Origin: a virus
DNA length: 64,000 nt
Virus record (IMG/VR): IMGVR_UViG_3300044701_003572
Location: 1-64,000 of that record
Strand: one strand, 5' to 3'
Part shown: positions 1 through 64,000 of the stretch, piece after piece
Layout of the letters: each line of letters starts with the position of its first letter
How positions within the stretch are numbered: position 1 is the first letter of the stretch
The notes under the pieces: model-generated
Told to the model about the DNA's origin: nothing
Database searches by the model: none
Seen by the model: only the letters and a program-made list of their open reading frames with translations
Translations under genes and position numbers: made by a program

Positions 1-153
1 AGAAAACCAAGCATATTCTTGATTGGCCTTTATGTCAAAAGGAACAGGCCCCCTAGTGAAAGATAAAGGGTCGTCTAGAGATCTCTGAACTTGAAAAGTT
101 TTAAGATTTCTAACTCGTTGTATAAAAGAACTGGCTAATTCTGCACTATTCAT
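1..153 (-). CDS. Partial unknown protein, N-terminal part only
   Basis: An open frame starts with ATG at 153 and runs without a stop off the left edge, giving the first 51 residues. The start region reads MNSAELASSF and the rest is mixed polar and basic, with no motif I recognise. It continues the minus-strand series directly downstream of the 163-327 gene, with a 9-base gap, which supports it being real. The function is unknown and the C-terminus lies outside the window. Confidence 0.55.
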   Translation of the reverse strand, partial: MNSAELASSFIQRVRNLKTFQVQRSLDDPLSFTRGPVPFDIKANQEYAWFS

Positions 154-162
154 TATAGTCTT

Positions 163-327
163 TTATTTTTGTTCTGCTTCTTGATCTTTACGGAACTGTT
201 CTTCTAGCCAGAGTCTTTTTTGATGTTGATACATATCTTCTGACAGACTGTGCCATCCGATACAATCTCCTGTAGGACTACGACCACAGCCACAGGTTCC
301 TTTTTTTAGTTCAGTTTGTTGATTCAT
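163..327 (-). CDS. Small Cys-containing conserved-type protein (54 aa)
   Basis: A short complete gene of 54 residues, starting ATG at 327 and ending TAA at 163-165. Residues 11-22 carry a compact cluster, TCGCGRSPTGDC, followed by IGWHSL; three Cys and one His could bind zinc or an iron-sulfur centre, loosely resembling a CDGSH-type site. The C-terminal half is a charged helix rich in Glu, Lys and Gln. It sits 8 bases downstream of the GTP cyclohydrolase gene in the same direction. The metal-binding idea is inference from the Cys spacing only. Confidence 0.6.
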   Translation of the reverse strand: MNQQTELKKGTCGCGRSPTGDCIGWHSLSEDMYQHQKRLWLEEQFRKDQEAEQK

Positions 328-335
328 AATTTTCC

Positions 336-1172
336 TTATCTAGGGGCAAAATCTTGTTGCAATTTGATATTATCAAAGAATTCTTTCTTTGTTCCTTGAT
401 CGTCTTTAAATGCACCTTTTAGTACAGTAGTCTGCGTTAGACTGCTATGTGCCATAATACCGCGATTCTCACAGCAGCCGTGAATTGCTTGAACATAAAC
501 GCCTACGTCTTTGGCTCCTGTGGCCTTGGCGATCTCGCGAGCAATATCATTAGCAAGTTCCTCCTGGAGAGTTCCGCGCCGGGCGCACCACTGTGCGATG
601 CGTGTGTACTTACTAAGTCCAATGAGCTTGGAAGCCGCAATAATACCAATATAGGCAACACCACTAACGGGCTGATGATGATGGCTACACATACTGCGAA
701 GCTCACTGCGAACAACCAACATACCTTCGTAGCGGTCTTCCGTATCGTTAGGGAATGCTGTGGCGTCTGGTGCTGGGTCATATCTTCCTGCCATTATTTC
801 GTTAAAATACATTTTAGCCAATCGACGAGCAGTGCCGTGACTATTAGGATCGTTTTCGCGATCAATTAGCAAACGATCAAGCACTGTTTCAAATGCTTCT
901 GTTGCTTCGTCAATAAGTTTCTCTTTATCGCCTTCGTGTAGAAAGTCACTAATGTTATCTCCAGCCCAAAAACGTTTGCCTTCACGTTTCATTTTAAAGC
1001 GAAGATGATCGCCAAGATATGCTTCTTCGTAGCCCTTGTCACTCATCATTTCCCCAGCTTTAACATAAACTTTCTGGGGAAGTGGAACATACTGATCTTT
1101 AAATTCGTCTTTTACGAATTCTGTGTTTACATTTTCATTTAATACAGGATCTGATTTAAATTTGTTTGTCAA
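336..1172 (-). CDS. folE: GTP cyclohydrolase I (FolE)
   Basis: Converts GTP to 7,8-dihydroneopterin triphosphate, the first step to folate and to 7-deazaguanines (preQ0). The catalytic core is clear in the second half: CSHHH at 162-166, then GLSKYTRIAQW, and HGCC at 231-234. By alignment with bacterial FolE the zinc ligands are Cys162, His165 and Cys233; the usual CEHH glutamate is Ser here. The protein has 278 residues, about 55 longer than E. coli FolE, the extra part being an N-terminal extension. With the DpdA-like gene at 4.7 kb and QueD at 52 kb, its likely role is making precursor for DNA base modification rather than folate. Confidence 0.93.
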   Translation of the reverse strand: MTNKFKSDPVLNENVNTEFVKDEFKDQYVPLPQKVYVKAGEMMSDKGYEEAYLGDHLRFKMKREGKRFWAGDNISDFLHEGDKEKLIDEATEAFETVLDRLLIDRENDPNSHGTARRLAKMYFNEIMAGRYDPAPDATAFPNDTEDRYEGMLVVRSELRSMCSHHHQPVSGVAYIGIIAASKLIGLSKYTRIAQWCARRGTLQEELANDIAREIAKATGAKDVGVYVQAIHGCCENRGIMAHSSLTQTTVLKGAFKDDQGTKKEFFDNIKLQQDFAPR

Positions 1173-1207
1173 TTATAATTCTCCGAGTTATAGTCGTGGA
1201 TGACATT

Positions 1208-2308
1208 TTATTTTAACATCTCTAGCAGTTTATTACAACTAAAGAAGTTTTGTGTTAACGCATCTGCTTGTTTATTTAGACTAGGTAAAAACTGTCTGTA
1301 ATTTTCCATGTATTCAATAATCTGCGCCACAATGTAGTGTCTATTTGTTTTATAAGATTCAAATGATTCCGTCCATTCGCTAGGATATTTGAAATCATCT
1401 AACGCCATTTCACTGTAGCTCAAACGATCCGGAACCATAGGAATAGCATCTACTAATGCACCTTCATACCAACTGATACCCAGTGTTTCTTGTAAGTTGG
1501 CACTAAACACTAACTTAGCCTCGCCGAGTAAATTATGATATTCGTTTTTTGATAGCGGATACTCTTGACACACCTTAAAATCATATTGAGGAAGTTGTTG
1601 ACGCAGATCTTCAAAAATAGGCAGTTGTTTTTCCGGAGCCATTCGATGCGGAAACAATATAAGATCACGCTTAGGCATATTTTTGTACATCAATAGAGTG
1701 TCTTGCATATACTCCATTGGCCAGCCTGATCTTATTATACCAGAATATTCTCCTCTAAGAGCTTCTTGTATCTGGTCTTCAATCCAAGGATTTTCAAACA
1801 TTTCGTCATTAAGAAGATTACGTATAAACATCTCAATATGAAAGTCTGTGGCAAAATAATTATGATCAATAGCGTGAAAGAAACTCTTTTCAGCATTTCT
1901 TACCCAAGACTTGTTCCCGATAAGTCTACCTAAAAAGTCTTGAGGATCATAGCTGCCGGCATGCCATAGGGCATGAATGGTTACAGGAATCTGTAACAGT
2001 TCACTCATATACTTTAGATTTATGATACCCGGGTGCCAAGCATCAGTAAAAATAAAGTGATCGCCGGCATGAACGGCTCCGTTACAAAATAAACGGCCCA
2101 TCTGTTCAACTTGGTTAGACTTATAGATATTAGTGCCGCCAAAATTAAGAAAGGCGCCAGGAGTAGTGGCACTAGGAATATCCGCAGGGCCAGCAATAAT
2201 TTGAACATCGTGTCCTCTCTTTCGTAGTAACGCAGGCAAGTGGGTTTTCCACTCGCCTGTGTATCGTGTTTCTACTGCTTCTAGATCAACGAGAAAAATT
2301 CTGGCCAT
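1208..2308 (-). CDS. GT-B type glycosyltransferase
   Basis: A 366-residue protein with a family 4-like GT-B layout. The N-terminal domain begins with a beta strand (ARIFLVDLEA) and a Gly-rich region. The C-terminal domain has FPHRMAPEKQ near residue 220 and an EX7E signature in QETLGISWYEG near 275-285, the usual nucleotide-sugar contact. The sugar and acceptor are unknown. Candidates are host surface glycan, virion protein, or a modified DNA base, given the DNA-modification genes nearby. It overlaps the small upstream gene by 23 bases. Confidence 0.8.
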   Translation of the reverse strand: MARIFLVDLEAVETRYTGEWKTHLPALLRKRGHDVQIIAGPADIPSATTPGAFLNFGGTNIYKSNQVEQMGRLFCNGAVHAGDHFIFTDAWHPGIINLKYMSELLQIPVTIHALWHAGSYDPQDFLGRLIGNKSWVRNAEKSFFHAIDHNYFATDFHIEMFIRNLLNDEMFENPWIEDQIQEALRGEYSGIIRSGWPMEYMQDTLLMYKNMPKRDLILFPHRMAPEKQLPIFEDLRQQLPQYDFKVCQEYPLSKNEYHNLLGEAKLVFSANLQETLGISWYEGALVDAIPMVPDRLSYSEMALDDFKYPSEWTESFESYKTNRHYIVAQIIEYMENYRQFLPSLNKQADALTQNFFSCNKLLEMLK

Positions 2309-2558
2309 ATGGTCTGCGGTTTTGTCCGCGATCTCCGTTGTTGTCCCAGCGAGGCTTATTGCCTTGATATGGTCTGCGTGGACGCCTACTATTTAAGTAA
2401 GCCTGATAGTTTGCAGAATCTTTGCGATAAAGATCTGCAGGATTAAAATCGCAGAGTTCAAATCTGCAATAGTCGTGGTAGGCTTCAAGATCCTCCCACA
2501 CTTTAACAACATCAGGACGGTTAGTGAAATAAGAATAGTCCTTGTAGTTACGAGCCAT
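2286..2558 (-). CDS. Small basic protein with Arg/Gly/Asn-rich tail (90 aa)
   Basis: The first 55 residues look folded and carry aromatic residues (YKDYSYF, YHDYCRFELCDF). The last 35 are low complexity, rich in Arg, Gly, Asn, Gln and Pro (RRPRRPYQGN, RGQNRRPYGQ), resembling disordered nucleic-acid-binding tails. The stop lies inside the start of the downstream glycosyltransferase gene, so the two are probably translationally coupled. No family recognised. Confidence 0.65.
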   Translation of the reverse strand: MARNYKDYSYFTNRPDVVKVWEDLEAYHDYCRFELCDFNPADLYRKDSANYQAYLNSRRPRRPYQGNKPRWDNNGDRGQNRRPYGQNFSR

Positions 2559-2578
2559 TTTAGCTTCTTCCTTTTAGT

Positions 2579-2974
2579 TTAGTACTTGATAAATGAACCA
2601 TTTTCTCCATCTTCGGAGACCTCGATCCAAACCTCACGGTCTGGATACTTTGCATGAATCTGAGCATATAAGTCATCGCTCATCATCTCACAACTTTTAT
2701 AGTCTAGCGACAATACACCTTCGTTGCTAGAATACAGTTTTTCGAGCCATCGCTTGAATTGTATAAATTCCACATCTCTGTCATTGTGGGTGACACTAAG
2801 ATAAACCCTAAAATGAAAAATATGGCGATGGGGATTAGCCAAAAACGAAACATCATATTCATCTCCTGTTGCTAAGTTTGGATCAGTTGCGGCTGCGGGA
2901 TATTTGTGAATACCTTCTTTGCGAAAGGTAACCCAAATCATTTTGTTAGGTCGAATGTCTTGCTTGATAATCAT
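2579..2974 (-). CDS. QueD/PTPS-fold protein
   Basis: A 131-residue protein resembling the 6-pyruvoyl-tetrahydropterin synthase / QueD fold. It has an HxH pair in NPHRHIFHFRV, an acidic-aromatic strand VEFIQFKRWLEKL, the helix start CEMMSDDLY and a final strand ending VSEDGENGSF, in the same order as QueD. The catalytic Cys before the HxH pair is not evident, so it may be a divergent or non-catalytic relative. It lies between folE and dpdA, which fits a role in deazaguanine precursor supply. That role is inference; the family is conserved but poorly characterised in marine T4-like phages. Confidence 0.6.
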   Translation of the reverse strand: MIIKQDIRPNKMIWVTFRKEGIHKYPAAATDPNLATGDEYDVSFLANPHRHIFHFRVYLSVTHNDRDVEFIQFKRWLEKLYSSNEGVLSLDYKSCEMMSDDLYAQIHAKYPDREVWIEVSEDGENGSFIKY

Positions 2975-3315
2975 CTCTTCAATGCCTCCATCATGACGAT
3001 TTGACCTAATGCTTTGCCGAGATCTTGATCTTCAGTGATAACGTGCATACTATTAAGATTACGATCTTTGTGACTATCGTAACTACGAGTTTCTACAACA
3101 TAGCCACCGCTGGCTCTATAGATCTGTAGACGCATACCGTCACTAGAAAGTCTGTCTGCCTCTACGACCTGTAGAGAGTCTTCTTCATAATCATCGCTGT
3201 TTATCCAATTGCGAATACGTTGTTTCAGTGTTAGCTTCACTTTCTTTGCCTTTCTTATTCTTCGCTGTTTATTTGCTGAGCCAATAGTAGCGATTGCCTG
3301 TCCATAACCACTCAT
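2971..3315 (-). CDS. Conserved unknown protein (114 aa)
   Basis: It starts with a basic segment (RRIRKAKKVKLTLKQRIRNW) followed by an acidic patch and a small alpha/beta domain (MRLQIYRASGGYVVETRSYD). It overlaps its neighbours by four bases on both sides (ATGA type), so it is translated as part of the same run as the QueD-fold gene and the 3.3 kb gene. The basic N-terminus could bind nucleic acid. No function recognised. Confidence 0.7.
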   Translation of the reverse strand: MSGYGQAIATIGSANKQRRIRKAKKVKLTLKQRIRNWINSDDYEEDSLQVVEADRLSSDGMRLQIYRASGGYVVETRSYDSHKDRNLNSMHVITEDQDLGKALGQIVMMEALKR

Positions 3316-3851
3316 TTGAGTATCTCATCCTTGCCATATTGGTCCCAGTCTGTGAAGCGATCTCTTCCCAGAAGGTCCTGTAGGTTATGGCACCATACCC
3401 CAGGATTAGTTGCTGAAAAATCTTTATCGTCGATTTTTAGTGTAGCATTATAGCCTAGTTGATTAATATAAGGTAATTTTACACTAATTTGCGGAATAAA
3501 TCTACGCTTTTCGGTAAGACCGCTCTCTAGCAATCCTTCCGTTTCGCTGACATCAAAATCTAGGGTACACCAAAACCCATCTTCGGCATCTAGGCAGACA
3601 TAGATCATATCTTCCCAAGGTCGCCAAGTTTCAGAATCATTGACACCTTGAGTTTTAAAACTTTGATTAGCGCCGAAATAGATATGCTGACATTTGTTAT
3701 TTCGAGCCAGTTCCATAATAATATACGGATCGTGAACACCTACAACAAACAAAGTTTTCATTCCAAAGGCAGGAGTTCTTTCAATTTCAGTGCCAACAAA
3801 GAATATAATATCCTCTTTAACACCAGATTCATAATTTCTTTTCATTACCAA
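3312..3851 (-). CDS. Conserved unknown protein (179 aa)
   Basis: A soluble alpha/beta protein with strands such as KTLFVVGVHDPY and CQHIYFGANQSF and a Trp-rich middle (ETWRPWEDMIYVCLD). It has no Cys triad of the radical SAM type, so it is not QueE despite lying between QueD-like and DpdA-like genes. It overlaps both neighbours by a few bases. Co-location suggests involvement in the modification pathway, but this is only inference. Confidence 0.7.
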   Translation of the reverse strand: MVMKRNYESGVKEDIIFFVGTEIERTPAFGMKTLFVVGVHDPYIIMELARNNKCQHIYFGANQSFKTQGVNDSETWRPWEDMIYVCLDAEDGFWCTLDFDVSETEGLLESGLTEKRRFIPQISVKLPYINQLGYNATLKIDDKDFSATNPGVWCHNLQDLLGRDRFTDWDQYGKDEILK

Positions 3852-4072
3852 GTGCTTACATCAGTGATATCAACGGTAGTATCGATGTCCTTATCGCTAT
3901 CGTTGAATAGGTTAAACTTGACAACAACGGCAGGACCAATTCCGCTGCTATTACTTTCTTCTAAAGTAAACCACTCAACTTCTTTGAAGTGAGCAGCCAT
4001 TTTAGCAAGTTTTTCAATCTGTCCCCTGTTAAGAGAAAATTGACTGGGTTTATGTTTTTTATCTTTCGTCAT
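3845..4072 (-). CDS. Small unknown protein (75 aa)
   Basis: A longer frame is open to 4126, but I place the start at the ATG at 4072 (MTKDKKHKPS), which overlaps the end of the upstream gene by 14 bases and avoids an upstream stretch that belongs to that gene. The product has a helix (IEKLAKMAAHFKEVEWF) and ends in a beta-like acidic segment. No family recognised. Confidence 0.6.
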   Translation of the reverse strand: MTKDKKHKPSQFSLNRGQIEKLAKMAAHFKEVEWFTLEESNSSGIGPAVVVKFNLFNDSDKDIDTTVDITDVSTW

Positions 4073-4268
4073 CGTAATCAACAGTTTCGTGATCCTGTTC
4101 CCATTGCAATTTAGTAAGTCTAGCAATTTCGTCTTTAAAAAGCAACTTCTGTTTCTTCAATTCAGACAATTTTTGATTATCAAAATTGCCATTTTTCTCT
4201 ATTTCGGATATTTGATTATCCAATAAACGATGGCTTTCGGTAAGCATTTTTATACGACTTTCATACAT
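4059..4268 (-). CDS. YdcH/DUF465-like small helical protein (69 aa)
   Basis: The best start is the ATG at 4268 (MYESRIKML), just after the HNH gene stop; the open frame extends further upstream but without sense. The product is almost all heptad-rich helix: LTESHRLLDNQISEIEK then LSELKKQKLLFKDEIARL, the two-helix hairpin layout of the DUF465/YdcH family. That family has no known biochemical role. An acidic tail ends DYDDER. Confidence 0.65.
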   Translation of the reverse strand: MYESRIKMLTESHRLLDNQISEIEKNGNFDNQKLSELKKQKLLFKDEIARLTKLQWEQDHETVDYDDER

Positions 4269-4269
4269 A

Positions 4270-4680
4270 TCATACCTCCTCGAAAAAATTATTAAACATT
4301 GGATTGGTATACGAATACCTTTTTTTGTGATCTCCAAAAATTTTAGTTTTCTTGTTATGACAATTAGCACATAAAATTTTTAGATTTTCTTTAGAAGAAT
4401 TTAACTTATCTCCGTCGTGATGATCAATAGTTAAACTTTCTGTATGAGGGTCTTTACAGAACCATCCTAGGTAGCCGTGTTTATTTTCACAACCAACAGA
4501 CCGCATCCATTCGTTAACTTCGAAACGTAGTGCAGTTCTGTGGGGTTCACAAAATGTCTTCCATTTCCAAACAGGACTACCATCTAATTTATTACTTCGT
4601 CGATGGTATCCTACTTGATTACAACAATTTGGTAACGCACATTTAGGAGCATGAATTTTAGCTGTTGATTGTGATCGCAT
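4270..4680 (-). CDS. HNH endonuclease-like protein
   Basis: Residues 85-115 carry an HNH core, LTIDHHDGDKLNSSKENL followed by ILCANCHNKK, with Cys pairs likely to hold a structural zinc; another Cys pair lies near residue 14 (KCALPNCCNQV). The length (136 aa) suits a free-standing HNH protein. It starts immediately after the DpdA-like gene (ATG at 4680, stop of dpdA at 4681) and may be a homing-type nuclease or a DNA repair/degradation enzyme. The target is unknown. Confidence 0.78.
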   Translation of the reverse strand: MRSQSTAKIHAPKCALPNCCNQVGYHRRSNKLDGSPVWKWKTFCEPHRTALRFEVNEWMRSVGCENKHGYLGWFCKDPHTESLTIDHHDGDKLNSSKENLKILCANCHNKKTKIFGDHKKRYSYTNPMFNNFFEEV

Positions 4681-6237
4681 TTATTCTACTTTCAATTTGT
4701 CAAGTTCTTCGTCTTCTCTCTCATCTGAGTAAGCAGATTTTTCTTCTTCGCCTTCTTCGTAGAAGTGTTGATTAAATGTACTCTTAACACCTCCGCGCAG
4801 TCTAGCACCTTCCACACCGTTCAAGAATCCTAGTGTAGTAGCAGTTTCGATCATTTCGAATGCTGCGGTTTTATCTTTACAGGCAAACAATTCTTCTACA
4901 AAGCTGTCAAAGTAAAGAATGTTTCTAGGAACCCAATCACTGATTTCGTCGCTGTAGTCATTGTCTTTGACTTTAGCACGATATGTTCTCCACGGCATTC
5001 TAGGTTTATTTTTTAGCTCGATATCCATTAAGTGATTTGCACGTTGTACCGCAACAATATGACAATACACATTATGACTCATCATCAGTGCATAGGCAAA
5101 TGAATCCCAAGAAGTTTTACCTTCTTTACCGATTTTGTTTAACATTCCTGGTGCATAGTGGCAGATATCAGCGATCGTAAGTCTGCGACCAACTTCGGAT
5201 TCGAAAGGAAAAGGTATATCGTGCCGTCCGGAAAGACTCTTATTATCCGGGGCTTTATCCATGATAACACTCCAGCGTTTAGGGGTATGTTGGGCGTTAG
5301 TGTATACCAATCCGTGAGCTGTTGCGATGAACGGTGATGCACAGTCAAAGGAGATAGTGAAGTTTTCATTGATATGTTTCCTAATTTGTCTCTGAATAGA
5401 CGTTAAGTAACAACTCCAGTCTAATTGTGCAGTACCCAAGAAGTGCATCCAATCTTTACCTTCTAGCATACCGTCAAACTTCATAGTGATAAGACGCTTT
5501 AAGGTTACTGGCATTTTACACATATTGGCACCACCCATAGCCCACCCTTCAGCAGCTTTGTCACCCCATACTGCTTTGTCGCTGAATTCTTTAACACCTT
5601 GATACCAAGCTTCTGCAGTTTCCCAATTAGAACCCTGTAAAACATTTAAAAATTTAGTACCACCATTATCAGAACCGACTCTATTTTCAATAAAGTATTT
5701 GTTATTGAATTGTGTCTTCTCAAGACAATCATCAAAGGTTTTTAAACCTGTTTTTTCAGTATGATTTTTATCACAGGCCCAGGTAGGGACGTCCAACATC
5801 ATTGACCAGTCTGCAGTAACATCTAACCAAGTTAAGATTTTTTCACGGACTTTGTTAGCAGCAGGGCCTTCGAAGTCTTGCCAGTCGAATTTAATAACAC
5901 CCTTACCAATCTGGTATCCACCAGAATCTCCTAAGATCATTGTTTTAGAACGATCTCTAGCCTGTATCATTAGTTCTTGATCAAGACTCTTTTCGATATC
6001 TAATTGTGCATGACCTGCTGAATACAAAGCATTTTTATAATAAAAATATCCTTGTTCTGGATTAAGAAAGTTCATACCTTCGATACCACGGTCAAATCCT
6101 TTAGGAATTCGATCATTAGGTATAAATTCTTCTTTTCGTTGTTTGTCTACATAGGTACTATAGAAAGAACTGATCGCAGGAAGATAAACTGCGTAGTCCT
6201 TTTGTAATGGTGTTAAGTCAACTGGTTGTTTGTTCAT
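4681..6237 (-). CDS. dpdA: DpdA-like DNA deazaguanine transglycosylase (TGT superfamily)
   Basis: Proposed to swap guanine in phage DNA for a 7-deazaguanine base. Every TGT-fold landmark is present in order: GDSGGYQ at 103-109 (general Asp), VLQG near 199, GWAMGGA at 231-237, HFLGTAQ at 265-271 and SFDCASPF at 297-304, where Asp298 aligns with the nucleophile in the bacterial TGT DCVMPTR motif. The C-terminal zinc Cys cluster of tRNA-type TGT is not apparent. At 518 residues it is longer than bacterial TGT. Its neighbours (FolE, a QueD-fold protein) support the DNA-modification reading. A tRNA substrate cannot be excluded from sequence alone. The acidic tail is likely disordered. Confidence 0.82.
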   Translation of the reverse strand: MNKQPVDLTPLQKDYAVYLPAISSFYSTYVDKQRKEEFIPNDRIPKGFDRGIEGMNFLNPEQGYFYYKNALYSAGHAQLDIEKSLDQELMIQARDRSKTMILGDSGGYQIGKGVIKFDWQDFEGPAANKVREKILTWLDVTADWSMMLDVPTWACDKNHTEKTGLKTFDDCLEKTQFNNKYFIENRVGSDNGGTKFLNVLQGSNWETAEAWYQGVKEFSDKAVWGDKAAEGWAMGGANMCKMPVTLKRLITMKFDGMLEGKDWMHFLGTAQLDWSCYLTSIQRQIRKHINENFTISFDCASPFIATAHGLVYTNAQHTPKRWSVIMDKAPDNKSLSGRHDIPFPFESEVGRRLTIADICHYAPGMLNKIGKEGKTSWDSFAYALMMSHNVYCHIVAVQRANHLMDIELKNKPRMPWRTYRAKVKDNDYSDEISDWVPRNILYFDSFVEELFACKDKTAAFEMIETATTLGFLNGVEGARLRGGVKSTFNQHFYEEGEEEKSAYSDEREDEELDKLKVE

Positions 6238-6589
6238 AATCTCTCGCTAAAATTGCTGTAAGTTCTAATTTTGTTTTTGCCTGTTCTAATTGGTCTAATG
6301 CAATACGAACTGCTTCGTTGTTTGATGCGAGCTCGTACCATTGTTTCTCTTGTTCAATTCTTTTCAACGCCCATTCTATGGCTTTCTCTGCATCTGGATT
6401 CATACTTACACTAGCCGAAGTCCCCGTCATCGGTCTCCAACTACTGCCGTCATACACTTCCATATTTCTTGTGTCGCCATTAAATCTCAACATACCAGCA
6501 CTTGGCGCCGACATACTGAAATAGGGATCGTTGTTAGATCCCATGTATGCAGTGACATACTTAGATGCTTGTGTAAAAGAATTAATCAT
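6218..6589 (-). CDS. Conserved unknown protein (123 aa)
   Basis: I place the start at the ATG at 6589, which shares its A with the clamp gene stop (TGATG), instead of the TTG one codon earlier. The N-terminal third has a fibre-like motif (GMLRFNGDTRNMEVYDGSSW), common in phage tail proteins where it marks a short beta module. The rest is a long charged helix (EKAIEWALKRIEQEKQW). The combination suggests a virion-associated or assembly protein, although the position next to replication genes is atypical. Confidence 0.65.
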   Translation of the reverse strand: MINSFTQASKYVTAYMGSNNDPYFSMSAPSAGMLRFNGDTRNMEVYDGSSWRPMTGTSASVSMNPDAEKAIEWALKRIEQEKQWYELASNNEAVRIALDQLEQAKTKLELTAILARDYEQTTS

Positions 6590-7326
6590 CAAGCTGCCTG
6601 TGCAGGGATAATGTATTTGTAAGTAGCAAGTCCGCTATCGAGAGTGATCTGAATAGCACCTTCATTGCTCAAAGCCATCTTAGTGTTATTAACGTCTGCA
6701 ATTTTTAAAATGCTTAACACAGGTAACACTGGCCATGTCCAACCACGATCTAACTTACCTGCTACGTTCTGTGCAAATACAAATTCACCGCCGTGTGTGC
6801 TAGCGTCACCGAAGATAAACTTTAAGTTGCCGCCATCTGTCTTGGCTAAGAAAGTTGGATGTTCGTTGTTAGCACCTGCTTGGAAGTTAAAACGTTGTAC
6901 CGCAGCCACGCTAGGTTCAATTTCTACATCCCACTTAACCCCTCGGAACTTAACAGTCTTCATCTTTTCGTTGATGATTTCCTGATTCATAAAACGATAG
7001 TCATTCTTGAAGTCGCCATCTTTGTTTTCAAAGTGGATACCGACAGGAATAGTTTCACCGTTGCGTTCTGCAAACGTTACATTAATTTTAGAATCTTCTT
7101 TATACTCGGCACCGTCTAACAAATATTTCAATTTGTTGAGTTGCGGCATACCGAATGTGCCTAACATATCTGGATAGGGGTTTGCAGTTTCTCCTTCCAT
7201 GATCACTGAGCGATCGTCAGCCATAGAAAATACCTGCGTTTTATCTTCTGTGCCTGTGACTTTAACTGTTGTTAAGAAGCCTAGGTTTTGTGTGTGCGAC
7301 ACAATGTCTTGTAAAATATCTTTCAT
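6589..7326 (-). CDS. 45: DNA polymerase sliding clamp (gp45)
   Basis: The processivity ring for gp43, also the activator of late transcription in T4-like phages. The 245-residue product has clamp landmarks of marine T4-like phages: a strand pair near MADDRSVIMEGET, FGMPQLNKLKYLLDG near residue 60, and a C-terminal strand ending GLATYKYIIPAQA. T4 gp45 has 228 residues, so the length fits. A strong Shine-Dalgarno (AAAGGAGAA) precedes the ATG. A late-type TCTAAATA element lies about 30 bases upstream. In this genome it is split from gp44 by 20 kb. Confidence 0.9.
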   Translation of the reverse strand: MKDILQDIVSHTQNLGFLTTVKVTGTEDKTQVFSMADDRSVIMEGETANPYPDMLGTFGMPQLNKLKYLLDGAEYKEDSKINVTFAERNGETIPVGIHFENKDGDFKNDYRFMNQEIINEKMKTVKFRGVKWDVEIEPSVAAVQRFNFQAGANNEHPTFLAKTDGGNLKFIFGDASTHGGEFVFAQNVAGKLDRGWTWPVLPVLSILKIADVNNTKMALSNEGAIQITLDSGLATYKYIIPAQAA

Positions 7327-7353
7327 TGAGAATTCTCCTTTATATTAAGATTA

Positions 7354-7361
7354 TATTTAGA
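7354..7361 (-). promoter_or_regulatory. Late-type promoter element TCTAAATA before gp45
   Basis: Minus-strand TCTAAATA in the 60-base gap between gp43 and gp45, close to the T4 late consensus TATAAATA. Spacing to the gp45 start is about 28 bases. Such A/T octamers are common by chance in AT-rich DNA, so the call rests on position and on recurrence in other gaps. Confidence 0.4.
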
Positions 7362-7386
7362 TCTTGAATGAAAATCAACCTAGAAA

Positions 7387-10056
7387 TCACTCAAAATCAA
7401 ACAATTTGCTGAATGTGTTATCCGACCTTGTTGAACTGATGTCCCATTCCAAAACACCAATAAGATTTTCTAGCTTTTCGTCGATAACTGTATTTTCCAT
7501 CTCGGCATCGTCAAATGGCAGATCTTTGAACCATTGTGGAAGTCTTAATTCATCTACAGGGTAAGCCACTGATGTATAAGCCATTGGATTATCTTTAATT
7601 TTGCAGACGATAACCTTAGCACCGTCAGTGATATGCATACTATATTTGTCATCCATCATACGCTTTAAAGTATTCCAATTTAGGCTAGCACGAACGTGCC
7701 CAGGCATATTGGCCTTACCGGCTTTCTTTTCTTTGGCAGCATATTCTGTGATATTGTTAGCTCGCTTAGGCGAACCTTTCTCCCAACCAGGGCGTGTTTT
7801 AAATTCTGTACGGAAATCAGTAATGTATCCTAGTACTTCTTCTTTGCTTTGTCCTGTAAGGACTCTTTCTAGAACATTACTTAAGAATTCTTGGATAACA
7901 ACCGGGGTATCTGAACGTTTGAGATCGAGCCCCATAGCTTTGATCTTCCCTGGTTTGCCGTCAACATCTGTCCGTTTTCCTTCTTTGTCGTAGTAAAGTA
8001 CTGCGTATCGTTTCTTTGTAATGAATAGTCCTTTGGAAGCAACAATCTCGCGACCTGCTTTAATGACCTCTCCTCGGGATTTTGGGACATGGAAGGCGTC
8101 TTGCATGAATCTAATGAATGTTCCATTAACAGTTTCTCCTATAGTATCATAAAGTTCAACAACAGATTCCTTAGACCAAGGAATCGTATTCTTCTCAATA
8201 TCCTTCTTCAACGTAGTATACGCTGAGAAGTAACAAGAGTCTGTGTCACCGTATATGATAGATTTTCCAACGTGATCATATTCACCGGTGATAATTTCGT
8301 TAACTTTTGATGCCATATGTTTAGCAATGGCTCTACCAGTAAGAGTTGTGGATTGACCGATTCTATTATCAAAGAATCTACAGCCCGGGTTGAGAATAGC
8401 ACCATACAAGCTGTTCAAGTTAATTTTCTTAACTAGCTGACGCTTATCCCAGTATTCTTCTTCAATTTTGTTTCCTGCGGAAATACATTCTTTAAGTTTA
8501 GCCTGCATTTCTTTACGTTCAGCGTACCAACGCTTGAGCAAACCAGGAATAATACCTTCCTTTTCGTAGGTGAAGATAGTTCCATTTGCTGACAGTATCC
8601 AAGGCTGATTACTTTCAAATATCAAATCGTAGATCTGAGCAGCACTTAGAGTATCATTTTCTCCGTCTTCCCAGTCGATAGTGATTTCTCTTCCTACCTC
8701 ACGATTCATTACTGCGGTATATTCTAGTGATCCGAATACGCCTTCCCACGCCGATGCAAATGATTTTCCTTTAGCCATTTCTGCTTCGATATATGCCTTA
8801 GTTCCATCTGCACGTAGTTGACCTACGATAGTTTCCGGCCCCATATTCAACGCACGAATCGCTGAAGGATACAGCGAGTTAATATCCAACGAACCAATCC
8901 ATTCGTGAATACCTTTTTTAGGATAGGCAACATATGCCCCTGCTGCCTGGGTATTAACACTTTCGTCACGACCGATACGATTAGGCACAATCATACCACG
9001 CTTATGTGCTTCGTTAATAATAGCTTGTTCTGTAACGGCGACCGCACCCATAGTAGTCTGTAATAATACTGTACATTCGTGTGCCAGTGTATTAGCAAGA
9101 TCCATAAACTTTAACTTCTTATCAAGTTTATCTAGCAATGCACAGTCCTGTCTGTTATATTCGATAAACTTTTTAAAATCATTGTTGTAAAGTTGATCCA
9201 ATGTACCTTCATAGACAGTCTTGTTCTCGCCTATCTCCATTTCTCCGATAGCATCGAGTCTGTATGTATGGCGTTCTTCATAGGTGTATTTGCGGTACAA
9301 CTCGAGACTATCTAGATGAACACGACCAACAAGGTCATAAGTAACAGCCGCCTTTCCGTACTTTTCATATTCTCTCTTTTTTGGGAACTGATTCCATAGA
9401 CAAAATCTACGAGTATCTTCTTTGCTTAAAACTTTTGTTACTCTATTGACGGTATAGGGAATATCAAAACCTTCGCTGTTCCATCCCGACAATACATCTG
9501 CATCTTCAATTAGATCTAGGAATGTGTCTAACATATCTGCTTCGTTATCAAACAGCATAGTATTAGGAAATTCTTCAACTTGACGTTTTGCCTCTGCCAT
9601 TGAAATAGTTTTTGGCGGAATTGCCAAACAAACCATAGTGTCCATCCATTGTAAGTGAACAGCGATAGCAGTGATAGGCATAAATGCATCTTCCGGTGAT
9701 GCGTAGCCACGTTCTGGATCAAAGTCCACCTCAATATCGAACCAGGCTACATTTAGCTTAGGTGCATCCGCATTGAGATAGTTATCTTCTAGGCAGCGAT
9801 AGATTGGATTAATATCACTTTCGTATAGTTTTTTATTTGAATGGATTGCAAGTTCTTTCCGTAGTTCTTTTATATTCTTACAGGAAACTCGATTCAACGG
9901 ATCTCCGTGTATAGAAGTAAACTTGCCTTTGGAATCTTTGTAATAAAAAAGGTGTTTGGCAGGATAGTCTTTATAATGCCTATTACCTTTGCTGTCTCGT
10001 TCGACGATACGAATAATATCGTCGTTGCGATCATAGAATGCGTCAACGTAACTCAA
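7387..10056 (-). CDS. 43: Family B DNA polymerase (gp43)
   Basis: Replicative polymerase with 3'-5' exonuclease. Exonuclease motifs: FDIEVDFD at 106-113 (ExoI), SGWNSEGFDIPY (ExoII) and YNRQDCALLD (ExoIII). Polymerase motifs: SLDINSLYPS (A), KKINLNSLYGAI (B) and YGDTDSCYF near residue 602 (C, the two catalytic Asp). 889 residues, against 898 in T4. The start is a TTG codon at 10056, six bases after GGAG; the nearby in-register upstream alternatives are blocked, and an out-of-frame ATG stops after four codons. All catalytic residues visible are intact. Confidence 0.96.
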   Translation of the reverse strand: MSYVDAFYDRNDDIIRIVERDSKGNRHYKDYPAKHLFYYKDSKGKFTSIHGDPLNRVSCKNIKELRKELAIHSNKKLYESDINPIYRCLEDNYLNADAPKLNVAWFDIEVDFDPERGYASPEDAFMPITAIAVHLQWMDTMVCLAIPPKTISMAEAKRQVEEFPNTMLFDNEADMLDTFLDLIEDADVLSGWNSEGFDIPYTVNRVTKVLSKEDTRRFCLWNQFPKKREYEKYGKAAVTYDLVGRVHLDSLELYRKYTYEERHTYRLDAIGEMEIGENKTVYEGTLDQLYNNDFKKFIEYNRQDCALLDKLDKKLKFMDLANTLAHECTVLLQTTMGAVAVTEQAIINEAHKRGMIVPNRIGRDESVNTQAAGAYVAYPKKGIHEWIGSLDINSLYPSAIRALNMGPETIVGQLRADGTKAYIEAEMAKGKSFASAWEGVFGSLEYTAVMNREVGREITIDWEDGENDTLSAAQIYDLIFESNQPWILSANGTIFTYEKEGIIPGLLKRWYAERKEMQAKLKECISAGNKIEEEYWDKRQLVKKINLNSLYGAILNPGCRFFDNRIGQSTTLTGRAIAKHMASKVNEIITGEYDHVGKSIIYGDTDSCYFSAYTTLKKDIEKNTIPWSKESVVELYDTIGETVNGTFIRFMQDAFHVPKSRGEVIKAGREIVASKGLFITKKRYAVLYYDKEGKRTDVDGKPGKIKAMGLDLKRSDTPVVIQEFLSNVLERVLTGQSKEEVLGYITDFRTEFKTRPGWEKGSPKRANNITEYAAKEKKAGKANMPGHVRASLNWNTLKRMMDDKYSMHITDGAKVIVCKIKDNPMAYTSVAYPVDELRLPQWFKDLPFDDAEMENTVIDEKLENLIGVLEWDISSTRSDNTFSKLFDFE

Positions 10057-10134
10057 TTTTTCTCCATATGCGACTTAGGGCTCGCAAATACCAAATGTGC
10101 GGTTTATGGCCACGCCTACCATCTTTTACAGATT

Positions 10135-10142
10135 TATTTATA
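10135..10142 (-). promoter_or_regulatory. Perfect T4 late promoter octamer upstream of gp43
   Basis: Minus-strand TATAAATA, identical to the T4 late promoter consensus, overlapping the stop codon of the 10138-10425 gene. About 80 bases of untranslated leader follow before the TTG start of gp43. Confidence 0.5.
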
Positions 10143-10425
10143 ACATACGGATTAATCCGACGGTATCTATGGTTACCAATAACAGGTAGTTAGCCAACAT
10201 GCCAAACGATTTCCTAGTATGAGCAGCCCAAGCATACATGGCACAGCCAGCGATCCAAATAGGGTACAAAATAAGTAAAGGTGGATTGGGGACAGTGAGC
10301 GCCATAGTGATGCTACATCCAATCGATATAGCCCATGCGACAATCTCCACCATAAAACGGAACGGGTGACTACGCCAATCATCTCTTATCCATTCTAGTG
10401 TAGGTCTAAATAATTCATTAATCAT
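10138..10425 (-). CDS. Small membrane protein (95 aa)
   Basis: Three hydrophobic segments of membrane-spanning length are visible: about 27-45 (EIVAWAISIGCSITMAL), 50-68 (LLILYPIWIAGCAMYAW) and 75-94 (LANYLLLVTIDTVGLI). The short N-terminus is charged and probably cytoplasmic. It follows the DsbA-like gene directly (stop and start adjacent). Similar small membrane proteins of unknown role are common beside replication genes in marine T4-like phages. Confidence 0.7.
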   Translation of the reverse strand: MINELFRPTLEWIRDDWRSHPFRFMVEIVAWAISIGCSITMALTVPNPPLLILYPIWIAGCAMYAWAAHTRKSFGMLANYLLLVTIDTVGLIRML

Positions 10426-10692
10426 TTAATCCTTCTCGGGCAAATGTTTAGTAACACCTAAGATCATTTCAATTTCATCCCATTCTTCTTCATGAGATTT
10501 CCAATTATCTTTGTGTGCAATCTTAATTGCCTTATTGATAATACTGGGTTTTACTTGTAGTTCTTCAGCTACTGCTTTAACTGTTTCTTTAAGACCCTCT
10601 TGAAGATCCTCTACTTCTCGTAGAACATTTGAACCTTCATTGATGAGACGTTCTAGTTTAGCTCGTTCTTCAGGACCATACATTTTTGCCAT
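10426..10692 (-). CDS. dsbA: DsbA-like double-stranded DNA-binding protein
   Basis: 88 residues, nearly all helical. The C-terminal half aligns by eye with T4 DsbA: an AEELQV-type helix, then INKAIKIAHKDNWKSHEEEW, matching the T4 pattern with HKDN conserved. T4 DsbA binds late promoter regions and stimulates late transcription, and that is the likely role. The ATG is preceded by AAGGAGAATAG. It heads a new unit just after a strong terminator. Assignment is by pattern, not by search. Confidence 0.65.
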   Translation of the reverse strand: MAKMYGPEERAKLERLINEGSNVLREVEDLQEGLKETVKAVAEELQVKPSIINKAIKIAHKDNWKSHEEEWDEIEMILGVTKHLPEKD

Positions 10693-10727
10693 ATACTATT
10701 CTCCTTATAAGACAATTATATAGTCAT

Positions 10728-10760
10728 AAAAAAAGCCAGTCAACCTAGGACTGGCTTTTT
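10728..10760 (-). terminator. Rho-independent terminator
   Basis: Perfect 8-bp stem AGCCAGTC/GACTGGCT with a 7-base loop. On the minus strand it is followed by a run of seven T; the other side has five T on the plus strand, so it may act in both directions. It closes the transcription unit ending with the 10776-11846 gene and insulates the replication genes downstream. Confidence 0.88.
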
Positions 10761-10775
10761 ATTTCCAACTTAAAT

Positions 10776-11846
10776 TTATTTTTGTTCTTCACTTAACACA
10801 TCGTACATTTCAAAACGGCCACCCATTCTTTCGTATACTAGGCCAGCATAAACTTCTGCTTTAGTTGATTCTGTAAACTTTCTCTGTGCTACTCTAGTAG
10901 CCCAATCAAACAATGCCTTGTCTAACGGATCGATAGCTTGCTGACCGCCGCTTTCGATAACAAGTTTCATTAGTTCTCTAAAGTTTGACGATGCTTCAAC
11001 GGATTCGGCAACAACTTTCTTTGAAGTTGAGACAGATTCGTTTTTCTTTCCAAAGTACTTAGCCTGTGCAGCACTCATACCTTTCTTACCACTGTCTTTT
11101 TTATCTCCGCCTTTGTCGGCAGCAGCTTTTTTCATTGGCTCTTTCTTGTTGCCGTCTTTGTCAAGATCTAAGAAATCAGGTTTCGAACCTTCGTCCATCT
11201 TCTTATCTTTCTTAGCCATTTTTTCTTTCTTAGCTTCTACCATAGAATCAAATTTCTTTTGGAAATTTTCTTTGTCTAATTCAGCGCCTTCCATCTTATG
11301 ACGAGTCACTGAACCTTTACCATGTTTCTTTTCATAATCTTTAGAAGCTTTGTCTTGTTCTTTATCTTTAGATTTTTGTTCGCGTCTTTCAGCACCAGTC
11401 ATACCGGATTTTTCTTTTTTCTTAGGGTCGTCTTGATGATCGCTGCCGTCGTAATCTGAACCGTATTTGCCTTTGTGAACATACTTACCATCTTTAGATT
11501 GGTATTCGTTTAATGCTTCGTCGTCGCCTTCAACAGATTCTTCTTTTTTCTTAGCGACCTTAGTAGCTGTGGCATGCATAACTTCTTCGCCTCGCTTACC
11601 GTATCTCTTTTCAAATCCGTCTTTGTCTTTTTTCATAGACTTTACTACTTCTTCTTTTTTATCTTTTTCTGCTTTAGTTAATTTCTTTTCAGCAATCAAA
11701 GATTCAGTAAGAGGAGTAAGACCAGCCAGAACTCTAAATTCTGTGTCTTCGTCTAATCTTAGAACTTCCTGTGCCTCTGCAGCAGGTTTTGACTCAATTG
11801 GTGTGTCTAATGAGCTGATTTTAGAAATAAGTGATTTGAAATCCAT
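10776..11846 (-). CDS. Lysine/glutamate-rich, largely disordered protein (356 aa)
   Basis: Residues 60-270 are extremely charged (runs of KKEE, KKKEKS, KDKEQDKA) and probably disordered. A short motif DFLDLDKDGNKKEPMKKA near 225-242 looks like a single EF-hand loop and recurs in lysine-rich proteins of marine T4-like phages. A folded helical domain forms the C-terminus (ELMKLVIESGG to EMYDVLSEEQ). It heads the block of lysine-rich genes up to 16.7 kb, which I interpret as internal head or scaffold proteins packaged with DNA. It is last in its operon, just before the terminator. Confidence 0.7.
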   Translation of the reverse strand: MDFKSLISKISSLDTPIESKPAAEAQEVLRLDEDTEFRVLAGLTPLTESLIAEKKLTKAEKDKKEEVVKSMKKDKDGFEKRYGKRGEEVMHATATKVAKKKEESVEGDDEALNEYQSKDGKYVHKGKYGSDYDGSDHQDDPKKKEKSGMTGAERREQKSKDKEQDKASKDYEKKHGKGSVTRHKMEGAELDKENFQKKFDSMVEAKKEKMAKKDKKMDEGSKPDFLDLDKDGNKKEPMKKAAADKGGDKKDSGKKGMSAAQAKYFGKKNESVSTSKKVVAESVEASSNFRELMKLVIESGGQQAIDPLDKALFDWATRVAQRKFTESTKAEVYAGLVYERMGGRFEMYDVLSEEQK

Positions 11847-11847
11847 T

Positions 11848-12156
11848 TCAGTTTCCTTGTTTTTTGTTTAACCATTGTTCTGTAAGGCTATCTTTTACTT
11901 TAGCCTGAACAGCTTCTTCGAATTCTCTAGGGCCTAAATTAATCGATTCTCTAGACATTTTTTCATACTCTAAGTAATGATATACGCTAGAAATATAATC
12001 AGCAGCTTTGGTAATTTTAGCCTGTACCCAGCCGTCTAATTCTTCACCCTCTTTGATCATTTGAAATAATTTGGCAGAATATTCTGCCAATTTATAGCAA
12101 TCGGCTCTTGCCATTTTTGCTTCGTGATCGTCTGGTCTTGGTTTTTCGAGGTCCAT
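11848..12156 (-). CDS. Small helical protein (102 aa)
   Basis: I use the ATG at 12156 (MDLEKPRPDD); a GTG at 12189 would add 11 residues but lies inside the upstream gene end. The core carries KITKAADYISSVYHYLEYE, a short helical segment seen in many unrelated phage virion proteins. It is packed one base before the 10776 gene. Its job is unknown; internal virion protein is a guess from context. Confidence 0.65.
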   Translation of the reverse strand: MDLEKPRPDDHEAKMARADCYKLAEYSAKLFQMIKEGEELDGWVQAKITKAADYISSVYHYLEYEKMSRESINLGPREFEEAVQAKVKDSLTEQWLNKKQGN

Positions 12157-12160
12157 ATTA

Positions 12161-12168
12161 TATTTATC
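12161..12168 (-). promoter_or_regulatory. Late-type element GATAAATA
   Basis: Minus-strand GATAAATA, matching the NATAAATA form of T4-like late promoters. It overlaps the TAA stop of the 12164-12421 gene and lies only four bases before the ATG at 12156, so a transcript from it would be nearly leaderless. It may simply be a stop-codon context. Confidence 0.3.
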
Positions 12169-12421
12169 TCTGTATGAAATTACCTTCACCGAACAAGCTA
12201 GTTGGTGTATCTAAGGCGTTTTTAGCTGTGCCGTCTTTGTTTTTTGGTTGAGAAACCTTGGGTTGCGGCGGAGCTTTAGTTCCACTTTTTCCCGGACTAC
12301 CTGTGTAGCTTTTCTTACCTCTGGCTTTTCCGGGGCTAATATGCGGGTTAACCACAGTACCTACATTTCCGGCGTTTGTGGCTCCTACAGTAGCAGATTC
12401 TAATATTTCTTTTAATTTCAT
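12164..12421 (-). CDS. Small Gly/Pro/Lys-rich protein with capsid-targeting-like N-terminus (85 aa)
   Basis: The N-terminus MKLKEILESATVG resembles the T4 capsid-targeting peptide (MKxxxEFxxEA), with a Glu at position 8 suited to gp21-type cleavage. The rest is low complexity and basic (GKARGKKSYTGSPGKSGTKA), probably disordered. A protein of this kind could be packaged in the head. It sits in a run of similar genes. The packaging idea is inference. Confidence 0.65.
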   Translation of the reverse strand: MKLKEILESATVGATNAGNVGTVVNPHISPGKARGKKSYTGSPGKSGTKAPPQPKVSQPKNKDGTAKNALDTPTSLFGEGNFIQR

Positions 12422-12427
12422 AATCTA

Positions 12428-13048
12428 TTATTTATTACGTCCAGATTTCATATTAGCGCACCAGTGATACATTTTAGCTTTCTCACCAGATGCATTTTTA
12501 GCTTTACTACGCAGATCAGTTACAGATCCGTTGCAACTAGCCCCTGCATTTTTTACACGACCTGGACGACTTTTACCTTTAACTTTACCATCGGCAAAGT
12601 TTTCTACGTTATAGGTTGGATCTGTTTTTTGGCCTTTCTTTTTCTTATGTCCTGCAGGATCTATATCTGTAGTTGTTAGTCCCGTCTTTTTTAAGTTTTG
12701 AATATATTTGTGCTCTTCATCTTCGTCGCCAAACGACATTATTGCGCTAGGAGGACCTTTGCCAAAATCGTGTTTACCTAAACCTTTTAAATCACTGATG
12801 TGCTGTCCTAATTTATACCAATCATATACATCACTAACATCTACTCTAACTGTGCCCTTGGGCATTGTTGGTTTAGTTTCCGGCCCTCGCGGCCTTTCGT
12901 TAGGATGTTGATCTTCCCCTACATCGCCCCCGTCTCCACTATAGCCAGTAGCATATCCATACCCGCCAAACGGTCCTGGCCCGTATGCAGCCTGACGAGA
13001 TTTATGTTTCTTACGTTTTTTCTCAGTGACAAATTCGTGAGCTCTCAT
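12428..13048 (-). CDS. Basic protein with capsid-targeting-like N-terminus (206 aa)
   Basis: Begins MRAHEFVTEKKRKKH, close to the T4 capsid-targeting pattern. Residues 20-55 are Gly/Tyr-rich (GPGPFGGYGYATGY) and probably disordered. A small folded part follows (VDVSDVYDWYKLGQHISDL). The C-terminal 50 residues are basic with two Cys (NAGASCNGSV and MYHWCANMKS), a module also seen in other lysine-rich marine phage proteins. Likely an internal or DNA-binding virion protein. Confidence 0.68.
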   Translation of the reverse strand: MRAHEFVTEKKRKKHKSRQAAYGPGPFGGYGYATGYSGDGGDVGEDQHPNERPRGPETKPTMPKGTVRVDVSDVYDWYKLGQHISDLKGLGKHDFGKGPPSAIMSFGDEDEEHKYIQNLKKTGLTTTDIDPAGHKKKKGQKTDPTYNVENFADGKVKGKSRPGRVKNAGASCNGSVTDLRSKAKNASGEKAKMYHWCANMKSGRNK

Positions 13049-13051
13049 GTG

Positions 13052-13378
13052 TTACACCGAAAAACTTGATCCACAACCACAGGTTGTCTGTGCATTAGGA
13101 TTCTTTATGCTAAAATTCGCCCCAGATAAATCTTCTGTATAATCTATAATAGCACCAGTCATGTACTGCATACTCATAGCATCAACAACTACTTTCCATT
13201 TATCATCTAATGCTATTTCAAAATCGTCCTCATTTTGTTCTTCGTCAAAAGTAAATCCGTATTGAAATCCTGAGCATCCTCCACCTTGGACAAATGTTCT
13301 TAATTTTAAATTAGGATTATTTTCTTCTAAAAGAAGATCTATAACTTTTGCTTTTGCTGATTCAGTTATCTCAACCAT
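13052..13378 (-). CDS. erpA: ErpA/IscA-family A-type iron-sulfur carrier
   Basis: A-type carriers hand iron-sulfur clusters to target proteins. The three ligand cysteines are present: Cys35 in GGGCSGFQY and Cys100/Cys102 in TTCGCGSSF. 108 residues is a normal length. The N-terminal [11 protein letters not shown] and the [11 protein letters not shown] box fit ErpA better than IscA. It overlaps the upstream gene by 13 bases and sits, oddly, inside the lysine-rich gene block, 34 kb from the phage IscU/IscA pair. Confidence 0.92.
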
Positions 13379-13584
13379 TTTTTATCTCCTACTGGTTTCT
13401 CGCCAGTCATGTAAGGCAAACTAAACCACAGTTGAAACCATTCACGAGTTCCGGGCTGTATATTATGCTTTTTTTCTATCTGACGCTTTTCGTTACCAGT
13501 AATACTTATATTACTACCTTCATAAGGTTGATAGCCTTTGAATTCTGTAATACCAGCAAGACGTTTTAATTCTGATAATTCCAT
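13366..13584 (-). CDS. Small conserved-type protein (72 aa)
   Basis: Begins [15 protein letters not shown], reminiscent of the acidic-amphipathic N-termini of its neighbours. The second half, [18 protein letters not shown], is a compact aromatic motif that I have seen in small unknown proteins of marine phages. It overlaps the ErpA-like gene, so it may be coupled to it. Function unknown. Confidence 0.65.
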
Positions 13585-14120
13585 TATGCTGTCGGCGATT
13601 CGCCAGTTTTATACACTTCCCATTTTTTACCAGTCTGCTCAGATTTTTTACGTGCCCAATCTTTTAAACTGTAAAAATGTTTTTCTTCGTATTGGTCGTC
13701 GGCATATTGACCACGACCTTGAAATACTTTCCATTTCTTACCGTTGATGTAAACAGCAAAATTATTCGGAGGCTCAGTGTTACCCTCATCCCAATCTTCC
13801 GGATCTCGAATTCTTTCTGTCATACCTTTACTCTTTGCTTCTTTTTCTAAATCGTTTTTACGTTGAATTATAGCCTGTTTGATTTCTTTGTCTTGCGACG
13901 CAATAGGATCCATTTGCAAGTCTTGAAGTGCTTTTCGCTTTGCAATTAAATCTTCTTTATCTCTTAATTCGGTTTCAGTAACATCTTTGCTTTTATGTTT
14001 TTCGTAACCTTGTTTCTGCTCTTTTTTCTTATCACGATGGGCGCCTGCGCCTGCAGTTTTTTGATTCTTAGCTACAAAGTTTCTAGGCTTACTTGTTGGT
14101 ATAAATTCTTTTGCTTTCAT
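13584..14120 (-). CDS. Basic protein with capsid-targeting-like N-terminus (178 aa)
   Basis: Starts MKAKEFIPTSKPRNFVAKN, matching the MKxxEFI pattern of T4 capsid-targeting peptides, then GAGAHRDKKKEQKQGYEKHK. The middle is a long charged coiled segment. Residues 120-175 form a small folded domain (NNFAVYINGKKWKVFQGRG and KHFYSLKDWARKKSEQ) that could be a separate module. It overlaps one base with the upstream gene. Likely virion-internal; role unknown. Confidence 0.68.
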   Translation of the reverse strand: MKAKEFIPTSKPRNFVAKNQKTAGAGAHRDKKKEQKQGYEKHKSKDVTETELRDKEDLIAKRKALQDLQMDPIASQDKEIKQAIIQRKNDLEKEAKSKGMTERIRDPEDWDEGNTEPPNNFAVYINGKKWKVFQGRGQYADDQYEEKHFYSLKDWARKKSEQTGKKWEVYKTGESPTA

Positions 14121-14121
14121 T

Positions 14122-15660
14122 TTATTTCTCTATATGATCTAACATAGGATCAATTCCGCGACTACGTATTCCGCCTTTTTTACGAACTTTAGCAAGTTCT
14201 TCTAACGCATGACGTATTTGTTCTACATTCATTTTTAATTCATCGAATTGTCTAGCCATTGTTTGCCACTCGCTAGGGCTAGCATTATCTACACGACTAG
14301 CTAAATCTTTGATTTGCCCAGCGGCTCTCATCATACGATATTTCAGTTTAGCTGGATTTCCTCCAGCACCATATATCATAGGATCCATAGGATCAGTGGG
14401 GTCCATCTCGATAGGTGCTTCTTTGACTTCTTTCTTTTTAGGATATCCGTGTTTGATTTCTAATTGATAACCTTGTAAACCTTGCTTGTCTAAAACTCCA
14501 CTGATAAATTTTTCTGCCTCTTTGGCATTATCAAATTTATCACCAAGATTATATTTTCTAACCTCACCGTCTATCATTACATAGGCAATAGTAATAGGTT
14601 TAATTGGTTCTTCTGCTGCCTGAGCAGGACTGCCTAATAGATTCGCAGCAGCAAGGGCAGCACCAGCCATTTTGCTTTTCCAACCTTCTTCTACTGATTC
14701 AACATAATCTTTTTCTTTTTCTACTCCTAAAGACTGTCTTAGGATTCTCATAGCCCTCGCTTCGATTTGCCTTATCCTTTCAGGAGATAATTTCATCTTT
14801 TCGGAAACTTCATCTAAAGTCATACCGAGCCAGAATCTTGCTTTAAGCACTTTTCTTTGCTGATCATTTAATTTTTCAAAGTTTTTTGCAATGATTCTCT
14901 TTAATTCTTCCTTGCTGAAATCTGTTTCGTACGGCTCATTTTTTAAAATGTCTAACGGATCAGCATCATCTACAGGATCTTTTTCTAAGGATGGCATAGG
15001 TTGTTGTCTATAAGTTTTACCATCTGATTTGTATATTGATATTTGTTGATTAGGATTCGCTTCTAGAGTCGACTCGTTTATTCCCATCCCTTTTCTTACA
15101 GCGATGTAAAGTTTTTCTGCGTATTGTCCTGCCCCGGTCGCCTCTGCAAAACCTTCTAGGTCGCCTCCGGCTGCCATAGATCGTGCTCTACTGGCGCTGA
15201 TACCTGCAACACCTTCTGCTCCATCTTCTCTTTCACCACTACTTTTAAAATCTAAGACATCAAATTTATAATACCCGTGCGCCTTACCTTCGACTCCGTT
15301 ATACATTTCTAGCAGCTTCTTCATAGATTCTAATCTATCACTGCCAGCTACAAATGTTACTGCTCTATAACCTTGATCGTATAGATAGCTGGCAATTTTT
15401 ACAGGAGTATTAAGGCCGGGATCTTCGACTATCGCCTTGGCGTGTTCGGGTATGATTGCTTTGATAAATTTAATTTTGGTAGAATAATCTAAGGGATTAT
15501 CTTTTTTGTCTTGACTAGGACTAACAAATATTTTATAGTCCCCTCCAACTTTAGCAGCAGTATCTAGTAACTGTTTATGTCCGATGGTGGGGGGATTAAG
15601 TCTTCCGAATACGAAAGTTATATGTTTTGTGTCGGCTTCAAAAAGTTCTAAAAGTTTCAT
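14122..15660 (-). CDS. Nucleotidyltransferase fused to sigma-70 region 4, with capsid-targeting-like N-terminus
   Basis: A 512-residue multidomain protein. Residues 1-9 (MKLLELFEA) fit the T4 capsid-targeting/gp21-cleavage pattern. Residues 12-190 form a cytidylyltransferase-fold enzyme of the NadM/NMNAT type, with TIGH at 25-28 ((H/T)xGH motif) and ISASRAR at 154-160 (ISxSxxR-type motif). Residues 247-310 are a clear sigma-70 region 4: NFEKLNDQQRKVLKARF, then the helix-turn-helix TLDEVSEKMKLSPERIRQIE and ARAMRILRQ. A hydrophobic Ala-rich stretch at 331-349 ends AQAA. The C-terminus is helical. Domain reading is direct; the idea of an injected factor acting on host RNA polymerase or NAD is inference. 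Confidence 0.85.
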   Translation of the reverse strand: MKLLELFEADTKHITFVFGRLNPPTIGHKQLLDTAAKVGGDYKIFVSPSQDKKDNPLDYSTKIKFIKAIIPEHAKAIVEDPGLNTPVKIASYLYDQGYRAVTFVAGSDRLESMKKLLEMYNGVEGKAHGYYKFDVLDFKSSGEREDGAEGVAGISASRARSMAAGGDLEGFAEATGAGQYAEKLYIAVRKGMGINESTLEANPNQQISIYKSDGKTYRQQPMPSLEKDPVDDADPLDILKNEPYETDFSKEELKRIIAKNFEKLNDQQRKVLKARFWLGMTLDEVSEKMKLSPERIRQIEARAMRILRQSLGVEKEKDYVESVEEGWKSKMAGAALAAANLLGSPAQAAEEPIKPITIAYVMIDGEVRKYNLGDKFDNAKEAEKFISGVLDKQGLQGYQLEIKHGYPKKKEVKEAPIEMDPTDPMDPMIYGAGGNPAKLKYRMMRAAGQIKDLASRVDNASPSEWQTMARQFDELKMNVEQIRHALEELAKVRKKGGIRSRGIDPMLDHIEK

Positions 15661-15998
15661 TCGGAATCGTAATTTTTATTTTTGATATGTATTTCTTGTT
15701 CTTCGGCAAATTTTTTCGCTAACCCGATCAAATCTTCTTTTGGAAATTTTTTCTCTCTATCACTGACTTGATATTTTTCACAATATGATTCGCAACTGCT
15801 TTCAATTGGTCTTATATAAATCTTATAGACATTAGGATTTCCTACATAATCTCTGTGTTTTTTTATAGCAGGAAAAAAATTCTTACTGAGAACAGTATCA
15901 TCGTTGTCGATGAAGAATTTTAAATCATTGATCCAATCAACATCTTGCTCTTTTTCATTCGGAGCACCGATTGGTGAAAACATTTCTCTTAATAACAT
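15657..15998 (-). CDS. Small conserved-type protein (113 aa)
   Basis: Begins MLLREMFSPIGAP, another short amphipathic N-terminus like its neighbours. The core (DNDDTVLSKNFFPAIKKH, then NVYKIYIRPIESSCESY) looks like a small folded alpha/beta domain. It overlaps the fusion gene by four bases and the upstream gene by one, so it is translated with them. Function unknown. Confidence 0.68.
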   Translation of the reverse strand: MLLREMFSPIGAPNEKEQDVDWINDLKFFIDNDDTVLSKNFFPAIKKHRDYVGNPNVYKIYIRPIESSCESYCEKYQVSDREKKFPKEDLIGLAKKFAEEQEIHIKNKNYDSE

Positions 15999-16729
15999 TA
16001 CCAGCTCCTACAAGACCAGTATCTTGCCTTATGACGCGGACCTGGATTCGCACAATTATGACGAGCACGGAATGACTTTCTACGTGCTGGATTTGATTTC
16101 TTAATACGCATTTTCTTGTCGCCAAAGTTTACTTTAACAACACGACCCTGTGGATTCTTTACATATACTTTTGATTTCTTAACATCACCTGGCATTTTCT
16201 TGCCTAGCTGTACTTTACGGCCTTGATATTCAGCTTCGTCTACTGCTGCATCTTCTTTTTTTAGATACTTGTCTTTGATGCGTCCTTTTTCTTCCTCGTC
16301 TGCACCTTCACGACCTGCTTTCTGCAGTGCTTCAAATCCGTCTTTGCCATATTTTTTAATACCTGTATAGCGTTGTAATCCGCTCTCGTCAAGATCTTCG
16401 CCCATCTTAACACAGTTGTCTACGGTCTTGCCGCCTTTCTGTTTGGTGCCCATACGCTTGTAGCCTTTCCAACAGGCTTTACCATCTACGCCTTTTTGCT
16501 TTTCTTCGTAGATCAGTTCGCCTTCTAGCATTATAGCACCGTTTTCAGTTAAGTGATTTAAGCCAGTTTCGTCTAATTCTACAACGATTCCGTCTTCTGT
16601 GAATCCGATAACCTCAGTAACTATTTCTAAATCAGGACTAAAACTAAATCCGATCGAGTCGCCTAGTTCTGGAACAATGGACTCTTGAGTGTTTTCGATT
16701 GATGTTAATTTGTTTAAAAGGTCTCTCAT
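15998..16729 (-). CDS. Basic protein with Cys-containing C-terminal domain (243 aa)
   Basis: An acidic N-terminal half (beta-rich, EVIGFTEDGIVVELDETG) is followed by three modules recurrent in marine phage proteins: GKACWKGYKRMGTKQKGGK near 82-100, an EDLDESGLQRYTGIKKYGKDG linker, and a very basic tail (RIKKSNPARRKSFRARHNC and RHKARYWSCRSW). The tail probably binds DNA. A GATAAATA element lies just upstream. I read it as a packaged or DNA-associated virion protein. Confidence 0.68.
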   Translation of the reverse strand: MRDLLNKLTSIENTQESIVPELGDSIGFSFSPDLEIVTEVIGFTEDGIVVELDETGLNHLTENGAIMLEGELIYEEKQKGVDGKACWKGYKRMGTKQKGGKTVDNCVKMGEDLDESGLQRYTGIKKYGKDGFEALQKAGREGADEEEKGRIKDKYLKKEDAAVDEAEYQGRKVQLGKKMPGDVKKSKVYVKNPQGRVVKVNFGDKKMRIKKSNPARRKSFRARHNCANPGPRHKARYWSCRSW

Positions 16730-16753
16730 AGTATCTTCCGTAAGGTGATACTA

Positions 16754-16761
16754 TATTTATC
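16754..16761 (-). promoter_or_regulatory. Late-type promoter element GATAAATA
   Basis: Minus-strand GATAAATA in the 44-base gap before the 15998-16729 gene, 25 bases upstream of its ATG. It would drive the lysine-rich block as a late operon. Confidence 0.5.
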
Positions 16762-16773
16762 GATCTTTAAAGC

Positions 16774-17148
16774 TTAGTAAGTATATCGAACTTGTGTGAT
16801 AGTGCCTTGCATTAGCCTGTATGCAGCTCTTATCCACACAAAATTACCAGTAAAGTTACGTGTTTCGTTAGTTAGCAAAGGAGTACTGTCTAATGCCTGT
16901 ATTTCTGATCCAGTATCGTATTCCACATCAAACCAGTCATTAGAAGATGGATGCGTTTCTAATGTCGCTTGTATTTTGATATCGCCTAAAAAGTTATCAA
17001 ATTCAAATATAGCGGTATGTAGAGCTGAGGATTTTTTATGATATCCTGCAGCCTTTTGTTTATCGCTATACTGATACTCTATACCCGAAGTTCCATCCCA
17101 GGTTTCAACAGAAGTAGACGATAATAAAATAGTGTTTTCGTTGGACAT
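16774..17148 (-). CDS. Probable beta-rich virion protein (124 aa)
   Basis: Mostly beta strand by eye, without Cys or membrane segments. The strand pair TAIFEFDNFLGDIKIQATLE and the end NFVWIRAAYRLMQGTITQV suggest a small beta-sandwich like those attached to phage fibres or baseplates. A GATAAATA element precedes it. No family recognised. Confidence 0.6.
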   Translation of the reverse strand: MSNENTILLSSTSVETWDGTSGIEYQYSDKQKAAGYHKKSSALHTAIFEFDNFLGDIKIQATLETHPSSNDWFDVEYDTGSEIQALDSTPLLTNETRNFTGNFVWIRAAYRLMQGTITQVRYTY

Positions 17149-17151
17149 CTA

Positions 17152-17826
17152 TTATTTATCGACTATACTATATTCGTGTACTCTGCCCATAGATTCGCTA
17201 GATCTAAGTTTCAGTAATAGCAGGGTATGTTCGTCCTGCACATAGATGTACCGTCGATCCCAGTTCCAATTGGTATCTATAAACCACTTTTTAACTTTTT
17301 CAGAAATTAAAATTTTAGGACTTTGTTGATTGAGCCAAGACAGATAGTTGTTCTTAGCCTGTATATCGTTTTTAAGTTTGTGCGGTAATAGATAAACTTT
17401 ATATTTGTACGATCCGTGTGGAAGTTTTTGTACAGGTATTAATCCTGTATTGAGAATATCTAACTGATTGTTATCAGGCACCGAGATATAAACAATCTTA
17501 TCAGCTAGCTCTTTTTCAATACTATCGCATATAGATTTGTCATTTGTGTAAATGTCAATCCTATTGCTTTCGATCCTCTTAGCGTAAGAATCTTTCTGAG
17601 TTAAGTTTAGAATACATGCTAATTTACTGATATACGATTTATTGCTGTAGGCCTTGATCAGGCTACTTTGTCTATAACCATTGCCTTCGGGCATTTCTTC
17701 TTTATCAAAATTAATCAATTTTTCAATAGAATTTATTCTCATTATAGATACACCAGGTATCAATAGTGATACCTTGTATACCCATTTATTATAGAACTTT
17801 CTATTGGTGTATTTTATTTTAGTCAT
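17152..17826 (-). CDS. Unknown protein (224 aa)
   Basis: Rich in Lys, Tyr and Asn; strands such as KWVYKVSLLIPG and YKVYLLPHKL alternate with helices. The conserved-looking end, RRYIYVQDEHTLLLLKLR, resembles a structural rather than enzymatic signature. It overlaps the ClpA-like gene start by eight bases. No function recognised. Confidence 0.6.
   Translation of the reverse strand: MTKIKYTNRKFYNKWVYKVSLLIPGVSIMRINSIEKLINFDKEEMPEGNGYRQSSLIKAYSNKSYISKLACILNLTQKDSYAKRIESNRIDIYTNDKSICDSIEKELADKIVYISVPDNNQLDILNTGLIPVQKLPHGSYKYKVYLLPHKLKNDIQAKNNYLSWLNQQSPKILISEKVKKWFIDTNWNWDRRYIYVQDEHTLLLLKLRSSESMGRVHEYSIVDK
17153..17160 (-). promoter_or_regulatory. Late-type element GATAAATA
   Basis: Minus-strand GATAAATA overlapping the TAA stop of the 17152-17826 gene, five bases before the ATG at 17148. 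The very short distance to the start makes it weaker as a promoter call than the one at 16754. Confidence 0.3.
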
Positions 17827-20140
17827 TTTCTAGTAATGGGATCGGTTCCCCTCTTTTCAATGCCTTGCGCTGTTCTTTAGTCAGAGTCACTTCTTTTTTA
17901 AGAAATGTGAAAGAAATTTCGTTCCCGTTTAAGTTTACGACTGCCTTTCCGCCTTCTTTTAACTCTCCGAATAGGACTTGTCTACTTAGAGGAGATTTAA
18001 TTTTGTTATCAATCAATCTCGCTAACGGTCTTGCACCCATCTTACTGTCGTAGCCTTTTTCGGCTAACCAGCTAATCACAGATTGATCAGCGACGATCTC
18101 GATGTTCTTTTCTTTGATCTGTTGATTTAAATCAGAAATAAATTTTTCAACGATCTTACGCACAGTTTCTTGTGATAATTTTGTAAACTTGATAGTCGCA
18201 TCTAATCTATTACGGAATTCGGGAGCGAAGAATTTTTTAACTGCTTTGTCATCTTCCCCTTCTCGAGATAAATCTCCAAAACCGATAGTATTTTTTTCGT
18301 TATCAGCAGCACCTAAGTTGCTGGTCATAATCAAAATAGTATTCCTACCATCTGCTACTTTTCCATTGCTACCAGTAACGAATCCGTTGTCCATAAATTG
18401 TAATAGAATATTAGTAACATCCGGATGAGCTTTTTCAATTTCGTCTAATAGTAAAACACAATTTGGTGTTTCCTGTAATTTCGTGATAAGTTGACCAGCA
18501 TTATCTTCGTAACCTACATATCCTGGAGGTGCACCGATAAGTTTGGCGACGCTGTGTTTTTCTTGATATTCACTCATATCAAATCTAACCAACGGCAATC
18601 CCATTTTTAAACTTAGTTGTTTAGCAGTTTCTGTTTTACCGCAACCCGTCGGACCTGCAAATAAGAAACATCCAACTGGTTTATTAGGTAACTTCATACC
18701 AGCCTGTGCTACAAAAATTTTATCTAATAAGTTATCTACAGCACCATCCTGACCGTAGACAACTTCTTTCATTCCGGATTCTAGATCTGCAAGATTTTTG
18801 CTCTCTTTCTGCGCTACAGTTTCCAAAGGCATATTGATCATCTTGCTAAGTTCGTAGGTTACCTGCTCAACGTCTACGATCTGCTCAATACCTTCCATTG
18901 TTTCGTCGTCTCGAAGTTTATATCTAGCAGATGCACAATCAATAATATCGATAGCCTTATCTGGAAGTTTTTTGTCTGGCATATACTTCACAGATAGTTT
19001 AACCGCTTGTTCAATTGCTGCTTCTGTAATCTTTACATTATGATGCTTTTCATAATATTTTTTAATTCCTTTGATGATCTTAACGGTAATTTCGCTGGTC
19101 GGTTCGTCGATAGTAACACGTTGGAATCTGCGCATCAACGCACGATCCTTTTCAAAATGCTTGCGATATTCTTCCCAGGTAGTAGATGCTATCAGTTTAA
19201 TAACACCCTTGGTCAATATAGGTTTAAGAATGTTGGCCAGATCGTTGCTTGATTGATTGGCTGCGCCCGCACCTTGCATCATATGTGCCTCATCAATGAA
19301 AAGAATAATCTTGCCTTTTCTTTCTAGTGCGGTTAATACAGCCTTGATGCGTTCTTCAAAGTCTCCTCGATATTTAGATCCTGCTAACAACGAACTAATG
19401 TCTAGTGTATATACCTGGTGATCTTGAATAAACTTAGGAACTTTCTTTTCAAATATCTTACGTGCTAGACCTTCTGCGATCGCAGTCTTACCTACACCTG
19501 GCTCGCCAACCATTAGTACATTACACTTATTTCTGCGAGCCAAAATTAGTTGAATGTTTTCAAGTTCTTCATCTCGTCCAATTACAGGATCTATTTTACG
19601 TTGTTTAGCTAATAGGCTTAGATTAGTACAAAATTGATTGATAATTTTTTCGATTTGATTTGGATTCACTACAGCGTTCTCATTGTCGTTTTCTTCATCA
19701 TCTCCTGTGAGTTGATCATGAAAGTGTTGGATGAATTTTTCTTTGCTGACTCCGCCTTTGCTTAAAAAATAAAAAGCGAAAGAATTCTTTTCATTAAGAA
19801 TACTTAAAATAACATCTATAATTTCAATTTTTTGACGCCCACTGAATAGTACCTGTGAGAAACATCTGTTTAATACTCGTTCCACCGAATTGGTTTTTTT
19901 AGGTCTTAGATTTTCATCTTCGGTCTTAATGTCGCTGAGATTGTTAATGACGTAATTTTCTAAATTGTTTTTAATAAAATTAACATCAGCACCGAACTGT
20001 TCTAGATGATTATAGGAATTTTCATCTAACATTATGCTATAAACAATATGTTCTAGTGTTATGTATTCGTGTTGATTCGATTTAGCTACTTCGATAGCAG
20101 TTTCGAAAACACCCTGAAGGCTCTTACTAGGTTCGATCAT
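17819..20140 (-). CDS. clpA: ClpA-like AAA+ unfoldase
   Basis: A complete Hsp100-type ATPase (773 aa; E. coli ClpA has 758). The N-domain spans roughly 1-145. AAA domain 1 has Walker A GEPGVGKT (212-219), pore loop KYRG (256-259) and Walker B FIDEAH (281-286). AAA domain 2 has GPTGCGKT (496-503), pore loop GYVG (541-544), LLDEIE (564-569) and FRNRLD (642-647). Residues 619-621 are IGF in the loop that binds ClpP in ClpA (IGL), so it could dock on the host ClpP protease; no clpP lies in the window. ClpB's coiled-coil middle domain is absent. It abuts the deformylase gene. Confidence 0.93.
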   Translation of the reverse strand: MIEPSKSLQGVFETAIEVAKSNQHEYITLEHIVYSIMLDENSYNHLEQFGADVNFIKNNLENYVINNLSDIKTEDENLRPKKTNSVERVLNRCFSQVLFSGRQKIEIIDVILSILNEKNSFAFYFLSKGGVSKEKFIQHFHDQLTGDDEENDNENAVVNPNQIEKIINQFCTNLSLLAKQRKIDPVIGRDEELENIQLILARRNKCNVLMVGEPGVGKTAIAEGLARKIFEKKVPKFIQDHQVYTLDISSLLAGSKYRGDFEERIKAVLTALERKGKIILFIDEAHMMQGAGAANQSSNDLANILKPILTKGVIKLIASTTWEEYRKHFEKDRALMRRFQRVTIDEPTSEITVKIIKGIKKYYEKHHNVKITEAAIEQAVKLSVKYMPDKKLPDKAIDIIDCASARYKLRDDETMEGIEQIVDVEQVTYELSKMINMPLETVAQKESKNLADLESGMKEVVYGQDGAVDNLLDKIFVAQAGMKLPNKPVGCFLFAGPTGCGKTETAKQLSLKMGLPLVRFDMSEYQEKHSVAKLIGAPPGYVGYEDNAGQLITKLQETPNCVLLLDEIEKAHPDVTNILLQFMDNGFVTGSNGKVADGRNTILIMTSNLGAADNEKNTIGFGDLSREGEDDKAVKKFFAPEFRNRLDATIKFTKLSQETVRKIVEKFISDLNQQIKEKNIEIVADQSVISWLAEKGYDSKMGARPLARLIDNKIKSPLSRQVLFGELKEGGKAVVNLNGNEISFTFLKKEVTLTKEQRKALKRGEPIPLLEND

Positions 20141-20634
20141 TATTTAAATTTCCTTAATTTCTTCATAGCTAATTGTAACTTTAATTGAGATACTTTGTCA
20201 ACGAAACATACGCCATCTAGATGATCGTATTCATGTTGAAAACATTTTGATAGATACCCATCTACTTTAATTTCTTTAATATTACCTTTGCTGTCTTGAT
20301 ATTCAGCAATGACCCATTGAGGTCTTTTAATCATTAAAAACAGTCCAGGATAACTTAAACATCCTTCTTTATCCAGAACTGTTTCTTTGCTAGATTCTAT
20401 AATTTTAGGATTGAACACAGCAAATGGTTTCGGAAAACCTGGTATATTCTCGCTGCCTATAACAAATACTCTTTTAGCAATATTGATTTGATTGGCCGCA
20501 AGGCCTATTCCGTTGTTAGATATCATGAATTCGCACATAAATTTTTCAATTAATTCTGCGTCGCCGTCGGAATTAAAATCCCATCCTATGCTCTTTTCGA
20601 TTAGACTTTCGTGCGGCCCTAGATTAAATTGCAT
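20140..20634 (-). CDS. def: Peptide deformylase
   Basis: Removes the formyl group from new N-termini. All three motifs are intact: GIGLAANQ (43-50), EGCLS (90-94) and HEYDH (134-138) with the catalytic Glu and two metal His. At 164 residues it is close to bacterial length, unlike many shortened phage deformylases. It overlaps the ClpA-like gene by one base and the DnaJ gene by 11, forming a proteostasis operon. Confidence 0.96.
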   Translation of the reverse strand: MQFNLGPHESLIEKSIGWDFNSDGDAELIEKFMCEFMISNNGIGLAANQINIAKRVFVIGSENIPGFPKPFAVFNPKIIESSKETVLDKEGCLSYPGLFLMIKRPQWVIAEYQDSKGNIKEIKVDGYLSKCFQHEYDHLDGVCFVDKVSQLKLQLAMKKLRKFK

Positions 20635-21463
20635 TTTTTCTTATCGTTTCTATTAGGTTTTTCTGTGCAGCATCGAGATTTCTTGGAATATCGATTTTTA
20701 TTTTCATTAACAGATTACCCCTTTGCCTAGTTCGCATATTAGGTAATCCTTCCCCTCGACAGCTTAACACGGTTTCCGGCTGAGTCCCGGGTGGAATTGT
20801 TATTGTAATAATCTTGTTATCTATAGTTGAAATATTTAAATTTGTTCCGAGAATAGCATCCCAAACACTGATAACTTTTTCAATAGCCAGAGCATCACCC
20901 TCTCTTCTAAACACAGAATGCGGTCTAACTCTTACATTAACAATCAAATCACCTGCCCTTAAGTCAGGAATAGAATCGTCACCCATTCCTGAATATTTTA
21001 TTTGTTGACCGTTATCTATCCCAGGCGGGATTTGAATATTGATTACTTTTTTCTTTCCTCCCGGAATTCCGACTTCTGCGTTTATTTCCTTACCAGATAG
21101 TACATCTTCCAGAGTGACATCTATAGTAATGTTTAAAGATTTATTTCTTCTCATTGGTCGTTGATTGAATCCAAATCCGAATTGATTAAAAATATCGTGT
21201 ATATTATCAGAGCCGAAATGAAATTCAAACGGTCCCTGATTCCAATTATGACCTTGATTTTGAGAGTTGGGATCGACTCCAGCATCTACTAGTCTTTTCT
21301 TTTCAGGATCGCTTAGTGTCCGATAGGCCTCTTCTATCTCTTTGAATTTTTTTTCATCACCTCCGCGATCTGGATGATGTTTCATCGCGAGGCTTCGGTA
21401 GGCCTTTTTAATGTCTGACTCCGAAGACCCTCTGTTTAACCCTAATGTTTTATAATAATCCAT
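20624..21463 (-). CDS. DnaJ-like co-chaperone (type B, no zinc finger)
   Basis: I use the ATG at 21463 (MDYYKTLGL); the frame is open 12 codons further but the J-domain begins here. Residues 1-68 are a J-domain with HPD in MKHHPDRGG. A Gly/Phe-rich linker (GPFEFHFGSDNIHDIF, FGFGF) follows, then two C-terminal substrate-binding domains. There are no CxxCxGxG repeats, so this is the CbpA/DjlB-like type. It should stimulate host DnaK. The neighbouring deformylase and ClpA-like genes suggest a joint protein-quality role during infection. Confidence 0.93.
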   Translation of the reverse strand: MDYYKTLGLNRGSSESDIKKAYRSLAMKHHPDRGGDEKKFKEIEEAYRTLSDPEKKRLVDAGVDPNSQNQGHNWNQGPFEFHFGSDNIHDIFNQFGFGFNQRPMRRNKSLNITIDVTLEDVLSGKEINAEVGIPGGKKKVINIQIPPGIDNGQQIKYSGMGDDSIPDLRAGDLIVNVRVRPHSVFRREGDALAIEKVISVWDAILGTNLNISTIDNKIITITIPPGTQPETVLSCRGEGLPNMRTRQRGNLLMKIKIDIPRNLDAAQKNLIETIRKNAI

Positions 21464-21478
21464 ACAGTATATTATACG

Positions 21479-21511
21479 AAAAAAATAGGACTGAATCAAT
21501 CAGTCCTATTA
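21479..21511 (-). terminator. Rho-independent terminator
   Basis: 11-bp stem AATAGGACTGA/TCAGTCCTATT with a 5-base loop, followed on the minus strand by a run of seven T. It closes the unit that ends with the small secreted protein gene. A TATAAT box (minus strand) lies just beyond it, before the dnaJ ATG. Confidence 0.85.
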
Positions 21512-21534
21512 TTTACTTCGCTGTTACTGAGCTG

Positions 21535-21765
21535 TTATTTTTTCTTTTCAGGGACTGCTGTACCTTCGTGTTTCTTGTGTACCTTTACTTCTTTGCAGTT
21601 CTGTTTAGGTTTTTTAGTTTTTGGATCAATAACGGGCTTACCGTCTTTGCCCTGTGCGTCTACACAGACTTTTTTGGTTTCTGGTTGTTTATCATGGTTA
21701 TCTGCATAAACAGCAGGATATGATAATGCTAGAGCTAAACCTGCTACAAAAATAATGTGTTTCAT
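21535..21765 (-). CDS. Small secreted Lys-rich protein (76 aa)
   Basis: A clear Sec signal peptide: MKHIIFVAGLALALSYPAVYA with an AxA-like cleavage site before Asp22. The mature 55 residues are Lys/Pro-rich with two Cys that could form one disulfide. It would be periplasmic in a Gram-negative host. It lies at the end of the lysis and membrane protein gene group, with good Shine-Dalgarno spacing (AAGGAG). Function unknown. Confidence 0.7.
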   Translation of the reverse strand: MKHIIFVAGLALALSYPAVYADNHDKQPETKKVCVDAQGKDGKPVIDPKTKKPKQNCKEVKVHKKHEGTAVPEKKK

Positions 21766-21774
21766 ATATTCTCC

Positions 21775-22356
21775 TTAAAGTTCTGGATGATCGGGTTGTT
21801 CAGGCATAGGTTTGCCTGTACTACTCATTAATGGTGCTGCTGACATCGCTCCGAAGCCTGTTGATGCCGGAGGAACTGCACCAAAACCTGGACTGGTTGT
21901 ACCAAAGCCTCCTGTTTGGGGTGCGCCAAATGCAGAAGTTGGGGATTTGAATGTAGCATTAAATCCACCTATGTTAGCAGATGCACTAAATCCGCCACCA
22001 CTTGGACCTGCACCTGGAGCCGGGCTCACAGTTGGTGCTTTATTAGCTGATTCAAGGGCCTTGGCTTTTAGATCTTTATCGTTGCCTGCTAACATAATCC
22101 CTGACAGTGTTCCTGTAAGGAATGTTGCAATAGGTATAATCAATTCAAAAAACTTTTGATCGATTGGACTGATAGCATTTAGTGGTTGTGTGACAAAAAT
22201 AATCGAATACAACACAACAAAAACAATGCCTGTTAGTGTTAAGGCTAGACAGATTCCGATAAAGAATCTGAGTCTAGCCATTAATTGGTCTTCTGTATAG
22301 ATAAAGTATTCGCCTGTTTCTTTATCTTCTTTTTTAAATCTGGTTAAAAGTTCCAT
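21775..22356 (-). CDS. Two-TM membrane protein with FG-rich tail (193 aa)
   Basis: I choose the ATG at 22356, which overlaps the upstream stop (TAATG); an ATG three codons earlier is possible. Two membrane segments lie at about 30-52 (FFIGICLALTLTGIVFVVLY) and 65-85 (ELIIPIATFLTGTLSGIML). The C-terminal 95 residues are low complexity, Gly/Ala/Pro/Ser with repeated GF and GFG steps (GGFSASANIGGFNATF, TGGFGTTSPGFGA). Position in the lysis region makes a holin-associated role possible, but this is inference. Confidence 0.65.
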   Translation of the reverse strand: MELLTRFKKEDKETGEYFIYTEDQLMARLRFFIGICLALTLTGIVFVVLYSIIFVTQPLNAISPIDQKFFELIIPIATFLTGTLSGIMLAGNDKDLKAKALESANKAPTVSPAPGAGPSGGGFSASANIGGFNATFKSPTSAFGAPQTGGFGTTSPGFGAVPPASTGFGAMSAAPLMSSTGKPMPEQPDHPEL

Positions 22357-22631
22357 TATCTGCATCCTTTATTATCGACTACGGGGGGTTGAGCTATAGA
22401 AGCCGGAGTTCCATCTTTAGGAGGTCCTAATCTAGGATCTCTTTGTCCTTTGAATATATGCTCAGGACAGGTTCTCGTTACATCACATAATGGAAGTTTG
22501 CACATATCTTTGTCCCAATTAGCTGGATCTTGACAAGGATAACGGAAACTATCTCCTCCGAAAATAGCTAGACCTAAAGGTAGGGCAAGCAAAATAATTA
22601 CCCATTTAAATAATTTTAAATCACTGTTCAT
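22356..22631 (-). CDS. Single-TM Cys-containing protein (91 aa)
   Basis: A basic N-terminus and one hydrophobic segment (WVIILLALPLGLAIFGG) suggest a signal anchor. The outside part has five Cys (YPCQD, MCKLPLCDV, RTCPE, KGCR), so disulfides are likely in the periplasm. It overlaps the next gene in TAATG fashion. A GGTAAATA element lies about 35 bases upstream. Possibly part of the lysis or envelope-remodelling set. Confidence 0.62.
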   Translation of the reverse strand: MNSDLKLFKWVIILLALPLGLAIFGGDSFRYPCQDPANWDKDMCKLPLCDVTRTCPEHIFKGQRDPRLGPPKDGTPASIAQPPVVDNKGCR

Positions 22632-22665
22632 ACCGCTCCTTTTGCTCTAACATAAAATACAATGT

Positions 22666-22673
22666 TATTTACC
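22666..22673 (-). promoter_or_regulatory. Late-type element GGTAAATA
   Basis: Minus-strand GGTAAATA in the 80-base gap between the 22712 and 22356 genes, a one-base variant of the NATAAATA late pattern. It is followed by a strong Shine-Dalgarno (AAAGGAG) before the ATG at 22631. Confidence 0.4.
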
Positions 22674-22711
22674 CAAAAAAGTTGTAAAGTGCTGCCTTGA
22701 ATAAACTGCTA

Positions 22712-23077
22712 TTATAATTCAGGCTCAGCTGGTTGGGGTACACGTTTTGGACCAGGAGCCGGGGAAATTCTGCCGACCACTGAGCTCTGCCCTTTGCTCA
22801 TCCAGGCAGTTACTCCCATATAGGCACCTACTACTCCGGCCTGTGCAATATAAAACAGTCCTAGTAAATCTGCCAACGCTTCGACCCTACTGTCGGATAC
22901 AACAGGACTGAATAGTAAGACAGTAAACACGATCATGGAAATAATAGCTACCCAAGCCATTCTGCGCTGGCTGTCTGCTTTTTCTTCTCTAAGTTCTAAT
23001 TCTAACAGTTGAGTACTGTTTTCTATATCACGTCGACCTATCTTACCGTCGTTGTCTAGATCTGCAACTGAAACCAT
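22712..23077 (-). CDS. EF-hand membrane protein, holin candidate (121 aa)
   Basis: The N-terminus has a single canonical EF-hand loop, DLDNDGKIGRRD (7-18), followed by a charged helix. Two membrane segments follow: about 42-60 (WVAIISMIVFTVLLFSPV) and 70-92 (LADLLGLFYIAQAGVVGAYM). Two-TM proteins beside an endolysin and spanins are often holins, which time lysis by opening the inner membrane. The calcium loop is unusual for a holin. Holin function is an inference from topology and place. Confidence 0.6.
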   Translation of the reverse strand: MVSVADLDNDGKIGRRDIENSTQLLELELREEKADSQRRMAWVAIISMIVFTVLLFSPVVSDSRVEALADLLGLFYIAQAGVVGAYMGVTAWMSKGQSSVVGRISPAPGPKRVPQPAEPEL

Positions 23078-23078
23078 A

Positions 23079-23351
23079 TTATTTCACTTCGTCGAAAATT
23101 TTCTTCTGCGCATTATACCATTCGACCCAGCCGTCGACTTTAATCTTACATTCGTGATATTGTGCGTAATTATCAGCTACTACACCTATGACCTTTGATA
23201 GTTGTTCTGTACCAGGCTCTACGGTTTTCAGTGCAGGACAGGCTTTCATTAATTCTTCTGGAACACCTGGAAAGTTTCTTTTTACTGGTGCAGTAGTTCC
23301 TAGACAACCTGCTAATAAAAATACTGGAAGAATTAAAATTAGTTTTTTCAT
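23079..23351 (-). CDS. Outer-membrane lipoprotein, o-spanin candidate (90 aa)
   Basis: N-terminal MKKLILILPVFLLAGC is a lipoprotein signal with lipobox LAGC; Cys16 would be lipidated. The mature part is short and soluble with a Pro-rich start. Its gene overlaps the end of the i-spanin-like gene by four bases, the arrangement of Rz/Rz1 pairs that join inner and outer membranes to finish lysis. Function is inferred from topology and order. Confidence 0.68.
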   Translation of the reverse strand: MKKLILILPVFLLAGCLGTTAPVKRNFPGVPEELMKACPALKTVEPGTEQLSKVIGVVADNYAQYHECKIKVDGWVEWYNAQKKIFDEVK

Positions 23352-23815
23352 TTCTTTTCTTCCTTTAACTGTCCGGTAGCTGCCATATTAAGTATGTCGA
23401 TAGCTTCAGGTGCAACCTTGCATTGTGCATCGATTATCTTTTCTTTTTCAACAATTATATTTCTAACAACTTCTTGTACTACTTTAACTTCTTTGATTTT
23501 TTCTACAATCTTAGTGCGTATCTCGATATTCTTTTCTTTGGCTTTCTGTTCTGAGATCGCTACCTTTTCTTCTAGTTCACGAACACGTTCACGCCAATCC
23601 ATTTCAGTTCCATAGCTGCCAAATACATAGGCACCTACAGTTAATAGTAGGACACCCAAGATTTCTGCAGGAAATTTATATTGGCTTAAAAGAGGTAGCC
23701 ATTGAATAACTTTGCTAAGAATATATAATGCTACCCCTAGACCAACCAGTGCATAGCTTACCCAGACAAAAAACGTATCCGGTATAAAACTTAGCATCCA
23801 GCCAGTTAACCACAT
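23348..23815 (-). CDS. Membrane coiled-coil protein, i-spanin candidate (155 aa)
   Basis: Two membrane segments near 14-36 (FFVWVSYALVGLGVALYIL) and 49-68 (AEILGVLLLTVGAYVFG) are followed by a long heptad-rich periplasmic helix (RVRELEEKVAISEQKAKEK to VVRNIIVEKEKIID). Classic i-spanins have one membrane segment, so the extra one is unusual. It lies two bases downstream of the endolysin gene and overlaps the lipoprotein gene, as expected for a spanin pair. Confidence 0.68.
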   Translation of the reverse strand: MWLTGWMLSFIPDTFFVWVSYALVGLGVALYILSKVIQWLPLLSQYKFPAEILGVLLLTVGAYVFGSYGTEMDWRERVRELEEKVAISEQKAKEKNIEIRTKIVEKIKEVKVVQEVVRNIIVEKEKIIDAQCKVAPEAIDILNMAATGQLKEEKK

Positions 23816-23817
23816 TT

Positions 23818-24447
23818 TTAGTGTGCTCCAAAAATATGTAAAGCGTGTTGATAGTGTTTCTGGCGATCCTCTAGACCGATAGTACCACCATTGATACGCT
23901 TGGTCAGTGTGAGTATGTCACCTGCGTCCGCCCACTTATTTAGATTATTTTGTTCCCAGAAGAAACAGGCTGACTGCACAGCACCTTCGAAGGTCTGTAG
24001 ATACTCGCTGGCTTCTTCTACAGGAATATCTAAACTTGCTGCGAAGAATGTATAATTGTCTTTACCAGTCAACTGGATCAATCCTCTACCACAGTAGCGC
24101 CATCCGTCTCCAGATGATTCATCACCGTTGCCCATACGACTAGCATAAACTCTGTTAGCGATCTTTTCTGGCTTGTTAGCGTAGGCCGCTGCTGTTGCAT
24201 CGTCTGGAAAATACTTAGGAAACACTTTGCGTAAACTTGCTGCTTTGTAATTTAGATTTTCTTTTAGGAAAATAAAACCACCTGATTCGTGAGCGCATTG
24301 TGCTAAAAATGCTGCAACTCTCTGTGGAGTGTTTATTTCGTATTCCGGAAGAATTTCAGATATGGCTTTGTACCAGTTATCCAAATATGGATTTTTCGGA
24401 ATCATTTCTTTAAGTTGATCTTTGGTAAAGTTGAATGTAAAACTCAT
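23818..24447 (-). CDS. GH19-family endolysin
   Basis: A chitinase-class-I-like (GH19) lysozyme that cuts the peptidoglycan sugar backbone. Motifs: FLAQCAHESGGF with the catalytic Glu54, YCGRGLIQLTGKDNY near 117-131, and TKRINGGTIG near the end. 209 residues with no signal peptide, so release would depend on a holin. It is the first gene of the endolysin, spanin and holin-candidate series, and overlaps the upstream gene by one base. Confidence 0.9.
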   Translation of the reverse strand: MSFTFNFTKDQLKEMIPKNPYLDNWYKAISEILPEYEINTPQRVAAFLAQCAHESGGFIFLKENLNYKAASLRKVFPKYFPDDATAAAYANKPEKIANRVYASRMGNGDESSGDGWRYCGRGLIQLTGKDNYTFFAASLDIPVEEASEYLQTFEGAVQSACFFWEQNNLNKWADAGDILTLTKRINGGTIGLEDRQKHYQHALHIFGAH

Positions 24448-25193
24448 TAGTCTATCCTTTGTAGTAACATGGCTCGCCCCTTGTTATCGAACAAGAAGTT
24501 CTCGCCAATTTTAGTAATGTTATAATCCCCTAATACTTTAGTTAACCAAAAAACTTCACTGGTTGATGTTTGATCTACTGTAGTTGTATCTTCGGTATTT
24601 TCTAAAATGTGTTGAGTATTGTCTTCGCCTATTATTTTTAATCTAACAAATTTATTGAAAGGTTTTTTAATTGTGATAACATCGTTTTCTAAAACTAAAT
24701 CATCCATTAAGGTTTTGTTGAAGAATTTTTTAATACTTTCAGTTTTGGTTTTATTCATAAATCCTTCGTAGGCCATTGGAGTTTCCGGAACGATTCTTCT
24801 CAACATTTCCTGATTAGCCTCGTGTACAGCAGAATCTTTATGATATTTAAATTTCCACTGATCATTGCCGGTAAGTTTATTGATACCGTAGGTTAGTTCT
24901 TTAATGTTTTCTGATAACTTTTCGTTTCGTGAAAGTTCTATAAAAACAAAATATTCTCCCTGATCGTTTTCACCAGAGCTAACATCTGCATCTAAAACAA
25001 AAGAGTAACCTTTTTCAACGAATTCCATTAGGTCTTTTGCCGGAGCTCTGTCTTTAACCTTAAAAGAAAGAACGCAAACATCTCGATCCTCTCCCATTTT
25101 TGATCTGTAGGTATCTATATCAAAAATAGGATGAACTAGATTAAGTAGATCATCTGATCTTAATCCTTCATTAAGCTGCTGGTTGTTCTGCAT
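24447..25193 (-). CDS. Unknown protein (248 aa)
   Basis: The start is placed at the ATG at 25193 (MQNNQQLNEG), overlapping the upstream gene by 23 bases; the frame opens further upstream without a sensible beginning. The product is mixed alpha/beta and acidic; the segment FKVKDRAPAKDLMEFVEKGY could be a small ferredoxin-like fold domain, and the C-terminal 60 residues look beta-rich (GDYNITKIGENFLFDNKG). No family recognised. It probably works with the coupled upstream protein. Confidence 0.62.
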   Translation of the reverse strand: MQNNQQLNEGLRSDDLLNLVHPIFDIDTYRSKMGEDRDVCVLSFKVKDRAPAKDLMEFVEKGYSFVLDADVSSGENDQGEYFVFIELSRNEKLSENIKELTYGINKLTGNDQWKFKYHKDSAVHEANQEMLRRIVPETPMAYEGFMNKTKTESIKKFFNKTLMDDLVLENDVITIKKPFNKFVRLKIIGEDNTQHILENTEDTTTVDQTSTSEVFWLTKVLGDYNITKIGENFLFDNKGRAMLLQRID

Positions 25194-25704
25194 TAGCTTG
25201 ATCCTGTACTTGTGTTTCTGATGCGTCAACATTAGTGTTAACAACGCCGAACTGATTTATGATATCTTCTACTTTATTTTTGTCTAAATTCTTATAACCA
25301 CGATTAATGTCCTGCATTAATTTTTTAGGCATCAAAATTTTAACTAACCAGATATCTTCGATATCGATTTTACCTTTGCGTGTTCCTGGTCTTATATCAT
25401 CAGGAGTTTTAATTTTTCTTACTTTTTTTAGGGTCGATTCTGCAAATTTAACTTTGCACCCGTAATCTAATAATCTCATTCCGCCTCTAGGCTCGGGCAT
25501 ACGATCTTTTGGCCACATAAAGGTACACTCTACAAAATACCTGTGTTCCTTAGGACCCGCCACTAATTGCCCGTCTAACCAATTATCATAGACATAGGTA
25601 TCTAGCTCGTCTATAACACGTTCAAAATCTTTAAGTAAATTTAAGCTATTATTAGAACCGTAGATTTGTTCTATATTGCTTATGATATCTTTTATATCTG
25701 CCAT
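25171..25704 (-). CDS. Unknown protein, possibly virion-associated (177 aa)
   Basis: First gene of the unit that runs into the lysis genes. The fold looks alpha/beta with basic stretches (STLKKVRKIKTPDDIRPG) and an IEDIWLVKILMPKKLM segment; the C-terminus is a disordered Gln/Ala/Asp tail. An AATAAATA element and a GGAG site precede the ATG at 25704. It shares the layout of structural operons but I recognise no family. Confidence 0.62.
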   Translation of the reverse strand: MADIKDIISNIEQIYGSNNSLNLLKDFERVIDELDTYVYDNWLDGQLVAGPKEHRYFVECTFMWPKDRMPEPRGGMRLLDYGCKVKFAESTLKKVRKIKTPDDIRPGTRKGKIDIEDIWLVKILMPKKLMQDINRGYKNLDKNKVEDIINQFGVVNTNVDASETQVQDQANAEQPAA

Positions 25705-25719
25705 GGAGTTCTCCCAATG

Positions 25720-25727
25720 TATTTATT
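25720..25727 (-). promoter_or_regulatory. Late-type promoter element AATAAATA
   Basis: Minus-strand AATAAATA, matching NATAAATA, 16 bases before the ATG at 25704 with a GGAG site between. It would drive the two unknown genes and the lysis cassette downstream. Confidence 0.5.
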
Positions 25728-25770
25728 CCGCCTAAAACTTAAACATAACTTATAATAAAATAGGCTTCCG

Positions 25771-25778
25771 GTTAAATA
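25771..25778 (+). promoter_or_regulatory. Late-type element GTTAAATA before phoH
   Basis: Plus-strand GTTAAATA about 73 bases before the phoH ATG, with a TATAAT box at 25751-25756 just upstream. Either could start the phoH transcript; the leader would contain the hairpin at 25784-25827. Confidence 0.4.
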
Positions 25779-25783
25779 CGTTT

Positions 25784-25827
25784 GTGTTCGGCTACGGACA
25801 CTACGGTTTGAGGTCCGTGCCTAACAC
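25784..25827 (+). promoter_or_regulatory. Long hairpin in the phoH leader
   Basis: An inverted repeat of about 15 bp: left arm GTGTTCGGCTACGGAC, right arm GTCCGTGCCTAACAC, with one mismatch, one bulge and a 13-base loop. No T-run follows, so it is not a terminator. It ends just before the Shine-Dalgarno (TAAAGGAGGG), where it could control phoH translation or protect the message. Confidence 0.6.
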
Positions 25828-25850
25828 GTTTAAAGGAGGGCTAACCTTAT

Positions 25851-26585
25851 ATGAAGCGTAAAAGAGCAGCAGTACTGAAAGCTACTAATTATCAAGAAGA
25901 GTCTAATGTAATAAAGCTAGTTGATAAAAATTATCAAAAGCGCCCGAAAGTCCAGTTATACCCAAAAAATCTTAATCAAGAAAACTACCTGTTAAAACTT
26001 AACAATGAGCAAAAAATGATAATTTTTGCCATAGGTCCAGCAGGCACGGGTAAAACTATGTTAGCTGTACAGTGGGCGATAGACCAGTTGAAATACGGGT
26101 CAACTACGAAAATTGTTATTACTAGACCAGCTGTTTCAGTAGATGAACAACACGGATTTTTACCGGGAGACCTACAGCAAAAAATGGAACCTTGGACTAA
26201 ACCGATAATGGATGTTTTCGCCGAGAACTACAATGCTAGAGAAATTACTAACATGATAACCGAGGGGGTGATTGAAACCAGTCCTTTAGCATATATGAGA
26301 GGCCGAACATTTAAAAATGCTGTAATCATCGCAGATGAGATGCAGAATGCTACACCTAGTCAAATGAAGATGCTGCTTACTAGGTTAGGTCAGGGTTCTA
26401 AGATGATTGTTACTGGAGATTTGCAACAGGCAGACCGTCCTTCAAACAACGGACTGCTCGAGTTCCTTGGGTTGTATAACAACTTTGCAAATCACAGATA
26501 TGTAGATATCTGTCACTTCACAGTAGGTGACGTTGAACGCCACGAGGCGGTTAAGGAGATACTAGCAATATACGGAGATGATTAA
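25851..26585 (+). CDS. phoH: PhoH-like ATPase
   Basis: A single-domain P-loop ATPase typical of marine phages. Walker A is GPAGTGKT (62-69), Walker B VIIADEMQNA (158-167), and TGDLQQAD follows as the sensor motif. 244 residues; the N-terminal 35 are basic and probably disordered. It lacks the PIN domain of the PhoH2 type. It stands alone on the plus strand with its own leader and a very strong ribosome site. Its role is unsettled in phages; RNA helicase-type activity is proposed. Its end overlaps the convergent 26582 gene by four bases. Confidence 0.92.
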   Translation: MKRKRAAVLKATNYQEESNVIKLVDKNYQKRPKVQLYPKNLNQENYLLKLNNEQKMIIFAIGPAGTGKTMLAVQWAIDQLKYGSTTKIVITRPAVSVDEQHGFLPGDLQQKMEPWTKPIMDVFAENYNAREITNMITEGVIETSPLAYMRGRTFKNAVIIADEMQNATPSQMKMLLTRLGQGSKMIVTGDLQQADRPSNNGLLEFLGLYNNFANHRYVDICHFTVGDVERHEAVKEILAIYGDD

Positions 26586-26824
26586 TCTTTAGGAAGATAG
26601 GGGGTCAATTGATCCCCTAACAATCTTTTATAGAATTCTAACATATCATCGAAGCCAGCCTGAGGATTGATAGAATTCATAATACACTTCTTCTCTTTAA
26701 AATCTAAAATGACTTTAGAAGTTTGGTAGTGCCGAGTTTTTAGACTATTTTTAAAATCGGTAATTTCGTCCCATTTGCCGTTGGGTTTCTGGATGTACGA
26801 AACTAACATATATCTATATTTCAT
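26582..26824 (-). CDS. Small conserved-type protein (80 aa)
   Basis: One alpha/beta unit: [18 protein letters not shown], then [17 protein letters not shown], then a helix [15 protein letters not shown]. It overlaps the ferredoxin gene by four bases and meets phoH tail to tail. Related small proteins occur in other T4-like marine phages; function unknown. Confidence 0.7.
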
Positions 26825-27144
26825 TCTTCCAACAATGGTAACTTATTAGGTTTACCATCCCATTCTTCAGAATCCGGTAACGACGATTTCTTTTTAGTGA
26901 TATTCGGCCATTTAGAGCTTAGTCTACGATTTAAATCTGTCCAAAATACTATATCAATGTCTTTATCGTTGTCTGGAACGATAGCATCAACAGGACACTC
27001 AGGAACACACACCGCACAATCAATACATTCGTCTGGATTGATTGCTAAAAAATTTGGACCTTCGTAAAAACAATCAACTGGACATACTTCTACACAATCA
27101 GTATGTTTGCATTTAATACAGTTTTCTGTAACCAAATAACTCAT
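26821..27144 (-). CDS. fdxA: FdxA-type 7Fe ferredoxin
   Basis: A 107-residue electron carrier of the Azotobacter FdI/FdxA class. Cluster ligands lie in CIKCKHTDC (9-17), CPVDC (21-25) and CIDCAVC/ECP (40-50), giving one 3Fe-4S and one 4Fe-4S site as in that family. The C-terminal part ([20 protein letters not shown]) matches the long FdxA tail, so it is not a truncated bacterial-type 2[4Fe-4S] ferredoxin. It overlaps gp44 by one base. It could donate electrons to the phage radical SAM enzymes; that is inference. Confidence 0.93.
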
Positions 27145-28061
27145 TATACTATCCTTGCAAGTTTGACTAAAGTAGCAGATAAATTTATTTCTGGATCAAC
27201 TATCAAAGTATGATCCACTAATCCTTGTTTGATAATCAAAATAGCTTTGTCCTGATTGTCTTCTGAACCAAAAATATCTAAATTGTTATATAACCAAACA
27301 AATACTTCTTCCATTTCCTCTGCTCGAAGTTTTCCGCAGAGCATTTTTCGAGCCTCGTTGATTTTTCCTTCTTTGAACAATTTTACCATGTCAAATTTCC
27401 AATCGGCTTCACCTGCATCTCCCTTATTAGGAGCTGCCAATTTATTATCTTGAACATTTTGTTGGATCAGATTAATACATTTGCGAAGATCAGGATAAGT
27501 TACTTTGACATAATTATCTAGAGTTTCAAGATCGAACTCCACAGCCTCTTCAACAAGAACAGTAGCAACACGAGCGGTAAACTCAGTAAGATCCGTTCGC
27601 TCAACGTGAAATCCTTGACATCGTGAGTGTATAGCAGGGATAATACGATTAGGGTAGTTACAGGTGAGGATGAAACGAGAAGTTGCATGGTACTCCTCCA
27701 TGACCCCACGTAACGCTGCCTGAGCGTTCGGACTAAGATAATCAGCTTCATCTAATAGCACCACCTTGAATGGTCCAAATGGAATCATCTGGACAAAATT
27801 TGTAATTTTATCACGCACATCATCTACCGAATTGGTACGACTTGCGTTAATTTCTAATACATCATAATCTTCAATTCCTAACTCTTGGATAAGAATCTTA
27901 GCAAGAGTAGTCTTACCTATGCCAGCTGTTCCGCTTAGTAATAGATGCGGAATGCTTTTGTCTTTGATCCAGGTTGCGATCTGTTTACGCTGATGGTCAT
28001 CTCTAAAGACATAACCATCAATTGTTTTCGGACGATACTTCTCTACCCATAGTTCTTTCAT
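27144..28061 (-). CDS. 44: Clamp loader large subunit (gp44)
   Basis: AAA+ ATPase that opens gp45 and loads it on DNA. Start at the ATG at 28061 ([13 protein letters not shown]), where the conserved WVEKYRPKT opening of clamp loaders lies and GAGGAAAAAA precedes. Walker A GTAGIGKT (44-51), Walker B VVLLDEAD near 105 and the SRC arginine finger in HSRCQGF are intact. 305 residues, against 319 in T4. No gp62-like gene is visible near it. Confidence 0.94.
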
Positions 28062-28143
28062 TTTTTTCCTCTGTGTCTTTAGCCCAGTCGCCTTCAATTA
28101 TATAGCAAGGTTCGGGCGGTTCGTGATATTCATCATCGTTCAT
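28018..28143 (-). CDS. Very small acidic protein overlapping gp44 (41 aa)
   Basis: ATG at 28143 in an ATGA overlap with the upstream gene, stop at 28018-28020 inside the gp44 start, 44 bases into it in another frame. Sequence begins MNDDEYHEPPEPCY. The coupling makes translation likely, but no homology is recognised; it could be a leader peptide for gp44. Confidence 0.45.
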   Translation of the reverse strand: MNDDEYHEPPEPCYIIEGDWAKDTEEKNERTMGREVSSENN

Positions 28144-28307
28144 ACCAATTCCTCAGCGATACCTAGAACTTCGGCTAATACAATACATAAACCAGCTAAC
28201 CAAAAGTTTCCAGCCATTAATACACCACCGGCAAATATTCTGATTCCACTTTTTGCAAGACTCACATAAAAGTGTCCTTTGCTGGTATCTTTAGGCTGTA
28301 TGTTCAT
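28140..28307 (-). CDS. Small membrane protein (55 aa)
   Basis: ATG at 28307 overlaps the stop of the upstream gene, and its own TGA overlaps the next ATG. One long hydrophobic region (IRIFAGGVLMAGNFWLAGLCIVLAEVLG) spans the membrane, perhaps as a tight hairpin. Part of a chain of coupled small genes. Function unknown. Confidence 0.65.
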   Translation of the reverse strand: MNIQPKDTSKGHFYVSLAKSGIRIFAGGVLMAGNFWLAGLCIVLAEVLGIAEELV

Positions 28308-28498
28308 TTATGTTCTTTCTTTAGTTCTTGAGGTTCTGCAAATCTTACGTTCGGGTCTATTATTTTGTAGATTCCCACAGGCTTCCAATATTTGTGTACA
28401 AGATTATTAATAATTAAAATAGCGATTACCCATACTATTGCGGCTAACATAGTTAAAATACTACTGGCTAAAAACATAGCCGCATGGTCCATATTCAT
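28304..28498 (-). CDS. Small single-TM protein (64 aa)
   Basis: A single hydrophobic segment (LASSILTMLAAIVWVIAILIIN) near the N-terminus, then a short basic-acidic tail (KIIDPNVRFAEPQEL). Overlaps both neighbours by four bases. Found in similar places in other marine T4-like phages, as I recall; no role known. Confidence 0.68.
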   Translation of the reverse strand: MNMDHAAMFLASSILTMLAAIVWVIAILIINNLVHKYWKPVGIYKIIDPNVRFAEPQELKKEHK

Positions 28499-28929
28499 TG
28501 TTTTAATCCTTTTTCTACTTCTGCGGCTACTACACGATTCCGCAATTCTGTTGTTGAAAAACTGTGTTGGCGCCTGTTGAAATAAAATTCAATTCCTTTA
28601 GCAATACATTCGTACTTTCCAGTGAATTCTTTTTCTTGATATTCATCTCCTAATATTCTAACAGTAATAGGATAAGAAAGCAAGATGTCTACTAATTCTT
28701 TTTCAGTAGAATAGGGGATTACTTCGTCGATATACTTGCAGGCTTTAAGTTGTACGAATCTTTCAAATACACTTTGTACAGGCTTGTTTTTTTCTGTCGG
28801 TCTATCTATAGTAGGATCTGTTTGTAAACCTACAATGAGATAGTCGCATTGTTTTTTGGCTTCTTCTAACATCAAAAGATGTCCGGCATGAAACAGATCA
28901 AAGGTTGAGCAGGTAAATCCTATCTTCAT
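28495..28929 (-). CDS. TagD-like cytidylyltransferase family protein
   Basis: Start at the ATG at 28929 (MKIGFTCSTF), where the family's first strand begins. FHAGHLLML carries the HxGH motif and the end STTELRNRV matches the (S/T)ST...R motif; residues DPTIDRPTEK bind the nucleotide in relatives. Family members make CDP-glycerol, CDP-ethanolamine or similar (CTP plus alcohol phosphate). 144 residues is the usual length. The actual substrate is unknown; surface glycan work would fit the phage glycosyltransferases. Confidence 0.85.
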   Translation of the reverse strand: MKIGFTCSTFDLFHAGHLLMLEEAKKQCDYLIVGLQTDPTIDRPTEKNKPVQSVFERFVQLKACKYIDEVIPYSTEKELVDILLSYPITVRILGDEYQEKEFTGKYECIAKGIEFYFNRRQHSFSTTELRNRVVAAEVEKGLKQ

Positions 28930-29336
28930 AGGATATCCATTTCCGGCGAGATCCATCCATTACCGTTATCTTTAGAAACAAAAGGTTTTAAGTTAGGAGG
29001 TTCCCAGCCCAATGGTTTGAGAACTTTACCATCTTCACGTTTACGAACTTTGCCTGTTTCTTTGTCAATCTTGGCAAAGTTAGTACGCATTACTTCTTTC
29101 CAGGCGCCTTCAGCGTCTGCACCCATAGAATGAATAGTGCCGATGGTAACAACAAGAATATCTATTAGTGCATCTAACGTTTCTACTTTGTCATTATTAT
29201 CAACAGCTACGGCTAATTCTCTATGTTCTTCTTGAATGAGTTTAAGATACATATTGAATTGATCTTGATTGAATGTGTCGGTGCTTTGATCACAGGCTCT
29301 CATGAACTTTTCTTGATCTCTAAAAGCATTGGTCAT
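28926..29336 (-). CDS. MazG-like nucleotide pyrophosphohydrolase
   Basis: An all-alpha NTP pyrophosphatase with the acidic metal site spread over EEHRELAVAV (residues 35-44) and DALIDILVVTIGT (55-67). 136 residues, one domain. Enzymes of this class clear non-canonical or unwanted nucleotides; in marine phages a role in dNTP pools or ppGpp level has been proposed. It overlaps the cytidylyltransferase gene by four bases. Substrate unknown. Confidence 0.82.
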   Translation of the reverse strand: MTNAFRDQEKFMRACDQSTDTFNQDQFNMYLKLIQEEHRELAVAVDNNDKVETLDALIDILVVTIGTIHSMGADAEGAWKEVMRTNFAKIDKETGKVRKREDGKVLKPLGWEPPNLKPFVSKDNGNGWISPEMDIL

Positions 29337-29345
29337 TTGATTTCC

Positions 29346-29585
29346 TTAGGACTTTAGAATGTTAATAATACGCTTCTTTTCTTGTTCTTGCAACCAGTCT
29401 TTTTCCAACTGGCCGAAATCAGGAGCATCGTTTATTGATTGGTCTATGATATTTTTAAGAATGTATAATTCTTTTTTGAATTCAAAAGAAGTGAAACCGT
29501 CGTTATATGCACTGTTACATTCTCTTGATAGGGAATGTATCTGGTTGACTATGTCAGCCAAATCCCAACTCTTTTTTAATCCCAT
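29346..29585 (-). CDS. Small helical protein (79 aa)
   Basis: Two to three charged helices (DLADIVNQIHSLSRECN, FKKELYILKNIIDQSIN) with no Cys motif or membrane segment. It lies between the co-chaperonin and MazG-like genes with overlap of one base to the former. Function unknown. Confidence 0.65.
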   Translation of the reverse strand: MGLKKSWDLADIVNQIHSLSRECNSAYNDGFTSFEFKKELYILKNIIDQSINDAPDFGQLEKDWLQEQEKKRIINILKS

Positions 29586-29983
29586 TATTTTATAAAATCT
29601 TCTGGGCGTATAGTTGTACTGGATCCGTGACCAAATTCTTGTCCTATGTAGGCATCATTGGGTCTTTCGTCAGCAACGGCTAGAATACTAGAAACTTCTA
29701 CCTTTTGAATCTCTTTCTCACTGTCACCGTCGTTGATTTTTATTTTTCTGGTCCAACGACCGTGTTCTATCAAGATCCATTGACCTTCTTTGATATCTTC
29801 TTGCTTGGGACCTACTTTGTATACTTTACCCCATCTAGGTTTAACACCGTGAGCCTTACCGTCATCGCTTAGAATTACGATACCACCCATAGTTGTTTGT
29901 TCTCCCAGATCCATATCTGTGATGATTACGTCATCGTGTAACGCACGAATTTTTATATGTTTTACATCGTAGGCAGTGACCAT
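29585..29983 (-). CDS. GroES/gp31-like co-chaperonin
   Basis: A 132-residue beta-rich protein with the GroES layout: IRALHDDVIITDMDL as the first strand, a mobile loop with GEQTTMGGIVIL (the GGIVL-type GroEL contact), then GKVYKVGP and DIKEGQWILIEHGRWT. The C-terminus has an extra 30 residues (DERPNDAYIGQEFGHG). T4 gp31 replaces GroES to fold the capsid protein; the same role is likely here with host GroEL. It overlaps the next gene by one base. Confidence 0.85.
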   Translation of the reverse strand: MVTAYDVKHIKIRALHDDVIITDMDLGEQTTMGGIVILSDDGKAHGVKPRWGKVYKVGPKQEDIKEGQWILIEHGRWTRKIKINDGDSEKEIQKVEVSSILAVADERPNDAYIGQEFGHGSSTTIRPEDFIK

Positions 29984-29985
29984 AA

Positions 29986-30216
29986 TTACCTCTTGTTACC
30001 TCGAGATCCCAATTCTTCTTTGATTGCTCTAGGATTATTTTTATAATAATCTTGTAGAATTTCTTCTCTAGTTTTAACGACTTTACCACCGGTTCCGATG
30101 ATATCCCCGCGAGCATTCATTTTAGCATTTCCTACAGCAGGTTCTTTTTCATTTTTAAGAGCTAGCTTTTCTAGATCAACTTCTTTGCCTCGCATACTTG
30201 TGTATGATTTACCCAT
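29986..30216 (-). CDS. Small Gly/Lys-rich conserved-type protein (76 aa)
   Basis: Begins MGKSYTSMRGKEVDLEKLA, then NAKMNARGDIIGTGGKVV and a helix REEILQDYYKNNP. The pattern (NARGDIIGTGGKVV) is one I associate with a small conserved protein of T4-like cyanophages and pelagiphages. No enzymatic motif; perhaps virion-associated. Two bases separate it from the co-chaperonin gene. Confidence 0.68.
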   Translation of the reverse strand: MGKSYTSMRGKEVDLEKLALKNEKEPAVGNAKMNARGDIIGTGGKVVKTREEILQDYYKNNPRAIKEELGSRGNKR

Positions 30217-30217
30217 T

Positions 30218-30688
30218 TTATATCTCCTTGAAGAATTCTTCTATTGGTAATTTGTATTTAACACTGTCTATCCTGTGTACCCCTATCAAATAGAGTACAT
30301 AACTAGCTACGCTCGAACCTCGCCCTACACCCCAGACTATATTGTTAGCACGAAGTGTGTCAACTATATATTTCATAGTTTTTAACATAGGAATCATATT
30401 GTATTTGGCAAATAATCTAAGTTCTTCAACTACTCGTTCTTTAGTTTCAGGAGTAGGGCAACGTTGGTATAACCAATCTAAAATATCCATCGTTTGGTAT
30501 TTCTCTGGAATAAACCAATTTGATGGATCGATACTAGCTGGAGGGATTGGATAACTTAAATGCTCTTGATATACTCGATCTATATATTTCTCGAGATCGT
30601 CAGAACAGAGACAATGGTCTAGGATTTCTGGACCATGTTTTAGTATGCCTTTGATTAATTGTTCTTCAGTGTTAATTTCAGTCCACAT
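30218..30688 (-). CDS. DnaE-like fragment protein (156 aa)
   Basis: The C-terminal 45 residues, VWGVGRGSSVASYVLYLIGV followed by a KLPIEEFF segment, closely resemble the GRGS/YLLGI entry of the bacterial polymerase III alpha (DnaE) palm. The catalytic Asp triad and the rest of the polymerase are missing, so it cannot polymerise DNA. The length is intact (normal start and stop, overlaps the 30678 gene by 11 bases). It may be a domesticated nucleotide- or DNA-binding fragment; role unknown. Confidence 0.7.
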   Translation of the reverse strand: MWTEINTEEQLIKGILKHGPEILDHCLCSDDLEKYIDRVYQEHLSYPIPPASIDPSNWFIPEKYQTMDILDWLYQRCPTPETKERVVEELRLFAKYNMIPMLKTMKYIVDTLRANNIVWGVGRGSSVASYVLYLIGVHRIDSVKYKLPIEEFFKEI

Positions 30689-30911
30689 TAATTAGTTGAT
30701 CCAAGTCAGTATCAGTTTGTCCTTGATTTTTTCTAAGATATCTCTTAGACATCTCTTCTCTATATATTGTAACAAACGTACCTAATTGTGTCAACAGGTC
30801 AGTCTTACCTAATCTTGCTGCTGCGTGGTATTTTTTGGTAACTTCTAACAGCTTAGATTCTACTTCAGAATCCTTTAGATCGGATAAGTCATTGACAAAT
30901 GGATGAAACAT
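30678..30911 (-). CDS. Small conserved-type protein (77 aa)
   Basis: An almost wholly helical protein: HPFVNDLSDLKDSEVES then TKKYHAAARLGKTDLLTQL and a final REEMSKRYLRKNQGQ segment ending QLINVD. This type lies near baseplate and structural genes in T4-like marine phages, and here it opens onto the fibre block. No function known. Confidence 0.68.
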   Translation of the reverse strand: MFHPFVNDLSDLKDSEVESKLLEVTKKYHAAARLGKTDLLTQLGTFVTIYREEMSKRYLRKNQGQTDTDLDQLINVD

Positions 30912-30912
30912 A

Positions 30913-31527
30913 TTAACTAAAGCTACCTAGATAATTTAGGAAAATATTATCAGAATCGTGTTGCCAAACTTCTATAATTACAGGATTGGTTTTTGATGTT
31001 AATGTAATTTGAGGACTAGCACCTACTACCGGAAAAGTAGCATTTTTCTTAAAAACAGTACCGCCTTCTGTGGTAAAGATAATCGTTTTATTTTCCGTGG
31101 CTGCTGTATCCAAATATATCTCTAAGGTTATCTTGCCAACTCCTGATACAACATTAGTATCTGGATCGTCTAAGGTAGGAAAATTTCTAAATACTAGATT
31201 TGAGTTTTCTTGTATACTTACAATTTGATATTGTCCTTGCTCAAAATCTATTTCCCTATTAGCTGATGTTACAACTATCTGTCGTTTTCTAGTGATAAAA
31301 TTTTGAGTATAAGCTTCATTTAAGAGTTTATAGTTAAAGCTATTGTCAGTGTCTGTCTTAGCTGTATTTTCTAGTAAGTCAGACAGCTCTCTATTAGCTT
31401 CGTAGAGTCCGTTATAAATGGTATCAAAGTTATCTCTAAATGTCTGTGTGTCGTTGTCCTGTCCTGCTACAGGAAAGTTCACATCAATATTATAAATGAC
31501 TCTGCTGGTTGTTAGTCTTTCTGTCAT
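30913..31527 (-). CDS. Structural/fibre-associated protein (204 aa)
   Basis: N-terminal region TQTFRDNFDTIYNGLYEAN resembles the shared fibre-docking module seen in the larger fibre genes. The rest is beta-rich (GKITLEIYLDTA, TIIFTTEGGTV) and ends NIFLNYLGSF. It overlaps the large Ig-like gene by four bases and probably forms part of the same tail structure. Confidence 0.7.
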   Translation of the reverse strand: MTERLTTSRVIYNIDVNFPVAGQDNDTQTFRDNFDTIYNGLYEANRELSDLLENTAKTDTDNSFNYKLLNEAYTQNFITRKRQIVVTSANREIDFEQGQYQIVSIQENSNLVFRNFPTLDDPDTNVVSGVGKITLEIYLDTAATENKTIIFTTEGGTVFKKNATFPVVGASPQITLTSKTNPVIIEVWQHDSDNIFLNYLGSFS

Positions 31528-34286
31528 GGTAATTTTTCTCCGCGTTGTGGGAACGCAAGGTATTTATTCTCTATCTCACCCTCTAAAACGTCAATTAGAT
31601 AACGATCAGCTGTGAAATCTATTTTTTTGAAATCAAAGCCATTGGCTTTAATTCTGCTAATAATATAGTCCGCTCTACCCGATTTAGCATAGCAAAGTAC
31701 TAGAGCTTTTGTATAACCTAGCTCTACCGGTGAAGTAATTTGAGTAGAACGCATCCAAAGAGGTAAAAAATCTCTATCTCGATCTCCAACTGATCTAATT
31801 CGCTTCCTCATATTTTTTATTGAATTTGGAAATAACCGCTGATGATCACTGTCGCTGACAAACGGTATGTCGCTGTCTACTTTAATAGCATCATAGCTAA
31901 TAAGCACTTTGCTGTTTATGTTATCGGGTAAGTTAATAGTGTCGCTGATACTAATTCCGCCTTCTTCAAATTCATCTACAATTTCTACATATATTGCTTC
32001 GTAGACAACTTCTTGAGTAGTAGGATCTTTAGCCAGGGCCTTTTTTATTTCACCGAACCTAATCTGTTTTCTATAATGATTTCTGCTCATTGCCTGCACA
32101 AACTTTACCGCATCTACACTTTCTATCCCTGCAAACACCAATACTTTTATTTCCGATTGAACTCCGAAATTAGAATCACCGTACCTATAGATATCTTCTA
32201 TTTTGAAAATATTGGCATCCGTGATAAAGTTAAACCAATTCAATCTATTTAACTTGGACTGCAAAGCGACCATGTATAGGTTGGCAAATGTTTTTTGATT
32301 ATCGGCTACAACAGTAATAGAAAATTCTTTGATAGATTCGGCGTAATTGGCTGTATCCCTGGCTTTAACTCTGAAAGTAAATTTCTTATCAAAAGTCGTA
32401 GTCTCATCATCGAATGTAGTGGTGTAAGCACGTGATCCTGTAGAACTATCTTCGTTGACATTTATACTATCAGTACGTTCGTAGAATCGAGTAAGACCAG
32501 TAATGCCGTTGTTTATATCACCGAATTGTCTAACCTTACCAACTATTAACCCAGTACCTAGTAAGTTTAATCCTGGAGGTAAATTGCCGCTGACTAATTC
32601 ATAGATCGCTAAATTTCCGTATAATAAACTATTTGCTATTAATTGTTTTCTGCTAGGCTGATTAGGTTTAATAGTTCCTAAATCGCCGTCAGTAACCCAT
32701 TCGATAGCACTTTCTATTTCTCCTATGATATCTATAGTAAATGTTTTTTCTGCTGTAGAAACACCTAATCGCCAGTAGTCTGTCGAAACGTCCGGAATTT
32801 GATTTTGATTATCTGAAATAGCCACATAGATAAAACCTTCGTACCTTACAGATTCACCTTCGAAATACGTAGAAGTCCCGTCCCAGTCTCCTTGAAGAGT
32901 TGATTCTGTAAGGTCAGCAGGGAAATTTACAGCCAACATTGTGAATTTATAAGTCTTGGTAACTGCTGACTGATAAGGAATCTTACCCGCTAGGTCACCT
33001 GATAGACTATCTAATGTTAATCCAGGAGGAAATATACTGTCTGTTTCTTTCTCAGTTACAGTCCAGTAGGACGGACTGGGAGCCGTGAATTTTCCTAGCT
33101 GTGTGTTTATTAATTCGTTTGACCAATAGGAGCCTTCTATCGGAGTTTGATTCAAATGATTTGAAATACAAACCCAGGTTAATCTGTTATAAATTACAGC
33201 ATCCCCTACTTTGTAATTAATGACACTCGACCAATTACCTTTTAGGTTATAAGTGAATTTAGGCAATATGTCTGAAATTTCGTATTTCCCGTCAGTGATG
33301 GTTTCCCCAGTTTCTTTTAAGATGTAAGTACCAGGATTAGTATCAGATTTATAATAAACTATAGTTCCAGTGAATTCAGCAGGATCGTATACATCTAAGA
33401 AAATTGTTAGATAATTATTAGCCCTTCTACGACCAAGATACCCTGGAGTGATCCATTGAGGTACACGGTCTCCTGCTGAGTCTGCTCTGAATAGATTAGT
33501 ATCTACTTGAACTATGCTGTTGTCTGCTCTAAGAAATTCTTCAGTTACTACATAAATTTTAAAAAGTCTTCGAATTTCATTGCGCCCATCTGTTGCAGAA
33601 ACTACAAAAGCGTATGGTCGACTGATACGTCTTGGAGCTCTAACTGGTTCATTATAATCAAAAGTTACGGCATCATAAAAGTAACTATCAAATCCGTTAG
33701 ACCTAGCTTGGGGAACATCTAACGGTAGCACATCAAATGCGCTGGTATCGTAGGCGCCTGTAGGGTTTTCGCTATATTCTACAGCGAAGATAGGATCAGT
33801 AAATCCGTATATTCTTCCTTCAGCGGTAAGAGTCAATCCGGGAGGTAGTTCCCCACCATTAGGAATTAGATAGTATTCTAAGCTATCTCCGGCTATTTCG
33901 TCAGTGTCTCTGGCTTCTAATTGAAAATCAATATAGCTGTTATCTAAAGCATAGTAAGCTTCGCCTTGTCCAACCTGTAGAAATCCTTCCTCAGTAATCC
34001 ATCGGGGTGCGTCTGAGCCATCTATAGATATAGAAAATGTTCTATCTTCAAGATCGGAAGAATCTCTAGCTCTGATTACAAATCTACTTTCTGTAAATTT
34101 TCTTACTTCTGTGGGAGTTCCAACAATAGCAGATCCGCTAAGTCGTAGACCTCGTGGCAATGATCCTGAAATCACTTCAAACGATACAGCTCCAACATCT
34201 GATGATGCCTGTAATTGTACAGATATTGTCTGTCGTTCTTGAAAAGTTCCTAAACTGCCAGCTGCCGTTGTCCAGGATATGGTCAT
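31524..34286 (-). CDS. Large Ig-like tail protein with carbohydrate-binding-like repeats (920 aa)
   Basis: Repeated putative-Ig (He_PIG) domains are recognised by the signature pairs SGSLPRGLRLSGSAIVGTP (near 40), GGELPPGLTLTAEGRIYGF (near 145) and SGNLPPGLNLLGTGLIVGK (near 570). Two short CBM5/12-like units lie at roughly 355-395 (NYKVGDAVIYNRLTWVC) and 470-510 (YFEGESVRYEGFIYVAI), each with the Y..GD.V.Y spacing of chitin-type binding modules. The C-terminal 250 residues are a separate domain. It is most likely a tail or baseplate adhesin that binds sugar; binding is inference. Confidence 0.8.
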   Translation of the reverse strand: MTISWTTAAGSLGTFQERQTISVQLQASSDVGAVSFEVISGSLPRGLRLSGSAIVGTPTEVRKFTESRFVIRARDSSDLEDRTFSISIDGSDAPRWITEEGFLQVGQGEAYYALDNSYIDFQLEARDTDEIAGDSLEYYLIPNGGELPPGLTLTAEGRIYGFTDPIFAVEYSENPTGAYDTSAFDVLPLDVPQARSNGFDSYFYDAVTFDYNEPVRAPRRISRPYAFVVSATDGRNEIRRLFKIYVVTEEFLRADNSIVQVDTNLFRADSAGDRVPQWITPGYLGRRRANNYLTIFLDVYDPAEFTGTIVYYKSDTNPGTYILKETGETITDGKYEISDILPKFTYNLKGNWSSVINYKVGDAVIYNRLTWVCISNHLNQTPIEGSYWSNELINTQLGKFTAPSPSYWTVTEKETDSIFPPGLTLDSLSGDLAGKIPYQSAVTKTYKFTMLAVNFPADLTESTLQGDWDGTSTYFEGESVRYEGFIYVAISDNQNQIPDVSTDYWRLGVSTAEKTFTIDIIGEIESAIEWVTDGDLGTIKPNQPSRKQLIANSLLYGNLAIYELVSGNLPPGLNLLGTGLIVGKVRQFGDINNGITGLTRFYERTDSINVNEDSSTGSRAYTTTFDDETTTFDKKFTFRVKARDTANYAESIKEFSITVVADNQKTFANLYMVALQSKLNRLNWFNFITDANIFKIEDIYRYGDSNFGVQSEIKVLVFAGIESVDAVKFVQAMSRNHYRKQIRFGEIKKALAKDPTTQEVVYEAIYVEIVDEFEEGGISISDTINLPDNINSKVLISYDAIKVDSDIPFVSDSDHQRLFPNSIKNMRKRIRSVGDRDRDFLPLWMRSTQITSPVELGYTKALVLCYAKSGRADYIISRIKANGFDFKKIDFTADRYLIDVLEGEIENKYLAFPQRGEKLP

Positions 34287-34295
34287 TAATACTCC

Positions 34296-34886
34296 TTAGA
34301 TCAACGGTGCTGCGACCGTTCCGAAATCTACAGATATCCTACTAGGAATTGGAACAGTTCCGAAATCAATATTAGATGCAGATAAATTAAATTGCACGAC
34401 ACTGTCGTAGTCGTTGGACACTGGTCCAAAATCAACATTTCTTAAAATGTTAGTTACTGGTAAGTCAGTATCTATAGTGATAACATTGTTTGCAGCGGTA
34501 ACACTTATATTATTACCACCTTGCATGGTTAAAACTGTGTTTGCCGAGACGCTAGTTCCGCTAGGTACTGCAGATGCTATACCGCTTTCAGTTATAACTT
34601 TGGTAAATGCATCTGGAGTGTTATTTGAAATTACAACAGTATCTGAAGTTGATGAAAGTAAGATCTTGTTATTTCCAGCAATTAATTTTTTAAATTCTAG
34701 ATTAAGACCATTCTTTTGTTTAAAAATGCCTTCACCGTTTACAGTTTCTGGTATGTTTTTTCCTGTAACCGATAGTTCTGCATCTAATGACGAGAAGTTT
34801 GCATTGACCTTTTGAAACGCTGACCGTAGATCATCGCCTAGGCCATCATTTACCACGTTTCCGATATTAATTGTTTGTATAGTCAT
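34296..34886 (-). CDS. Fibre protein with shared docking module (196 aa)
   Basis: Begins MTIQTINIGNVVNDGLGDDL followed by RSAFQKVNANFSSLDAEL, the N-terminal module shared with the 36021 and 39283 proteins. The rest is short beta repeats (NKILLSSTSDTVVISN, GNNISVTAANNVITID). Its end repeats the phrase FGTV, as in NIDFGTVPIPSR and VDFGTVAAP. Probably a short accessory fibre. Preceded by a GGTAAATA element. Confidence 0.75.
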   Translation of the reverse strand: MTIQTINIGNVVNDGLGDDLRSAFQKVNANFSSLDAELSVTGKNIPETVNGEGIFKQKNGLNLEFKKLIAGNNKILLSSTSDTVVISNNTPDAFTKVITESGIASAVPSGTSVSANTVLTMQGGNNISVTAANNVITIDTDLPVTNILRNVDFGPVSNDYDSVVQFNLSASNIDFGTVPIPSRISVDFGTVAAPLI

Positions 34887-34904
34887 AACACGCTCTCTTT
34901 AGTA

Positions 34905-34912
34905 TATTTACC
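34905..34912 (-). promoter_or_regulatory. Late-type element GGTAAATA
   Basis: Minus-strand GGTAAATA in the 34-base gap upstream of the 34296-34886 gene, about 19 bases before its ATG. A one-base variant of NATAAATA. Confidence 0.45.
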
Positions 34913-34920
34913 CTATTGTA

Positions 34921-36009
34921 TTATCTTACCCAATACCAAATAACGCCCGGGCTACCGCCATCTTGGATTGTGGCCAACCACGGTGCTGGTTCCCATCCGC
35001 CACACGAGATCAATGTTCCCCACCAACCGCCACGGAATCCATCTGTGGTCAACCAACCGTGATTGATACCAATGCCTACCCAAGGCATACGTGCTTCCAT
35101 AGCATCGTAATGATAATCCCACGTTTTATCATTGTAACCAAAGCGAGCTAGTTCTGTAATGTTCTTGCGCCAGCCAGGTGTACCTAAATGTTCATCACCC
35201 ATGTCAGCACTTTCATGAGTTTGAGTAAATGAGTATGCTTCGTTGGCAGTCCAAGCACCGCCCAGTGATCCGTGTTCGCGAGCAGTGATCATAAAATCAA
35301 ATCCTGTCTCTGCACGTTTGATCTTGTTAGCCCAACTTAATATGCTGTAGTTTTGTTCAACTGAACGATTGTTGTATGCAGCCAGTTGAGTAGGGCAAGT
35401 GGTAGCGTTGCGACTAAACACTTGTTCTTCTGTCCAGTTACTAATAGAATTTTGTAAAATCAATGTCCAACCACCACCAAGTGTAGTCATATCACAATAG
35501 ACTTGGAACGGATCGCCATTATTGATTGCGTCATTCTGTATCCAGTATACACTATCTTCACTGTCCGGGTAGTCTTGTTTGATCTGCCACGCACTAGTGC
35601 TGTATTCTTCTCTAGTCTTGCCGTTAGGTACGCCTAATGCTTGATTACGTGCTATAAGTTCTGCCTTTTCACGTGCTAGAATAGTCTGTTCTTCTGTGCG
35701 TATTGCGGCAACTAATGCTGTACGATCAGTAATGCTTAATGTTTCGTAATAATCTAAAACAGTTTCGTTGTCTACAACTGCGTCAGTGTTGTTGATGGTA
35801 TCCGCATTTTGCAAAGAGTCGTGTAGCGTATCAAAGTTTTCATTGACAGTATTGATAACTTCGACTAGTGGATTAGCAGGATGTAAATCTTTTAGTTCTA
35901 ATTTCTTAAATGTCATAGGATTCTCAAAGTTTTCGTTAACCGTATTAATAACTTCAACTAACGGATTAGCAGGATGTAAGTCGTAGAGTTCTATTTTCTT
36001 AACGGACAC
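34921..36009 (-). CDS. Fibrinogen-like (FReD) adhesin with duplicated N-terminus (362 aa)
   Basis: The C-terminal 225 residues form a fibrinogen-related domain: a lead-in segment, then FQVYCDMTTLGGGWTLI near 168-184 and repeated GGW-type motifs (GGWWGTLISCGGW). FReD domains bind acetylated or carboxylated sugars, often with calcium. Residues 4-29 and 35-60 are a tandem duplication of the same docking unit (ELxDLHPANPLVEVINTVNE). A coiled stretch links them. It is probably a receptor-binding tip; binding target unknown. Confidence 0.82.
   Translation of the reverse strand: MSVKKIELYDLHPANPLVEVINTVNENFENPMTFKKLELKDLHPANPLVEVINTVNENFDTLHDSLQNADTINNTDAVVDNETVLDYYETLSITDRTALVAAIRTEEQTILAREKAELIARNQALGVPNGKTREEYSTSAWQIKQDYPDSEDSVYWIQNDAINNGDPFQVYCDMTTLGGGWTLILQNSISNWTEEQVFSRNATTCPTQLAAYNNRSVEQNYSILSWANKIKRAETGFDFMITAREHGSLGGAWTANEAYSFTQTHESADMGDEHLGTPGWRKNITELARFGYNDKTWDYHYDAMEARMPWVGIGINHGWLTTDGFRGGWWGTLISCGGWEPAPWLATIQDGGSPGVIWYWVR
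35830..36000 (-). repeat. In-frame duplication of a 26-residue docking unit
   Basis: Two coding copies (35923-36000 and 35830-35907) give nearly identical protein but differ at many third codon positions, for example GTTAAC versus GTCAAT-type alternatives. This points to an old duplication kept by selection on protein, or to divergence that limits recombination. Confidence 0.85.
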
Positions 36010-36020
36010 AGTATTTCCTT

Positions 36021-37157
36021 TTACCAGCTAGTGCCAGTCCACGCTACACGGACCCAAATGTCAGTGGTGTTATTAACGTAGTTTTGTTTACAATAGTATA
36101 TGTACGGGTCAGTGAATACCACCATTCCTTCTAGGTCTCCGGCAGCACCATAACTGTGTTCTGGCACAGTTCCATTGGGGAATATCATCCTGCCGTCAGG
36201 AGAAAATGTAAAAGTAGTACTGCCTAAAAGTGTTTGTGCAATAATCTCGGTAGTACCGTCGGAATTTATTAAAATTCCTCCTAGCGGCTCGAGTAATGGG
36301 CCATCTGCACCGGCGGCTCTCAACTGTATATATTTGTTAGAGGCACCCCAGATATTGGTATTACCAGCGACATCGCTTTCTACTCGGACTCCGCTAGGAA
36401 ATGTTAGACTACCGTCATTGTCATCAAAGTGCCAAGGATACGATGGTGTGCCTATCGTAAGTATTCCGCCGGAAGCCGGCGAAAGACCAAGACCACCGGA
36501 AGTTGATATAACACTACCGCCTGGGAGTGTCAGTCCACCGTAACTATCAAATGTCCAAGACTTTAGTGTAGTTAGTGCATTAGTATTAACCACAACAGAG
36601 TCAGATGATGTAATTGCCACGGCTCCATTAGCAGATGCTATTTCAGCGCCTTGGATAATGATATTTTCACCAGATGCTACTGTTGGAAAAGTCACATATG
36701 GATTAGCACCACCAGTTAATACTACCTCCTTAGCACCAACTGCTAATTTATCAGTTGAAGAAACTAATGTGCCGTTGACTGTTAATTGCCCGCTACCGTT
36801 TACACTTAGGGGAGTTTCACCTAGATAGATAGTGTTGTTGCTGACATATAAACTCTTCCAAGGTTTAGCAGCACTACCTAAGTTACCACCGAGAGCAGTC
36901 TGTGGAACAACATCCCCGCCTACATTTAAGTCGCTAGTAACAGTAACAGCCTGGTCAATGGTGATCGCTGAACTGTCTGTGGTGCTGATAGTGCTGCCGG
37001 TAAATTCAAATGCGCCAATATTTAAAGGAGCAACATCTAATCCTAGTGCTGTATAAAGTTCAGTGAAGTTGGCATTTACTTTTTGGAACGCAGCACGTAG
37101 GCTATCACCTTGTTTATCATTTGATGTTATGCCTACGTTAATTGTTTGCTTAGTCAT
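36021..37157 (-). CDS. Fibre protein with shared docking module (378 aa)
   Basis: Begins MTKQTINVGITSNDKQGDSL then RAAFQKVNANFTELYTAL, the shared docking module. The body is repetitive beta (SSAITIDQAVTVTSDLNVGG, and repeated SLTFPSGVRVES-like strands), as in a trimeric fibre shaft. The end (YIYYCKQNYVNNTTDIWVRV) forms a small closing domain. It lies between the FReD adhesin and the YadA-like fibre. Confidence 0.78.
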   Translation of the reverse strand: MTKQTINVGITSNDKQGDSLRAAFQKVNANFTELYTALGLDVAPLNIGAFEFTGSTISTTDSSAITIDQAVTVTSDLNVGGDVVPQTALGGNLGSAAKPWKSLYVSNNTIYLGETPLSVNGSGQLTVNGTLVSSTDKLAVGAKEVVLTGGANPYVTFPTVASGENIIIQGAEIASANGAVAITSSDSVVVNTNALTTLKSWTFDSYGGLTLPGGSVISTSGGLGLSPASGGILTIGTPSYPWHFDDNDGSLTFPSGVRVESDVAGNTNIWGASNKYIQLRAAGADGPLLEPLGGILINSDGTTEIIAQTLLGSTTFTFSPDGRMIFPNGTVPEHSYGAAGDLEGMVVFTDPYIYYCKQNYVNNTTDIWVRVAWTGTSW

Positions 37158-37168
37158 TTATACGCCCC

Positions 37169-39283
37169 TTATGCCAACGCTGCTATTGCTGATTGGAATG
37201 CAGCATAACTGCCAGCTGCCGCCACCAATACTTTTAATTCTGCTATACTAATCGCAGCACCAGTTTGATACCTAGAATCGGGGAATTGAATTTGACCGTT
37301 AGTATCAAACACCCATTCTTTCTGTGTTGGTCCAACTCCAGTAACAACTCCCACAACTCGATTTGATGTTAATGTAACTGATTCTGTTCCAGCCCCAGAA
37401 TATATAGAAATGCCAGTGTCTTTAGCCCAGTTGGAGTAAATGTTTAGCTCTTCGTTAACACCTTCTATTTCTGCAATAGCTAATCTTTTCTCAAGAATTA
37501 AATTATCTTTGAGTGTGATATTACCGTCAACTGTGATTGAAGTTTGGAATATAACTGGACTGTCAAACTGGATGGCACTGGAATCACTAGTCGAAACAGT
37601 GCTGCCTATAAATTCCAATACACTGCTTGAAAATAGTTCGCTGGTAGCTGTGTCATACATCAATGGTCGACCGTTGCCGGACGATCGTATTGGATTAACA
37701 AAGAATCCTGCAGCCGCAGCTTCTACTGCAACACCGCTGGCATTAAGTACAATTGAACTGGCATTTTGATTAGTAAAGCCTGCTCGGTATCCAATAGCGA
37801 TTGAGTAGGCACCTTGATTAGTTTGACCAGCACTCCATCCTATGGCCACTGCTGAAGTACCTTGTGTAATCTGTGCAGCGGTATAACCTAGTGCAATTGA
37901 ACCTGCGCCCTGAGTAGTTTGACCAGCAGTATAACCCATAGCAATTGAATTACTTCCTTGCGTATTATAACCTGCTGTAGGACCAATAGCTATTGATTGC
38001 GAGCCTTGTGATATTTCTCCAGCAATGTGTCCTATTGCTACTCCGTAGGTACCCTGCGAAGTTTTACCAGCTTCAAATCCAATAGCCACTGCACCTTGGC
38101 CTTGCGTAGTTGTGCCAGCCTGATAACCAATTGCTGTTGCCCATTGTCCTTGTGTAGCACTTCCTGCAAGATAGCCAACAGCTACAGCTAATGTCCCTTG
38201 TGTGGTTTTCCCTGCTTCTTGACCAATAGCTATTGAATACGTACTTTGGGAAGTTTTGCCAGCATCACTACCTAATGCAATTTGAGATTCTACTGTTCGT
38301 AGTGTTGTGGCTGAAACATTGCCGTAAATGTAATTGCTGACAGCATCAACTAAGATTGAACTGTCATCGCCGAACACTGACCCTTTGAGATCAAAACTTG
38401 TAGTAGATGAGATAGTGATCGTATCAGTACCAGGAACAGTAGTGATAAAAATATTTGTACCTGCTGTTAAAGTAAGAGTATCTTCACGAACCTCAGCAAC
38501 CACAGAACTTTGTCCAGTGACTGCTATAGTTCTAAAACCAAACGTGTCCGGTAAATCGTTAGTAATCGTTACAGCACCTGTGCCTCCTACTGGACTGATT
38601 GAAATACCTGTACCTGCTGCGATACTGGTTACTCCTAGGTTAGTCAGTGTTACCTGACCCCTACCACCTGTTAGTGTTCCGCTAATTCCTATCTGTCCTG
38701 CAGTACCTACAAGCTGTGTGACACCTAAATTAGTTAATGTAACATTACCTTTGCCAGTACCGCTAACTCCTATTTCATTAGCAGTGCCGTTAAGTTGCGT
38801 TACACCATTGTTAACAAACGTAACAGTATCTGTTGTGGCGTTGGTTGTGATATTGATATCTGTGCCAGCAAATGTAACGGTATCAGTGTAGTTGTCTGCT
38901 GATACAGTAGTTTGACCGCTGACCGCGATGTTTTTAAAACTTGCTTCTGCAGGATTTTTTATTAATTCACCGCCTACTGTTGATCCTGCAGGAAGATTAA
39001 CAGCAGCGCCATCTGGGCTAAAAACCACTGCTCCACCTATATCGATACCGTCTGTGGTAAGATACAGTGCTTTCCATCTGTTGTCACTAGATCCTAGAAA
39101 AAATGCTCCTGATGTATTTGGACTTAAGTTACCTGCTAGGTTTTCTAAATCTACAGCACCGGAACTACCGCCGGATATAGTCAAATATAGTTCAGTGAAA
39201 TTTGCATTAATTTTATCAAATGCATCGCTGACAGAGCTCCACAGTATAGGAGCCGAACCAGGAGTTATATTTTGTTGTGCCAT
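37169..39283 (-). CDS. YadA-like repeat fibre protein (704 aa)
   Basis: N-terminus MAQQNITPGSAPILWSSVSD then AFDKINANFTELYL, a variant of the docking module. Residues 334-509 hold eleven 16-residue repeats of the type SxAIGxxAGxxxQGxx, the left-handed beta-roll of YadA-type trimeric adhesin heads. The preceding part has repeated LTNLGVTQLxGTA units. The C-terminal part is beta-rich with a coiled start. Likely a trimeric host-recognition fibre. It overlaps the giant fibre gene by one base. Confidence 0.85.
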   Translation of the reverse strand: MAQQNITPGSAPILWSSVSDAFDKINANFTELYLTISGGSSGAVDLENLAGNLSPNTSGAFFLGSSDNRWKALYLTTDGIDIGGAVVFSPDGAAVNLPAGSTVGGELIKNPAEASFKNIAVSGQTTVSADNYTDTVTFAGTDINITTNATTDTVTFVNNGVTQLNGTANEIGVSGTGKGNVTLTNLGVTQLVGTAGQIGISGTLTGGRGQVTLTNLGVTSIAAGTGISISPVGGTGAVTITNDLPDTFGFRTIAVTGQSSVVAEVREDTLTLTAGTNIFITTVPGTDTITISSTTSFDLKGSVFGDDSSILVDAVSNYIYGNVSATTLRTVESQIALGSDAGKTSQSTYSIAIGQEAGKTTQGTLAVAVGYLAGSATQGQWATAIGYQAGTTTQGQGAVAIGFEAGKTSQGTYGVAIGHIAGEISQGSQSIAIGPTAGYNTQGSNSIAMGYTAGQTTQGAGSIALGYTAAQITQGTSAVAIGWSAGQTNQGAYSIAIGYRAGFTNQNASSIVLNASGVAVEAAAAGFFVNPIRSSGNGRPLMYDTATSELFSSSVLEFIGSTVSTSDSSAIQFDSPVIFQTSITVDGNITLKDNLILEKRLAIAEIEGVNEELNIYSNWAKDTGISIYSGAGTESVTLTSNRVVGVVTGVGPTQKEWVFDTNGQIQFPDSRYQTGAAISIAELKVLVAAAGSYAAFQSAIAALA
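37757..38284 (-). repeat. Eleven 48-base coding repeats (YadA-like beta-roll)
   Basis: Tandem in-frame repeats of 16 codons with the conserved frame AIGxxAG, differing in the variable positions between copies. Because they are in frame with the gene and vary synonymously as well, they could change in number by recombination and so vary fibre length or host range. No spacers, so not a CRISPR array. Confidence 0.9.
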
Positions 39284-42200
39284 TATGCTCTCCCTACAGC
39301 AAGTTCAATAGTTCCAATATGATCACTGTCATAATCTGCTAGTGCCTTACCTAAAATTGTTCCTGATGATGCAGAGCCTTTGGCAGAAACAGCCACCCCT
39401 GGAATATTGCTAGTTACCATTAAATCTCCTTTGTTGACTTTGCCCACTACTTTGCAAGGAACTCGACCTTGTAACGCAATTAAATTTTTGTATCCAGGAC
39501 AAGCACCGTTCATCACGTACCCTGCATTGTCGCTGATGATACCCGCTACTCTATGATCTCTTTCTTTGGTAGATACTGTAACTTCTTTGTCACCGCCAAA
39601 CACCAGTACTGTTCCTACTTCATATTCTCGATCACCTTCGTAATATTCTGCTAAGTCAGCGGAATATGTTGCTTGGAATCTCGCACCAGCGTTCAAAGTC
39701 CATGTTCCCGAAACTGTAGCAGTTGATCCCGTATTACCTGCAGATAAAGAATAAACACTTACTGTACCTGTAGAAGTAACGTTTCCGCAAGTTATAGGAG
39801 CATTCGATAAACCGTTTTGAGTATAGAAAATATGAGATTCGTTGTAATATAATGTTTTCTTATCATTTGCAACTGTGCCATCGCCTACGAATATTGCTCC
39901 CACAGATGCTCCTGAGCCGTTATAACCATATAACTGAGTATAACCTCCTGTGCCTGCACCTGTTAAGTCCAATATAGTCTGAGCTACCGGTGTTACTGCA
40001 TCGTTGTTCAGCAACAGTCTATTAGCTGTAACATCAGAAAATGCGATGTTCCCTCCGGAACTTCTTACGGCAACTGTGCTGCCAGTCGCTAGATCCGTGC
40101 CAGCGATCATTCCGTAATCCGATGCACCCGCTCCAGTTTTTCTTAAAAATCCTAAACTACTGTATTGACTCTTAAGAATAGCCCCACCCTCTTCTACTAT
40201 AGTTGTGAATGCCACTGCGGCAACGTTATCTGTGCCTGCCGAGTTATTAGCCAATGCAGTCTTCGTGGTAATCTGTTGCAGTTTTCCTGTAGGTATACCA
40301 TTGGTTTTCAGTGAAGCCCAACCGTTAGTTACATCAAATTGACTGGAGTCGAATCCTGATATGCCTTTAAGAGCAGTTACTGAACCTCCCGATTCAGATC
40401 CTGTTTTTGTTCCCGCATAGGTGATTTGAGTTGCTGTGCAGGTTGATACAGTATAGATTCCATTATAACTAGGTGTACCTGCAGCAAATCCTGATACTAT
40501 GATTTTCTGTCCTGCTGTGAATACCGCAGTAGTTGTTGAAGCGAACGATAATGTTACTACAGATCCAGTGCCGGTAGCCGATACTGATAAAATACTAGCT
40601 ACAGATGTAGCATAAGCATTGTTTAAAGACAGTTTAGATTGATCGATAGCTGCTGCAGAATTAATCTGAGAGTTAACAATTTTATCATTCTGTACATTCA
40701 GGGTTACTGAATGAGCAGTACTATCTAGAGATAGAGTGATATCTCCGCCGGAAGATATTTCAGCATTGGTAATAATAGATTCGGCACCGGTAAAGATAGC
40801 TAAATCACCGCCTCTAATATTGTCTAGATCAAAATCATCTATATTGGAAATAGTAAGACTTCTAAGATTTACAGCATCTTGAGGATTTTCAGGATCGGCG
40901 AGATTAACGATCTTGTAATTAGACATTTTCAGATTGTCTGGCCCTTCCCAATCGAGTATACCACTCAGTGCTAAAAAGCCTCCTGTATTGTTAGGAATTC
41001 TTGATTCAGCGGCAACAGCAGCCCCACTTGCTGCTCTTGTACCTAATCTTCTTTCTATGTAACCAACTATAGCCGACTCTGTAGGAACAGTATCCTGTTG
41101 AGGATCGGCCATGTTGTCGTCTGTAGAAAATTCAGCGATTGTAGCTCCACGCTTAAATCCTAGACCGTCAAGATTACTCAATGCCAAAGATGCTGCAAAC
41201 GTAACAGATCCAGTTCCTTGGTCAACTCTGAAATATGGTCCTACCGAGAAGTTACCAAACTGATCAGTGGTTACAAAAAACACACGACCCGAACCTCTTT
41301 CTTGTGTCTGTGCTCTAGTCACAGCGTTACCTTCTTCGTCGATGCTGGTCGCTGCGAGCGGAACACTATCTATGCTATTCACTGCCTGGCCGTAAATTTC
41401 ATTAGGATAGTTGGTGTCGGCATACGAGCCTGTACCAATATCTAACAAATCGTGAGATGTCACACGAGTAAGAGAAATCCTAATAGTCAGTGTACCTAAA
41501 GCAAAACTAGAATAAACAGGAATTCCAGCTTTTAATGTTATCTGTGAGTCGAATGAAATAGGACTTATATCAAAAGCAGGAGAAACAGTAATTAATCCGT
41601 AGAGAGTTCCTAGAGATGCTTTACTCTGATAATTGGTTATTTGATATGTGGTTCCTTGATAAACAAACTCATATTCTGTTCCCGCCGCTATGCCGTTGTT
41701 AACTCGCTGAGCATCAAGAATCGAAAGATCTCCCACGGCCAAGGTAGTTGAGTTTTGGCCTCCTATGAGGGTACCATACACCTGTGTTCCTACTCCTGTA
41801 GTAGATACATTTAACTCAGGTTTTTCAATATTAAAGACCACAGTACCATTCGAAGGACTAGTAGAGTCGATAGTAATCGAAGTTTCGCTGACGATAGTTA
41901 AAACAGTTGGGTCAGTGCCTAGGCTTCCTGTTGCTACAACAGTAATAGTACCTCCGCTGGCTGAAGCTACAATAGTGCTGTTAGCATAGGTTACTGTAGT
42001 AGTTGTACAGCTTATTACAGTTTTTGTACCGTTTAAACTAGTACCACCTCCACCAAATCCACTAACGGTAATTGATTGATTAGCTAGATATGGAGGTCGA
42101 GGCTGTTTGATAAAAGTAAGAGTAGCTAGAGTAGCGGTACTAACGCCACTTACGCTGGTGATATTTGGTCTCGAAACTAATCTATCACCAGCAGCTATAT

Positions 42201-45200
42201 TTTCAGTACAGGCTAATCCTGTTATAGTCGTTCCTGATAATGTACCGCCTACTCCTATCAATGTGCTGTCAATAGGAGGCTCATTAGAAACTTTAAAGGA
42301 ATCTGCGGCTAGATCTTGAGACACTACCCAGTAATAACTATCGATACTGCCAATACCAGAAGGCAAACTAGATCCAGTACCACTGGAATTAAATTTCAGC
42401 ATAGTACCTGCCGTTAGACCGTGGGCTACTTTATTAAATACTCCAGGAGTTCCCGGAGTAACAGTATAGGTTACAAGACTACTGGGAGTAGAATAGGGTT
42501 GGGAAATATACGCACCAACATCAACATAATTATAATTTTCACGAAGCTGGGTCAAGGCCAACCCAAACGGAATCATATATACAGTACCTGACAGAGTGAT
42601 AACATCTGCAGATGTGTTCACCGGTGTTCCGCCGTCAACAGCAGAGATAGTAAATGTATAATCACTAGGAACAGATGTTATATAATATTCAGTAGCGAAG
42701 TCCGGATCAACATCCGCATCGATTGATTCTGGAACTGTGGCTCCAGAAGTGGCCTTAATAATTTTAACCTTATATCCTATTTGCTGTCTATGTGCAATAT
42801 CTGTAGTAATCACTCCCGGATTAGCGATCGAAATTCCTGTTATGGTAAATGTATCCCCGTCGTAGGCTGAATCGTATGCTGAAAAATCTAAAACACGATA
42901 GATGTCATTGGAGTCTGCTAGTTTAAGAGCTGTACTAGGGCGTGTAGCAACATCTACAACATCTCCTGTGAGCACAACATAACTATTCTGTCTGATAGTA
43001 CATATCGCACCATTAGGAACACTGAACTGCAATCCTCCACTGCTGCTGATATTTAATTTGGTAAACTTAGTAGCTGCATTGACAATCTCCACAGTGGATA
43101 TTGAATATTTTACCAATGCACCGTTGTGATTTATTTCTAATTCGGATCCGTTTAACGGATTATAATCTTCATAATATCCGTAGATCGCAGTGCTAGCTTT
43201 TCGATTACTATACTGACTAGGAGTAGTAACCACAGTAAATCTCTGTGACAGTTTGTGGTATAAACTAACAGGAGTAGGTACTTCTAGTGGATCTGCTCCT
43301 TCAGCAACTAGAGCAAAGTTACCGTGAGAGCTAGATCCTCCGATCGATCTAATTTGTCCGCCGTTGATTGAATAATAGGATACATGACAGTAATAGGTAA
43401 ACATCGATACCGCTTCAGTTAATCCACCGTTAGTAGCGATTAAACCATAACCTAAGTCGTTGACCTGTGTAAAGTCATTGCTTAACATAGATCTATTACC
43501 AGGCATCAGCACTTCGTATATTCTTTCGTAGTTCAGTGTACCAGAACCCGTGCTAGTTATTTCTACCGGGTCACCGTCCGGCTCGTCTGAAAATCTAAAT
43601 GTATTTGCAGTTTTACCACCTAACAATACATAATAGTCCTGACCGGCGGTGATACCGCTAGGTAAGACTCCGCCTGCTCCTAATGCGAATCGTATAGTCG
43701 CTCCACTTTGTAATCCATGACCTGTTTTATTGACAGTGGCTATATTTGAAGGATTAGTAAAAGTGAATGCCAGTGCACCATAAGTTAAAGAAAATGGAGT
43801 TGTTTCGTCTAATTCAAACTGTGCAGTTGATCCTGCCGGGTCAAAAATATACTGTCTGAGATAATTAATTCTATATACTTCGTCGTTGACGATAAATGAA
43901 CAAGGCAGCTGCGGGGGTCTAATTAGCCCTGAGATCGCCAATCTTGTAGAAGTTATAGCATTAGTGATACGGAATTGTAGGTTACCGGTAAATCCGTCAA
44001 CAAACATACCTCCACCGAATTTTTTGTAGCCGGTGCTTTTGCTGAATACAGCACCTTCTTGTGCGTACGGCGACTTAGCAAGAATTTGTCCTTCCGGGTC
44101 AAGTACCAACGCAAAACCACCATGGCCTTGCATAGTCATTGCTCTAAGTATTACAGCATCGTTACACAGGAATACATCGAGTTCGTCATTATTTTTCGGT
44201 AAATTACTAGGAGAATTTTCAATTATATCTAGAAGAACATCTATTAATATACCTACAGCCCCACCTTGAGGTGTAACAGTTCCTCCGCTACCTGGTACAT
44301 AAGCAGTAAATCCAGCGCCATTTACACTGGTAGTAAGATTAAAATCTGTATATAAATCTATTCTAGTCGGTTGATTGGCGACAGTTTTCACATAATAGGT
44401 ATTGCCATTGAGATTGGTCATGCTGCCGCCGGCTATTCCGGAAATGTCTATTTTTTCTTTGTCTGCATAACCGTGTGCTGCGGTAAAGGTTAATCTCACG
44501 GGATTGGCTTGAGATGCTGCGCTGATACTTCTTGGCAGAGCACCTGCTCCCCGTTCTGCTTGATACGCAGCATCGGCAATCTGTGTAGCGGTGCTATAGA
44601 TCTGTGACTCGTCTAATTCTATATTTTGTATAATTCGTTGAACTAGGTACTCTAATCTTTCAATAGCAGCTAGTGTTTCATCTAGCTGACTACTTATAGC
44701 TAGAGCTGCACTTTCATTATATGGGTCTCTGTACTTCAATGCAGCAGAAACAGTTCGATTATAACCTCCGTATTTCAAATCGTATATCATTGAATCGATG
44801 ATTAATCCTACATCTCGTTTACAGATTTCACTATTGTAGGAGAATGAACTAGTAAAGGGTGCTAGGTTTTCTTCTATTTGATAATCGATCCAAGATACTA
44901 CTTCTGTTTGTAAAAATAATTTATTGCGGCTTAATAGTTCTGCAGCACTATTAAAAGACCCTTTATTGTTTACTATAGGATAGATAGGACTGTCTGAATT
45001 TTCCAAATAATGATAACCGAACAGTCTGTCTGATGTTACAAGACTGTCAATGCTTCTATCTCTTCTAAAATTTATTAATGCCCATGGGCTAGTGCTAAAT
45101 CCTAATTTAGGTCTTATTATAGTTCTTCTAAATTCATCACCGATAACAGCAACGTTTTGTGGAATTTTTATAGGTAAGTTTTCTTCATAAATACCGCTTT

Positions 45201-46866
45201 CTATGAACACAGATATCTGTACATTTCTAGTGATATCGCCATAGGCTATTCTTTCACCTTCTTGAAACGAACCGTAAATGATATCAACATCAAATACTTC
45301 AGATAAATTACCGAATTCCGAAGTTCCGTCTAATGCACCTGTATGCGCTAAAATCTGAGCCAGAGCACCGGATGCTTCTCCATAAAGATACAACCCTTCT
45401 CTGATGTCTCTTCCACGTATAGCTTCCGGGGTACCTGTTAAAACATCGCCAGTAAAATCAGTTCTCTGACCATTAGTAAAGATTAAAAATCTCGGCAAGT
45501 CTACCACGCAGGTTGGGATTCCGGTGAACCCTGAACCTCTACTAGTGATAGTAAGTGTATCGATGCTGCCATCTATTTGATTTACAGTTGCAGTTCCAAA
45601 AGCGTTACTTCCTCCTCCGCCTACGAATCTCACTGATACTAGTGTATAACCTGTACCTGCACCTCCTTCATCAATCTCGACACTGTTAACGTTGAATGTG
45701 GTATTAAATGTAGCACCACTACCTGGTGTTGAACCACCATTGGAATTTGTTGCAGTGGTGCTTAATCTAACCGAACCACTTATAACGCTGCCAGGGATTA
45801 CTCTGTATTTTCCTGCGCTCAACTGCTTTATAGATAAAATTGGCCCTCTTCCGCCGCTGCCTTCGAATGCATCTACATCTAATACTTCATACCTTGCCTG
45901 AAGACCTGTACCGCCAGATACTGTTAGTATGTCACCGATGGCATAGTTAGCACCGCCAAAATGTATAGAAATTTCATCTATGCTTACAAAAGTCGTACCC
46001 AAAAATCCCGAACCAGACAGGGGAGAAGTGCTAATATCAGTTAGATAACAAAAGTTAGCTCCGTCGTTATATGTTAGAACTTTTTTGTAAGGTCCTATTT
46101 CTAATGGACTTTCGTTAATAATCTCTTCGGCTCGTTTTAATGCAGCTTCTATAGTTCTATATGCATATGCTAATGCTCTTCCTTGCAATGCGTTCGATAC
46201 ACCAACTCTAGAATCTTCTCCAGAAGTTGCAACATATAAGTTTGCTACACTGCCGAATGCAGACGCATCTACATATCTTTTAGTAGCTGCGATCAGTCCG
46301 TTATAAGTTTCGTCGTCGTCTGGTTCGGGGTCTCTAGATAAAATTAATGGACCGGTCATTCTACCAAACGCTGAAGTAGGTTGACCACCATCTGGATCTA
46401 TAGCTTCCACGCCCGCTAGAGATATTTTTGTATCAACATATCCTTTATTAGCAGCCTCGTCGCTGGTCACAGGAGTTGCAAGATCTTGAATACGGAATTG
46501 AGTATTGGCTGATTGCGCTGAAAGATTACCACCTAATTGTGGATTTTTATCTCCGGATATGGAAGAAAATAGCGAGGATATAGATATAGATGAAGGAGTA
46601 TTATTGATACTAACACCATTACCCCCAACAATAGATTTAAAAACTACCTGTCCGCCCCCTTCTTCACTAACAGCCAGTACTCTATTATCTTGTCCTTGAA
46701 ATGAATTTGGTGTTTGATCTAGCCCTGTAAAGGACAATCTTTCACCTAGTCCCAATGAACCGTAGAGTTCTCTAAAATTATCATTAACTTTTCGGAACGC
46801 ATCGCGGATACTATCGCCGGTGCCGTCATTGCCTAGTGTACCAATATCTATCGAGTTTCTTGCCAT
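39283..46866 (-). CDS. Giant tail fibre protein (2527 aa)
   Basis: The largest gene in the window, with docking module MARNSIDIGTLGNDGTGDSI then RDAFRKVNDNFRELYGSL. The first kilobase codes for a lead region also found in phage structural proteins (NTQFRIQDLATPVTSDEAAN). The long middle is beta-rich with Ig-like and Ca2+-type loops and repeated motifs such as ITVSGF and SGGxIT. The last 150 residues (YYEGDREYEVGTVLVFGG onward) resemble the C-terminal folding or autoprocessing domains of phage tail proteins. It is the likely main side fibre. A GCTAAATA element precedes it. Confidence 0.85.
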   Translation of the reverse strand: MARNSIDIGTLGNDGTGDSIRDAFRKVNDNFRELYGSLGLGERLSFTGLDQTPNSFQGQDNRVLAVSEEGGGQVVFKSIVGGNGVSINNTPSSISISSLFSSISGDKNPQLGGNLSAQSANTQFRIQDLATPVTSDEAANKGYVDTKISLAGVEAIDPDGGQPTSAFGRMTGPLILSRDPEPDDDETYNGLIAATKRYVDASAFGSVANLYVATSGEDSRVGVSNALQGRALAYAYRTIEAALKRAEEIINESPLEIGPYKKVLTYNDGANFCYLTDISTSPLSGSGFLGTTFVSIDEISIHFGGANYAIGDILTVSGGTGLQARYEVLDVDAFEGSGGRGPILSIKQLSAGKYRVIPGSVISGSVRLSTTATNSNGGSTPGSGATFNTTFNVNSVEIDEGGAGTGYTLVSVRFVGGGGSNAFGTATVNQIDGSIDTLTITSRGSGFTGIPTCVVDLPRFLIFTNGQRTDFTGDVLTGTPEAIRGRDIREGLYLYGEASGALAQILAHTGALDGTSEFGNLSEVFDVDIIYGSFQEGERIAYGDITRNVQISVFIESGIYEENLPIKIPQNVAVIGDEFRRTIIRPKLGFSTSPWALINFRRDRSIDSLVTSDRLFGYHYLENSDSPIYPIVNNKGSFNSAAELLSRNKLFLQTEVVSWIDYQIEENLAPFTSSFSYNSEICKRDVGLIIDSMIYDLKYGGYNRTVSAALKYRDPYNESAALAISSQLDETLAAIERLEYLVQRIIQNIELDESQIYSTATQIADAAYQAERGAGALPRSISAASQANPVRLTFTAAHGYADKEKIDISGIAGGSMTNLNGNTYYVKTVANQPTRIDLYTDFNLTTSVNGAGFTAYVPGSGGTVTPQGGAVGILIDVLLDIIENSPSNLPKNNDELDVFLCNDAVILRAMTMQGHGGFALVLDPEGQILAKSPYAQEGAVFSKSTGYKKFGGGMFVDGFTGNLQFRITNAITSTRLAISGLIRPPQLPCSFIVNDEVYRINYLRQYIFDPAGSTAQFELDETTPFSLTYGALAFTFTNPSNIATVNKTGHGLQSGATIRFALGAGGVLPSGITAGQDYYVLLGGKTANTFRFSDEPDGDPVEITSTGSGTLNYERIYEVLMPGNRSMLSNDFTQVNDLGYGLIATNGGLTEAVSMFTYYCHVSYYSINGGQIRSIGGSSSHGNFALVAEGADPLEVPTPVSLYHKLSQRFTVVTTPSQYSNRKASTAIYGYYEDYNPLNGSELEINHNGALVKYSISTVEIVNAATKFTKLNISSSGGLQFSVPNGAICTIRQNSYVVLTGDVVDVATRPSTALKLADSNDIYRVLDFSAYDSAYDGDTFTITGISIANPGVITTDIAHRQQIGYKVKIIKATSGATVPESIDADVDPDFATEYYITSVPSDYTFTISAVDGGTPVNTSADVITLSGTVYMIPFGLALTQLRENYNYVDVGAYISQPYSTPSSLVTYTVTPGTPGVFNKVAHGLTAGTMLKFNSSGTGSSLPSGIGSIDSYYWVVSQDLAADSFKVSNEPPIDSTLIGVGGTLSGTTITGLACTENIAAGDRLVSRPNITSVSGVSTATLATLTFIKQPRPPYLANQSITVSGFGGGGTSLNGTKTVISCTTTTVTYANSTIVASASGGTITVVATGSLGTDPTVLTIVSETSITIDSTSPSNGTVVFNIEKPELNVSTTGVGTQVYGTLIGGQNSTTLAVGDLSILDAQRVNNGIAAGTEYEFVYQGTTYQITNYQSKASLGTLYGLITVSPAFDISPISFDSQITLKAGIPVYSSFALGTLTIRISLTRVTSHDLLDIGTGSYADTNYPNEIYGQAVNSIDSVPLAATSIDEEGNAVTRAQTQERGSGRVFFVTTDQFGNFSVGPYFRVDQGTGSVTFAASLALSNLDGLGFKRGATIAEFSTDDNMADPQQDTVPTESAIVGYIERRLGTRAASGAAVAAESRIPNNTGGFLALSGILDWEGPDNLKMSNYKIVNLADPENPQDAVNLRSLTISNIDDFDLDNIRGGDLAIFTGAESIITNAEISSGGDITLSLDSTAHSVTLNVQNDKIVNSQINSAAAIDQSKLSLNNAYATSVASILSVSATGTGSVVTLSFASTTTAVFTAGQKIIVSGFAAGTPSYNGIYTVSTCTATQITYAGTKTGSESGGSVTALKGISGFDSSQFDVTNGWASLKTNGIPTGKLQQITTKTALANNSAGTDNVAAVAFTTIVEEGGAILKSQYSSLGFLRKTGAGASDYGMIAGTDLATGSTVAVRSSGGNIAFSDVTANRLLLNNDAVTPVAQTILDLTGAGTGGYTQLYGYNGSGASVGAIFVGDGTVANDKKTLYYNESHIFYTQNGLSNAPITCGNVTSTGTVSVYSLSAGNTGSTATVSGTWTLNAGARFQATYSADLAEYYEGDREYEVGTVLVFGGDKEVTVSTKERDHRVAGIISDNAGYVMNGACPGYKNLIALQGRVPCKVVGKVNKGDLMVTSNIPGVAVSAKGSASSGTILGKALADYDSDHIGTIELAVGRA

Positions 46867-46895
46867 AATAATTCCTAAGAATATGAATTTCTAAG

Positions 46896-46903
46896 TATTT
46901 AGC
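46896..46903 (-). promoter_or_regulatory. Late-type element GCTAAATA
   Basis: Minus-strand GCTAAATA in the gap between the giant fibre gene and the divergent plus-strand 46936 gene, 30 bases before the fibre ATG; a weak ribosome site (TAGGAAT) lies between. Confidence 0.45.
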
Positions 46904-46935
46904 CCAAAATTCTGTAAGCCTAATGTAAATACTTG

Positions 46936-47223
46936 ATGTTTCTAAAAACAGAAATTGAATCTACAGAATATGTTCGAGTCAGCAAGTTAGGCAAAGAACA
47001 TAGGTATAAAAGAAAAAAGACCTTAGCGGTCTTTAGATGTGATAACTGTGATCAAATTTTTAAGAGAGAACTTAAAAAAATACACAGTAAAAGATTAAGT
47101 AACAATTATTTTCATTGTTGTTCAAACTGCGATGCAAAGAAATTTGCTCAACGAAAAGGAGTGGAGCGAAAGAAAATATGGGATATGCCAGCTAGTTTAG
47201 AGTGGCCAGTGTCTAAATTCTAA
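46936..47223 (+). CDS. Cys-rich putative zinc-binding protein (95 aa)
   Basis: Start at the ATG at 46936 (MFLKTEIES); a TTG one codon earlier is less likely. CDNC near residue 35 and CCSNC near 62 give four or five Cys of a zinc-ribbon or finger. The region between is basic (KRELKKIHSKRL). It is one of few plus-strand genes, so it has its own promoter, and it converges with the IscA gene, overlapping it by 11 bases. A nucleic-acid-binding regulator is possible. No clear Shine-Dalgarno. Confidence 0.7.
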   Translation: MFLKTEIESTEYVRVSKLGKEHRYKRKKTLAVFRCDNCDQIFKRELKKIHSKRLSNNYFHCCSNCDAKKFAQRKGVERKKIWDMPASLEWPVSKF

Positions 47224-47533
47224 AACTTTCGCCGCAGCCACAGCGGTCTCGTTCGTTAGGATTAATAAAATCAAAACCTTCGTTTAAGCCTTTTTTTAGC
47301 CAATCCATAGTCAAACCGTTTAGATAAGGCATAGCTTTAGGATCTACGAATATATGTATCCCTTCGCTAACAAAGCTAAGATCTTCCTGTATAGGATTGT
47401 CGACGTATTCTATAGTATATGCAAGTCCGCTACAGCCTGTGGTTTTTACACCGATTTTAATTCCGTGTCCTTTGCCTCTATGTTCTAGATGATGTTTTAC
47501 TTTGTTAGCTGCTAACGGTGTTAGTGATATCAT
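47213..47533 (-). CDS. iscA: IscA-like iron-sulfur carrier
   Basis: A-type carrier: Cys34 in TTGCSGLAY and Cys98/Cys100 in DRCGCGESF, with the usual 64-residue spacing. 106 residues. It overlaps the IscU gene by 29 bases, an IscU-IscA order as in bacterial isc operons, though cysteine desulfurase (IscS), HscA and HscB are not in the window. It would pass clusters made on the phage IscU to phage or host enzymes. Confidence 0.94.
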   Translation of the reverse strand: MISLTPLAANKVKHHLEHRGKGHGIKIGVKTTGCSGLAYTIEYVDNPIQEDLSFVSEGIHIFVDPKAMPYLNGLTMDWLKKGLNEGFDFINPNERDRCGCGESFRI

Positions 47534-47909
47534 GTTTGGCTTTATAATCAGCTACTGCGGCTTTGATCGCATCTTCGGCTAGAATACTACAGTGTATTTT
47601 AACTGGCGGCAAGGCTAGCTCTTCGGCGATAGCGGAGTTTTTAATTGTTCCTGCTTCGTCGAGGGTTTTTCCTTTGAGCCATTCTGTAACGAGGCTCGAG
47701 CTTGCGATAGCCGATCCGCAGCCATACGTTTTAAATTTTGCATCTGTAATAATACCTGTATCATCATCGACCTTAATCTGTAGTTTCATAACATCTCCGC
47801 AGGCAGGAGCACCAACCATACCGGTGCCCACCTCCGGATCATTCTTATCAAAGCTACCCACGTTACGAGGGTTCTCGTAGTGGTCAATAACTCTGTCAGA
47901 ATATGCCAT
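47505..47909 (-). CDS. iscU: IscU iron-sulfur cluster scaffold
   Basis: Complete scaffold protein (134 aa; E. coli 128) on which clusters are built. Ligands Cys37 (APACGD), Cys64 (YGCGSAIA) and Cys107 (IHCSIL), with Asp39 and His106, are all present. LPPVK at 100-104, the sequence that HscA recognises in IscU, is intact, so the protein could use the host HscA/HscB and IscS machinery. It is translationally coupled to IscA. Confidence 0.96.
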   Translation of the reverse strand: MAYSDRVIDHYENPRNVGSFDKNDPEVGTGMVGAPACGDVMKLQIKVDDDTGIITDAKFKTYGCGSAIASSSLVTEWLKGKTLDEAGTIKNSAIAEELALPPVKIHCSILAEDAIKAAVADYKAKHDITNTVSS

Positions 47910-47918
47910 ACTATCTCC

Positions 47919-48038
47919 TTATTGTTTCTTAGCAATCATTGCCTGAATTTTTTCCTGTACGATCTTAGCCCAAAATGGCTGTGGAAAATTCCATCCAATA
48001 AATGCCCCGACTGCTACCCATAATAGTGTATCTAACAT
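47919..48038 (-). CDS. Very small membrane protein (39 aa)
   Basis: ATG at 48038, stop at 47919-47921. A short hydrophobic segment (LLWVAVGAFIGWNFPQPFW) near the start, then a Lys-rich helix. It fills the gap between the SodB-like and IscU genes. Small proteins with this layout recur in marine T4-like phages. Role unknown. Confidence 0.6.
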   Translation of the reverse strand: MLDTLLWVAVGAFIGWNFPQPFWAKIVQEKIQAMIAKKQ

Positions 48039-48039
48039 T

Positions 48040-48603
48040 TTACGCTCCTTGTAAACGGATATCAACAACTTCCCAGTTGATGATTCTCCATATATTATTT
48101 AAGTACTTTGCTTTGTCTTGTTGATAATCCAGTGCCCAAGCGTGTTCCCAAGCATCTATCAACAGAGCAATTTTCATATTCTTTTTATATTCGTGATTAT
48201 GTATTGTGTGCAGTTTGCCGGAGGTATCCATATAGATCCAATTGGATCCTTGAGCGGCCATGAACTCTTTTTCAAAAGCCTCTTTAAACTTTTCAAAATT
48301 TCCATAATTATCTTCGATTAGGGTCTTACTGATCCCCTCTGGTTTATTAGCAGCTCTAGGTGGGGTAAGATTAGCAAAGAAAATATTATGTAACATAGCA
48401 CCACCGTAGTTAAAATCCGGGTCGCCTTCACCTTTGTTGTAACGTTCAGAGTATTTGGCAGCTAATCCGTCGTAATGATATTTAACGGTATCTTCGCTCA
48501 TCACAGGCTCTAACTCGTTTTTATCAAACTTGAGTTTATCTTGACGGATTTCGCTCTTGTCTTTGTTTTCTGTTATACTTTTAATAAAATGTAGCATATG
48601 CAT
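48040..48603 (-). CDS. sodB: Fe/Mn superoxide dismutase-like protein
   Basis: A 187-residue SodB-type protein. The four metal ligands align with E. coli SodB: His43 (KYHYDG), His72 (LHNIF), Asp150 and His154 (DAWEHAW). The second-shell residue after YHY (His30 in E. coli) is not conserved, which could lower activity. The N-terminus is about 17 residues longer than in bacteria. A GGTAAATA element overlaps the start region; the second ATG at 48597 may be the true start. It could detoxify superoxide near the iron-sulfur genes beside it. Confidence 0.85.
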   Translation of the reverse strand: MHMLHFIKSITENKDKSEIRQDKLKFDKNELEPVMSEDTVKYHYDGLAAKYSERYNKGEGDPDFNYGGAMLHNIFFANLTPPRAANKPEGISKTLIEDNYGNFEKFKEAFEKEFMAAQGSNWIYMDTSGKLHTIHNHEYKKNMKIALLIDAWEHAWALDYQQDKAKYLNNIWRIINWEVVDIRLQGA

Positions 48604-48610
48604 ATTTACC
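48603..48610 (-). promoter_or_regulatory. Late-type element GGTAAATA before sodB
   Basis: Minus-strand GGTAAATA directly at the sodB start. Together with the plus-strand element at 48613 it forms a divergent pair only a few bases apart. Confidence 0.4.
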
Positions 48611-48612
48611 GT

Positions 48613-48620
48613 GCTAAATA
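48613..48620 (+). promoter_or_regulatory. Late-type element GCTAAATA before the EF-hand gene
   Basis: Plus-strand GCTAAATA, 20 bases before the ATG at 48641, with a good ribosome site (AAGGAG) between. This spacing is what a late promoter needs. Confidence 0.5.
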
Positions 48621-48640
48621 AACCACAAGGAGAAAAACCT

Positions 48641-48949
48641 ATGGAAATCGTACTTCTAGCAATCGCCGCAGTGGTAATTGGTGCTTTTGTTTATTACAAT
48701 CGTTCTTCAAAAGGACTCGATGTAAACAATGATGGCAAAGTTGACGCTGCTGATGCCAAGGCTGCTGTTCAAAATGTCGTTGAGGGTGTAAAAGCCACCG
48801 CCGATGTTAACAAGGACGGAAAAGTTGATTCTGCAGATGTAGCAGTGGTAAAAGAAAAGGTCAAGACAGTTGCCAAAAAGACAACAGCCAAGGCCAAAGA
48901 AACTGTTACGAAAGCAACAACTCGCGGTCGCAAGCCAAAGGCTCAATAA
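48641..48949 (+). CDS. Membrane-anchored double EF-hand protein with histone-like tail (102 aa)
   Basis: Start at the ATG at 48641 after AAGGAG; a longer frame upstream covers the promoter. One N-terminal membrane segment (IVLLAIAAVVIGAFVYY), then two dockerin-type calcium loops, DVNNDGKVDAAD and DVNKDGKVDSAD, 29 residues apart. The C-terminal 35 residues are Lys/Ala/Thr-rich like histone H1 (KKTTAKAKETVTKATTRGRK). Its end overlaps the convergent UvsE gene by 44 bases. A calcium-dependent membrane or DNA tether is possible; no function known. Confidence 0.78.
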   Translation: MEIVLLAIAAVVIGAFVYYNRSSKGLDVNNDGKVDAADAKAAVQNVVEGVKATADVNKDGKVDSADVAVVKEKVKTVAKKTTAKAKETVTKATTRGRKPKAQ

Positions 48950-49964
48950 TCTTTTGAGCCTCTTCGTAAAGTGCAAATGAAGCTAGATTCTTAGCTTTGC
49001 TTTCGCACATTATATCGAAGTCATCCCTAAAACTCAGTGCCCATTGATTCGCTGCTGTATTCCAGTAGAAGTTTGAATGCGCTCTGAGTTTTGCTTTTTT
49101 GTGTCCGGATTCTAGTAGCGTCCGAAGATCGGGACGGATGTGTCTGGGATGGTCATTAAGATGCTCTTCCCGTGAAACACTATAATGTATGACAGGACGC
49201 ACACCACGCCAGCTATCAATAATCCTTTTAACACGGTCGTCATTCGCATTTATATATTCTCCTGTGTGTATCCAATGATGGTGTATGTCTAATACTAGAG
49301 CACAATGATCGACTAGTTCTAGGCTAGAATCAATACCCCAACTAATTTCGTCGTTCTCAATAGTTAGTGTATTGCGAGCCTCTGGAGTCATGCGAGCCAA
49401 CGCAGCAACGATTCCCATTGGGCCTTGTCTACCTGCGATATGAACGTTGATTTTAAAGTCTTGAAACGTTCGGCCAAATCCCATCCAGCGAGCCATGTCC
49501 ACATGATATTCAAACTCCTCTATACTTCTATTTACAATATCTGGATTATCGCTAGCAAGGACAGTAAACTGCCCAGGATGAAAACTAAGGCGAACACCCC
49601 TCTTGCGAGCCAAATCCCCCACGGCTCGAAATGCTGTTTCACAATAGGCTCGGACATCGGAAGTCCGCCAAAACCAACTCCAAGTTGGCTCAGTGTACAC
49701 AGGAAGGATATCGCTGCTGAGTCGTACCATTCTAAGATTTTCATCTAGTTCTCCTACTCGTTCCACAAGCAAGCGGCACGATTCAATGTTCTGTTCCATA
49801 AGGGACCAGAGTTTTTCAGTAGCCACGTCCTTAGTCTGTCTATTTAACCAGGCTACGGTGGTACTACCGGTATTGTATTTTTTACAATCATCTTTGGGTT
49901 TAATGCCGTCTACTTGATCGGAACGGTCGATCCATTTGCAGGCAAAGCCAATACGCTTGATCAT
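48906..49964 (-). CDS. uvsE: UV damage endonuclease (UvsE/UvdE)
   Basis: Nicks DNA next to UV photoproducts. TIM-barrel motifs are intact: RMVRLSSDILP near 78, LSFHPGQF near 125, NVHIAG near 172, IENDEISWG near 200 and LDIHHHWIH near 225, which hold the three-metal site. 352 residues, near bacterial length. It starts directly after the 49965 gene stop. Light-exposed marine phages benefit from such repair. Confidence 0.94.
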   Translation of the reverse strand: MIKRIGFACKWIDRSDQVDGIKPKDDCKKYNTGSTTVAWLNRQTKDVATEKLWSLMEQNIESCRLLVERVGELDENLRMVRLSSDILPVYTEPTWSWFWRTSDVRAYCETAFRAVGDLARKRGVRLSFHPGQFTVLASDNPDIVNRSIEEFEYHVDMARWMGFGRTFQDFKINVHIAGRQGPMGIVAALARMTPEARNTLTIENDEISWGIDSSLELVDHCALVLDIHHHWIHTGEYINANDDRVKRIIDSWRGVRPVIHYSVSREEHLNDHPRHIRPDLRTLLESGHKKAKLRAHSNFYWNTAANQWALSFRDDFDIMCESKAKNLASFALYEEAQKIIEPLACDRELLLS

Positions 49965-50132
49965 TTAATGTACCGCTTTCTTAGCATCTACTTCGCACTC
50001 AACTACCCAATTATTAAATTCGGTAAATTTGTTTACTTCAACTCCTAGTCCAACGGCTTCATTTACAAAGTGCTGCAGAAGTGCATTATAAAGCTCGTCG
50101 GGCATTGTGTTTTTATCAAATTTAATTTTCAT
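49965..50132 (-). CDS. Small unknown protein (55 aa)
   Basis: ATG at 50132, TAA directly before the UvsE ATG. Sequence MKIKFDKNTMPDELYNALL, then a strand and helix (NKFTEFNNWVVECEV). Compact alpha/beta, no motif. The tight join to uvsE suggests a shared transcript, not a shared function. Confidence 0.65.
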   Translation of the reverse strand: MKIKFDKNTMPDELYNALLQHFVNEAVGLGVEVNKFTEFNNWVVECEVDAKKAVH

Positions 50133-50150
50133 AATACAAGTATAACACCA

Positions 50151-50939
50151 TCAGCACCAGTTGTCAACAACAAACTTGTCTCTAACGTCTTGAGGTTTTG
50201 GATCACCGTGGAATACTGCCACGCAGCATTCTGGACTTATATTGAGATTATCCTGAGTGTCTTTAAAAAATCGTTTACCCTTTTCATAGATCAGCTCTTC
50301 TCTTTTTCGTATTTCCCACTTGTAACTTAATATCCAATCGGTGGGCCAATATTTGATTTTATTGAAACTTACTTTATAGATCCAATCTTGGTCACCCTGC
50401 AATCTTTGAGCCTCAGATGGGTTAACCATAAATTTTTCATATATTTCTGTTTGGGAACCGTGTCTCCAAGACATCACAGAACTGTTAACAATTTTCCAAT
50501 TGTTATAAAATTTTCTATTAAAATCTTGTATACCGTAAAAACCGTTACCTAAATTTGTCACTAACTTATTGATGTTAGCGTGTATTACAACATCCAAATC
50601 AAAATATAAGATTCTACCGTGTACCGGTAATCGAGAATCGAACATATGAACTTTGTGCCACCAAAGTTTTTTATAAGGACCTGTTGGTTGATAGATGTTT
50701 CTAACTCCGTCAATTGTGTGACGATCGTCAGTTAGACAAACAAATTCATAGGGAACAGTAAGATGTCTTGCGACCATGTTGCGGAGACGTTCAACATATT
50801 CTCTACCGTATCGTGTACCAAATCTCACACAGAGAACGGTGACTTTATCATCTTCAGCTGAAATTACAGATTGTTGATTAAATTTTTCTGCACGTTTTTC
50901 CGCTTTAAGACGTCTACGTTCTTCTTTTGACAATTCCAT
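50151..50939 (-). CDS. GT-A type glycosyltransferase
   Basis: A 262-residue enzyme with a DxD motif in YFDLDVVI near 118, preceded by [14 protein letters not shown] as in family 8-like and other retaining enzymes, and ending [11 protein letters not shown] basic coil ([17 protein letters not shown]) precedes the domain. It overlaps the kdsA gene by 26 bases, so surface glycan transfer (Kdo or another LPS sugar) is a fair hypothesis. Donor and acceptor unknown. Confidence 0.8.
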
Positions 50940-51744
50940 CGATAGCCACCAATTCTTCTAATAGTTCTTTTAATTTATCTAGACGAACCATATTTGGACC
51001 GTCGCTTGGAGCATTGTCTGGATTTTCGTGAGTTTCGATAAAAACTCCAGCAACACAACCTGTAGCTACAGCAGCTCTCGCCAGGTAGGGTACCATGGTC
51101 CGATCTCCACCAGATCGTTCTCCCATTCCTCCAGGTTGCTGTACACTATGAGTGGCATCAAAGACCACTGGATACCCGGTGCTTGCCATAATAGGCAAAC
51201 TGCGCATATCCACAACAAGATTGTTATATCCATGGGTGTATCCTCTTTCGCATAACATAACTCGATCATTCCCGGTAGATGCTATTTTTTCTGCGACATT
51301 TTTCATGTCGTGCGGTGCTAAGAATTGTCCCTTCTTAACATTAACAGCCTTACCGGTACTACCTGCTGCTAGTAGCAAGTCAGTTTGTCTACATAAAAAA
51401 GCTGGTATCTGTAACACATCTGTGCCAGCACTGGCAACTAACTCTGCCTGCCAGCACTCATGAATATCAGTCAATATAGGCATACCAAAAAGATGTTTAA
51501 CAGAATTTAATATTTGTAAACCCTTTTCTAATCCGACACCTCTTTTAGTGTTTATACTGGATCTGTTAGCTTTATCGAAACTGCTTTTATAGATCAAACC
51601 AATATTAAGATCATCGCAGATTTCTTTAATTGATCCTGCTGTTTGATGAGCATGATCTTGACTTTCTATTTGACAAGGGCCAGCGATTAAAAATATTTTG
51701 TTCTTATTGCTGATCTCTACGTGGTTGATTGAAAATGTATGCAT
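50914..51744 (-). CDS. kdsA: 3-deoxy-D-manno-octulosonate 8-phosphate synthase (KdsA)
   Basis: Joins phosphoenolpyruvate with arabinose 5-phosphate to make Kdo-8-phosphate, the first Kdo step of LPS. Motifs: IAGPCQIES near 19-27, [12 protein letters not shown] near 52-63, LTDIHE near 94 and [12 protein letters not shown] near 196-207. 276 residues is full length. The Cys in IAGPC matches the metal-dependent type; the remainder of the metal site (His, Glu, Asp) also seems present. It is coupled to a glycosyltransferase. Function in phage infection: remodelling host LPS, by inference. Confidence 0.94.
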
Positions 51745-51749
51745 ATTAT

Positions 51750-51757
51750 TATTTACC
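51750..51757 (-). promoter_or_regulatory. Late-type element GGTAAATA before kdsA
   Basis: Minus-strand GGTAAATA six bases before the kdsA ATG. Overlaps the end of the 51753 gene. The short spacing makes promoter use uncertain. Confidence 0.3.
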
Positions 51758-51944
51758 AGTGTCTAATGACATTGGCAATAATGAACAGGCAAGTAACTAC
51801 GTGGATAACTACCCAAAAAGTTTTTAGAAACAAAGCTATTCTAGCTTCTCGAATAGTGAGAATAGGCACATCTGGCCTATCCTCGTCAGTTCTGCCCATT
51901 AAATGGCCAGTAGCCCTAGCCCAGATTTTTTCTAAACTGTTCAT
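51753..51944 (-). CDS. Small membrane protein (63 aa)
   Basis: N-terminal soluble half ([20 protein letters not shown]) and a hydrophobic C-terminal half ([22 protein letters not shown]). A tail-anchored inner membrane protein by this layout. It overlaps the queD end by four bases. Proteins with the same opening occur in other T4-like marine phages. Role unknown. Confidence 0.7.
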
Positions 51945-52468
51945 CCCTCGTACACTGCCGAGTTTCCTGCGTGTTCAAATACTTCGGCGGATTTTAGTCT
52001 AACACCTTGTCCGACTGGATAACGTGCTTCAAATACACGACCATCCGGATGCGTCCAACCGCGACCTTCTTGATAAGCAGTTAAAATTTCATTCATAGTT
52101 TTGTAAACTAATTCAGCGAACATTTCACAGCCAACACCGTCTACAATACGTAGATCGATGATGCCCATGTTTTTAAATCCGCCTTGGATTTTGTTTAGTT
52201 CTACAAATGTGCCGCGTTCCGGATCGTCTTTGCCGATGACCATAGTATGATCAAACTGCCATTCGCTCCATTCTTTAAAAGCTTTAAGTCCGCCAAAGTC
52301 CATGACCCAATTCCGATCATCTAAGGTTTCAGATTCAAAGATTAGTTTGATGCCAATGGAATAACCATGTAGCAGTGAGCAATGGCTGTGTGTTGAACGC
52401 CATTGTCTAAAACAGCATGACAGGCCTCTGTCGTTACCGTAAGTTTTTGTTGAAAGATATTTCGCCAT
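51941..52468 (-). CDS. queD: QueD (6-carboxy-tetrahydropterin synthase)
   Basis: Makes 6-carboxy-tetrahydropterin from the FolE product on the way to preQ0. I use the ATG at 52468 (MAKYLSTKTYG); earlier starts add a sequence not typical of QueD. HSHCSLLHGY at 27-36 is the zinc and catalytic Cys region; the usual HGH is HGY here, so the third zinc ligand is altered. WVMDFGGLKAF and QFDHTMV match QueD strands, and CEMFAELVY the later helix. 175 residues, longer than E. coli QueD (121) by an insert near 80-95 and a C-terminal extension. Confidence 0.83.
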   Translation of the reverse strand: MAKYLSTKTYGNDRGLSCCFRQWRSTHSHCSLLHGYSIGIKLIFESETLDDRNWVMDFGGLKAFKEWSEWQFDHTMVIGKDDPERGTFVELNKIQGGFKNMGIIDLRIVDGVGCEMFAELVYKTMNEILTAYQEGRGWTHPDGRVFEARYPVGQGVRLKSAEVFEHAGNSAVYEG

Positions 52469-52519
52469 CTCTTGCCTCCTATAAAATGCATAAGCGAGTA
52501 AGTTTGATGACACGCAGAG

Positions 52520-52527
52520 TATTTAAA
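52520..52527 (-). promoter_or_regulatory. Late-type element TTTAAATA upstream of queD
   Basis: Minus-strand TTTAAATA 52 bases before the chosen queD ATG, in the gap after the 52564 gene. Weaker match than NATAAATA. Confidence 0.3.
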
Positions 52528-52563
52528 GAGGGGTGAGCGTCATAGAAGTCCTCTATATGTATA

Positions 52564-53211
52564 TTACACGATATTTAGCTGAAGTGCAAGACCTTGATCG
52601 ATATTCTTGAAATTCTCTATCTCCATAAAAGAAACATTGTCTAAAATCCACTCTTTAGGCATTTTCCAATCTTTATAATTGACAATGATATATTCTTTAT
52701 GGGTATGATGTTTGAACGTTTCGGATATTTGATAGATCCAAAAACTAGGATCTACTGGTAAAGAATCGGTACTGTTATAATTTTTTGTACCTTTATAGAT
52801 ATTATTAAATTTGTTATTAGTTGAATAAAGATCAAAACCTATGAGATAGATTTGATCATGATCTAATAAACTGGCTACTAATATTGCATACGGACCGCTG
52901 CCCCAATGTTCAGGGTTATCTCTTTTGATATTGCCATTTGTAGGCACTGCAGGAAGTTGACATATATTTTTATTTTTTTGTATCTTTTTGAAAGATTTAT
53001 AAAATCTTTCTCTTACATATATTTTTGTTGATAGATTGTTTTTATTTTCTAATGACTCAAAGACCATTCGATGATCGCAACAAATTAGATGATCGACAGT
53101 AATATCTCTGTGTATAGCGTTGCAACCTACTATCGGATATATCTTCTTGAGATTGTCGATATCAACGGCTGACCTGCTTTCGCCGTTGCCTAAAACTATT
53201 ACCGAGTTCAC
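52564..53211 (-). CDS. MptE/DUF115-like glycan-pathway protein (215 aa)
   Basis: A Rossmann-type protein with VLGNGESRSAVD at the start, VGCNAIHRDITVDHLICCDH in the middle and GSGPYAILVASLL then IYLIGFDLYS toward the end. This signature belongs to a group including MptE-like/DUF115 proteins and phage sialyltransferase-like enzymes. It probably transfers a sugar or phospho-sugar, close to kdsA and a glycosyltransferase. Substrate unknown. Confidence 0.68.
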   Translation of the reverse strand: MNSVIVLGNGESRSAVDIDNLKKIYPIVGCNAIHRDITVDHLICCDHRMVFESLENKNNLSTKIYVRERFYKSFKKIQKNKNICQLPAVPTNGNIKRDNPEHWGSGPYAILVASLLDHDQIYLIGFDLYSTNNKFNNIYKGTKNYNSTDSLPVDPSFWIYQISETFKHHTHKEYIIVNYKDWKMPKEWILDNVSFMEIENFKNIDQGLALQLNIV

Positions 53212-54365
53212 AGTGTAGGTTTAATATCACCAAATGGTAACCATATCCCGGGTGCGCCTGCAGAAATACAGACCCAGCCAATATAAGATCCGGGTCTTGG
53301 TTCAGTGTTCCAGACCACGTCCCCTTTATTGTAATTGCCGCTGCTAGGAAATCTTTCTCCGTATTGATGTAATCTGTCGTCGAACTTTATAGATCCCTGA
53401 ACGTGTAATGCAGCACGATCGTCGGGATTTTTAGCACCGATAGATAATTTGCCATGAACAAAAACTTTACTTGGAAATTGATTTTGATTACCAAGAATTA
53501 TATCGCCGTTTGGTTGTACGGTAATTCTAGCTGTGTTATCAGTAACGATGTCGAAAGGTAAACTTGCGTAAGTTCCTACGATACCTCTGGTCTGATCTTT
53601 AGTGCCTAACAATACTTCAACACCATCTTCCATTACAGATAAAGCGGCATTGGGTTCTTCGGTTCCTAGACCTAACCTATTACTATTAGAACTATAAACA
53701 ATATACTGATCGATTATTACATCACCGTCTACTATTAAACCTTTTAATCTTCCTAGCTCTCGGAGAGAACTTTTAGTCACTGAGTTACCTAATTCATTAG
53801 GAGCCAATACAGGAACTCCATTAATAGCGTAATGTTTGTCTTTGTGGATATCGATTATTTCTGTACTGAAGAATCTATCAGGATATGGTTTGTAAACAAA
53901 TTGTTTAGCATAGCCTTCACCGATCCACCAAAGTCCTTTGTTTTCTAAAGACTCAGTTTCAGTTTTTTTAAACTCTAAAGAAGCAGACCTTTCTATTCTA
54001 GTATCTGATAAAATTTCAGTTACTTCAATAGTTGCTGCTTTGAGATGCCCACTGATAGTTAGATTTTTGGCTGTTATATTCTCGGAAACATTGAGGTTTC
54101 CTTGTAATGTGCCTACACTTAAAACGTCGATTTTAATACCGTCGTTGCCTACTACTAGCTTAGTAGAAGTAGCATCATCTTTAATACCTAGGCTAGAAAA
54201 TGCAGTTATTGTTCCGCCCGTTATATGATCTCCGCTTAGACCTCTTTTCGGTATCGATTTAACGATATCGTTAAAGTCAAAAACAGGTTTGGTGTTATTG
54301 GCCAGGTCTTTTAGAGCTGTGCCAAGGTATGCGATTGCTTTATCTAGATTGTTTTGGTCTGTCAT
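53208..54365 (-). CDS. Fibre protein (385 aa)
   Basis: Long beta-rich fibre-type protein. Repeated short units such as LVVGNDGIKIDVLSVG and LTISGHLKAATIEV form a stacked shaft. The C-terminal end, VVWNTEPRPGSYIGWVCISAG, resembles the CBM-like ends of the 31.5 kb protein. It overlaps the MptE-like gene by four bases and follows an AATAAATA element. Probably an additional tail fibre or adaptor. Confidence 0.75.
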   Translation of the reverse strand: MTDQNNLDKAIAYLGTALKDLANNTKPVFDFNDIVKSIPKRGLSGDHITGGTITAFSSLGIKDDATSTKLVVGNDGIKIDVLSVGTLQGNLNVSENITAKNLTISGHLKAATIEVTEILSDTRIERSASLEFKKTETESLENKGLWWIGEGYAKQFVYKPYPDRFFSTEIIDIHKDKHYAINGVPVLAPNELGNSVTKSSLRELGRLKGLIVDGDVIIDQYIVYSSNSNRLGLGTEEPNAALSVMEDGVEVLLGTKDQTRGIVGTYASLPFDIVTDNTARITVQPNGDIILGNQNQFPSKVFVHGKLSIGAKNPDDRAALHVQGSIKFDDRLHQYGERFPSSGNYNKGDVVWNTEPRPGSYIGWVCISAGAPGIWLPFGDIKPTL

Positions 54366-54372
54366 AGTCTAG

Positions 54373-54380
54373 TATTTATT
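54373..54380 (-). promoter_or_regulatory. Late-type promoter element AATAAATA
   Basis: Minus-strand AATAAATA eight bases before the ATG at 54365. A classical late match, but placed very close to the start. Confidence 0.4.
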
Positions 54381-54407
54381 TAGAACTATGACAGATCAAG
54401 AATTGAA

Positions 54408-55595
54408 TTACAAAGTTTTAAGTAGAATTGTATCTTCGTTGATGCGACCGTTGAGCTTGATATCTACTGCTTTAATGTCCTCTAAGAACTTACGCAGGGC
54501 TACTTTACCTGCCGCTTTGAACTCTTTGAGTTGCTCTTCGGGCTTGCGCAAGGTCTTCTGCACAGATCGATTTTCGTCAAAACCCGTGATAGAAGTACCC
54601 TTAACTCCGAGCTCACCAAATTCGCTGGTAACATATTTGCCTAACTTACGGGTCTTGATATTGAAGATCCATAGTTCTTTGGCACCCACGATATCTGCAG
54701 GGCTAATAGAAACCAGTTTGAGCTTATCATCTTGCTTCAAATATTTGAGCTTTTCGACGATCTTCTCTACGGGTTTAGACTTCTTAGCACGTGGCTTACG
54801 ATTAACTTTGGCTTCCTGCATCAGCATATCGCAGGCCGACAGTATTTCTTGATAGAAGGTTACGATTTTTTTGACCTGTGCTTTGCTTAGGTGACGATAG
54901 GCTTCTTTGAGCTGTTCGCATTTACCTTCTTGAAGCTCTAGATATTCGTTATATTGGCGCTGATAATAATCTTTAATGATGCGAGCGTGAGCAGCCTTGG
55001 TCTGTTTTCCACGCAGAAGATTAAGTACCTTAAATGCTTTAGGATCAAAAGCTTCGGGATCTTGACTAAATGATTCGATAGTGTCCTCGATCTCTTCGGT
55101 CATTACAAAGGTAGCTTCGCGAACACGTTCTTGGATAGTTATCTGAGGTACAGCAGCCTTTTCCTCAGTAACTTCTGGTTCGTAGTCGTCTTTGCCTTCT
55201 TCGATAATTTTAGAAATCTGTTCCCCTAGCCATTGAGCGGTATTTCTGCCTTCATTAAAGTCTGCTCGAACTGGAGGCATTCCTCTGAGAAGATTAGCAG
55301 CTATAGCTCCCATAGTTCCGCCGCAACGAAAGTCTTTGGTATCTTTAAAGGCTTTAACTTGGTCCTTAGTATAACCATTAACTCCCATCCAATTGATTAC
55401 TTTAGGTTTAAGATCTCTCCCGCTAAACTCTACACGATAGTAATCCATTGATCGACGAAAGTGCATATAAAACTCGTCCGTGGACATAGTTTCGTATCCG
55501 TCCCATTTTGGACTTAGATCGCGCTTTGAATTTGCACGATGTGCCGCTACGTCTTTAGCGGTAACACGAGTCTTAGTAGAGAGTTTGGCCATCAA
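54408..55595 (-). CDS. Conserved unknown protein with basic helical middle (395 aa)
   Basis: N-terminal domain has DGYETMSTDEFYMHFRRSM and INWMGVNGYTKDQV; the middle is a long charged helical region with Lys runs (KVNRKPRAKKSKPVEKIVEK), the end a small alpha/beta domain (KELWIFNIKTRKLGKYV). The protein starts MMAKLSTKTRVTAKDVAAHR. It is widespread in marine T4-like phages as an unknown. Size and charge allow a DNA- or RNA-binding or a scaffold role. Confidence 0.72.
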   Translation of the reverse strand: MMAKLSTKTRVTAKDVAAHRANSKRDLSPKWDGYETMSTDEFYMHFRRSMDYYRVEFSGRDLKPKVINWMGVNGYTKDQVKAFKDTKDFRCGGTMGAIAANLLRGMPPVRADFNEGRNTAQWLGEQISKIIEEGKDDYEPEVTEEKAAVPQITIQERVREATFVMTEEIEDTIESFSQDPEAFDPKAFKVLNLLRGKQTKAAHARIIKDYYQRQYNEYLELQEGKCEQLKEAYRHLSKAQVKKIVTFYQEILSACDMLMQEAKVNRKPRAKKSKPVEKIVEKLKYLKQDDKLKLVSISPADIVGAKELWIFNIKTRKLGKYVTSEFGELGVKGTSITGFDENRSVQKTLRKPEEQLKEFKAAGKVALRKFLEDIKAVDIKLNGRINEDTILLKTL

Positions 55596-55641
55596 TTGCT
55601 CCTAGTGTTTAACAGTATGTATATATTATAATGCCAATCTG

Positions 55642-55830
55642 TCATGCTGTCAACCGTTCGATTTCTTCATAGTCGCCGTCGGCAGTTTCTCTAAATACTT
55701 TGGAAACTTCTGCACCTTCATTAATGGCTTTTTTGGCTAATTGAATAGCCTCTTTACGACTTTTGGTTGTGTCAATAAGTTCTTCGTGTCCGTCAACTTC
55801 GGACCAGACCTCATAAAGTTCCCAGGTCAT
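55642..55830 (-). CDS. Small acidic protein (62 aa)
   Basis: One short alpha/beta unit: TWELYEVWSEVDGHEELI then RKEAIQLAKKAINEGAEV and VFRETADGDYEEIERL. No Cys or membrane part. A small regulatory or inhibitor-like protein by layout; no family known to me. Confidence 0.6.
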   Translation of the reverse strand: MTWELYEVWSEVDGHEELIDTTKSRKEAIQLAKKAINEGAEVSKVFRETADGDYEEIERLTA

Positions 55831-55855
55831 TTTAGTTTACTTTTCTCCTATTAGG

Positions 55856-56440
55856 TTAAACAAATTTAAGCCAATCTCCATCAGGCGCCACTGCCCAACC
55901 AAGACGTTGGAGATCATTCCGGATCTCGTCGGTTATAAGGCCTTCCGGCACATATCTGTTAACCATTTCTATTCTAGCCATTTGTTCTTCAGTGAGTTCT
56001 TTTGGCTCTTCGTCCGCCGGAGGATATATACCGATATCTCGAATACCAGAACAGTACCAATCGATGTAATCGCCTTTTTGTTGCATATCTGCGATTATGC
56101 CGCCCGCTGATCTCCAAGAGCAACCCCATTCTTCTTCTTTAAGAATAGGAATGATATCCATTTTAATAAAACCGTTGTTACACATAGCCGCATATAAATT
56201 CTGTGCATAGGCATCGTCAGCACGAACTTTCTCCAGAATCCAATCAGTGGTTAGGAGATCGTATTCCATATTGTTGATTCTGCTTTTGGGATCGTCGAAT
56301 TTACGCTTATGATCGTCGATTATTTTTTCAAACCAATCGATATAATCTTCGTTGACAGATTCACCTTTTTCTGCCTGACGGTTGACATAGCCCTCTTTTT
56401 GGAAGCTGTGTCGTTCAGGGCTTTTTGAAATCTTTGACAT
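55856..56440 (-). CDS. Unknown protein (194 aa)
   Basis: Acidic, mixed helical and aromatic: IDWFEKIIDDHKRKF, LLTTDWILEKVRADDAYA and EEEWGCSWRSAGGIIADM. Ends WAVAPDGDWLKFV. No motif recognised. It overlaps the next upstream gene by 26 bases, so both are probably one unit with the 56-58 kb genes. Confidence 0.65.
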   Translation of the reverse strand: MSKISKSPERHSFQKEGYVNRQAEKGESVNEDYIDWFEKIIDDHKRKFDDPKSRINNMEYDLLTTDWILEKVRADDAYAQNLYAAMCNNGFIKMDIIPILKEEEWGCSWRSAGGIIADMQQKGDYIDWYCSGIRDIGIYPPADEEPKELTEEQMARIEMVNRYVPEGLITDEIRNDLQRLGWAVAPDGDWLKFV

Positions 56441-56753
56441 CTTTAATTGCTGATTTTAAAGTTTCTGCATAGTTTAGAGCAGTCTGCTCATTCATTGTTA
56501 ATACAGTTTGATGTTCAAGATAGCCTTTAGCAAGTAAGGTCCAGATCTGTTTAAACCTATTCATAGACCACCAAGGTGATTTCACTGTGGCATAGATTGT
56601 AACAGTAATACCAACATCTTCGGCTTCGATCCAAAGATCGTGAGTGTGATCTTCTGAGCCGCAGTCACAGACCACATGATATGTTTTGGCATCACCCCAA
56701 TCATTCTTTTTAAGAATACCCTCCGCCGGTGTCTGTAATTCCATATTAATCAT
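56415..56753 (-). CDS. Unknown protein (112 aa)
   Basis: Start taken at the ATG at 56753 (MINMELQTPAEG), overlapping the stop of the upstream gene; a longer frame to 56819 lies mostly inside it. Cys pair VCDCGSEDHTHD near 30 could hold zinc with the His residues. The middle is beta (VGITVTIYATV), then helices. No family recognised. Confidence 0.6.
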   Translation of the reverse strand: MINMELQTPAEGILKKNDWGDAKTYHVVCDCGSEDHTHDLWIEAEDVGITVTIYATVKSPWWSMNRFKQIWTLLAKGYLEHQTVLTMNEQTALNYAETLKSAIKDVKDFKKP

Positions 56754-56970
56754 TAAATGTTTTAACTTGATCTCGTTGGTCGTAAATGCTTTTGACCATT
56801 CGTTGATAATCTTCTTCACTCATACAGGTTCTATATAGACTCAGCGCCTGTATAGCCATTATACCTGCTATTTCCATAGCATCATATTCTTCTAACATCA
56901 CACCGGTGAATTGAAGATATTTTGCATACAGGTCTTCTGTACTGTGTTTATAATTATCAAGCAAGCTCAT
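56746..56970 (-). CDS. Small helical protein (74 aa)
   Basis: Nearly all helical: LLDNYKHSTEDLYAKYLQF, LEEYDAMEIAGIMAIQAL and EEDYQRMVKSIYDQR. The stop overlaps the next gene start, and the start lies two bases from the Trp-rich gene. Short unknown of the T4-like phage kind. Confidence 0.65.
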   Translation of the reverse strand: MSLLDNYKHSTEDLYAKYLQFTGVMLEEYDAMEIAGIMAIQALSLYRTCMSEEDYQRMVKSIYDQRDQVKTFND

Positions 56971-56972
56971 TA

Positions 56973-57791
56973 TTATGTCCAGAGTGATTGACGTATCTTG
57001 ATTAAACGAATCATCATTTCTTCGTCTTCTTGTTCGTATTTTGCTTCCAACTCACGACTCTTGTCAAGAGCAGTCTTACACATTTCTGCTTCTTCTGGAG
57101 TTTTATCTTCCATATCAAGGAGGTGATATCCTTTTTCGCGACGCATATCGCAGTAGGCACTCCAACCGCTAGCGTCATAAACATCGGGGCGATTTGGGTA
57201 GATTTCTTTCCACCAGGTGTAAAGCTCTAAGATTTCTTTAGCAGCCTTAGCCTGATGAGTAGGATCTTCTTGTTCGCCTTCTTCGATGAAATCTTTATTG
57301 GTAAGAGTCATTGCCCATTTTAGATGAGCGACGCCTGCTTCTGGACAGCGCCAAGTTCTCCAACGTAGCCAACCACTGCGCCACCAAGGCGGAGAATACT
57401 TTTTACGTGCTTCATCGTCCCACATACAGGTATGCCAGGCCTGTTCTACTTCAACAAAATCAACAAGCTCATTAAACAAACATGGAAGAAAACGGTTGCC
57501 AACATCACGCCACTCGCCGCGAGGAATATCGCTTGGATGAGCAGTAAGAGCGTGGGTTTTAGTGATCCAGCGATTGTTGATATAGTAGCGTACATCATTG
57601 ATCCTTTCAGGAATGTAACACCAAACATCTTGAATTTTATCCAAACCTTCTTCAGCAATCCACCAACGGATCGGATATTTGTCTTTAGCAGCCTTCTCCC
57701 ATTCGTGCCATTCTTTTCCAGTACCGCACTTTAACTTAGTAGTGCCACGAATCCAATCAGCAAATGGTGAACAAGTCCAATAATTTCTCAT
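56973..57791 (-). CDS. Tryptophan-rich unknown protein (272 aa)
   Basis: 21 of 272 residues are Trp (about 8%, six times the usual level), many in clusters such as SPPWWRSGWLRWRTWRC and YTWWKEIYP. The fold looks soluble and alpha/beta. The protein is probably conserved in related phages, with the Trp pattern suggesting binding to sugars, aromatic bases or proteins. No catalytic motif identified. A TATAAT box upstream at 57819 may start its operon. Confidence 0.7.
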   Translation of the reverse strand: MRNYWTCSPFADWIRGTTKLKCGTGKEWHEWEKAAKDKYPIRWWIAEEGLDKIQDVWCYIPERINDVRYYINNRWITKTHALTAHPSDIPRGEWRDVGNRFLPCLFNELVDFVEVEQAWHTCMWDDEARKKYSPPWWRSGWLRWRTWRCPEAGVAHLKWAMTLTNKDFIEEGEQEDPTHQAKAAKEILELYTWWKEIYPNRPDVYDASGWSAYCDMRREKGYHLLDMEDKTPEEAEMCKTALDKSRELEAKYEQEDEEMMIRLIKIRQSLWT

Positions 57792-57818
57792 AATATATTC
57801 TTTCTGTCGAACATTTTA

Positions 57819-57824
57819 ATTATA
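57819..57824 (-). promoter_or_regulatory. Sigma-70-type -10 box TATAAT
   Basis: Minus-strand TATAAT 28 bases before the ATG at 57791 and directly after the terminator at 57834-57865. It is the natural start of the 54-57.8 kb operon. A clear -35 is not evident. Confidence 0.5.
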
Positions 57825-57833
57825 CGATCTTTT

Positions 57834-57865
57834 AAAAAACTCGTCAATAAGATTCTTTTTTGACG
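57834..57865 (-). terminator. Rho-independent terminator
   Basis: 6-bp stem CGTCAA/TTGACG with a 12-base loop, followed on the minus strand by AG and six T. It lies five bases after the 57870 stop. The stem is short, so strength is moderate. Confidence 0.6.
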
Positions 57866-57869
57866 TATT

Positions 57870-58223
57870 TTATTTTACAAGATGTTGGGACAGCACCATA
57901 CAAGCTAGCCAAATCCAAAGTGTGTTAAATCCTACCAATGTTGGTAGTAGTTTTTTATTACTGGCCCAAATTAATGTCATGCTAGTGGCCAGTGCTACAA
58001 AATATAATTGCCAAATTTGTATTCCAAATATCAAACCTGGAACGATAATAGACGCTTTAGCTAACCAACTAGCAGCTTCTATGATATTGTAGTTTGTCCA
58101 ATAAGATCTAGTGAACCACATCTTGTAGCAGTTTACAACATTTTTCCATCCTGTAAAAGAATATATCAAGGATGTGCAAAAAATAAAAGCTAAAAATGCG
58201 AATAGGATTTGATCTGCGTTCAT
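57870..58223 (-). CDS. Membrane protein (117 aa)
   Basis: Hydrophobic segments at about 5-24 (ILFAFLAFIFCTSLIYSF), 50-66 (WLAKASIIVPGLIFGI), 68-86 (LYFVALATSMTLIWA) and 93-111 (TLVGFNTLWIWLACMVL). No motif. It lies one base after the 58224 gene, last before the terminator. Unknown role in the host membrane. Confidence 0.68.
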   Translation of the reverse strand: MNADQILFAFLAFIFCTSLIYSFTGWKNVVNCYKMWFTRSYWTNYNIIEAASWLAKASIIVPGLIFGIQIWQLYFVALATSMTLIWASNKKLLPTLVGFNTLWIWLACMVLSQHLVK

Positions 58224-58607
58224 TTAAAATCTCTTTTGATATCCAGCCATATTTAACATTATAGAGTACTGCTCGTAGGATTTTTGGACAGCAGGATTAG
58301 TGTTACGATAAAAAGATTCTTCTCGCTCCTTGTCCATAAGAGTTTGAAATAGATCAACTTCGCTTCTAGTATGATGTTGCCATTTGAAAAACTTACGTTC
58401 TAACTCTATCAGTGTTCGTAGGCGACTTTCCGGAATCTCTAAAGTGATTACTTTTTCGGTTTCGTATTCTACAATATCATTACGAATAATATCAGCACGT
58501 TCGGGGTCTGTAAAAAATCTAGGAGGATGATACCGTGCCCTACGCTTTTGATCGTTTAGGACACGTACCTCATAATTTTCACAAAACTGAGAAACTTCTT
58601 TATCCAT
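58224..58607 (-). CDS. Unknown protein (127 aa)
   Basis: Charged and partly helical: FCENYEVRVLNDQKRRAR, YETEKVITLEIPESRL and LIELERKFFKWQHHTR. Overlaps the thyX gene by eight bases. A conserved-type small protein without recognised motif; its coupling to thyX suggests joint expression. Confidence 0.65.
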   Translation of the reverse strand: MDKEVSQFCENYEVRVLNDQKRRARYHPPRFFTDPERADIIRNDIVEYETEKVITLEIPESRLRTLIELERKFFKWQHHTRSEVDLFQTLMDKEREESFYRNTNPAVQKSYEQYSIMLNMAGYQKRF

Positions 58608-59286
58608 TATTAACTAGACTTTCAGTCATCGGAAAGATTGCAGCAATAGCTTTGGCACATGCCAGTGCTACTAACTGATGTTCTTTTTGTGTACCATTAG
58701 CTGATCGCAATTCAATAAAGTGTACCCAAGACCGTAAGGTACCATTCATATAAAGTTTACTTTCAATGTTTCCTTCGGGTAGAACAGCACGAGCTTGCTC
58801 TTTGGCTATACCGTTTGACACAGCCCAAGTGTAGGCCTCTCGAGCGGCTCTAATAACAGCCTGTTGTTTTTCTTCCCATAGACGTGCAAGCTCTCTCTGC
58901 TCAGGGTCTGCCATGTCCAATTCGACAGAATTTTGTCTGTTTTTTGTGTCCTGCAACCGTGCTTCTCTAATGACGAAGTTAAGATCTTTTGTAGGGTCAG
59001 CGTATCGTTGACTAAACTCTTGGAAGGCAAAGCTTCTGTGTCGTAGGATCTGTCTTGCGATGTCTCTGGTTGTGGTGATTTCAACGCAGGCTGAAACCAT
59101 TTCCAAGGGACTCCAGTGTGCGTGTTTAACAAGATATCGAATAAGCTTCTCTGATGTCTCTGTATTGAGTTGGTTGCTTGGGTTGCTGACACGGGCGCAA
59201 TACGCAATGAGTTCTTGTGCATCGTCGACACCCAATCCGGCAAATTCTGCTGTTGGTTGTGAATAGGATACCAGTTTAACATTCAT
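58600..59286 (-). CDS. thyX: Flavin-dependent thymidylate synthase (ThyX)
   Basis: Makes dTMP from dUMP with FAD and NADPH. The start at 59286 (MNVKLVSYSQP) matches the family; the open frame extends upstream into the 59276 gene. The ThyX motif RHRSFAFQEFSQR (82-94) is complete. Ending AAIFPMTESLVNNG. 228 residues, normal length. It supplies dTMP for replication. Overlaps the 59276 gene by 11 bases. Confidence 0.95.
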   Translation of the reverse strand: MNVKLVSYSQPTAEFAGLGVDDAQELIAYCARVSNPSNQLNTETSEKLIRYLVKHAHWSPLEMVSACVEITTTRDIARQILRHRSFAFQEFSQRYADPTKDLNFVIREARLQDTKNRQNSVELDMADPEQRELARLWEEKQQAVIRAAREAYTWAVSNGIAKEQARAVLPEGNIESKLYMNGTLRSWVHFIELRSANGTQKEHQLVALACAKAIAAIFPMTESLVNNG

Positions 59287-59773
59287 CTTTCTCTTCTTTC
59301 TCGTCTGGGAAACACAATGATTCCATTGTTTTATAATGTTCGTAGGCTTTTTTGAGAGCTTCAAACTTTTCAAGTTTTTCTGGATCGGGAACCAGTATAG
59401 CTAATCTTTGCTCCATCTTTGAGATAAAATCTTTAAGACTAACATTACCAATTTTAAGATCGCCACCTTCTTTTATATTAACACCATCAGTGTCTATGTT
59501 TACGGTGGGTGCATAATTTTGAGTCCAAGTGTAACCACTAGTCCCGTTCGTTGTGTATACTCCCCCGCCACCTCCACTAATTGTATAAGTTGAGGATGGA
59601 AAAGTTATAGTCGATGAAGTCATATTTAAATCATCCAAGGTGATAGTTTGCACACCATCCAGTTCCAGAGCTGCACCAACAGCACCAATGTCAAGATCCA
59701 AAGTTATTGTATCAGTGACTGTGATGCTGTCAGTTTCGCTACCGCTAAGGATGTAATTATCCTTATCGTCCAT
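59276..59773 (-). CDS. Probable virion-associated protein (165 aa)
   Basis: The first half has short beta repeats (SITVTDTITLDLDIGAV, SSTITFPSSTYTISGGGG) with a Gly-rich linker; the second half is helical with a strand DLKIGNVSLKDFISKMEQR and ends in acidic residues. The second half closely resembles a module I associate with small unknown virion proteins of marine phages. Overlaps thyX by 11 bases. Confidence 0.68.
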   Translation of the reverse strand: MDDKDNYILSGSETDSITVTDTITLDLDIGAVGAALELDGVQTITLDDLNMTSSTITFPSSTYTISGGGGGVYTTNGTSGYTWTQNYAPTVNIDTDGVNIKEGGDLKIGNVSLKDFISKMEQRLAILVPDPEKLEKFEALKKAYEHYKTMESLCFPDEKEEKDEC

Positions 59774-59774
59774 A

Positions 59775-59975
59775 TTAGGCCTTTGTTACTTTTGCTTCTT
59801 TGCGAGCGTTCTTTTCTGCAGTGATTTCGTTACGGCGAGCCTTTACACTCTTAGCCACTTCTTGTAGGGCTTTACGAGCGCGAGTACCTGCTGCCGAGTT
59901 ACCTGCTGTAAACTTTGCATCTTCTGCTAAAAATGTTTCGAAGTCTGCTTTTAGTTGTTCTACTGTATTTGACAT
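59775..59975 (-). CDS. Hc1-like small basic protein (66 aa)
   Basis: 66 residues, Ala/Lys/Glu-rich and helical: VEQLKADFETFLAEDAKF, then RARKALQEVAKSVKARRN. The profile matches the histone H1-like Hc1 proteins of bacteria and T4-like marine phages. It probably binds DNA or nucleoid. One base separates it from the 59276 gene. Confidence 0.72.
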   Translation of the reverse strand: MSNTVEQLKADFETFLAEDAKFTAGNSAAGTRARKALQEVAKSVKARRNEITAEKNARKEAKVTKA

Positions 59976-60018
59976 AATTGTTTCCTTTAAGTTATGTTAT
60001 TCTACTTATTCTAGAATT

Positions 60019-60131
60019 TGGTGTGGTCGGTAGGTTTCGAACCTACAAAGGCTGCGAGTTATACTCAGCGCCCCGTCCCCATTCTCGACTATGAGTCGAG
60101 CGGGAGGTCTGCCTATTCCACTCACGACCAC
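60019..60131 (-). tRNA. Long tRNA with CAU-type anticodon loop and oversized variable region
   Basis: Minus strand. The acceptor GTGGTCG (60125-60131) pairs with CGACCAC (60023-60029), then A and an encoded CCA (60019-60022). The T-arm is GTAGG/CCTAC with loop TTCGAAA. The D-arm is GAG/CTC with TGGAATAGGCAG, like class II tRNAs. The hairpin CTCGA-CTCATAG-TCGAG gives anticodon CAT with a normal 7-base loop. But 37 bases separate it from the T-arm, far above the usual class II maximum of about 23. An alternative pairing (TCCCG with CGGGG) would put an insertion of about 18 bases in the anticodon loop. Identity is therefore unresolved (Met or Ile2 by CAT; Leu-like D-arm). 113 bases in all. Confidence 0.75.
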
Positions 60132-60137
60132 AAGTAT

Positions 60138-60166
60138 ATTATATAACCTTAATCTTAAAAATACAA
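60138..60166 (-). promoter_or_regulatory. Sigma-70 promoter for the tRNA
   Basis: Minus strand: TTGTAT (60161-60166), a 17-base spacer, and TATAAT (60138-60143), with the tRNA 5' end seven bases downstream. This is near the ideal host-type layout. Confidence 0.7.
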
Positions 60167-60177
60167 TATATGATAGG

Positions 60178-60184
60178 TTAAATA
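60178..60184 (+). promoter_or_regulatory. Late-type element TTAAATA before the radical SAM cassette
   Basis: Plus-strand GGTTAAATA in the divergent gap, only ten bases before the ATG at 60195, so a transcript would be nearly leaderless. No Shine-Dalgarno is visible. It could be the cassette promoter or chance. Confidence 0.35.
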
Positions 60185-60194
60185 ATAGCAGTTT

Positions 60195-61178
60195 ATGACA
60201 CACGACTTTCAAAAAATACCTTTTCAAAATATAATTAAATTTGGACAGAGAACTATGTTAGAAAGACCTTTGTTCTCTGTAAGTTGGATATTAGGACGAT
60301 TTTGTAATTATAGTTGTTCATATTGCTGGCCGTATGCAAGATCGGATAGAATTGATCACCAATCACTAGACATCTATAAAAATACAGTAGACGAAATTAA
60401 AAGACAAGCAAGACAGAATGGATTTACAGAGTTTCATTGGAGCTTCAGTGGTGGCGAACCAACGGCCTATAAACAACTATTAGATCTAGCAAGACATTTA
60501 GAAAATGATTTAGAAAGTCCGTATCAGAGCATACATATGACTACCAATTTAAGTCCGGGAAGCAAATGGTGGAAAAATTGGTCGAATACTACTGCTAATT
60601 TGCAGAGAAGAAGTATTACAGCAAGCTATCATTCTGAGTTCGCTAAAGAACAGGAATTTGGTGATAAATGCCTTCAGCTTATGTACGACAACGTATATGT
60701 TACAATCAATCAAGTAATGGTGCCGGATCAATTTTTTCAATTATACGAACGCTGTGAAAGACTGCATAAAAGAGGAATCAATGTAACTCTGAAGCCTCAG
60801 AGTGATCCTACGGCCAGCGGCGTTGTAGATGGATATACCAAGGAAATGATTAACCTGATGCAGACAGGTTTTCCTCAGCAGGCCAACGCCGAAGAATTAT
60901 ATCAAATTGTACTTTATGATACTAATGATAAAGAGTATTTGTTTGATCAGGCAGAAAGATTTAACGCTTATGATTTTAATAAGTTTCAAGGATGGCATTG
61001 TAATTCTGGATACCAAAGTGTTATAATTCGCAGCGATGAAGTAAAAAGATCCTATAGTTGTCATGATCAACTGTTAGGAACTTTAACAGAAGGATTTAAT
61101 TTGTTTAATAAACCTCGACGCTGCATTACACCTAGTTGTGTAAGTTCAGCTGATAGTAAAGTACCAAAATGCAAATAG
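60195..61178 (+). CDS. Radical SAM enzyme with C-terminal Cys cluster (327 aa)
   Basis: First gene of the plus-strand cassette. The radical SAM triad CNYSCSYC (37-44) and the GGEPT motif (86-90) are clear, so it makes a 5'-deoxyadenosyl radical. The C-terminus has five more Cys (269, 289, 310, 315, 326) in a SPASM/twitch-like arrangement for auxiliary iron-sulfur clusters, typical of peptide- or tRNA-modifying enzymes. Length and the extra Cys argue against QueE, which is shorter. It overlaps the methyltransferase-fold gene by ten bases. Substrate unknown; it needs iron-sulfur clusters, which the phage isc genes could supply. Confidence 0.85.
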   Translation: MTHDFQKIPFQNIIKFGQRTMLERPLFSVSWILGRFCNYSCSYCWPYARSDRIDHQSLDIYKNTVDEIKRQARQNGFTEFHWSFSGGEPTAYKQLLDLARHLENDLESPYQSIHMTTNLSPGSKWWKNWSNTTANLQRRSITASYHSEFAKEQEFGDKCLQLMYDNVYVTINQVMVPDQFFQLYERCERLHKRGINVTLKPQSDPTASGVVDGYTKEMINLMQTGFPQQANAEELYQIVLYDTNDKEYLFDQAERFNAYDFNKFQGWHCNSGYQSVIIRSDEVKRSYSCHDQLLGTLTEGFNLFNKPRRCITPSCVSSADSKVPKCK

Positions 61179-61777
61179 ATACAGAACATTTACATTACTG
61201 GATGCAGGCTATCCGGCAAAGCCCGAATCCTATGCGAACCATGGATGCATTCTGGAGAGGACAACTTAAAAGCAAAGAATGGTTAATCGAAAATTTACGT
61301 AAGCACGTAAACAAATTTGTAACAGTAGATATTCACGGAGGATGGGTTGGAGTATTAGCTAGTATGTTGTTCCAGAGCGAAATTCCTATCATTAATATTC
61401 GTAGTATTGATATTGATCCAACGTGCGAACCTATCGCTGTTAATATGAATAAGATTGAAGAAATGGTAGGGAAGTTTCGAGCAGTCACTGCCGATATGTG
61501 TGTTATTAGCAGTAATGCAGATGTTATCATTAATACCAGCTGTGAACATATTACACAGTACGATTATGATACGTGGCTAAATGGTATTCCATCTAGCTCA
61601 TTGCTTGTTTTACAAAGTAATAATTATCAAATTCCGGAGCACGTTCGAACAGCAAAAACATTAGATGAATTTAAAGAACAATCTAATATTAACATATTGT
61701 GGTCCGGAGAACTAGAATTGCCCTTATACAACCGATATATGATCATTGGAAGAAAGAATGTTACCTTATCCACATAA
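61169..61777 (+). CDS. SAM-dependent methyltransferase-fold protein (202 aa)
   Basis: A Rossmann methyltransferase-like core: VTVDIHGGWVGVLAS (52-66, SAM-binding loop), RSIDIDPTCEPIA (78-90, acidic end of strand 2) and VIINTSCEHITQYD (119-132, strand 4). It overlaps both flanking radical SAM genes. It may methylate the product of the first enzyme; which substrate is not known. The GxGxG loop is divergent (GGWVG), so activity is not certain. Confidence 0.72.
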   Translation: MQIDTEHLHYWMQAIRQSPNPMRTMDAFWRGQLKSKEWLIENLRKHVNKFVTVDIHGGWVGVLASMLFQSEIPIINIRSIDIDPTCEPIAVNMNKIEEMVGKFRAVTADMCVISSNADVIINTSCEHITQYDYDTWLNGIPSSSLLVLQSNNYQIPEHVRTAKTLDEFKEQSNINILWSGELELPLYNRYMIIGRKNVTLST

Positions 61778-62858
61778 TATAAAATCAGTTCATATCGAAT
61801 TAACTGACAAATGTCAAGCAGCCTGTCCTATGTGTTCGAGAAACGAGTTCGGCGGCAAAGAACGCAGTCATATTAAAAATACTGAAATTACTTTAGAACA
61901 GTTTGTTCAATGGTTCCCTAGAGAATTCTTAATGAAACTTGATAGTTTTTATGCTTGTGGAAATAACGGAGACCCTTTACTGGCTAAAGATTGTTTAGAA
62001 ATATTCGAATATCTGGCTAATAACACTACTGATGATTGTAGACTTGCCATTCACACTAACGGAAGTTTGAGAAATAAAGAGTGGTGGACGAATCTTGCTA
62101 GAGTTCTGGGTAATAAAGGTTTGGTAGTTTTTGCTATCGATGGATTTAAAGGTCAGCATGAAATGTATAGGCGAAACACTAGTTGGGATAAAATTATTGA
62201 GAATGCTAAGACATTTATAGCTGCTGGCGGCAAAGCAAGATCAGATACTTTGTTATTCAAACACAACGAAGATGAGGCAGAAAATCTAAAAGAATATCTA
62301 CTTAGCATCGGGTTTGAAGAAGTTATTCTAAAACCAACACAAAGGTTTCACGGATTACCTCAGTTCCCAGTAAAAGATCAATATGGTAACGTGGAATACT
62401 ATATCGAAGGACCTACGAAACCGCAGTATAAAGAATACATTATGCAACCAAACATGGTTAAGTTAGTAGAAAAAGAAACTTATAATGCTCTAATTAAAAA
62501 TTCTGAAATTGATCCGAAGTGTCAAACTGGTCGAGACTTATTTGTTAATACTTTTGGTAATGTGTGGCCCTGCTGTTTTGTACAGGCATTAAATGTCACT
62601 GACGGACTTGACTGGCAAGGTGCCGAATATGTTATTAGGGAAAGATTAAGACTATCCGCTGTAGATGTAGCAGATGATATTGGTATTCCAAATTTGCACG
62701 GAACTAATATCGTTGATATTTTGAATTCTTGCGGTTGGGGCGAAAGTCTTCCTAAACATTATACCACTGATAAAAAATTAGTTTGTGTTAAAAGTTGTTC
62801 TACAAACTTACGAAAGTTGGTTGAAGATAATAACAAACCTCAAATACAATACTGGTAA
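61758..62858 (+). CDS. Second radical SAM enzyme, SPASM-like (366 aa)
   Basis: Start at the ATG at 61758 after GGAAGAAAG; a TTG at 61746 is an alternative. CQAACPMC (19-26) is the iron-sulfur triad and CGNNGDP (67-73) replaces the GGEP motif. At the C-terminus, KCQTG, WPCCFVQ, NSCGWGE, VCVKSC and related residues form an auxiliary-cluster region as in SPASM enzymes. The gene overlaps the methyltransferase end by 20 bases and converges with the next gene, sharing 19 bases. Substrate unknown. Confidence 0.85.
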   Translation: MLPYPHNIKSVHIELTDKCQAACPMCSRNEFGGKERSHIKNTEITLEQFVQWFPREFLMKLDSFYACGNNGDPLLAKDCLEIFEYLANNTTDDCRLAIHTNGSLRNKEWWTNLARVLGNKGLVVFAIDGFKGQHEMYRRNTSWDKIIENAKTFIAAGGKARSDTLLFKHNEDEAENLKEYLLSIGFEEVILKPTQRFHGLPQFPVKDQYGNVEYYIEGPTKPQYKEYIMQPNMVKLVEKETYNALIKNSEIDPKCQTGRDLFVNTFGNVWPCCFVQALNVTDGLDWQGAEYVIRERLRLSAVDVADDIGIPNLHGTNIVDILNSCGWGESLPKHYTTDKKLVCVKSCSTNLRKLVEDNNKPQIQYW

Positions 62859-63520
62859 TCTAAAATAACACCTGCTCGGGTAATTGATTCAAAAGCACCT
62901 GTAAATGTATCTGGAGTCAGCGTGTTTAAATAAACTTCCTTTTCGCTGATTGCTTTGAAACCTGTAATTGTATTATTTTTTACACCTGCATTGATCAATG
63001 TCATAATCGGTGTGTACGCCAATTGCTTCCAATCATAGTCGCCTTCGATAATTTTAATTTTAAGAAAAGGATCTTGTTCGTTGTATCTCGGTAAAAGAAC
63101 ACGCACATTAAGATGTATTCTAGTTCGAGGTCCCCAATTTGCCGCAACGTGTATTTTGCCTGTGTTCATATACCATAGTTGTCCGTCGGCAGGCAGATGG
63201 TATAATTTGTTGTCAGTTATATCAACTAAAAAACTGTAAGGATTGGTAATAATAGCAAGATGTATTCGATCATCTGGATCAGCGTGTGCAGTATATGACT
63301 CCGCAGATTCTAGTTTAAGAAGTCTAGCCTGCCCAATATTTCCTAAAGACTTTAATACCTCACCTAACGGAGTTGATTCAAACTCCGGCAAAATTATCCA
63401 AGGATCATGAAAGAAAGATCCAGAAGGTTTATTCAAGTCTAGACGTTTTTCAAATACCAAATCATCAACTTGTTGTATAATGGGTTCTATAGAAAATTTT
63501 TGGTCGAGTTTAGTAAGCAT
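62840..63520 (-). CDS. Aspartyl/asparaginyl beta-hydroxylase-like 2OG oxygenase (226 aa)
   Basis: A cupin-type iron(II)/2-oxoglutarate enzyme. His79, Asp81 (AHADPDDR) and His124 (KIHVAANW) give the HxD...H iron site and Arg134 in PRTRIHLNVRVL is placed to hold 2-oxoglutarate. The spacing matches the Asp/Asn hydroxylase family, which oxidises side chains of proteins. The only minus-strand gene in the cassette, it faces the radical SAM gene tail to tail and its ATG lies ten bases from that of the PP-loop gene. Probably acts on the same product. Confidence 0.8.
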   Translation of the reverse strand: MLTKLDQKFSIEPIIQQVDDLVFEKRLDLNKPSGSFFHDPWIILPEFESTPLGEVLKSLGNIGQARLLKLESAESYTAHADPDDRIHLAIITNPYSFLVDITDNKLYHLPADGQLWYMNTGKIHVAANWGPRTRIHLNVRVLLPRYNEQDPFLKIKIIEGDYDWKQLAYTPIMTLINAGVKNNTITGFKAISEKEVYLNTLTPDTFTGAFESITRAGVILDYQYCI

Positions 63521-63530
63521 AATTATACTT

Positions 63531-64000
63531 ATGAAAGTAGATATACCGTTTGATAATAATTGGAAAAGTGTTGCTATTGCGGTAAGTGGCGGCGCTGATA
63601 GCGCATTACTGACATTTCTAGTTTGTCAAACAGTAACAGAAAGAAATATTAATCCTTTTACTGTACACGTTATTAATAACATTAGATGCTGGAAGACTAA
63701 GCCCTGGCAACAAAGCGATTTTAAAAAAGTTTATAATTGGTTAGTTCAACGATTTCCAAAAATTAATTTTCAAATACACACAAATTTCGTACCTCCTGAA
63801 CTAGAATGGGCCAATAAAGGTCCTAGCATTATCGATGAATACGGTAAGTTAGTCAGTGGAGACACACTAGAATTAAGATCCTTTGCAGAATTTGTATGCA
63901 TCAATCAGGATGTTGATGCATATTTCAATGGCGTTACACGAAATCCAAAAGGCGTTGATTTTCAGGGAATGCATACTAGAGATATAGAACCTACCGAAGA
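63531..64000 (+). CDS. PP-loop ATPase, N-terminal part (runs off window)
   Basis: Begins MKVDIPFDNNWKSVAIAV; SGGADS at 19-24 is the PP-loop that activates a carbonyl or similar with ATP. 156 residues are visible and the frame is open to the edge. Families with this motif include QueC, TilS, ThiI, asparagine synthase and others; with FolE and QueD here, QueC is attractive, but the sequence after the loop does not show a decisive QueC match and the zinc Cys region is outside. It could also be a ligase that joins something in the cassette. Confidence 0.8.
   Translation, partial: MKVDIPFDNNWKSVAIAVSGGADSALLTFLVCQTVTERNINPFTVHVINNIRCWKTKPWQQSDFKKVYNWLVQRFPKINFQIHTNFVPPELEWANKGPSIIDEYGKLVSGDTLELRSFAEFVCINQDVDAYFNGVTRNPKGVDFQGMHTRDIEPTE

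Follow-up and report, generated by a model that had tools for sequence, protein, structure and literature searches.

Gene Organization of the Locus

The window, that is, the whole stretch of viral DNA analysed here, comprises the first 64,000 bases of an 86,378-base record, itself a fragment, from a T4-like phage, with matches to T4-type families for both the DNA polymerase and the clamp loader. Within a compact run of minus-strand genes at 10.4-16.8 kb, the ORF at 14122-15660 (minus strand) encodes 512 amino acids from ATG to stop with zero internal stops and overlaps its upstream neighbour by 4 bases. Domains, site positions and module shuffling were computed in this analysis, and a viral_contigs search found relatives of the ORF encoded at 51 loci. 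The original prediction, made from the sequence letters, had placed a nucleotidyltransferase (NTase), a sigma region 4 and a capsid-targeting-like N-terminus in this one gene, and all three are present in the intact ORF. AlphaFold, which had been named there as a check on domain limits, modelled four ordered parts from 21 sequences, with the NTase (residues about 12-195) and the sigma helices (250-310) as separate units, then a beta module at 356-405 and lastly a helical hairpin at 436-494; low-pLDDT stretches at 197-252, 313-352 and 408-434 separate the four. The third and fourth modules (residues 326-414 and 415-512) and a repeated junction motif had been overlooked.

The strict form of this motif, (L/I/V)xE↓(A/G/S), i.e., [ILV]xE[AGS], is of the T4 gp21 prohead-protease type, the arrow marking the putative cut. 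All four strict matches in the ORF, LFE↓A (6), INE↓S (194), VEE↓G (323) and VKE↓A (412), lie at module borders; the first belongs to the N-terminus, modelled at low confidence, and the remaining three fall in or beside low-pLDDT segments. In addition, TLE↓A (198), which fits the motif more poorly, directly precedes an ANPNQQ start common to the contig L057.

A sequencing-made fusion of two genes, one of the cases that would have undone the original prediction, was rejected. The whole 512-residue ORF is present in contig L001 with 3 nucleotide differences from the window, and residues 257-512, from the sigma part to the end, are present in contig L002 with 13; identity to the window over the fetched or matching region is 99% for L001 and 96-99% for L002. 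Because the two contigs, each in part, carry the same joints, the joints are real and no assembly artefact. Eleven of the 13 changed codons in L002 are synonymous, which suggests that the sigma module and modules 3 and 4 are under purifying selection.

Several neighbouring genes on the minus strand carry similar junctions. The packaged-type gene at 12428-13048 (MRAHEFVTE...) encodes 206 residues in the window vs. 110 in both L001 and L002, the difference being a module inserted between VGE↓D and NVE↓NFADGK; this reads as ongoing module exchange, with near-identical strains differing by a module insert. The gene at 13584-14120 contains the modules TE↓TELRDKEDL... and MTE↓RIRDPEDW..., which stand behind a capsid-targeting peptide in other phages, and the gene at 15998-16729 (MRDLLNKL...) ends in a module DE↓AEYQGRKV...; phage Melnitz has a similar module at the C-terminal end of its NTase ORF. 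A small gene at 12164-12421 (MKLKEILE↓SATVGATNAGN...) resembles the capsid cut site LAE↓SATAGATSAGN of related phages. From its position and motif, the gene at 10776-11846 (MDFKSLISKI..., sites at 46, 279 and 296) is a probable member of a head-internal cluster. From position, the upstream neighbour with the 4-base overlap (15657-15998, MLLREMFSPIGA..., no strict motif) is a possible one.

Other gene groups were noted as well. A radical SAM island (window 60195-62858, continuing at 64857-82024 of the 86-kb record, G000; L053) holds at least eight Pfam-confirmed proteins; SPASM occurs in two of them and a weak B12-binding match in one. The island also has ORFs that by eye resemble oxygenases and a halogenase; this density is unusual for a phage, and a pathway that modifies peptides or surfaces may be encoded here. 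Iron-sulphur assembly is represented by two A-type carriers plus a NifU/IscU-type scaffold (13052-13378, 47213-47533 and 47505-47909), which perhaps serve the radical SAM island. A ClpA/ClpB-type ATPase, a small unassigned ORF and a protein that is DnaJ-like by sequence follow one another at 17819-21499, and several tail- or fibre-like genes at 34296-46866, the longest of 2527 residues, have a common N-terminal stretch, e.g., GNDGTGDSIRDAFRKVNDNFRELY.

Capsid-Targeting-Like Peptide and Virion Evidence

Residues 1-8 (15637-15660, minus strand) form a capsid-targeting-like peptide, MKLLELFE↓A, with a predicted cut after E8: a short N-terminal peptide ending in L/I-x-E followed by a small residue. 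E8 is invariant in 21 aligned family members, and L6 and F7 are also conserved. Cultured NTase homologues from cyanophages and a Methylophilales phage start in the same pattern: MKKFSAFLSE↓A (Syn9), MKNFHQFITE↓A (S-SRM01), MKKFSEIIE↓A (Melnitz) and MKKFSAFLNE↓A (S-SM1). The targeting-like N-terminus that had been proposed for this gene is supported. In T4, gp21 cuts after Glu in L/I-X-E, and the function of the capsid-targeting sequence (CTS) is described (PMC9026906).

Both gp21 (PF03420, S77 protease) and gp23 (PF07068) were found in 6 of the 11 records searched. Neither was found in the fragmentary 86-kb record, and for this phage both are inferred from its relatives. Where it could be read, the capsid protein of related phages contains KYLAE↓SATAGATSAGN or KYLSE↓SATAGATSAGN, and 7-8 sites are present in their scaffold. 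Virion location is known from work by others for a cyanophage homologue: T4-GC190, which by annotation is SSM1_190 and is homologous to our NTase, was reported in purified S-SM1 virions (Sullivan et al., 2010; PMC3037559). This is the homologue that starts MKKFSAFLNE↓A. The analogy to T4 Alt drawn in the original prediction, and that to the internal proteins, are supported.

These data bear on one alternative, that the gene encodes an ordinary, unpackaged cytosolic enzyme with degenerate added domains and coincidental motifs. Homologues in the jumbo phages PA5oct and 121Q, which are single-domain proteins lacking a targeting peptide or tail, would agree with it; the Kyanoviridae homologue found in S-SM1 virions, the invariance of E8 in 21 aligned relatives and the 11:2 ratio of synonymous to nonsynonymous codon changes between L002 and the window make it highly improbable.

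Nucleotidyltransferase Module

Module 1 (residues 9-196; 15073-15636, minus strand) is an NTase of the HIGH superfamily that ends at INE↓S (194-197). PF01467 (CTP_transf_like) matched residues 17-115 with 23.3 bits, just over the cut-off of 21, and two families annotated as "cytidyltransferase," phrog_3041 (E 1.4e-45) and phrog_395 (E 5.6e-38), strongly covered residues 6-212. The (H/T)xGH and ISxSxxR motifs of the superfamily were found in a Rossmann-like fold, as TIGH at residues 25-28 and ISASRAR from 154 (ISASR from 154 lying inside GISASR, 153-158). The model was mostly at pLDDT 78-93, falling to 51-66 at 141-160, and Foldseek matched it to NadD, NMNAT and PPAT with probability 1.0, in agreement with the nucleotidyltransferase originally proposed. 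NadD, NMNAT, PPAT and choline-phosphate cytidylyltransferases all matched at a similar level; the domain probably makes or modifies a dinucleotide-type cofactor. A role in NAD metabolism is without support from partner genes, because no member of the NAPRTase/NAMPT family occurs in the 11 records searched, several of them fragments. A second, unrelated-looking cytidylyltransferase lies at 28495-28956 of the window (GFTCSTFDLFHAGH).

Module 1 shares 38% identity with the S-SM1 T4-GC190 virion protein. Nearly all close relatives, and several cultured phages, have an [IV]xE site where the NTase domain ends. Behind this common end, "AVRKGMGI.E," at least five different continuations were observed among relatives, namely STLEANPNQQIS... 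(the sigma module), SVDEGIKSK..., SISEAPIEM..., DIEEAGFLSFLKSE... and DLEEHIVKEGKF...; in about 30 relatives, none with sigma region 4, quite different modules come after the NTase, in either order.

Sigma-70 Region 4 Module

Module 2 (residues 201-325; 14686-15060, minus strand) consists of a conserved ANPNQQIS... leader and a sigma-70 region 4 and is bounded by TLE↓A and VEE↓G. The region 4 itself (residues 262-309; 14734-14877) matched PF04545 (Sigma70_r4) with E 2.2e-14 and 53.1 bits against a cut-off of 24.1. All 24 of the 24 PDB sequence matches were sigma factors, SigA, RpoS and RpoD among them, and the ERIRQIEA recognition helix that matches primary sigma factors is kept. A generic repressor helix-turn-helix was therefore rejected, and the sigma assignment made earlier holds against true sigma factors. 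The sigma helices at 250-310 were modelled at pLDDT about 67-77; Foldseek matched region 4 structures with weak E-values, as expected for 60 residues. No model of sigma region 2 (core binding and -10 recognition) appeared among Pfam hits up to E 1. Module 2 is a sigma domain and no complete sigma factor, as had been foreseen from the absence of region 2. Judged from its sequence and from a model of moderate confidence, region 4 in free form would most likely bind the beta flap of RNA polymerase and/or -35 DNA.

The sigma module is known in two distinct sequences in all, that of this lineage and that of L057, which is 42% identical, bounded by VAE↓A and VAE↓G, and embedded in a 1215-residue chain with repeated "GVAEG" junctions. 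The start EANPNQQI, searched as a DNA pattern in IMG/VR, returned only the two known contigs; a profile search of the fetched loci gave no further copy, cultured phages gave ordinary sigma-type matches only, and no relatives were found in genome_contigs. NTase and sigma parts were found in one gene within this near-identical lineage only, and no NTase was found on the 108-kb L057 contig, which may be incomplete.

This distribution bears on the idea, along the lines of the original prediction, that an intact packaged fusion acts in the host, the sigma part aiming the NTase at RNA polymerase for modification in the manner of T4 Alt. Both domains are indeed whole in one ORF behind a capsid-targeting-like N-terminus, and the joint recurs in L001. 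However, about 30 relatives have the NTase without sigma, L057 has sigma with no NTase on its possibly incomplete contig, and protease-type sites stand on both sides of the sigma module in both of its versions; moreover, HIGH-superfamily enzymes normally work on small molecules. We consider a single acting fusion protein quite unlikely. Because protease-type sites lie at both sigma borders and the two parts do not occur together outside the near-identical lineage, they are probably separated before ejection.

Modules 3 and 4 and Reshuffling Between Genes

Module 3 (residues 326-414; 14419-14685, minus strand), bounded by VEE↓G and VKE↓A, combines a signal-peptide-like start, GWKSKMAGAALAAANLLGSPAQA (residues 326-348; 14617-14685), with a small beta domain. 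It was found at 45 viral loci in several gene contexts, and in most cases the hydrophobic segment comes right after an [ILVF]xE↓G site. Being basic and hydrophobic and containing SPAQA, this start resembles an export signal, one that would become N-terminal only once the chain is cut. Module 4 (residues 415-512; 14125-14418, minus strand), APIEMDPTDPMDPM..., is preceded by VKE↓A and is predicted to form a helical hairpin with helices at 436-457 and 462-494. It is present in most relatives either before or after module 3; the two orders are exemplified by L006 and L003. Both modules also occur in neighbouring genes, as module 3 does in L077.

The same module also appears in two settings. For example, in L078 KWSEKYKRSINCSNPKG comes after the targeting peptide MRAKEFISE (FISE↓KWSEKYKRSINCSNPKG), and its counterpart in L098 is internal, QGVAE↓EWSQKYKKSINCSHPKG. 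RVRDPEDWDEGNT stands after the targeting peptide MKLKEIISE in L094 (IISE↓RVRDPEDW) and internally after PMDE in L090 (PMDE↓RVRDPEDW), and as RIRDPEDWDEGNT after GMTE in the window. Likewise, TELKDKEDL comes after DAIVSE (IVSE↓TELKDKEDL), its window counterpart TELRDKEDL after DVTE. Such placement of one module after a targeting peptide or an internal site is expected if a single protease cuts at both positions.

GH19 chitinase/lysozyme domains were observed in the relatives L086 (6069-7535), L048 (2238-3089) and L016 (7076-7801), and were confirmed in L086 and L048. The domains are preceded by an N-terminus of targeting type and by a signal-like segment that comes after an xE↓G site, and these proteins are possible packaged wall-cutting enzymes.

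Junction Motif at Homology Breakpoints

Homology breakpoints, taken as BLAST alignment ends internal to both proteins, were collected from 118 non-redundant related proteins. Of 281 module starts, 66 had the strict motif nearby against an expectation of 18, and of 246 module ends 80 did against an expectation of 17, a coincidence 3.7-4.7 times that of chance. The control motifs [ILV]xD, xK and xQ were at or below chance; two other E-containing patterns were raised 1.8-2.8-fold, in part because VEEG also fits one of them. With one representative per module edge the signal of the strict motif was weaker (11 of 68 vs. 4.6, p 0.004; 13 of 70 vs. 5.3, p 0.0025), and that of a looser motif was significant at starts (p 0.0005) and not at ends (p 0.17). 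The motif occurs 3.0 times per 1000 residues in the record's other proteins vs. 6.6 times in this cluster. It is short, and its P1' residue varies, with K, R, E, T or N at some apparent junctions.

Shuffling through a common linker would likewise bring breakpoints and motif together. The E↓G/A linkers could then be recombination tags only, the chain staying uncut and perhaps acting as one multidomain protein like the "polyvalent proteins," which are known packaged multidomain proteins (PMC5512222). Set against this, the same motif occurs at N-terminal targeting peptides and in the major capsid protein and scaffold, where it is cut by the T4-type protease, and signal-like hydrophobic segments stand right after sites, positions that are N-terminal only after cutting. 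We therefore regard uncut chains as unlikely and favour cleavage at the junctions.

Discussion

Our analyses suggested that the ORF encodes a modular, head-packaged polyprotein belonging to the T4-type system of internal head proteins, which would be cut by the head protease and ejected as separate mini-proteins. We give this reading a probability of about three in four; it draws on sequence, modelled structure and analogy to T4, and from this wholly computational evidence we infer packaging, cleavage, ejection and both biochemical roles.

The proposed course is as follows. First, residues 1-8 would serve, by homology, as a capsid-targeting sequence that carries the chain into the prohead core. 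Second, the prohead protease (gp21 family, S77) would cut after Glu at E8, E196 (and/or E200, the poorer fit), E325 and E414, yielding an NTase of about 188 residues, a sigma region 4 protein of about 125, an 89-residue protein with a new N-terminus reminiscent of an export signal or membrane anchor, and a helical protein of about 98. Third, these products would remain inside the head and be delivered to the host along with the DNA. There, the free sigma region 4 may bias transcription in the first minutes of infection, either by competing for the beta flap or by occupying -35 elements.

A broader proposal, to which we lean with some reserve, is that a branch of T4-like environmental phages packages early host-takeover cargo as capsid-targeted polyproteins of interchangeable effector modules cut by the prohead protease, some exposing an export signal after cutting and one being a free sigma region 4. 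If so, a single targeting peptide and a single protease would bring a wide variety of proteins into the capsid, and the cut sites would double as exchange points for new effectors. Many genes labelled "hypothetical" or "cytidyltransferase" in cyanophages, in Pelagibacter phages and in freshwater T4-like phages would then be head cargo, and a simple rule, a site between modules, would find effectors from sequence. Module 2 offers a testable candidate for a phage-injected sigma domain.

Comparison With Known Systems

Module 2 has the same helix-turn-helix and ERIRQIEA recognition helix as region 4 of the primary sigma factors (SigA/RpoD/RpoS), and the L057 copy keeps the KHPSRSDALQSFL tail, but unlike those factors module 2 lacks regions 2 and 3 and has its own ANPNQQIS leader. 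N4-like phages also carry transcription machinery in the virion, in the form of a virion RNA polymerase, whereas this ORF holds only a sigma domain fragment.

Polyvalent proteins (Iyer et al., 2017; PMC5512222) are packaged, multidomain and of unrelated activities, with a presumed action at host entry. Unrelated domains and shuffled domain order are common to both systems; the polyvalent proteins discussed in that paper, if cut at all, rely on built-in metallopeptidases, whereas in our proposal the head protease makes the cuts, at module borders. Polyvalent-type unrelated domains are present in our ORF, where cleavage probably separates them. A text search of that paper gave neither a sigma term nor a capsid-targeting term.

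The cyanophage core "cytitidyltransferase" T4-GC190 (SSM1_190; homologue Syn9 gp184) is closer, having a homologous NTase, the same targeting-peptide pattern and, in S-SM1, a site at the NTase domain end. It differs in its 38% identity, its lack of sigma region 4 and its other downstream modules. Its presence in virions is experimental (PMC3037559).

The T4 proteins IPI, IPII, IPIII and Alt are CTS-targeted, processed by gp21 and ejected. As in our ORF, a short N-terminal peptide ends in a gp21-type site, diverse cargo stands behind a conserved targeting peptide, and the phage group is T4-like with gp21 and gp23, here in relatives. However, trimming at one or both ends leaves each T4 protein as a single main product, whereas this ORF strings together four modules separated by sites, and modules pass from gene to gene. 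We know of no chain of several mature proteins among the T4 internal proteins, and no head-protease-cut phage polyprotein or packaged sigma domain was recognised in the open-access literature searched. The chain of several modules with sites between them is, on the best reading, a new variant of the T4 internal-protein system.

Follow-up and report, generated by a model that had tools for sequence, protein, structure and literature searches.

Which molecule is modified by two radical SAM enzymes, a methyltransferase, an Asp/Asn hydroxylase, and a PP-loop ATPase whose genes lie together at the end of a stretch of phage DNA, next to a strange tRNA? The window (the whole stretch of 64,000 nucleotides that was analyzed) belongs to a virus record of 86,378 bp, from which the portions of the locus beyond position 64,000 were read. 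All five genes named in a preliminary description were found in place, joined by overlaps of 10, 32, and 19 bp or by a 7-bp gap. Four of the five are on the plus strand, opposite to nearly all remaining genes of the window, and the GC skew switches sign at 60 kb. The suspicion that the set continues past the right edge proved correct, as it runs on for 22 kb. The five genes are the left edge of a tailoring island of 26 kb (60,195-86,251) with 28 tightly packed genes, which encode 12 radical SAM enzymes, about seven 2-oxoglutarate (2OG) oxygenase-like proteins, a QueC-like PP-loop ATPase, a methyltransferase, an aminotransferase, a flavin halogenase, and others. What was first noticed is confirmed: the cassette forms the conserved end of a tailoring island of the phage. 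Its carrier is a large freshwater-type virus of bacteria. As already supposed, the libraries searched contained no described pathway matching the island as a whole. It probably builds some modified molecule, which may be a DNA base, and we infer that it is a phage modification system.

The island begins with radical SAM enzyme 1 (rSAM1; 60195..61178, plus strand), the product of a core gene (PF04055, 1.3e-11; CX3CX2C, 37:CNYSCSYC). The second core gene (61169..61777, plus strand) encodes a methyltransferase-like protein, assigned from its class I motif GGWxG...SIDIDP; no match to this protein was obtained in Pfam, PHROG, or PDB. Radical SAM enzyme 2 (rSAM2; 61746..62858, plus strand; PF04055, 4e-10; CX3CX2C, 23:CQAACPMC) has a TTG start and a SPASM-like C terminus (0.042). 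The minus strand gene (62840..63520) encodes a 2OG/Fe(II) oxygenase-like protein of the Asp/Asn/Pro hydroxylase kind, in which the residues of the HxD...H...R site for iron and 2OG (H79-x-D81...H124...R134) are invariant. The window copy alone scored 18.1 with PF05118, compared with a Pfam cut-off of 22.6; the hydroxylase profile matched beta-hydroxylase 7v4f (6.1e-21) and L-proline cis-4-hydroxylase 4p7w (1.3e-6) in the PDB. The cluster motif CX3CX2C was present in 12 of the 12 radical SAM proteins of the island. Four of these passed the curated cut-off of 170 bits for N_Twi_rSAM (NF033640) over their full length, with 320.8, 396.2, 247.5, and 281.7 bits; the NF033640 name gives no function, and membership therefore says little about chemistry. 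An assignment of rSAM3 as QueE was rejected, the score with phrog_2076 being 37 bits as opposed to 167-186 bits for separate, genuine QueE proteins. The pI values of the core enzymes (5.5-7.1) are not basic, charge being uninformative as a sign of RNA binding.

The proposal of a linked set whose order is kept in relatives held, as the same gene pairs recurred across relatives far above shuffled order. There were 137 relatives of rSAM1 in viral contigs, with members at least 45% identical in 93 of 116 groups, and the methyltransferase-like family was found in 102 of the 116. Related islands consist of a conserved core with conserved gene order and a variable shell and reside on T4-related jumbo-phage contigs. 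Of the 13 large records, 12 contained 7-19 radical SAM matches, and up to 19 matches were present on one phage contig, most of them within one modular island. All island-bearing records searched come from metagenomes and may be incomplete. The island is found in many uncultured jumbo phages. For the five island proteins tested, the matches in cultured phages were all remote, and rSAM1 or rSAM2 was matched at E ≤ 1e-5 only by the Campylobacter phages CP21, CP220, and F379. Such a radical-SAM-rich modular island represents a rich and still unexploited source of C-H chemistry, carried by uncultured jumbo phages and not by the cultured ones searched.

The fifth gene (63528..64000, plus strand; extending to 64253 in the record) encodes the PP-loop ATPase, which is QueC-like according to motifs, fold, and phrog_1550 (1.9e-5). 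It exhibits the QueC pattern of SGGxDS plus a C-terminal Cys4 zinc site, and both SGGADS (S20-S25) and the four cysteines (C203, C224, C227, C230) were invariant in 22 relatives. The structural model matched QueC (3bl5) with Z 15.1 over 175 residues (rmsd 3.2; model range 12-241, full length) and Cap9 (9nto) with Z 13.9 over 168 residues. Cap9 is a QueC-like enzyme of CBASS; its entry title links it to an NDG protein modification, and its gene context differs from that of the island gene. TilS was tied with QueC (Z 14.8), and the fold alone is therefore insufficient to pick QueC; NcsA also ranked close behind. The QueC Pfam score of the window copy was 16.0, compared with a cut-off of 22 bits, which was exceeded in G013 (24.0) and, only when summed with in-frame neighbors, in G006 (24.8). 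The initial alternatives for this enzyme were ATP-dependent ligation or thiolation. The model places it closer to the amide-forming QueC and Cap9 than to a thiolase, although TilS and NcsA are near. Candidates for a cellular origin of the gene were sought in one scan of cellular genome contigs with two short patterns, and none passed.

Two further proteins are encoded outside the island, on the minus strand of the window: a FolE-like GTP cyclohydrolase I (336..1172; phrog_2197, 6.8e-44; PF01227, 2.0e-40 at 366-899) and a QueD-like member of the 6-pyruvoyl-tetrahydropterin synthase family (51941..52513; PF01242, 9e-13; phrog_2389, 3.4e-32). Both are possible feeders of the 7-deazaguanine pathway. 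FolE was detected in 11 of 14 records, that of the window included. Genuine QueE was seen in relatives, namely in 10 of 13 large records, and lay close to FolE wherever both genes were read; it was not seen in the window's own 86-kb record. Among records with a strong PP-loop match, the six largest (G001, G002, G003, G005, G006, and G007; 201-364 kb) combined FolE, QueE, and the PP-loop protein with 10-19 radical SAM matches. FolE/QueE was also found in G008, G009, G010, and G012, where a strong match to the island PP-loop protein was absent; the two therefore need not be coupled.

Among the substrates originally considered (peptide, tRNA, DNA base, or glycan), a modified DNA base gained weight through the presence of FolE, QueD, and QueE in the same genomes and the QueC-like nature of the PP-loop enzyme. 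Tentatively, we favor as the product of the island a hypermodified 7-deazaguanine-type base, present in phage DNA or as a nucleotide ending there. FolE, QueD, and QueE, the genes for which were detected, would form 7-carboxy-7-deazaguanine (CDG). Judging from its fold and Cys4 site, the QueC-like enzyme would activate the 7-carboxylate with ATP and couple an amine, which may be ammonia or an amino-acid-like group as thought for Cap9. The core (rSAM1, rSAM3, two N-twitch radical SAM enzymes, the methyltransferase, and the hydroxylase) would extend the side group. The shell, i.e. the halogenase, the aminotransferase, additional radical SAM enzymes and oxygenases, and kinase-fold proteins, is variable, and this variability may serve to alter the final chemistry between phages. 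If the island does hypermodify DNA, it would extend the known viral genome chemistry and anti-restriction. What speaks against a base is that its role as substrate of any island enzyme is itself inferred.

The known phage modification by FolE, QueD, QueE, QueC, and DpdA offers a comparison. FolE, QueD, and QueE are common to the island phages, and the island has a QueC-like enzyme; the differences are that no TGT/DpdA match was found here and that the QueC-like enzyme is divergent and lies among tailoring enzymes. The TGT/DpdA family (PF01702) was detected in 0 of 14 records, whose completeness is uncertain, and DpdA2 types are reported to evade sequence search (PMC6884629). A DpdA beside FolE-QueE was rejected; the conserved neighbor of FolE gave no TGT-like match and matched proteins that carry a glycosyltransferase annotation in phage Phosso and others. 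A phosphoribosyltransferase is located between FolE and QueE in G002 and adjoins QueE, QueD, and FolE in phage BUCT-ZZ01; DpdA-independent incorporation would therefore be allowed.

The proposal of a base is also made in the spirit of the radical-SAM-rich, dADG-modified Campylobacter phages. CP220-type phages possess 11-12 radical SAM proteins, part of which belong to an interchangeable module (PMC2853527), DNA of the group II phages CP220, CPt10, and IBB_35 is refractory (PMC3322345), and Campylobacter phages without DpdA are reported to be highly dADG-modified (PMC6884629). Like the island phages, the group II phages are T4-related and radical-SAM-rich. However, their radical SAM proteins are just 22-24% identical to those of the island, a similarity that could arise from the superfamily alone. 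The Campylobacter phages gave no match to the island PP-loop or halogenase sequences, and no tRNA-like RNA was met in the available parts of the literature on group II phages.

Amino-acid-type tailoring enzymes equally suit a small metabolite or a surface decoration, and this weighs against a base. In a rival reading of only slightly lower probability, the island produces a small metabolite derived from amino acids or sugars, or else adds decorations to a surface polymer of the host or the phage, the core providing a scaffold that the shell diversifies. In line with this idea are the aminotransferase, the similarity of the halogenase to those of cyanophages (about 30% identity), the relationship of the hydroxylase to Asp and proline hydroxylases, and the hypervariable gene content of the island. 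A second biosynthetic cluster of jumbo cyanophages with an amino-acid halogenase, 2OG oxygenases, and methyltransferases was read likewise, the proposed product being a secondary metabolite or a polysaccharide decoration (Iyer et al. 2021, PMC7824862). That cluster comprises 8-12 genes, its halogenase is just ~30% identical to that of the island, and the word "radical" is absent from the text of the report. Radical SAM cassettes have been gained by variable regions of pelagimyophages (PMC7029224). KdsA-like, GT-like, and CST-I-like genes are situated 7-10 kb to the left of the island. On the other hand, no glycosyltransferase, sugar-nucleotide enzyme, or transporter was recognized among the island proteins scanned, several of which match no family, and the PP-loop fold is nearest to QueC, TilS, and Cap9, unlike natural-product ligases. 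An epimerase-like gene (family 41) is present in some relatives.

Peptides had been suggested as substrates at the outset, together with the remark that a precursor is lacking. The widest intergenic gap within the 28-gene island was indeed 35 bp, leaving no gap of precursor size, and a classical RiPP is unsupported because no precursor was found. A protein or peptide encoded elsewhere in the phage, e.g. a virion protein, could be modified instead, which we regard as unlikely. The radical SAM enzymes of N-twitch/SPASM type and of B12 type are similar to peptide maturases, but at the superfamily level and far under the cut-offs of those models. The kinase-fold family could conceivably bind proteins, and phages Phosso and Atu_ph07 have a distant radical SAM cluster next to virion genes.

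The strange tRNA turned out to be a conserved, covarying tRNA-like RNA of 113 nt including an encoded CCA (60019..60131, minus strand). It comprises a 7-bp acceptor stem, A73, a T-arm (GUAGG-UUCGAAA-CCUAC), a long variable arm, and a D-arm-like element (AGUGGAA..GGCAGACC); at the position of the anticodon arm, a 5-bp hairpin with the loop CUCAUAG sits on an extra CCC/GGG helix. With 95 distinct relatives, covariation was observed in 6 of 7 acceptor stem pairs, which was equalled in 0 of 500 shuffles. The central hairpin covaried within the window copy's own subclade (cells paired, 100%), and CCA was invariant in the family. An anticodon-like 7-nt loop occurred in only 20 of the 95 sequences, the window copy included. 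A sigma70-type promoter of near-consensus sequence is predicted at 60138..60166 on the minus strand (TTGTAT-17-TATAAT), 6 nt before nucleotide 1, so that the predicted start is the first nucleotide. The best -10 element ended exactly 6 nt upstream in 77 of 94 tRNA-like genes, and promoter matches averaged 10.47/12, compared with 8.15 in shuffled sequences. Judged by these sequence features, it is a genuine, conserved RNA gene served by a predicted promoter of its own. No description of the family was found in Rfam or in the literature searched. An ordinary decoding tRNA was rejected: there is no standard cloverleaf with an anticodon loop, no tRNA was called in the window by ARAGORN or Rfam, and an ARAGORN fit requires an 18-nt "intron." A tmRNA was reported by neither. 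A YrlA-type Y RNA is unlikely, as Ro60/TROVE (PF05731) was present in 0 of 13 records, which are possibly incomplete. The RNA raises the question of what role a non-decoding tRNA has for a phage.

The gene for the RNA diverges from rSAM1, an arrangement seen in 53 of 74 pattern-found sequences, and its distance to the first radical SAM gene is usually 29-94 bp. This adjacency, the conserved fold, the promoter, and the similarity of the PP-loop fold to the tRNA enzymes TilS and NcsA would fit enzymes that modify the RNA, charged or bare, or an amino acid on it. The RNA retains the acceptor stem, T-arm, A73, and CCA and might therefore be charged by an anticodon-ignoring synthetase (Leu-/Ser-type); among confidently called tRNAs, its D-arm is nearest to the phages' own tRNA-Leu(UAA). 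We nevertheless consider this substrate unlikely. About a quarter of the tRNA-like genes have no adjoining rSAM1, in G008 the RNA is accompanied by only two radical SAM matches and by no strong match to the PP-loop protein, a strong RNA match is absent in G005 and three further island records, the core enzymes are not basic, and the resemblance to tRNA-Leu is weak. Parentage by tRNA-Leu is a lead only, the scores being low and the top one stemming from a doubtful "Pro" call. Very improbable is the notion that the anticodon-less RNA, charged with an amino acid, is the dedicated carrier or substrate of a radical-SAM-rich assembly line making a new hypermodified product.

It is also improbable that the RNA is unrelated to the enzymes and represents a degenerate tRNA retained either as the 5' leader of an mRNA or as a landmark for recombination at the margin of a variable region. 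It often lies at the border of backbone and variable genes, even without rSAM1, and the predicted transcription start places it at the 5' end of a leftward mRNA. Compensatory changes in the acceptor stem and central hairpin and the invariant CCA, however, favor a selected fold over a bare DNA landmark. These same features are no argument against a leader role. A pseudo-tRNA of B. cereus, tRNAOther, is likewise a tRNA-like RNA outside translation that flanks a genomic island; it bears a Trp anticodon and accepts lysine poorly (PMC3399842), whereas most RNAs of the phage family are without an anticodon-like loop.

The five enzyme genes with overlapping ends of the preliminary description were found at their place near the right end of the window: the radical SAM gene rSAM1 (60195-61178), a methyltransferase-like gene (MT, 61169-61777), rSAM2 (61746-62858), a hydroxylase-like gene (HX, 62840-63520), and a PP-loop ATPase gene (PP, from 63528). 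Their suspected continuation past the edge was borne out in the whole virus record (86,378 bp, with the window as bases 1-64,000), in which PP ends at 64,253 and is followed by 23 further genes of like character. Gene calls are open reading frames rather than predictions of a trained gene finder, and the labels SGNH-like, SDR-like, and several of the oxygenase-like ones are based on motifs or weak matches. In record coordinates, an SGNH-like gene (64241-64873), the N-twitch radical SAM gene TW1 (64857-66122), and rSAM3 (66115-67014) come first. On the minus strand follow rSAM4 (66953-67975), the N-twitch gene TW2 (67972-69357), a B12-type radical SAM gene (69354-70832), a short SDR-like gene (70825-71382), and a hydroxylase gene (71396-72043). 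After rSAM5 (72036-73133) and a second B12-type radical SAM gene (73126-74730) lie a second SGNH-like gene (74685-75413, minus strand), a TrsS/Tes-like radical SAM gene (75432-76628), and genes for three oxygenase-like proteins (76625-78352). A class III aminotransferase (78326-79510), two N-twitch radical SAM enzymes (79507-80724 and 80717-82024), and a kinase-fold-like protein (82014-82604) are again encoded on the minus strand. The island ends with an oxygenase-like gene (82640-83182), a flavin halogenase (83179-84753; Trp_halogenase, 3.2e-88), another oxygenase-like gene (84739-85542, minus strand), and a kinase-fold protein (85565-86251).

Twelve island proteins carry a CX3CX2C motif. HX is kin to beta-hydroxylases and proline hydroxylase. 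Members of the kinase-like family are folded like protein kinases, and their catalytic loop is unusual. As previously noticed, no precursor peptide is apparent; gaps within the island are all ≤35 bp and thus leave no room for one. Left of the island (window 48040-53211), genes for superoxide dismutase, the UV endonuclease UvdE, and a KdsA/DAHP-synthase-family protein are grouped with a CST-I sialyltransferase-like and a glycosyltransferase-like gene.

In scans of viral contigs, rSAM1 had 137 relatives, the PP-loop protein 254, and the N-twitch protein 52, of which 80, 80, and 51 loci, respectively, were taken further. Merging of loci from the same or near-identical contigs gave 116 groups; all island-bearing relatives are metagenomic contigs. 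Family-cluster members occurred in 114 groups for rSAM1, 105 for rSAM2-like, 104 for N-twitch, 102 for methyltransferase, 73 for hydroxylase, and 72 for PP-loop proteins, counts that are not frequencies because the loci were picked via three of these families. Because families were built by single linkage, the rSAM1 and kinase/oxygenase clusters each mix subfamilies. A member with at least 45% identity was present in 93 groups for rSAM1, 90 for TW2, 84 for rSAM3, 81 for TW1, and only 14 for rSAM2 and rSAM4. On the basis of such counts, we take rSAM1, MT, TW2, rSAM3, TW1, PP, and HX as the putative core. The neighbor search proposed earlier showed that gene order is kept, adjacent pairs exceeding those in shuffled gene order: N-twitch/rSAM1-family in 68 groups (null maximum 24), PP/N-twitch in 45 (8), MT/rSAM1-family in 46 (20), rSAM2/MT in 44 (13), and hydroxylase/PP in 29 (9). 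Twelve of 13 large records have 7-19 radical SAM matches each, most within one stretch; one record, G008, has a tRNA-like RNA and just two such matches. The relatives' island shells also encode, as judged by eye from sequence, amidinotransferase-like and fatty-acid-desaturase-like proteins (loci L057:7824-8810 and L148:2748-3542), which broaden the island chemistry; the former had no Pfam match.

The DNA polymerase of the phage is T4-type (phrog_262), with 51% identity to that of Sinorhizobium phage Phosso and 47% to that of Agrobacterium phage Atu_ph07, pointing to a T4-related jumbo phage. These two cultured jumbo phages have their own cluster of 4-5 radical SAM genes adjoining virion genes (L330:10909-17070 for Atu_ph07, where it is annotated as hypothetical, and L331:7272-14396 for Phosso), whose identity to the island families is only 26-27%. 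A collection of 50,697 phage records was searched with five island proteins (PP-loop, rSAM1, rSAM2, N-twitch, and halogenase). None of the records matched the PP-loop protein at E 0.01. At 22-28% identity, rSAM1 matched solely Campylobacter phage CP21, rSAM2 only Campylobacter phages F379 and CP220, and the N-twitch protein only Vibrio phages K566/K567 and one marine contig; the halogenase was ~30% identical to cyanophage halogenases.

FolE is encoded in 11 of 14 records and genuine QueE in 10 of 13, and the same phages encode a QueD-like protein, a set that would be enough for making 7-carboxy-7-deazaguanine. No match to TGT/DpdA was found in the 14 records searched, which may be incomplete. 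A phosphoribosyltransferase gene lies within the FolE-QueE region of record G002 (L332:7022-7615), with homologues in G003 and G007, and adjoins QueE, QueD, and FolE in lake Synechococcus phage BUCT-ZZ01 (L337:9861-10322), suggesting a nucleotide-level route for a deazaguanine base. In the PP-loop protein, SGGADS and the Cys4 pattern of QueC are conserved across 22 of 22 aligned relatives, and PHROG classes the protein as QueC-like. Its structure model (pLDDT 84) matched QueC with Z 15.1 and 14.6, TilS/MesJ with 14.8, and Cap9 with 13.9; by Foldseek alone, NcsA, TilS, and MnmA rank first. The conserved core, the variable shell, this QueC-like candidate for amide formation, and the phage-made precursor led us to a hypermodified deazaguanine base as a tentative first guess for the island product. 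It is nearly as likely that the island makes a secondary metabolite or decorates a surface, the proposal made for cyanophages (PMC7824862). A suggestive parallel to the deazaguanine reading, although not proof, may be seen in Campylobacter phages, for which many radical SAM proteins are reported together with dADG-modified DNA (PMC2853527, PMC3322345, PMC6884629).

The strange tRNA of the preliminary description (60019-60131, minus strand) was not called by ARAGORN or Rfam. A covariance model placed this tRNA-like RNA directly upstream of rSAM1 in 61 of 80 rSAM1 loci, some of the others having too short an upstream sequence. Viral contigs were also scanned by pattern without reference to rSAM1, which together with the earlier loci gave at least 95 distinct sequences. 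Thirty diverse ones share AGUGGAA, GG.A.ACCUCC, most of the T-arm, and CCA; paired cells amounted to 95.3% versus 87.2% in shuffled sequences, 6 of 7 acceptor pairs covary, and 12 pairs changed on both sides versus 6.9, although slid controls somewhat favor the tRNA-like structure because it was drawn from the window copy. The center is a variable-length hairpin: a class with mostly GNRA-like caps (32 of 95), CCUCC-type hairpins with UUCG and other caps (37), other hairpins (6), or, in 20 sequences including the window copy, a covarying 5-bp stem with the loop CYYAUAG. The latter resembles an anticodon loop on paper, with U or C at position 33, and these 20 RNAs have an extra CCC/GGG helix between central hairpin and D-arm. 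Because the central hairpin varies between classes, an anticodon is not conserved in the family, but the window copy by itself cannot be called anticodon-less. In one relative, an array of ordinary tRNA genes has the RNA at its end (L309:2187-3394), hinting that the RNA may derive from a tRNA.

In 77 of 94 copies, the -10 element of the best -35/-10 pair ends exactly 6 nt upstream of the first nucleotide (mean score 10.47 of 12 matches versus 8.15 for shuffled sequence); the predicted transcription start is therefore nucleotide 1 or its neighbor. Because the next same-strand gene in the window's lineage starts ~45-65 nt downstream, the RNA is also predicted to form the 5' end of the leftward mRNA. 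Of the 74 distinct sequences that were found by pattern and have enough room, 53 have a divergent rSAM1 of at least 60% identity within 150 bp; most of the remainder still mark the boundary between phage backbone and variable genes. Nine of the 13 large records, which may be incomplete, contain one strong match and four none. An IF-1-like translation initiation factor gene (72 aa, by eye; L106:17182-17400) recurs in the relatives' backbone and lies near one clade of the RNA.
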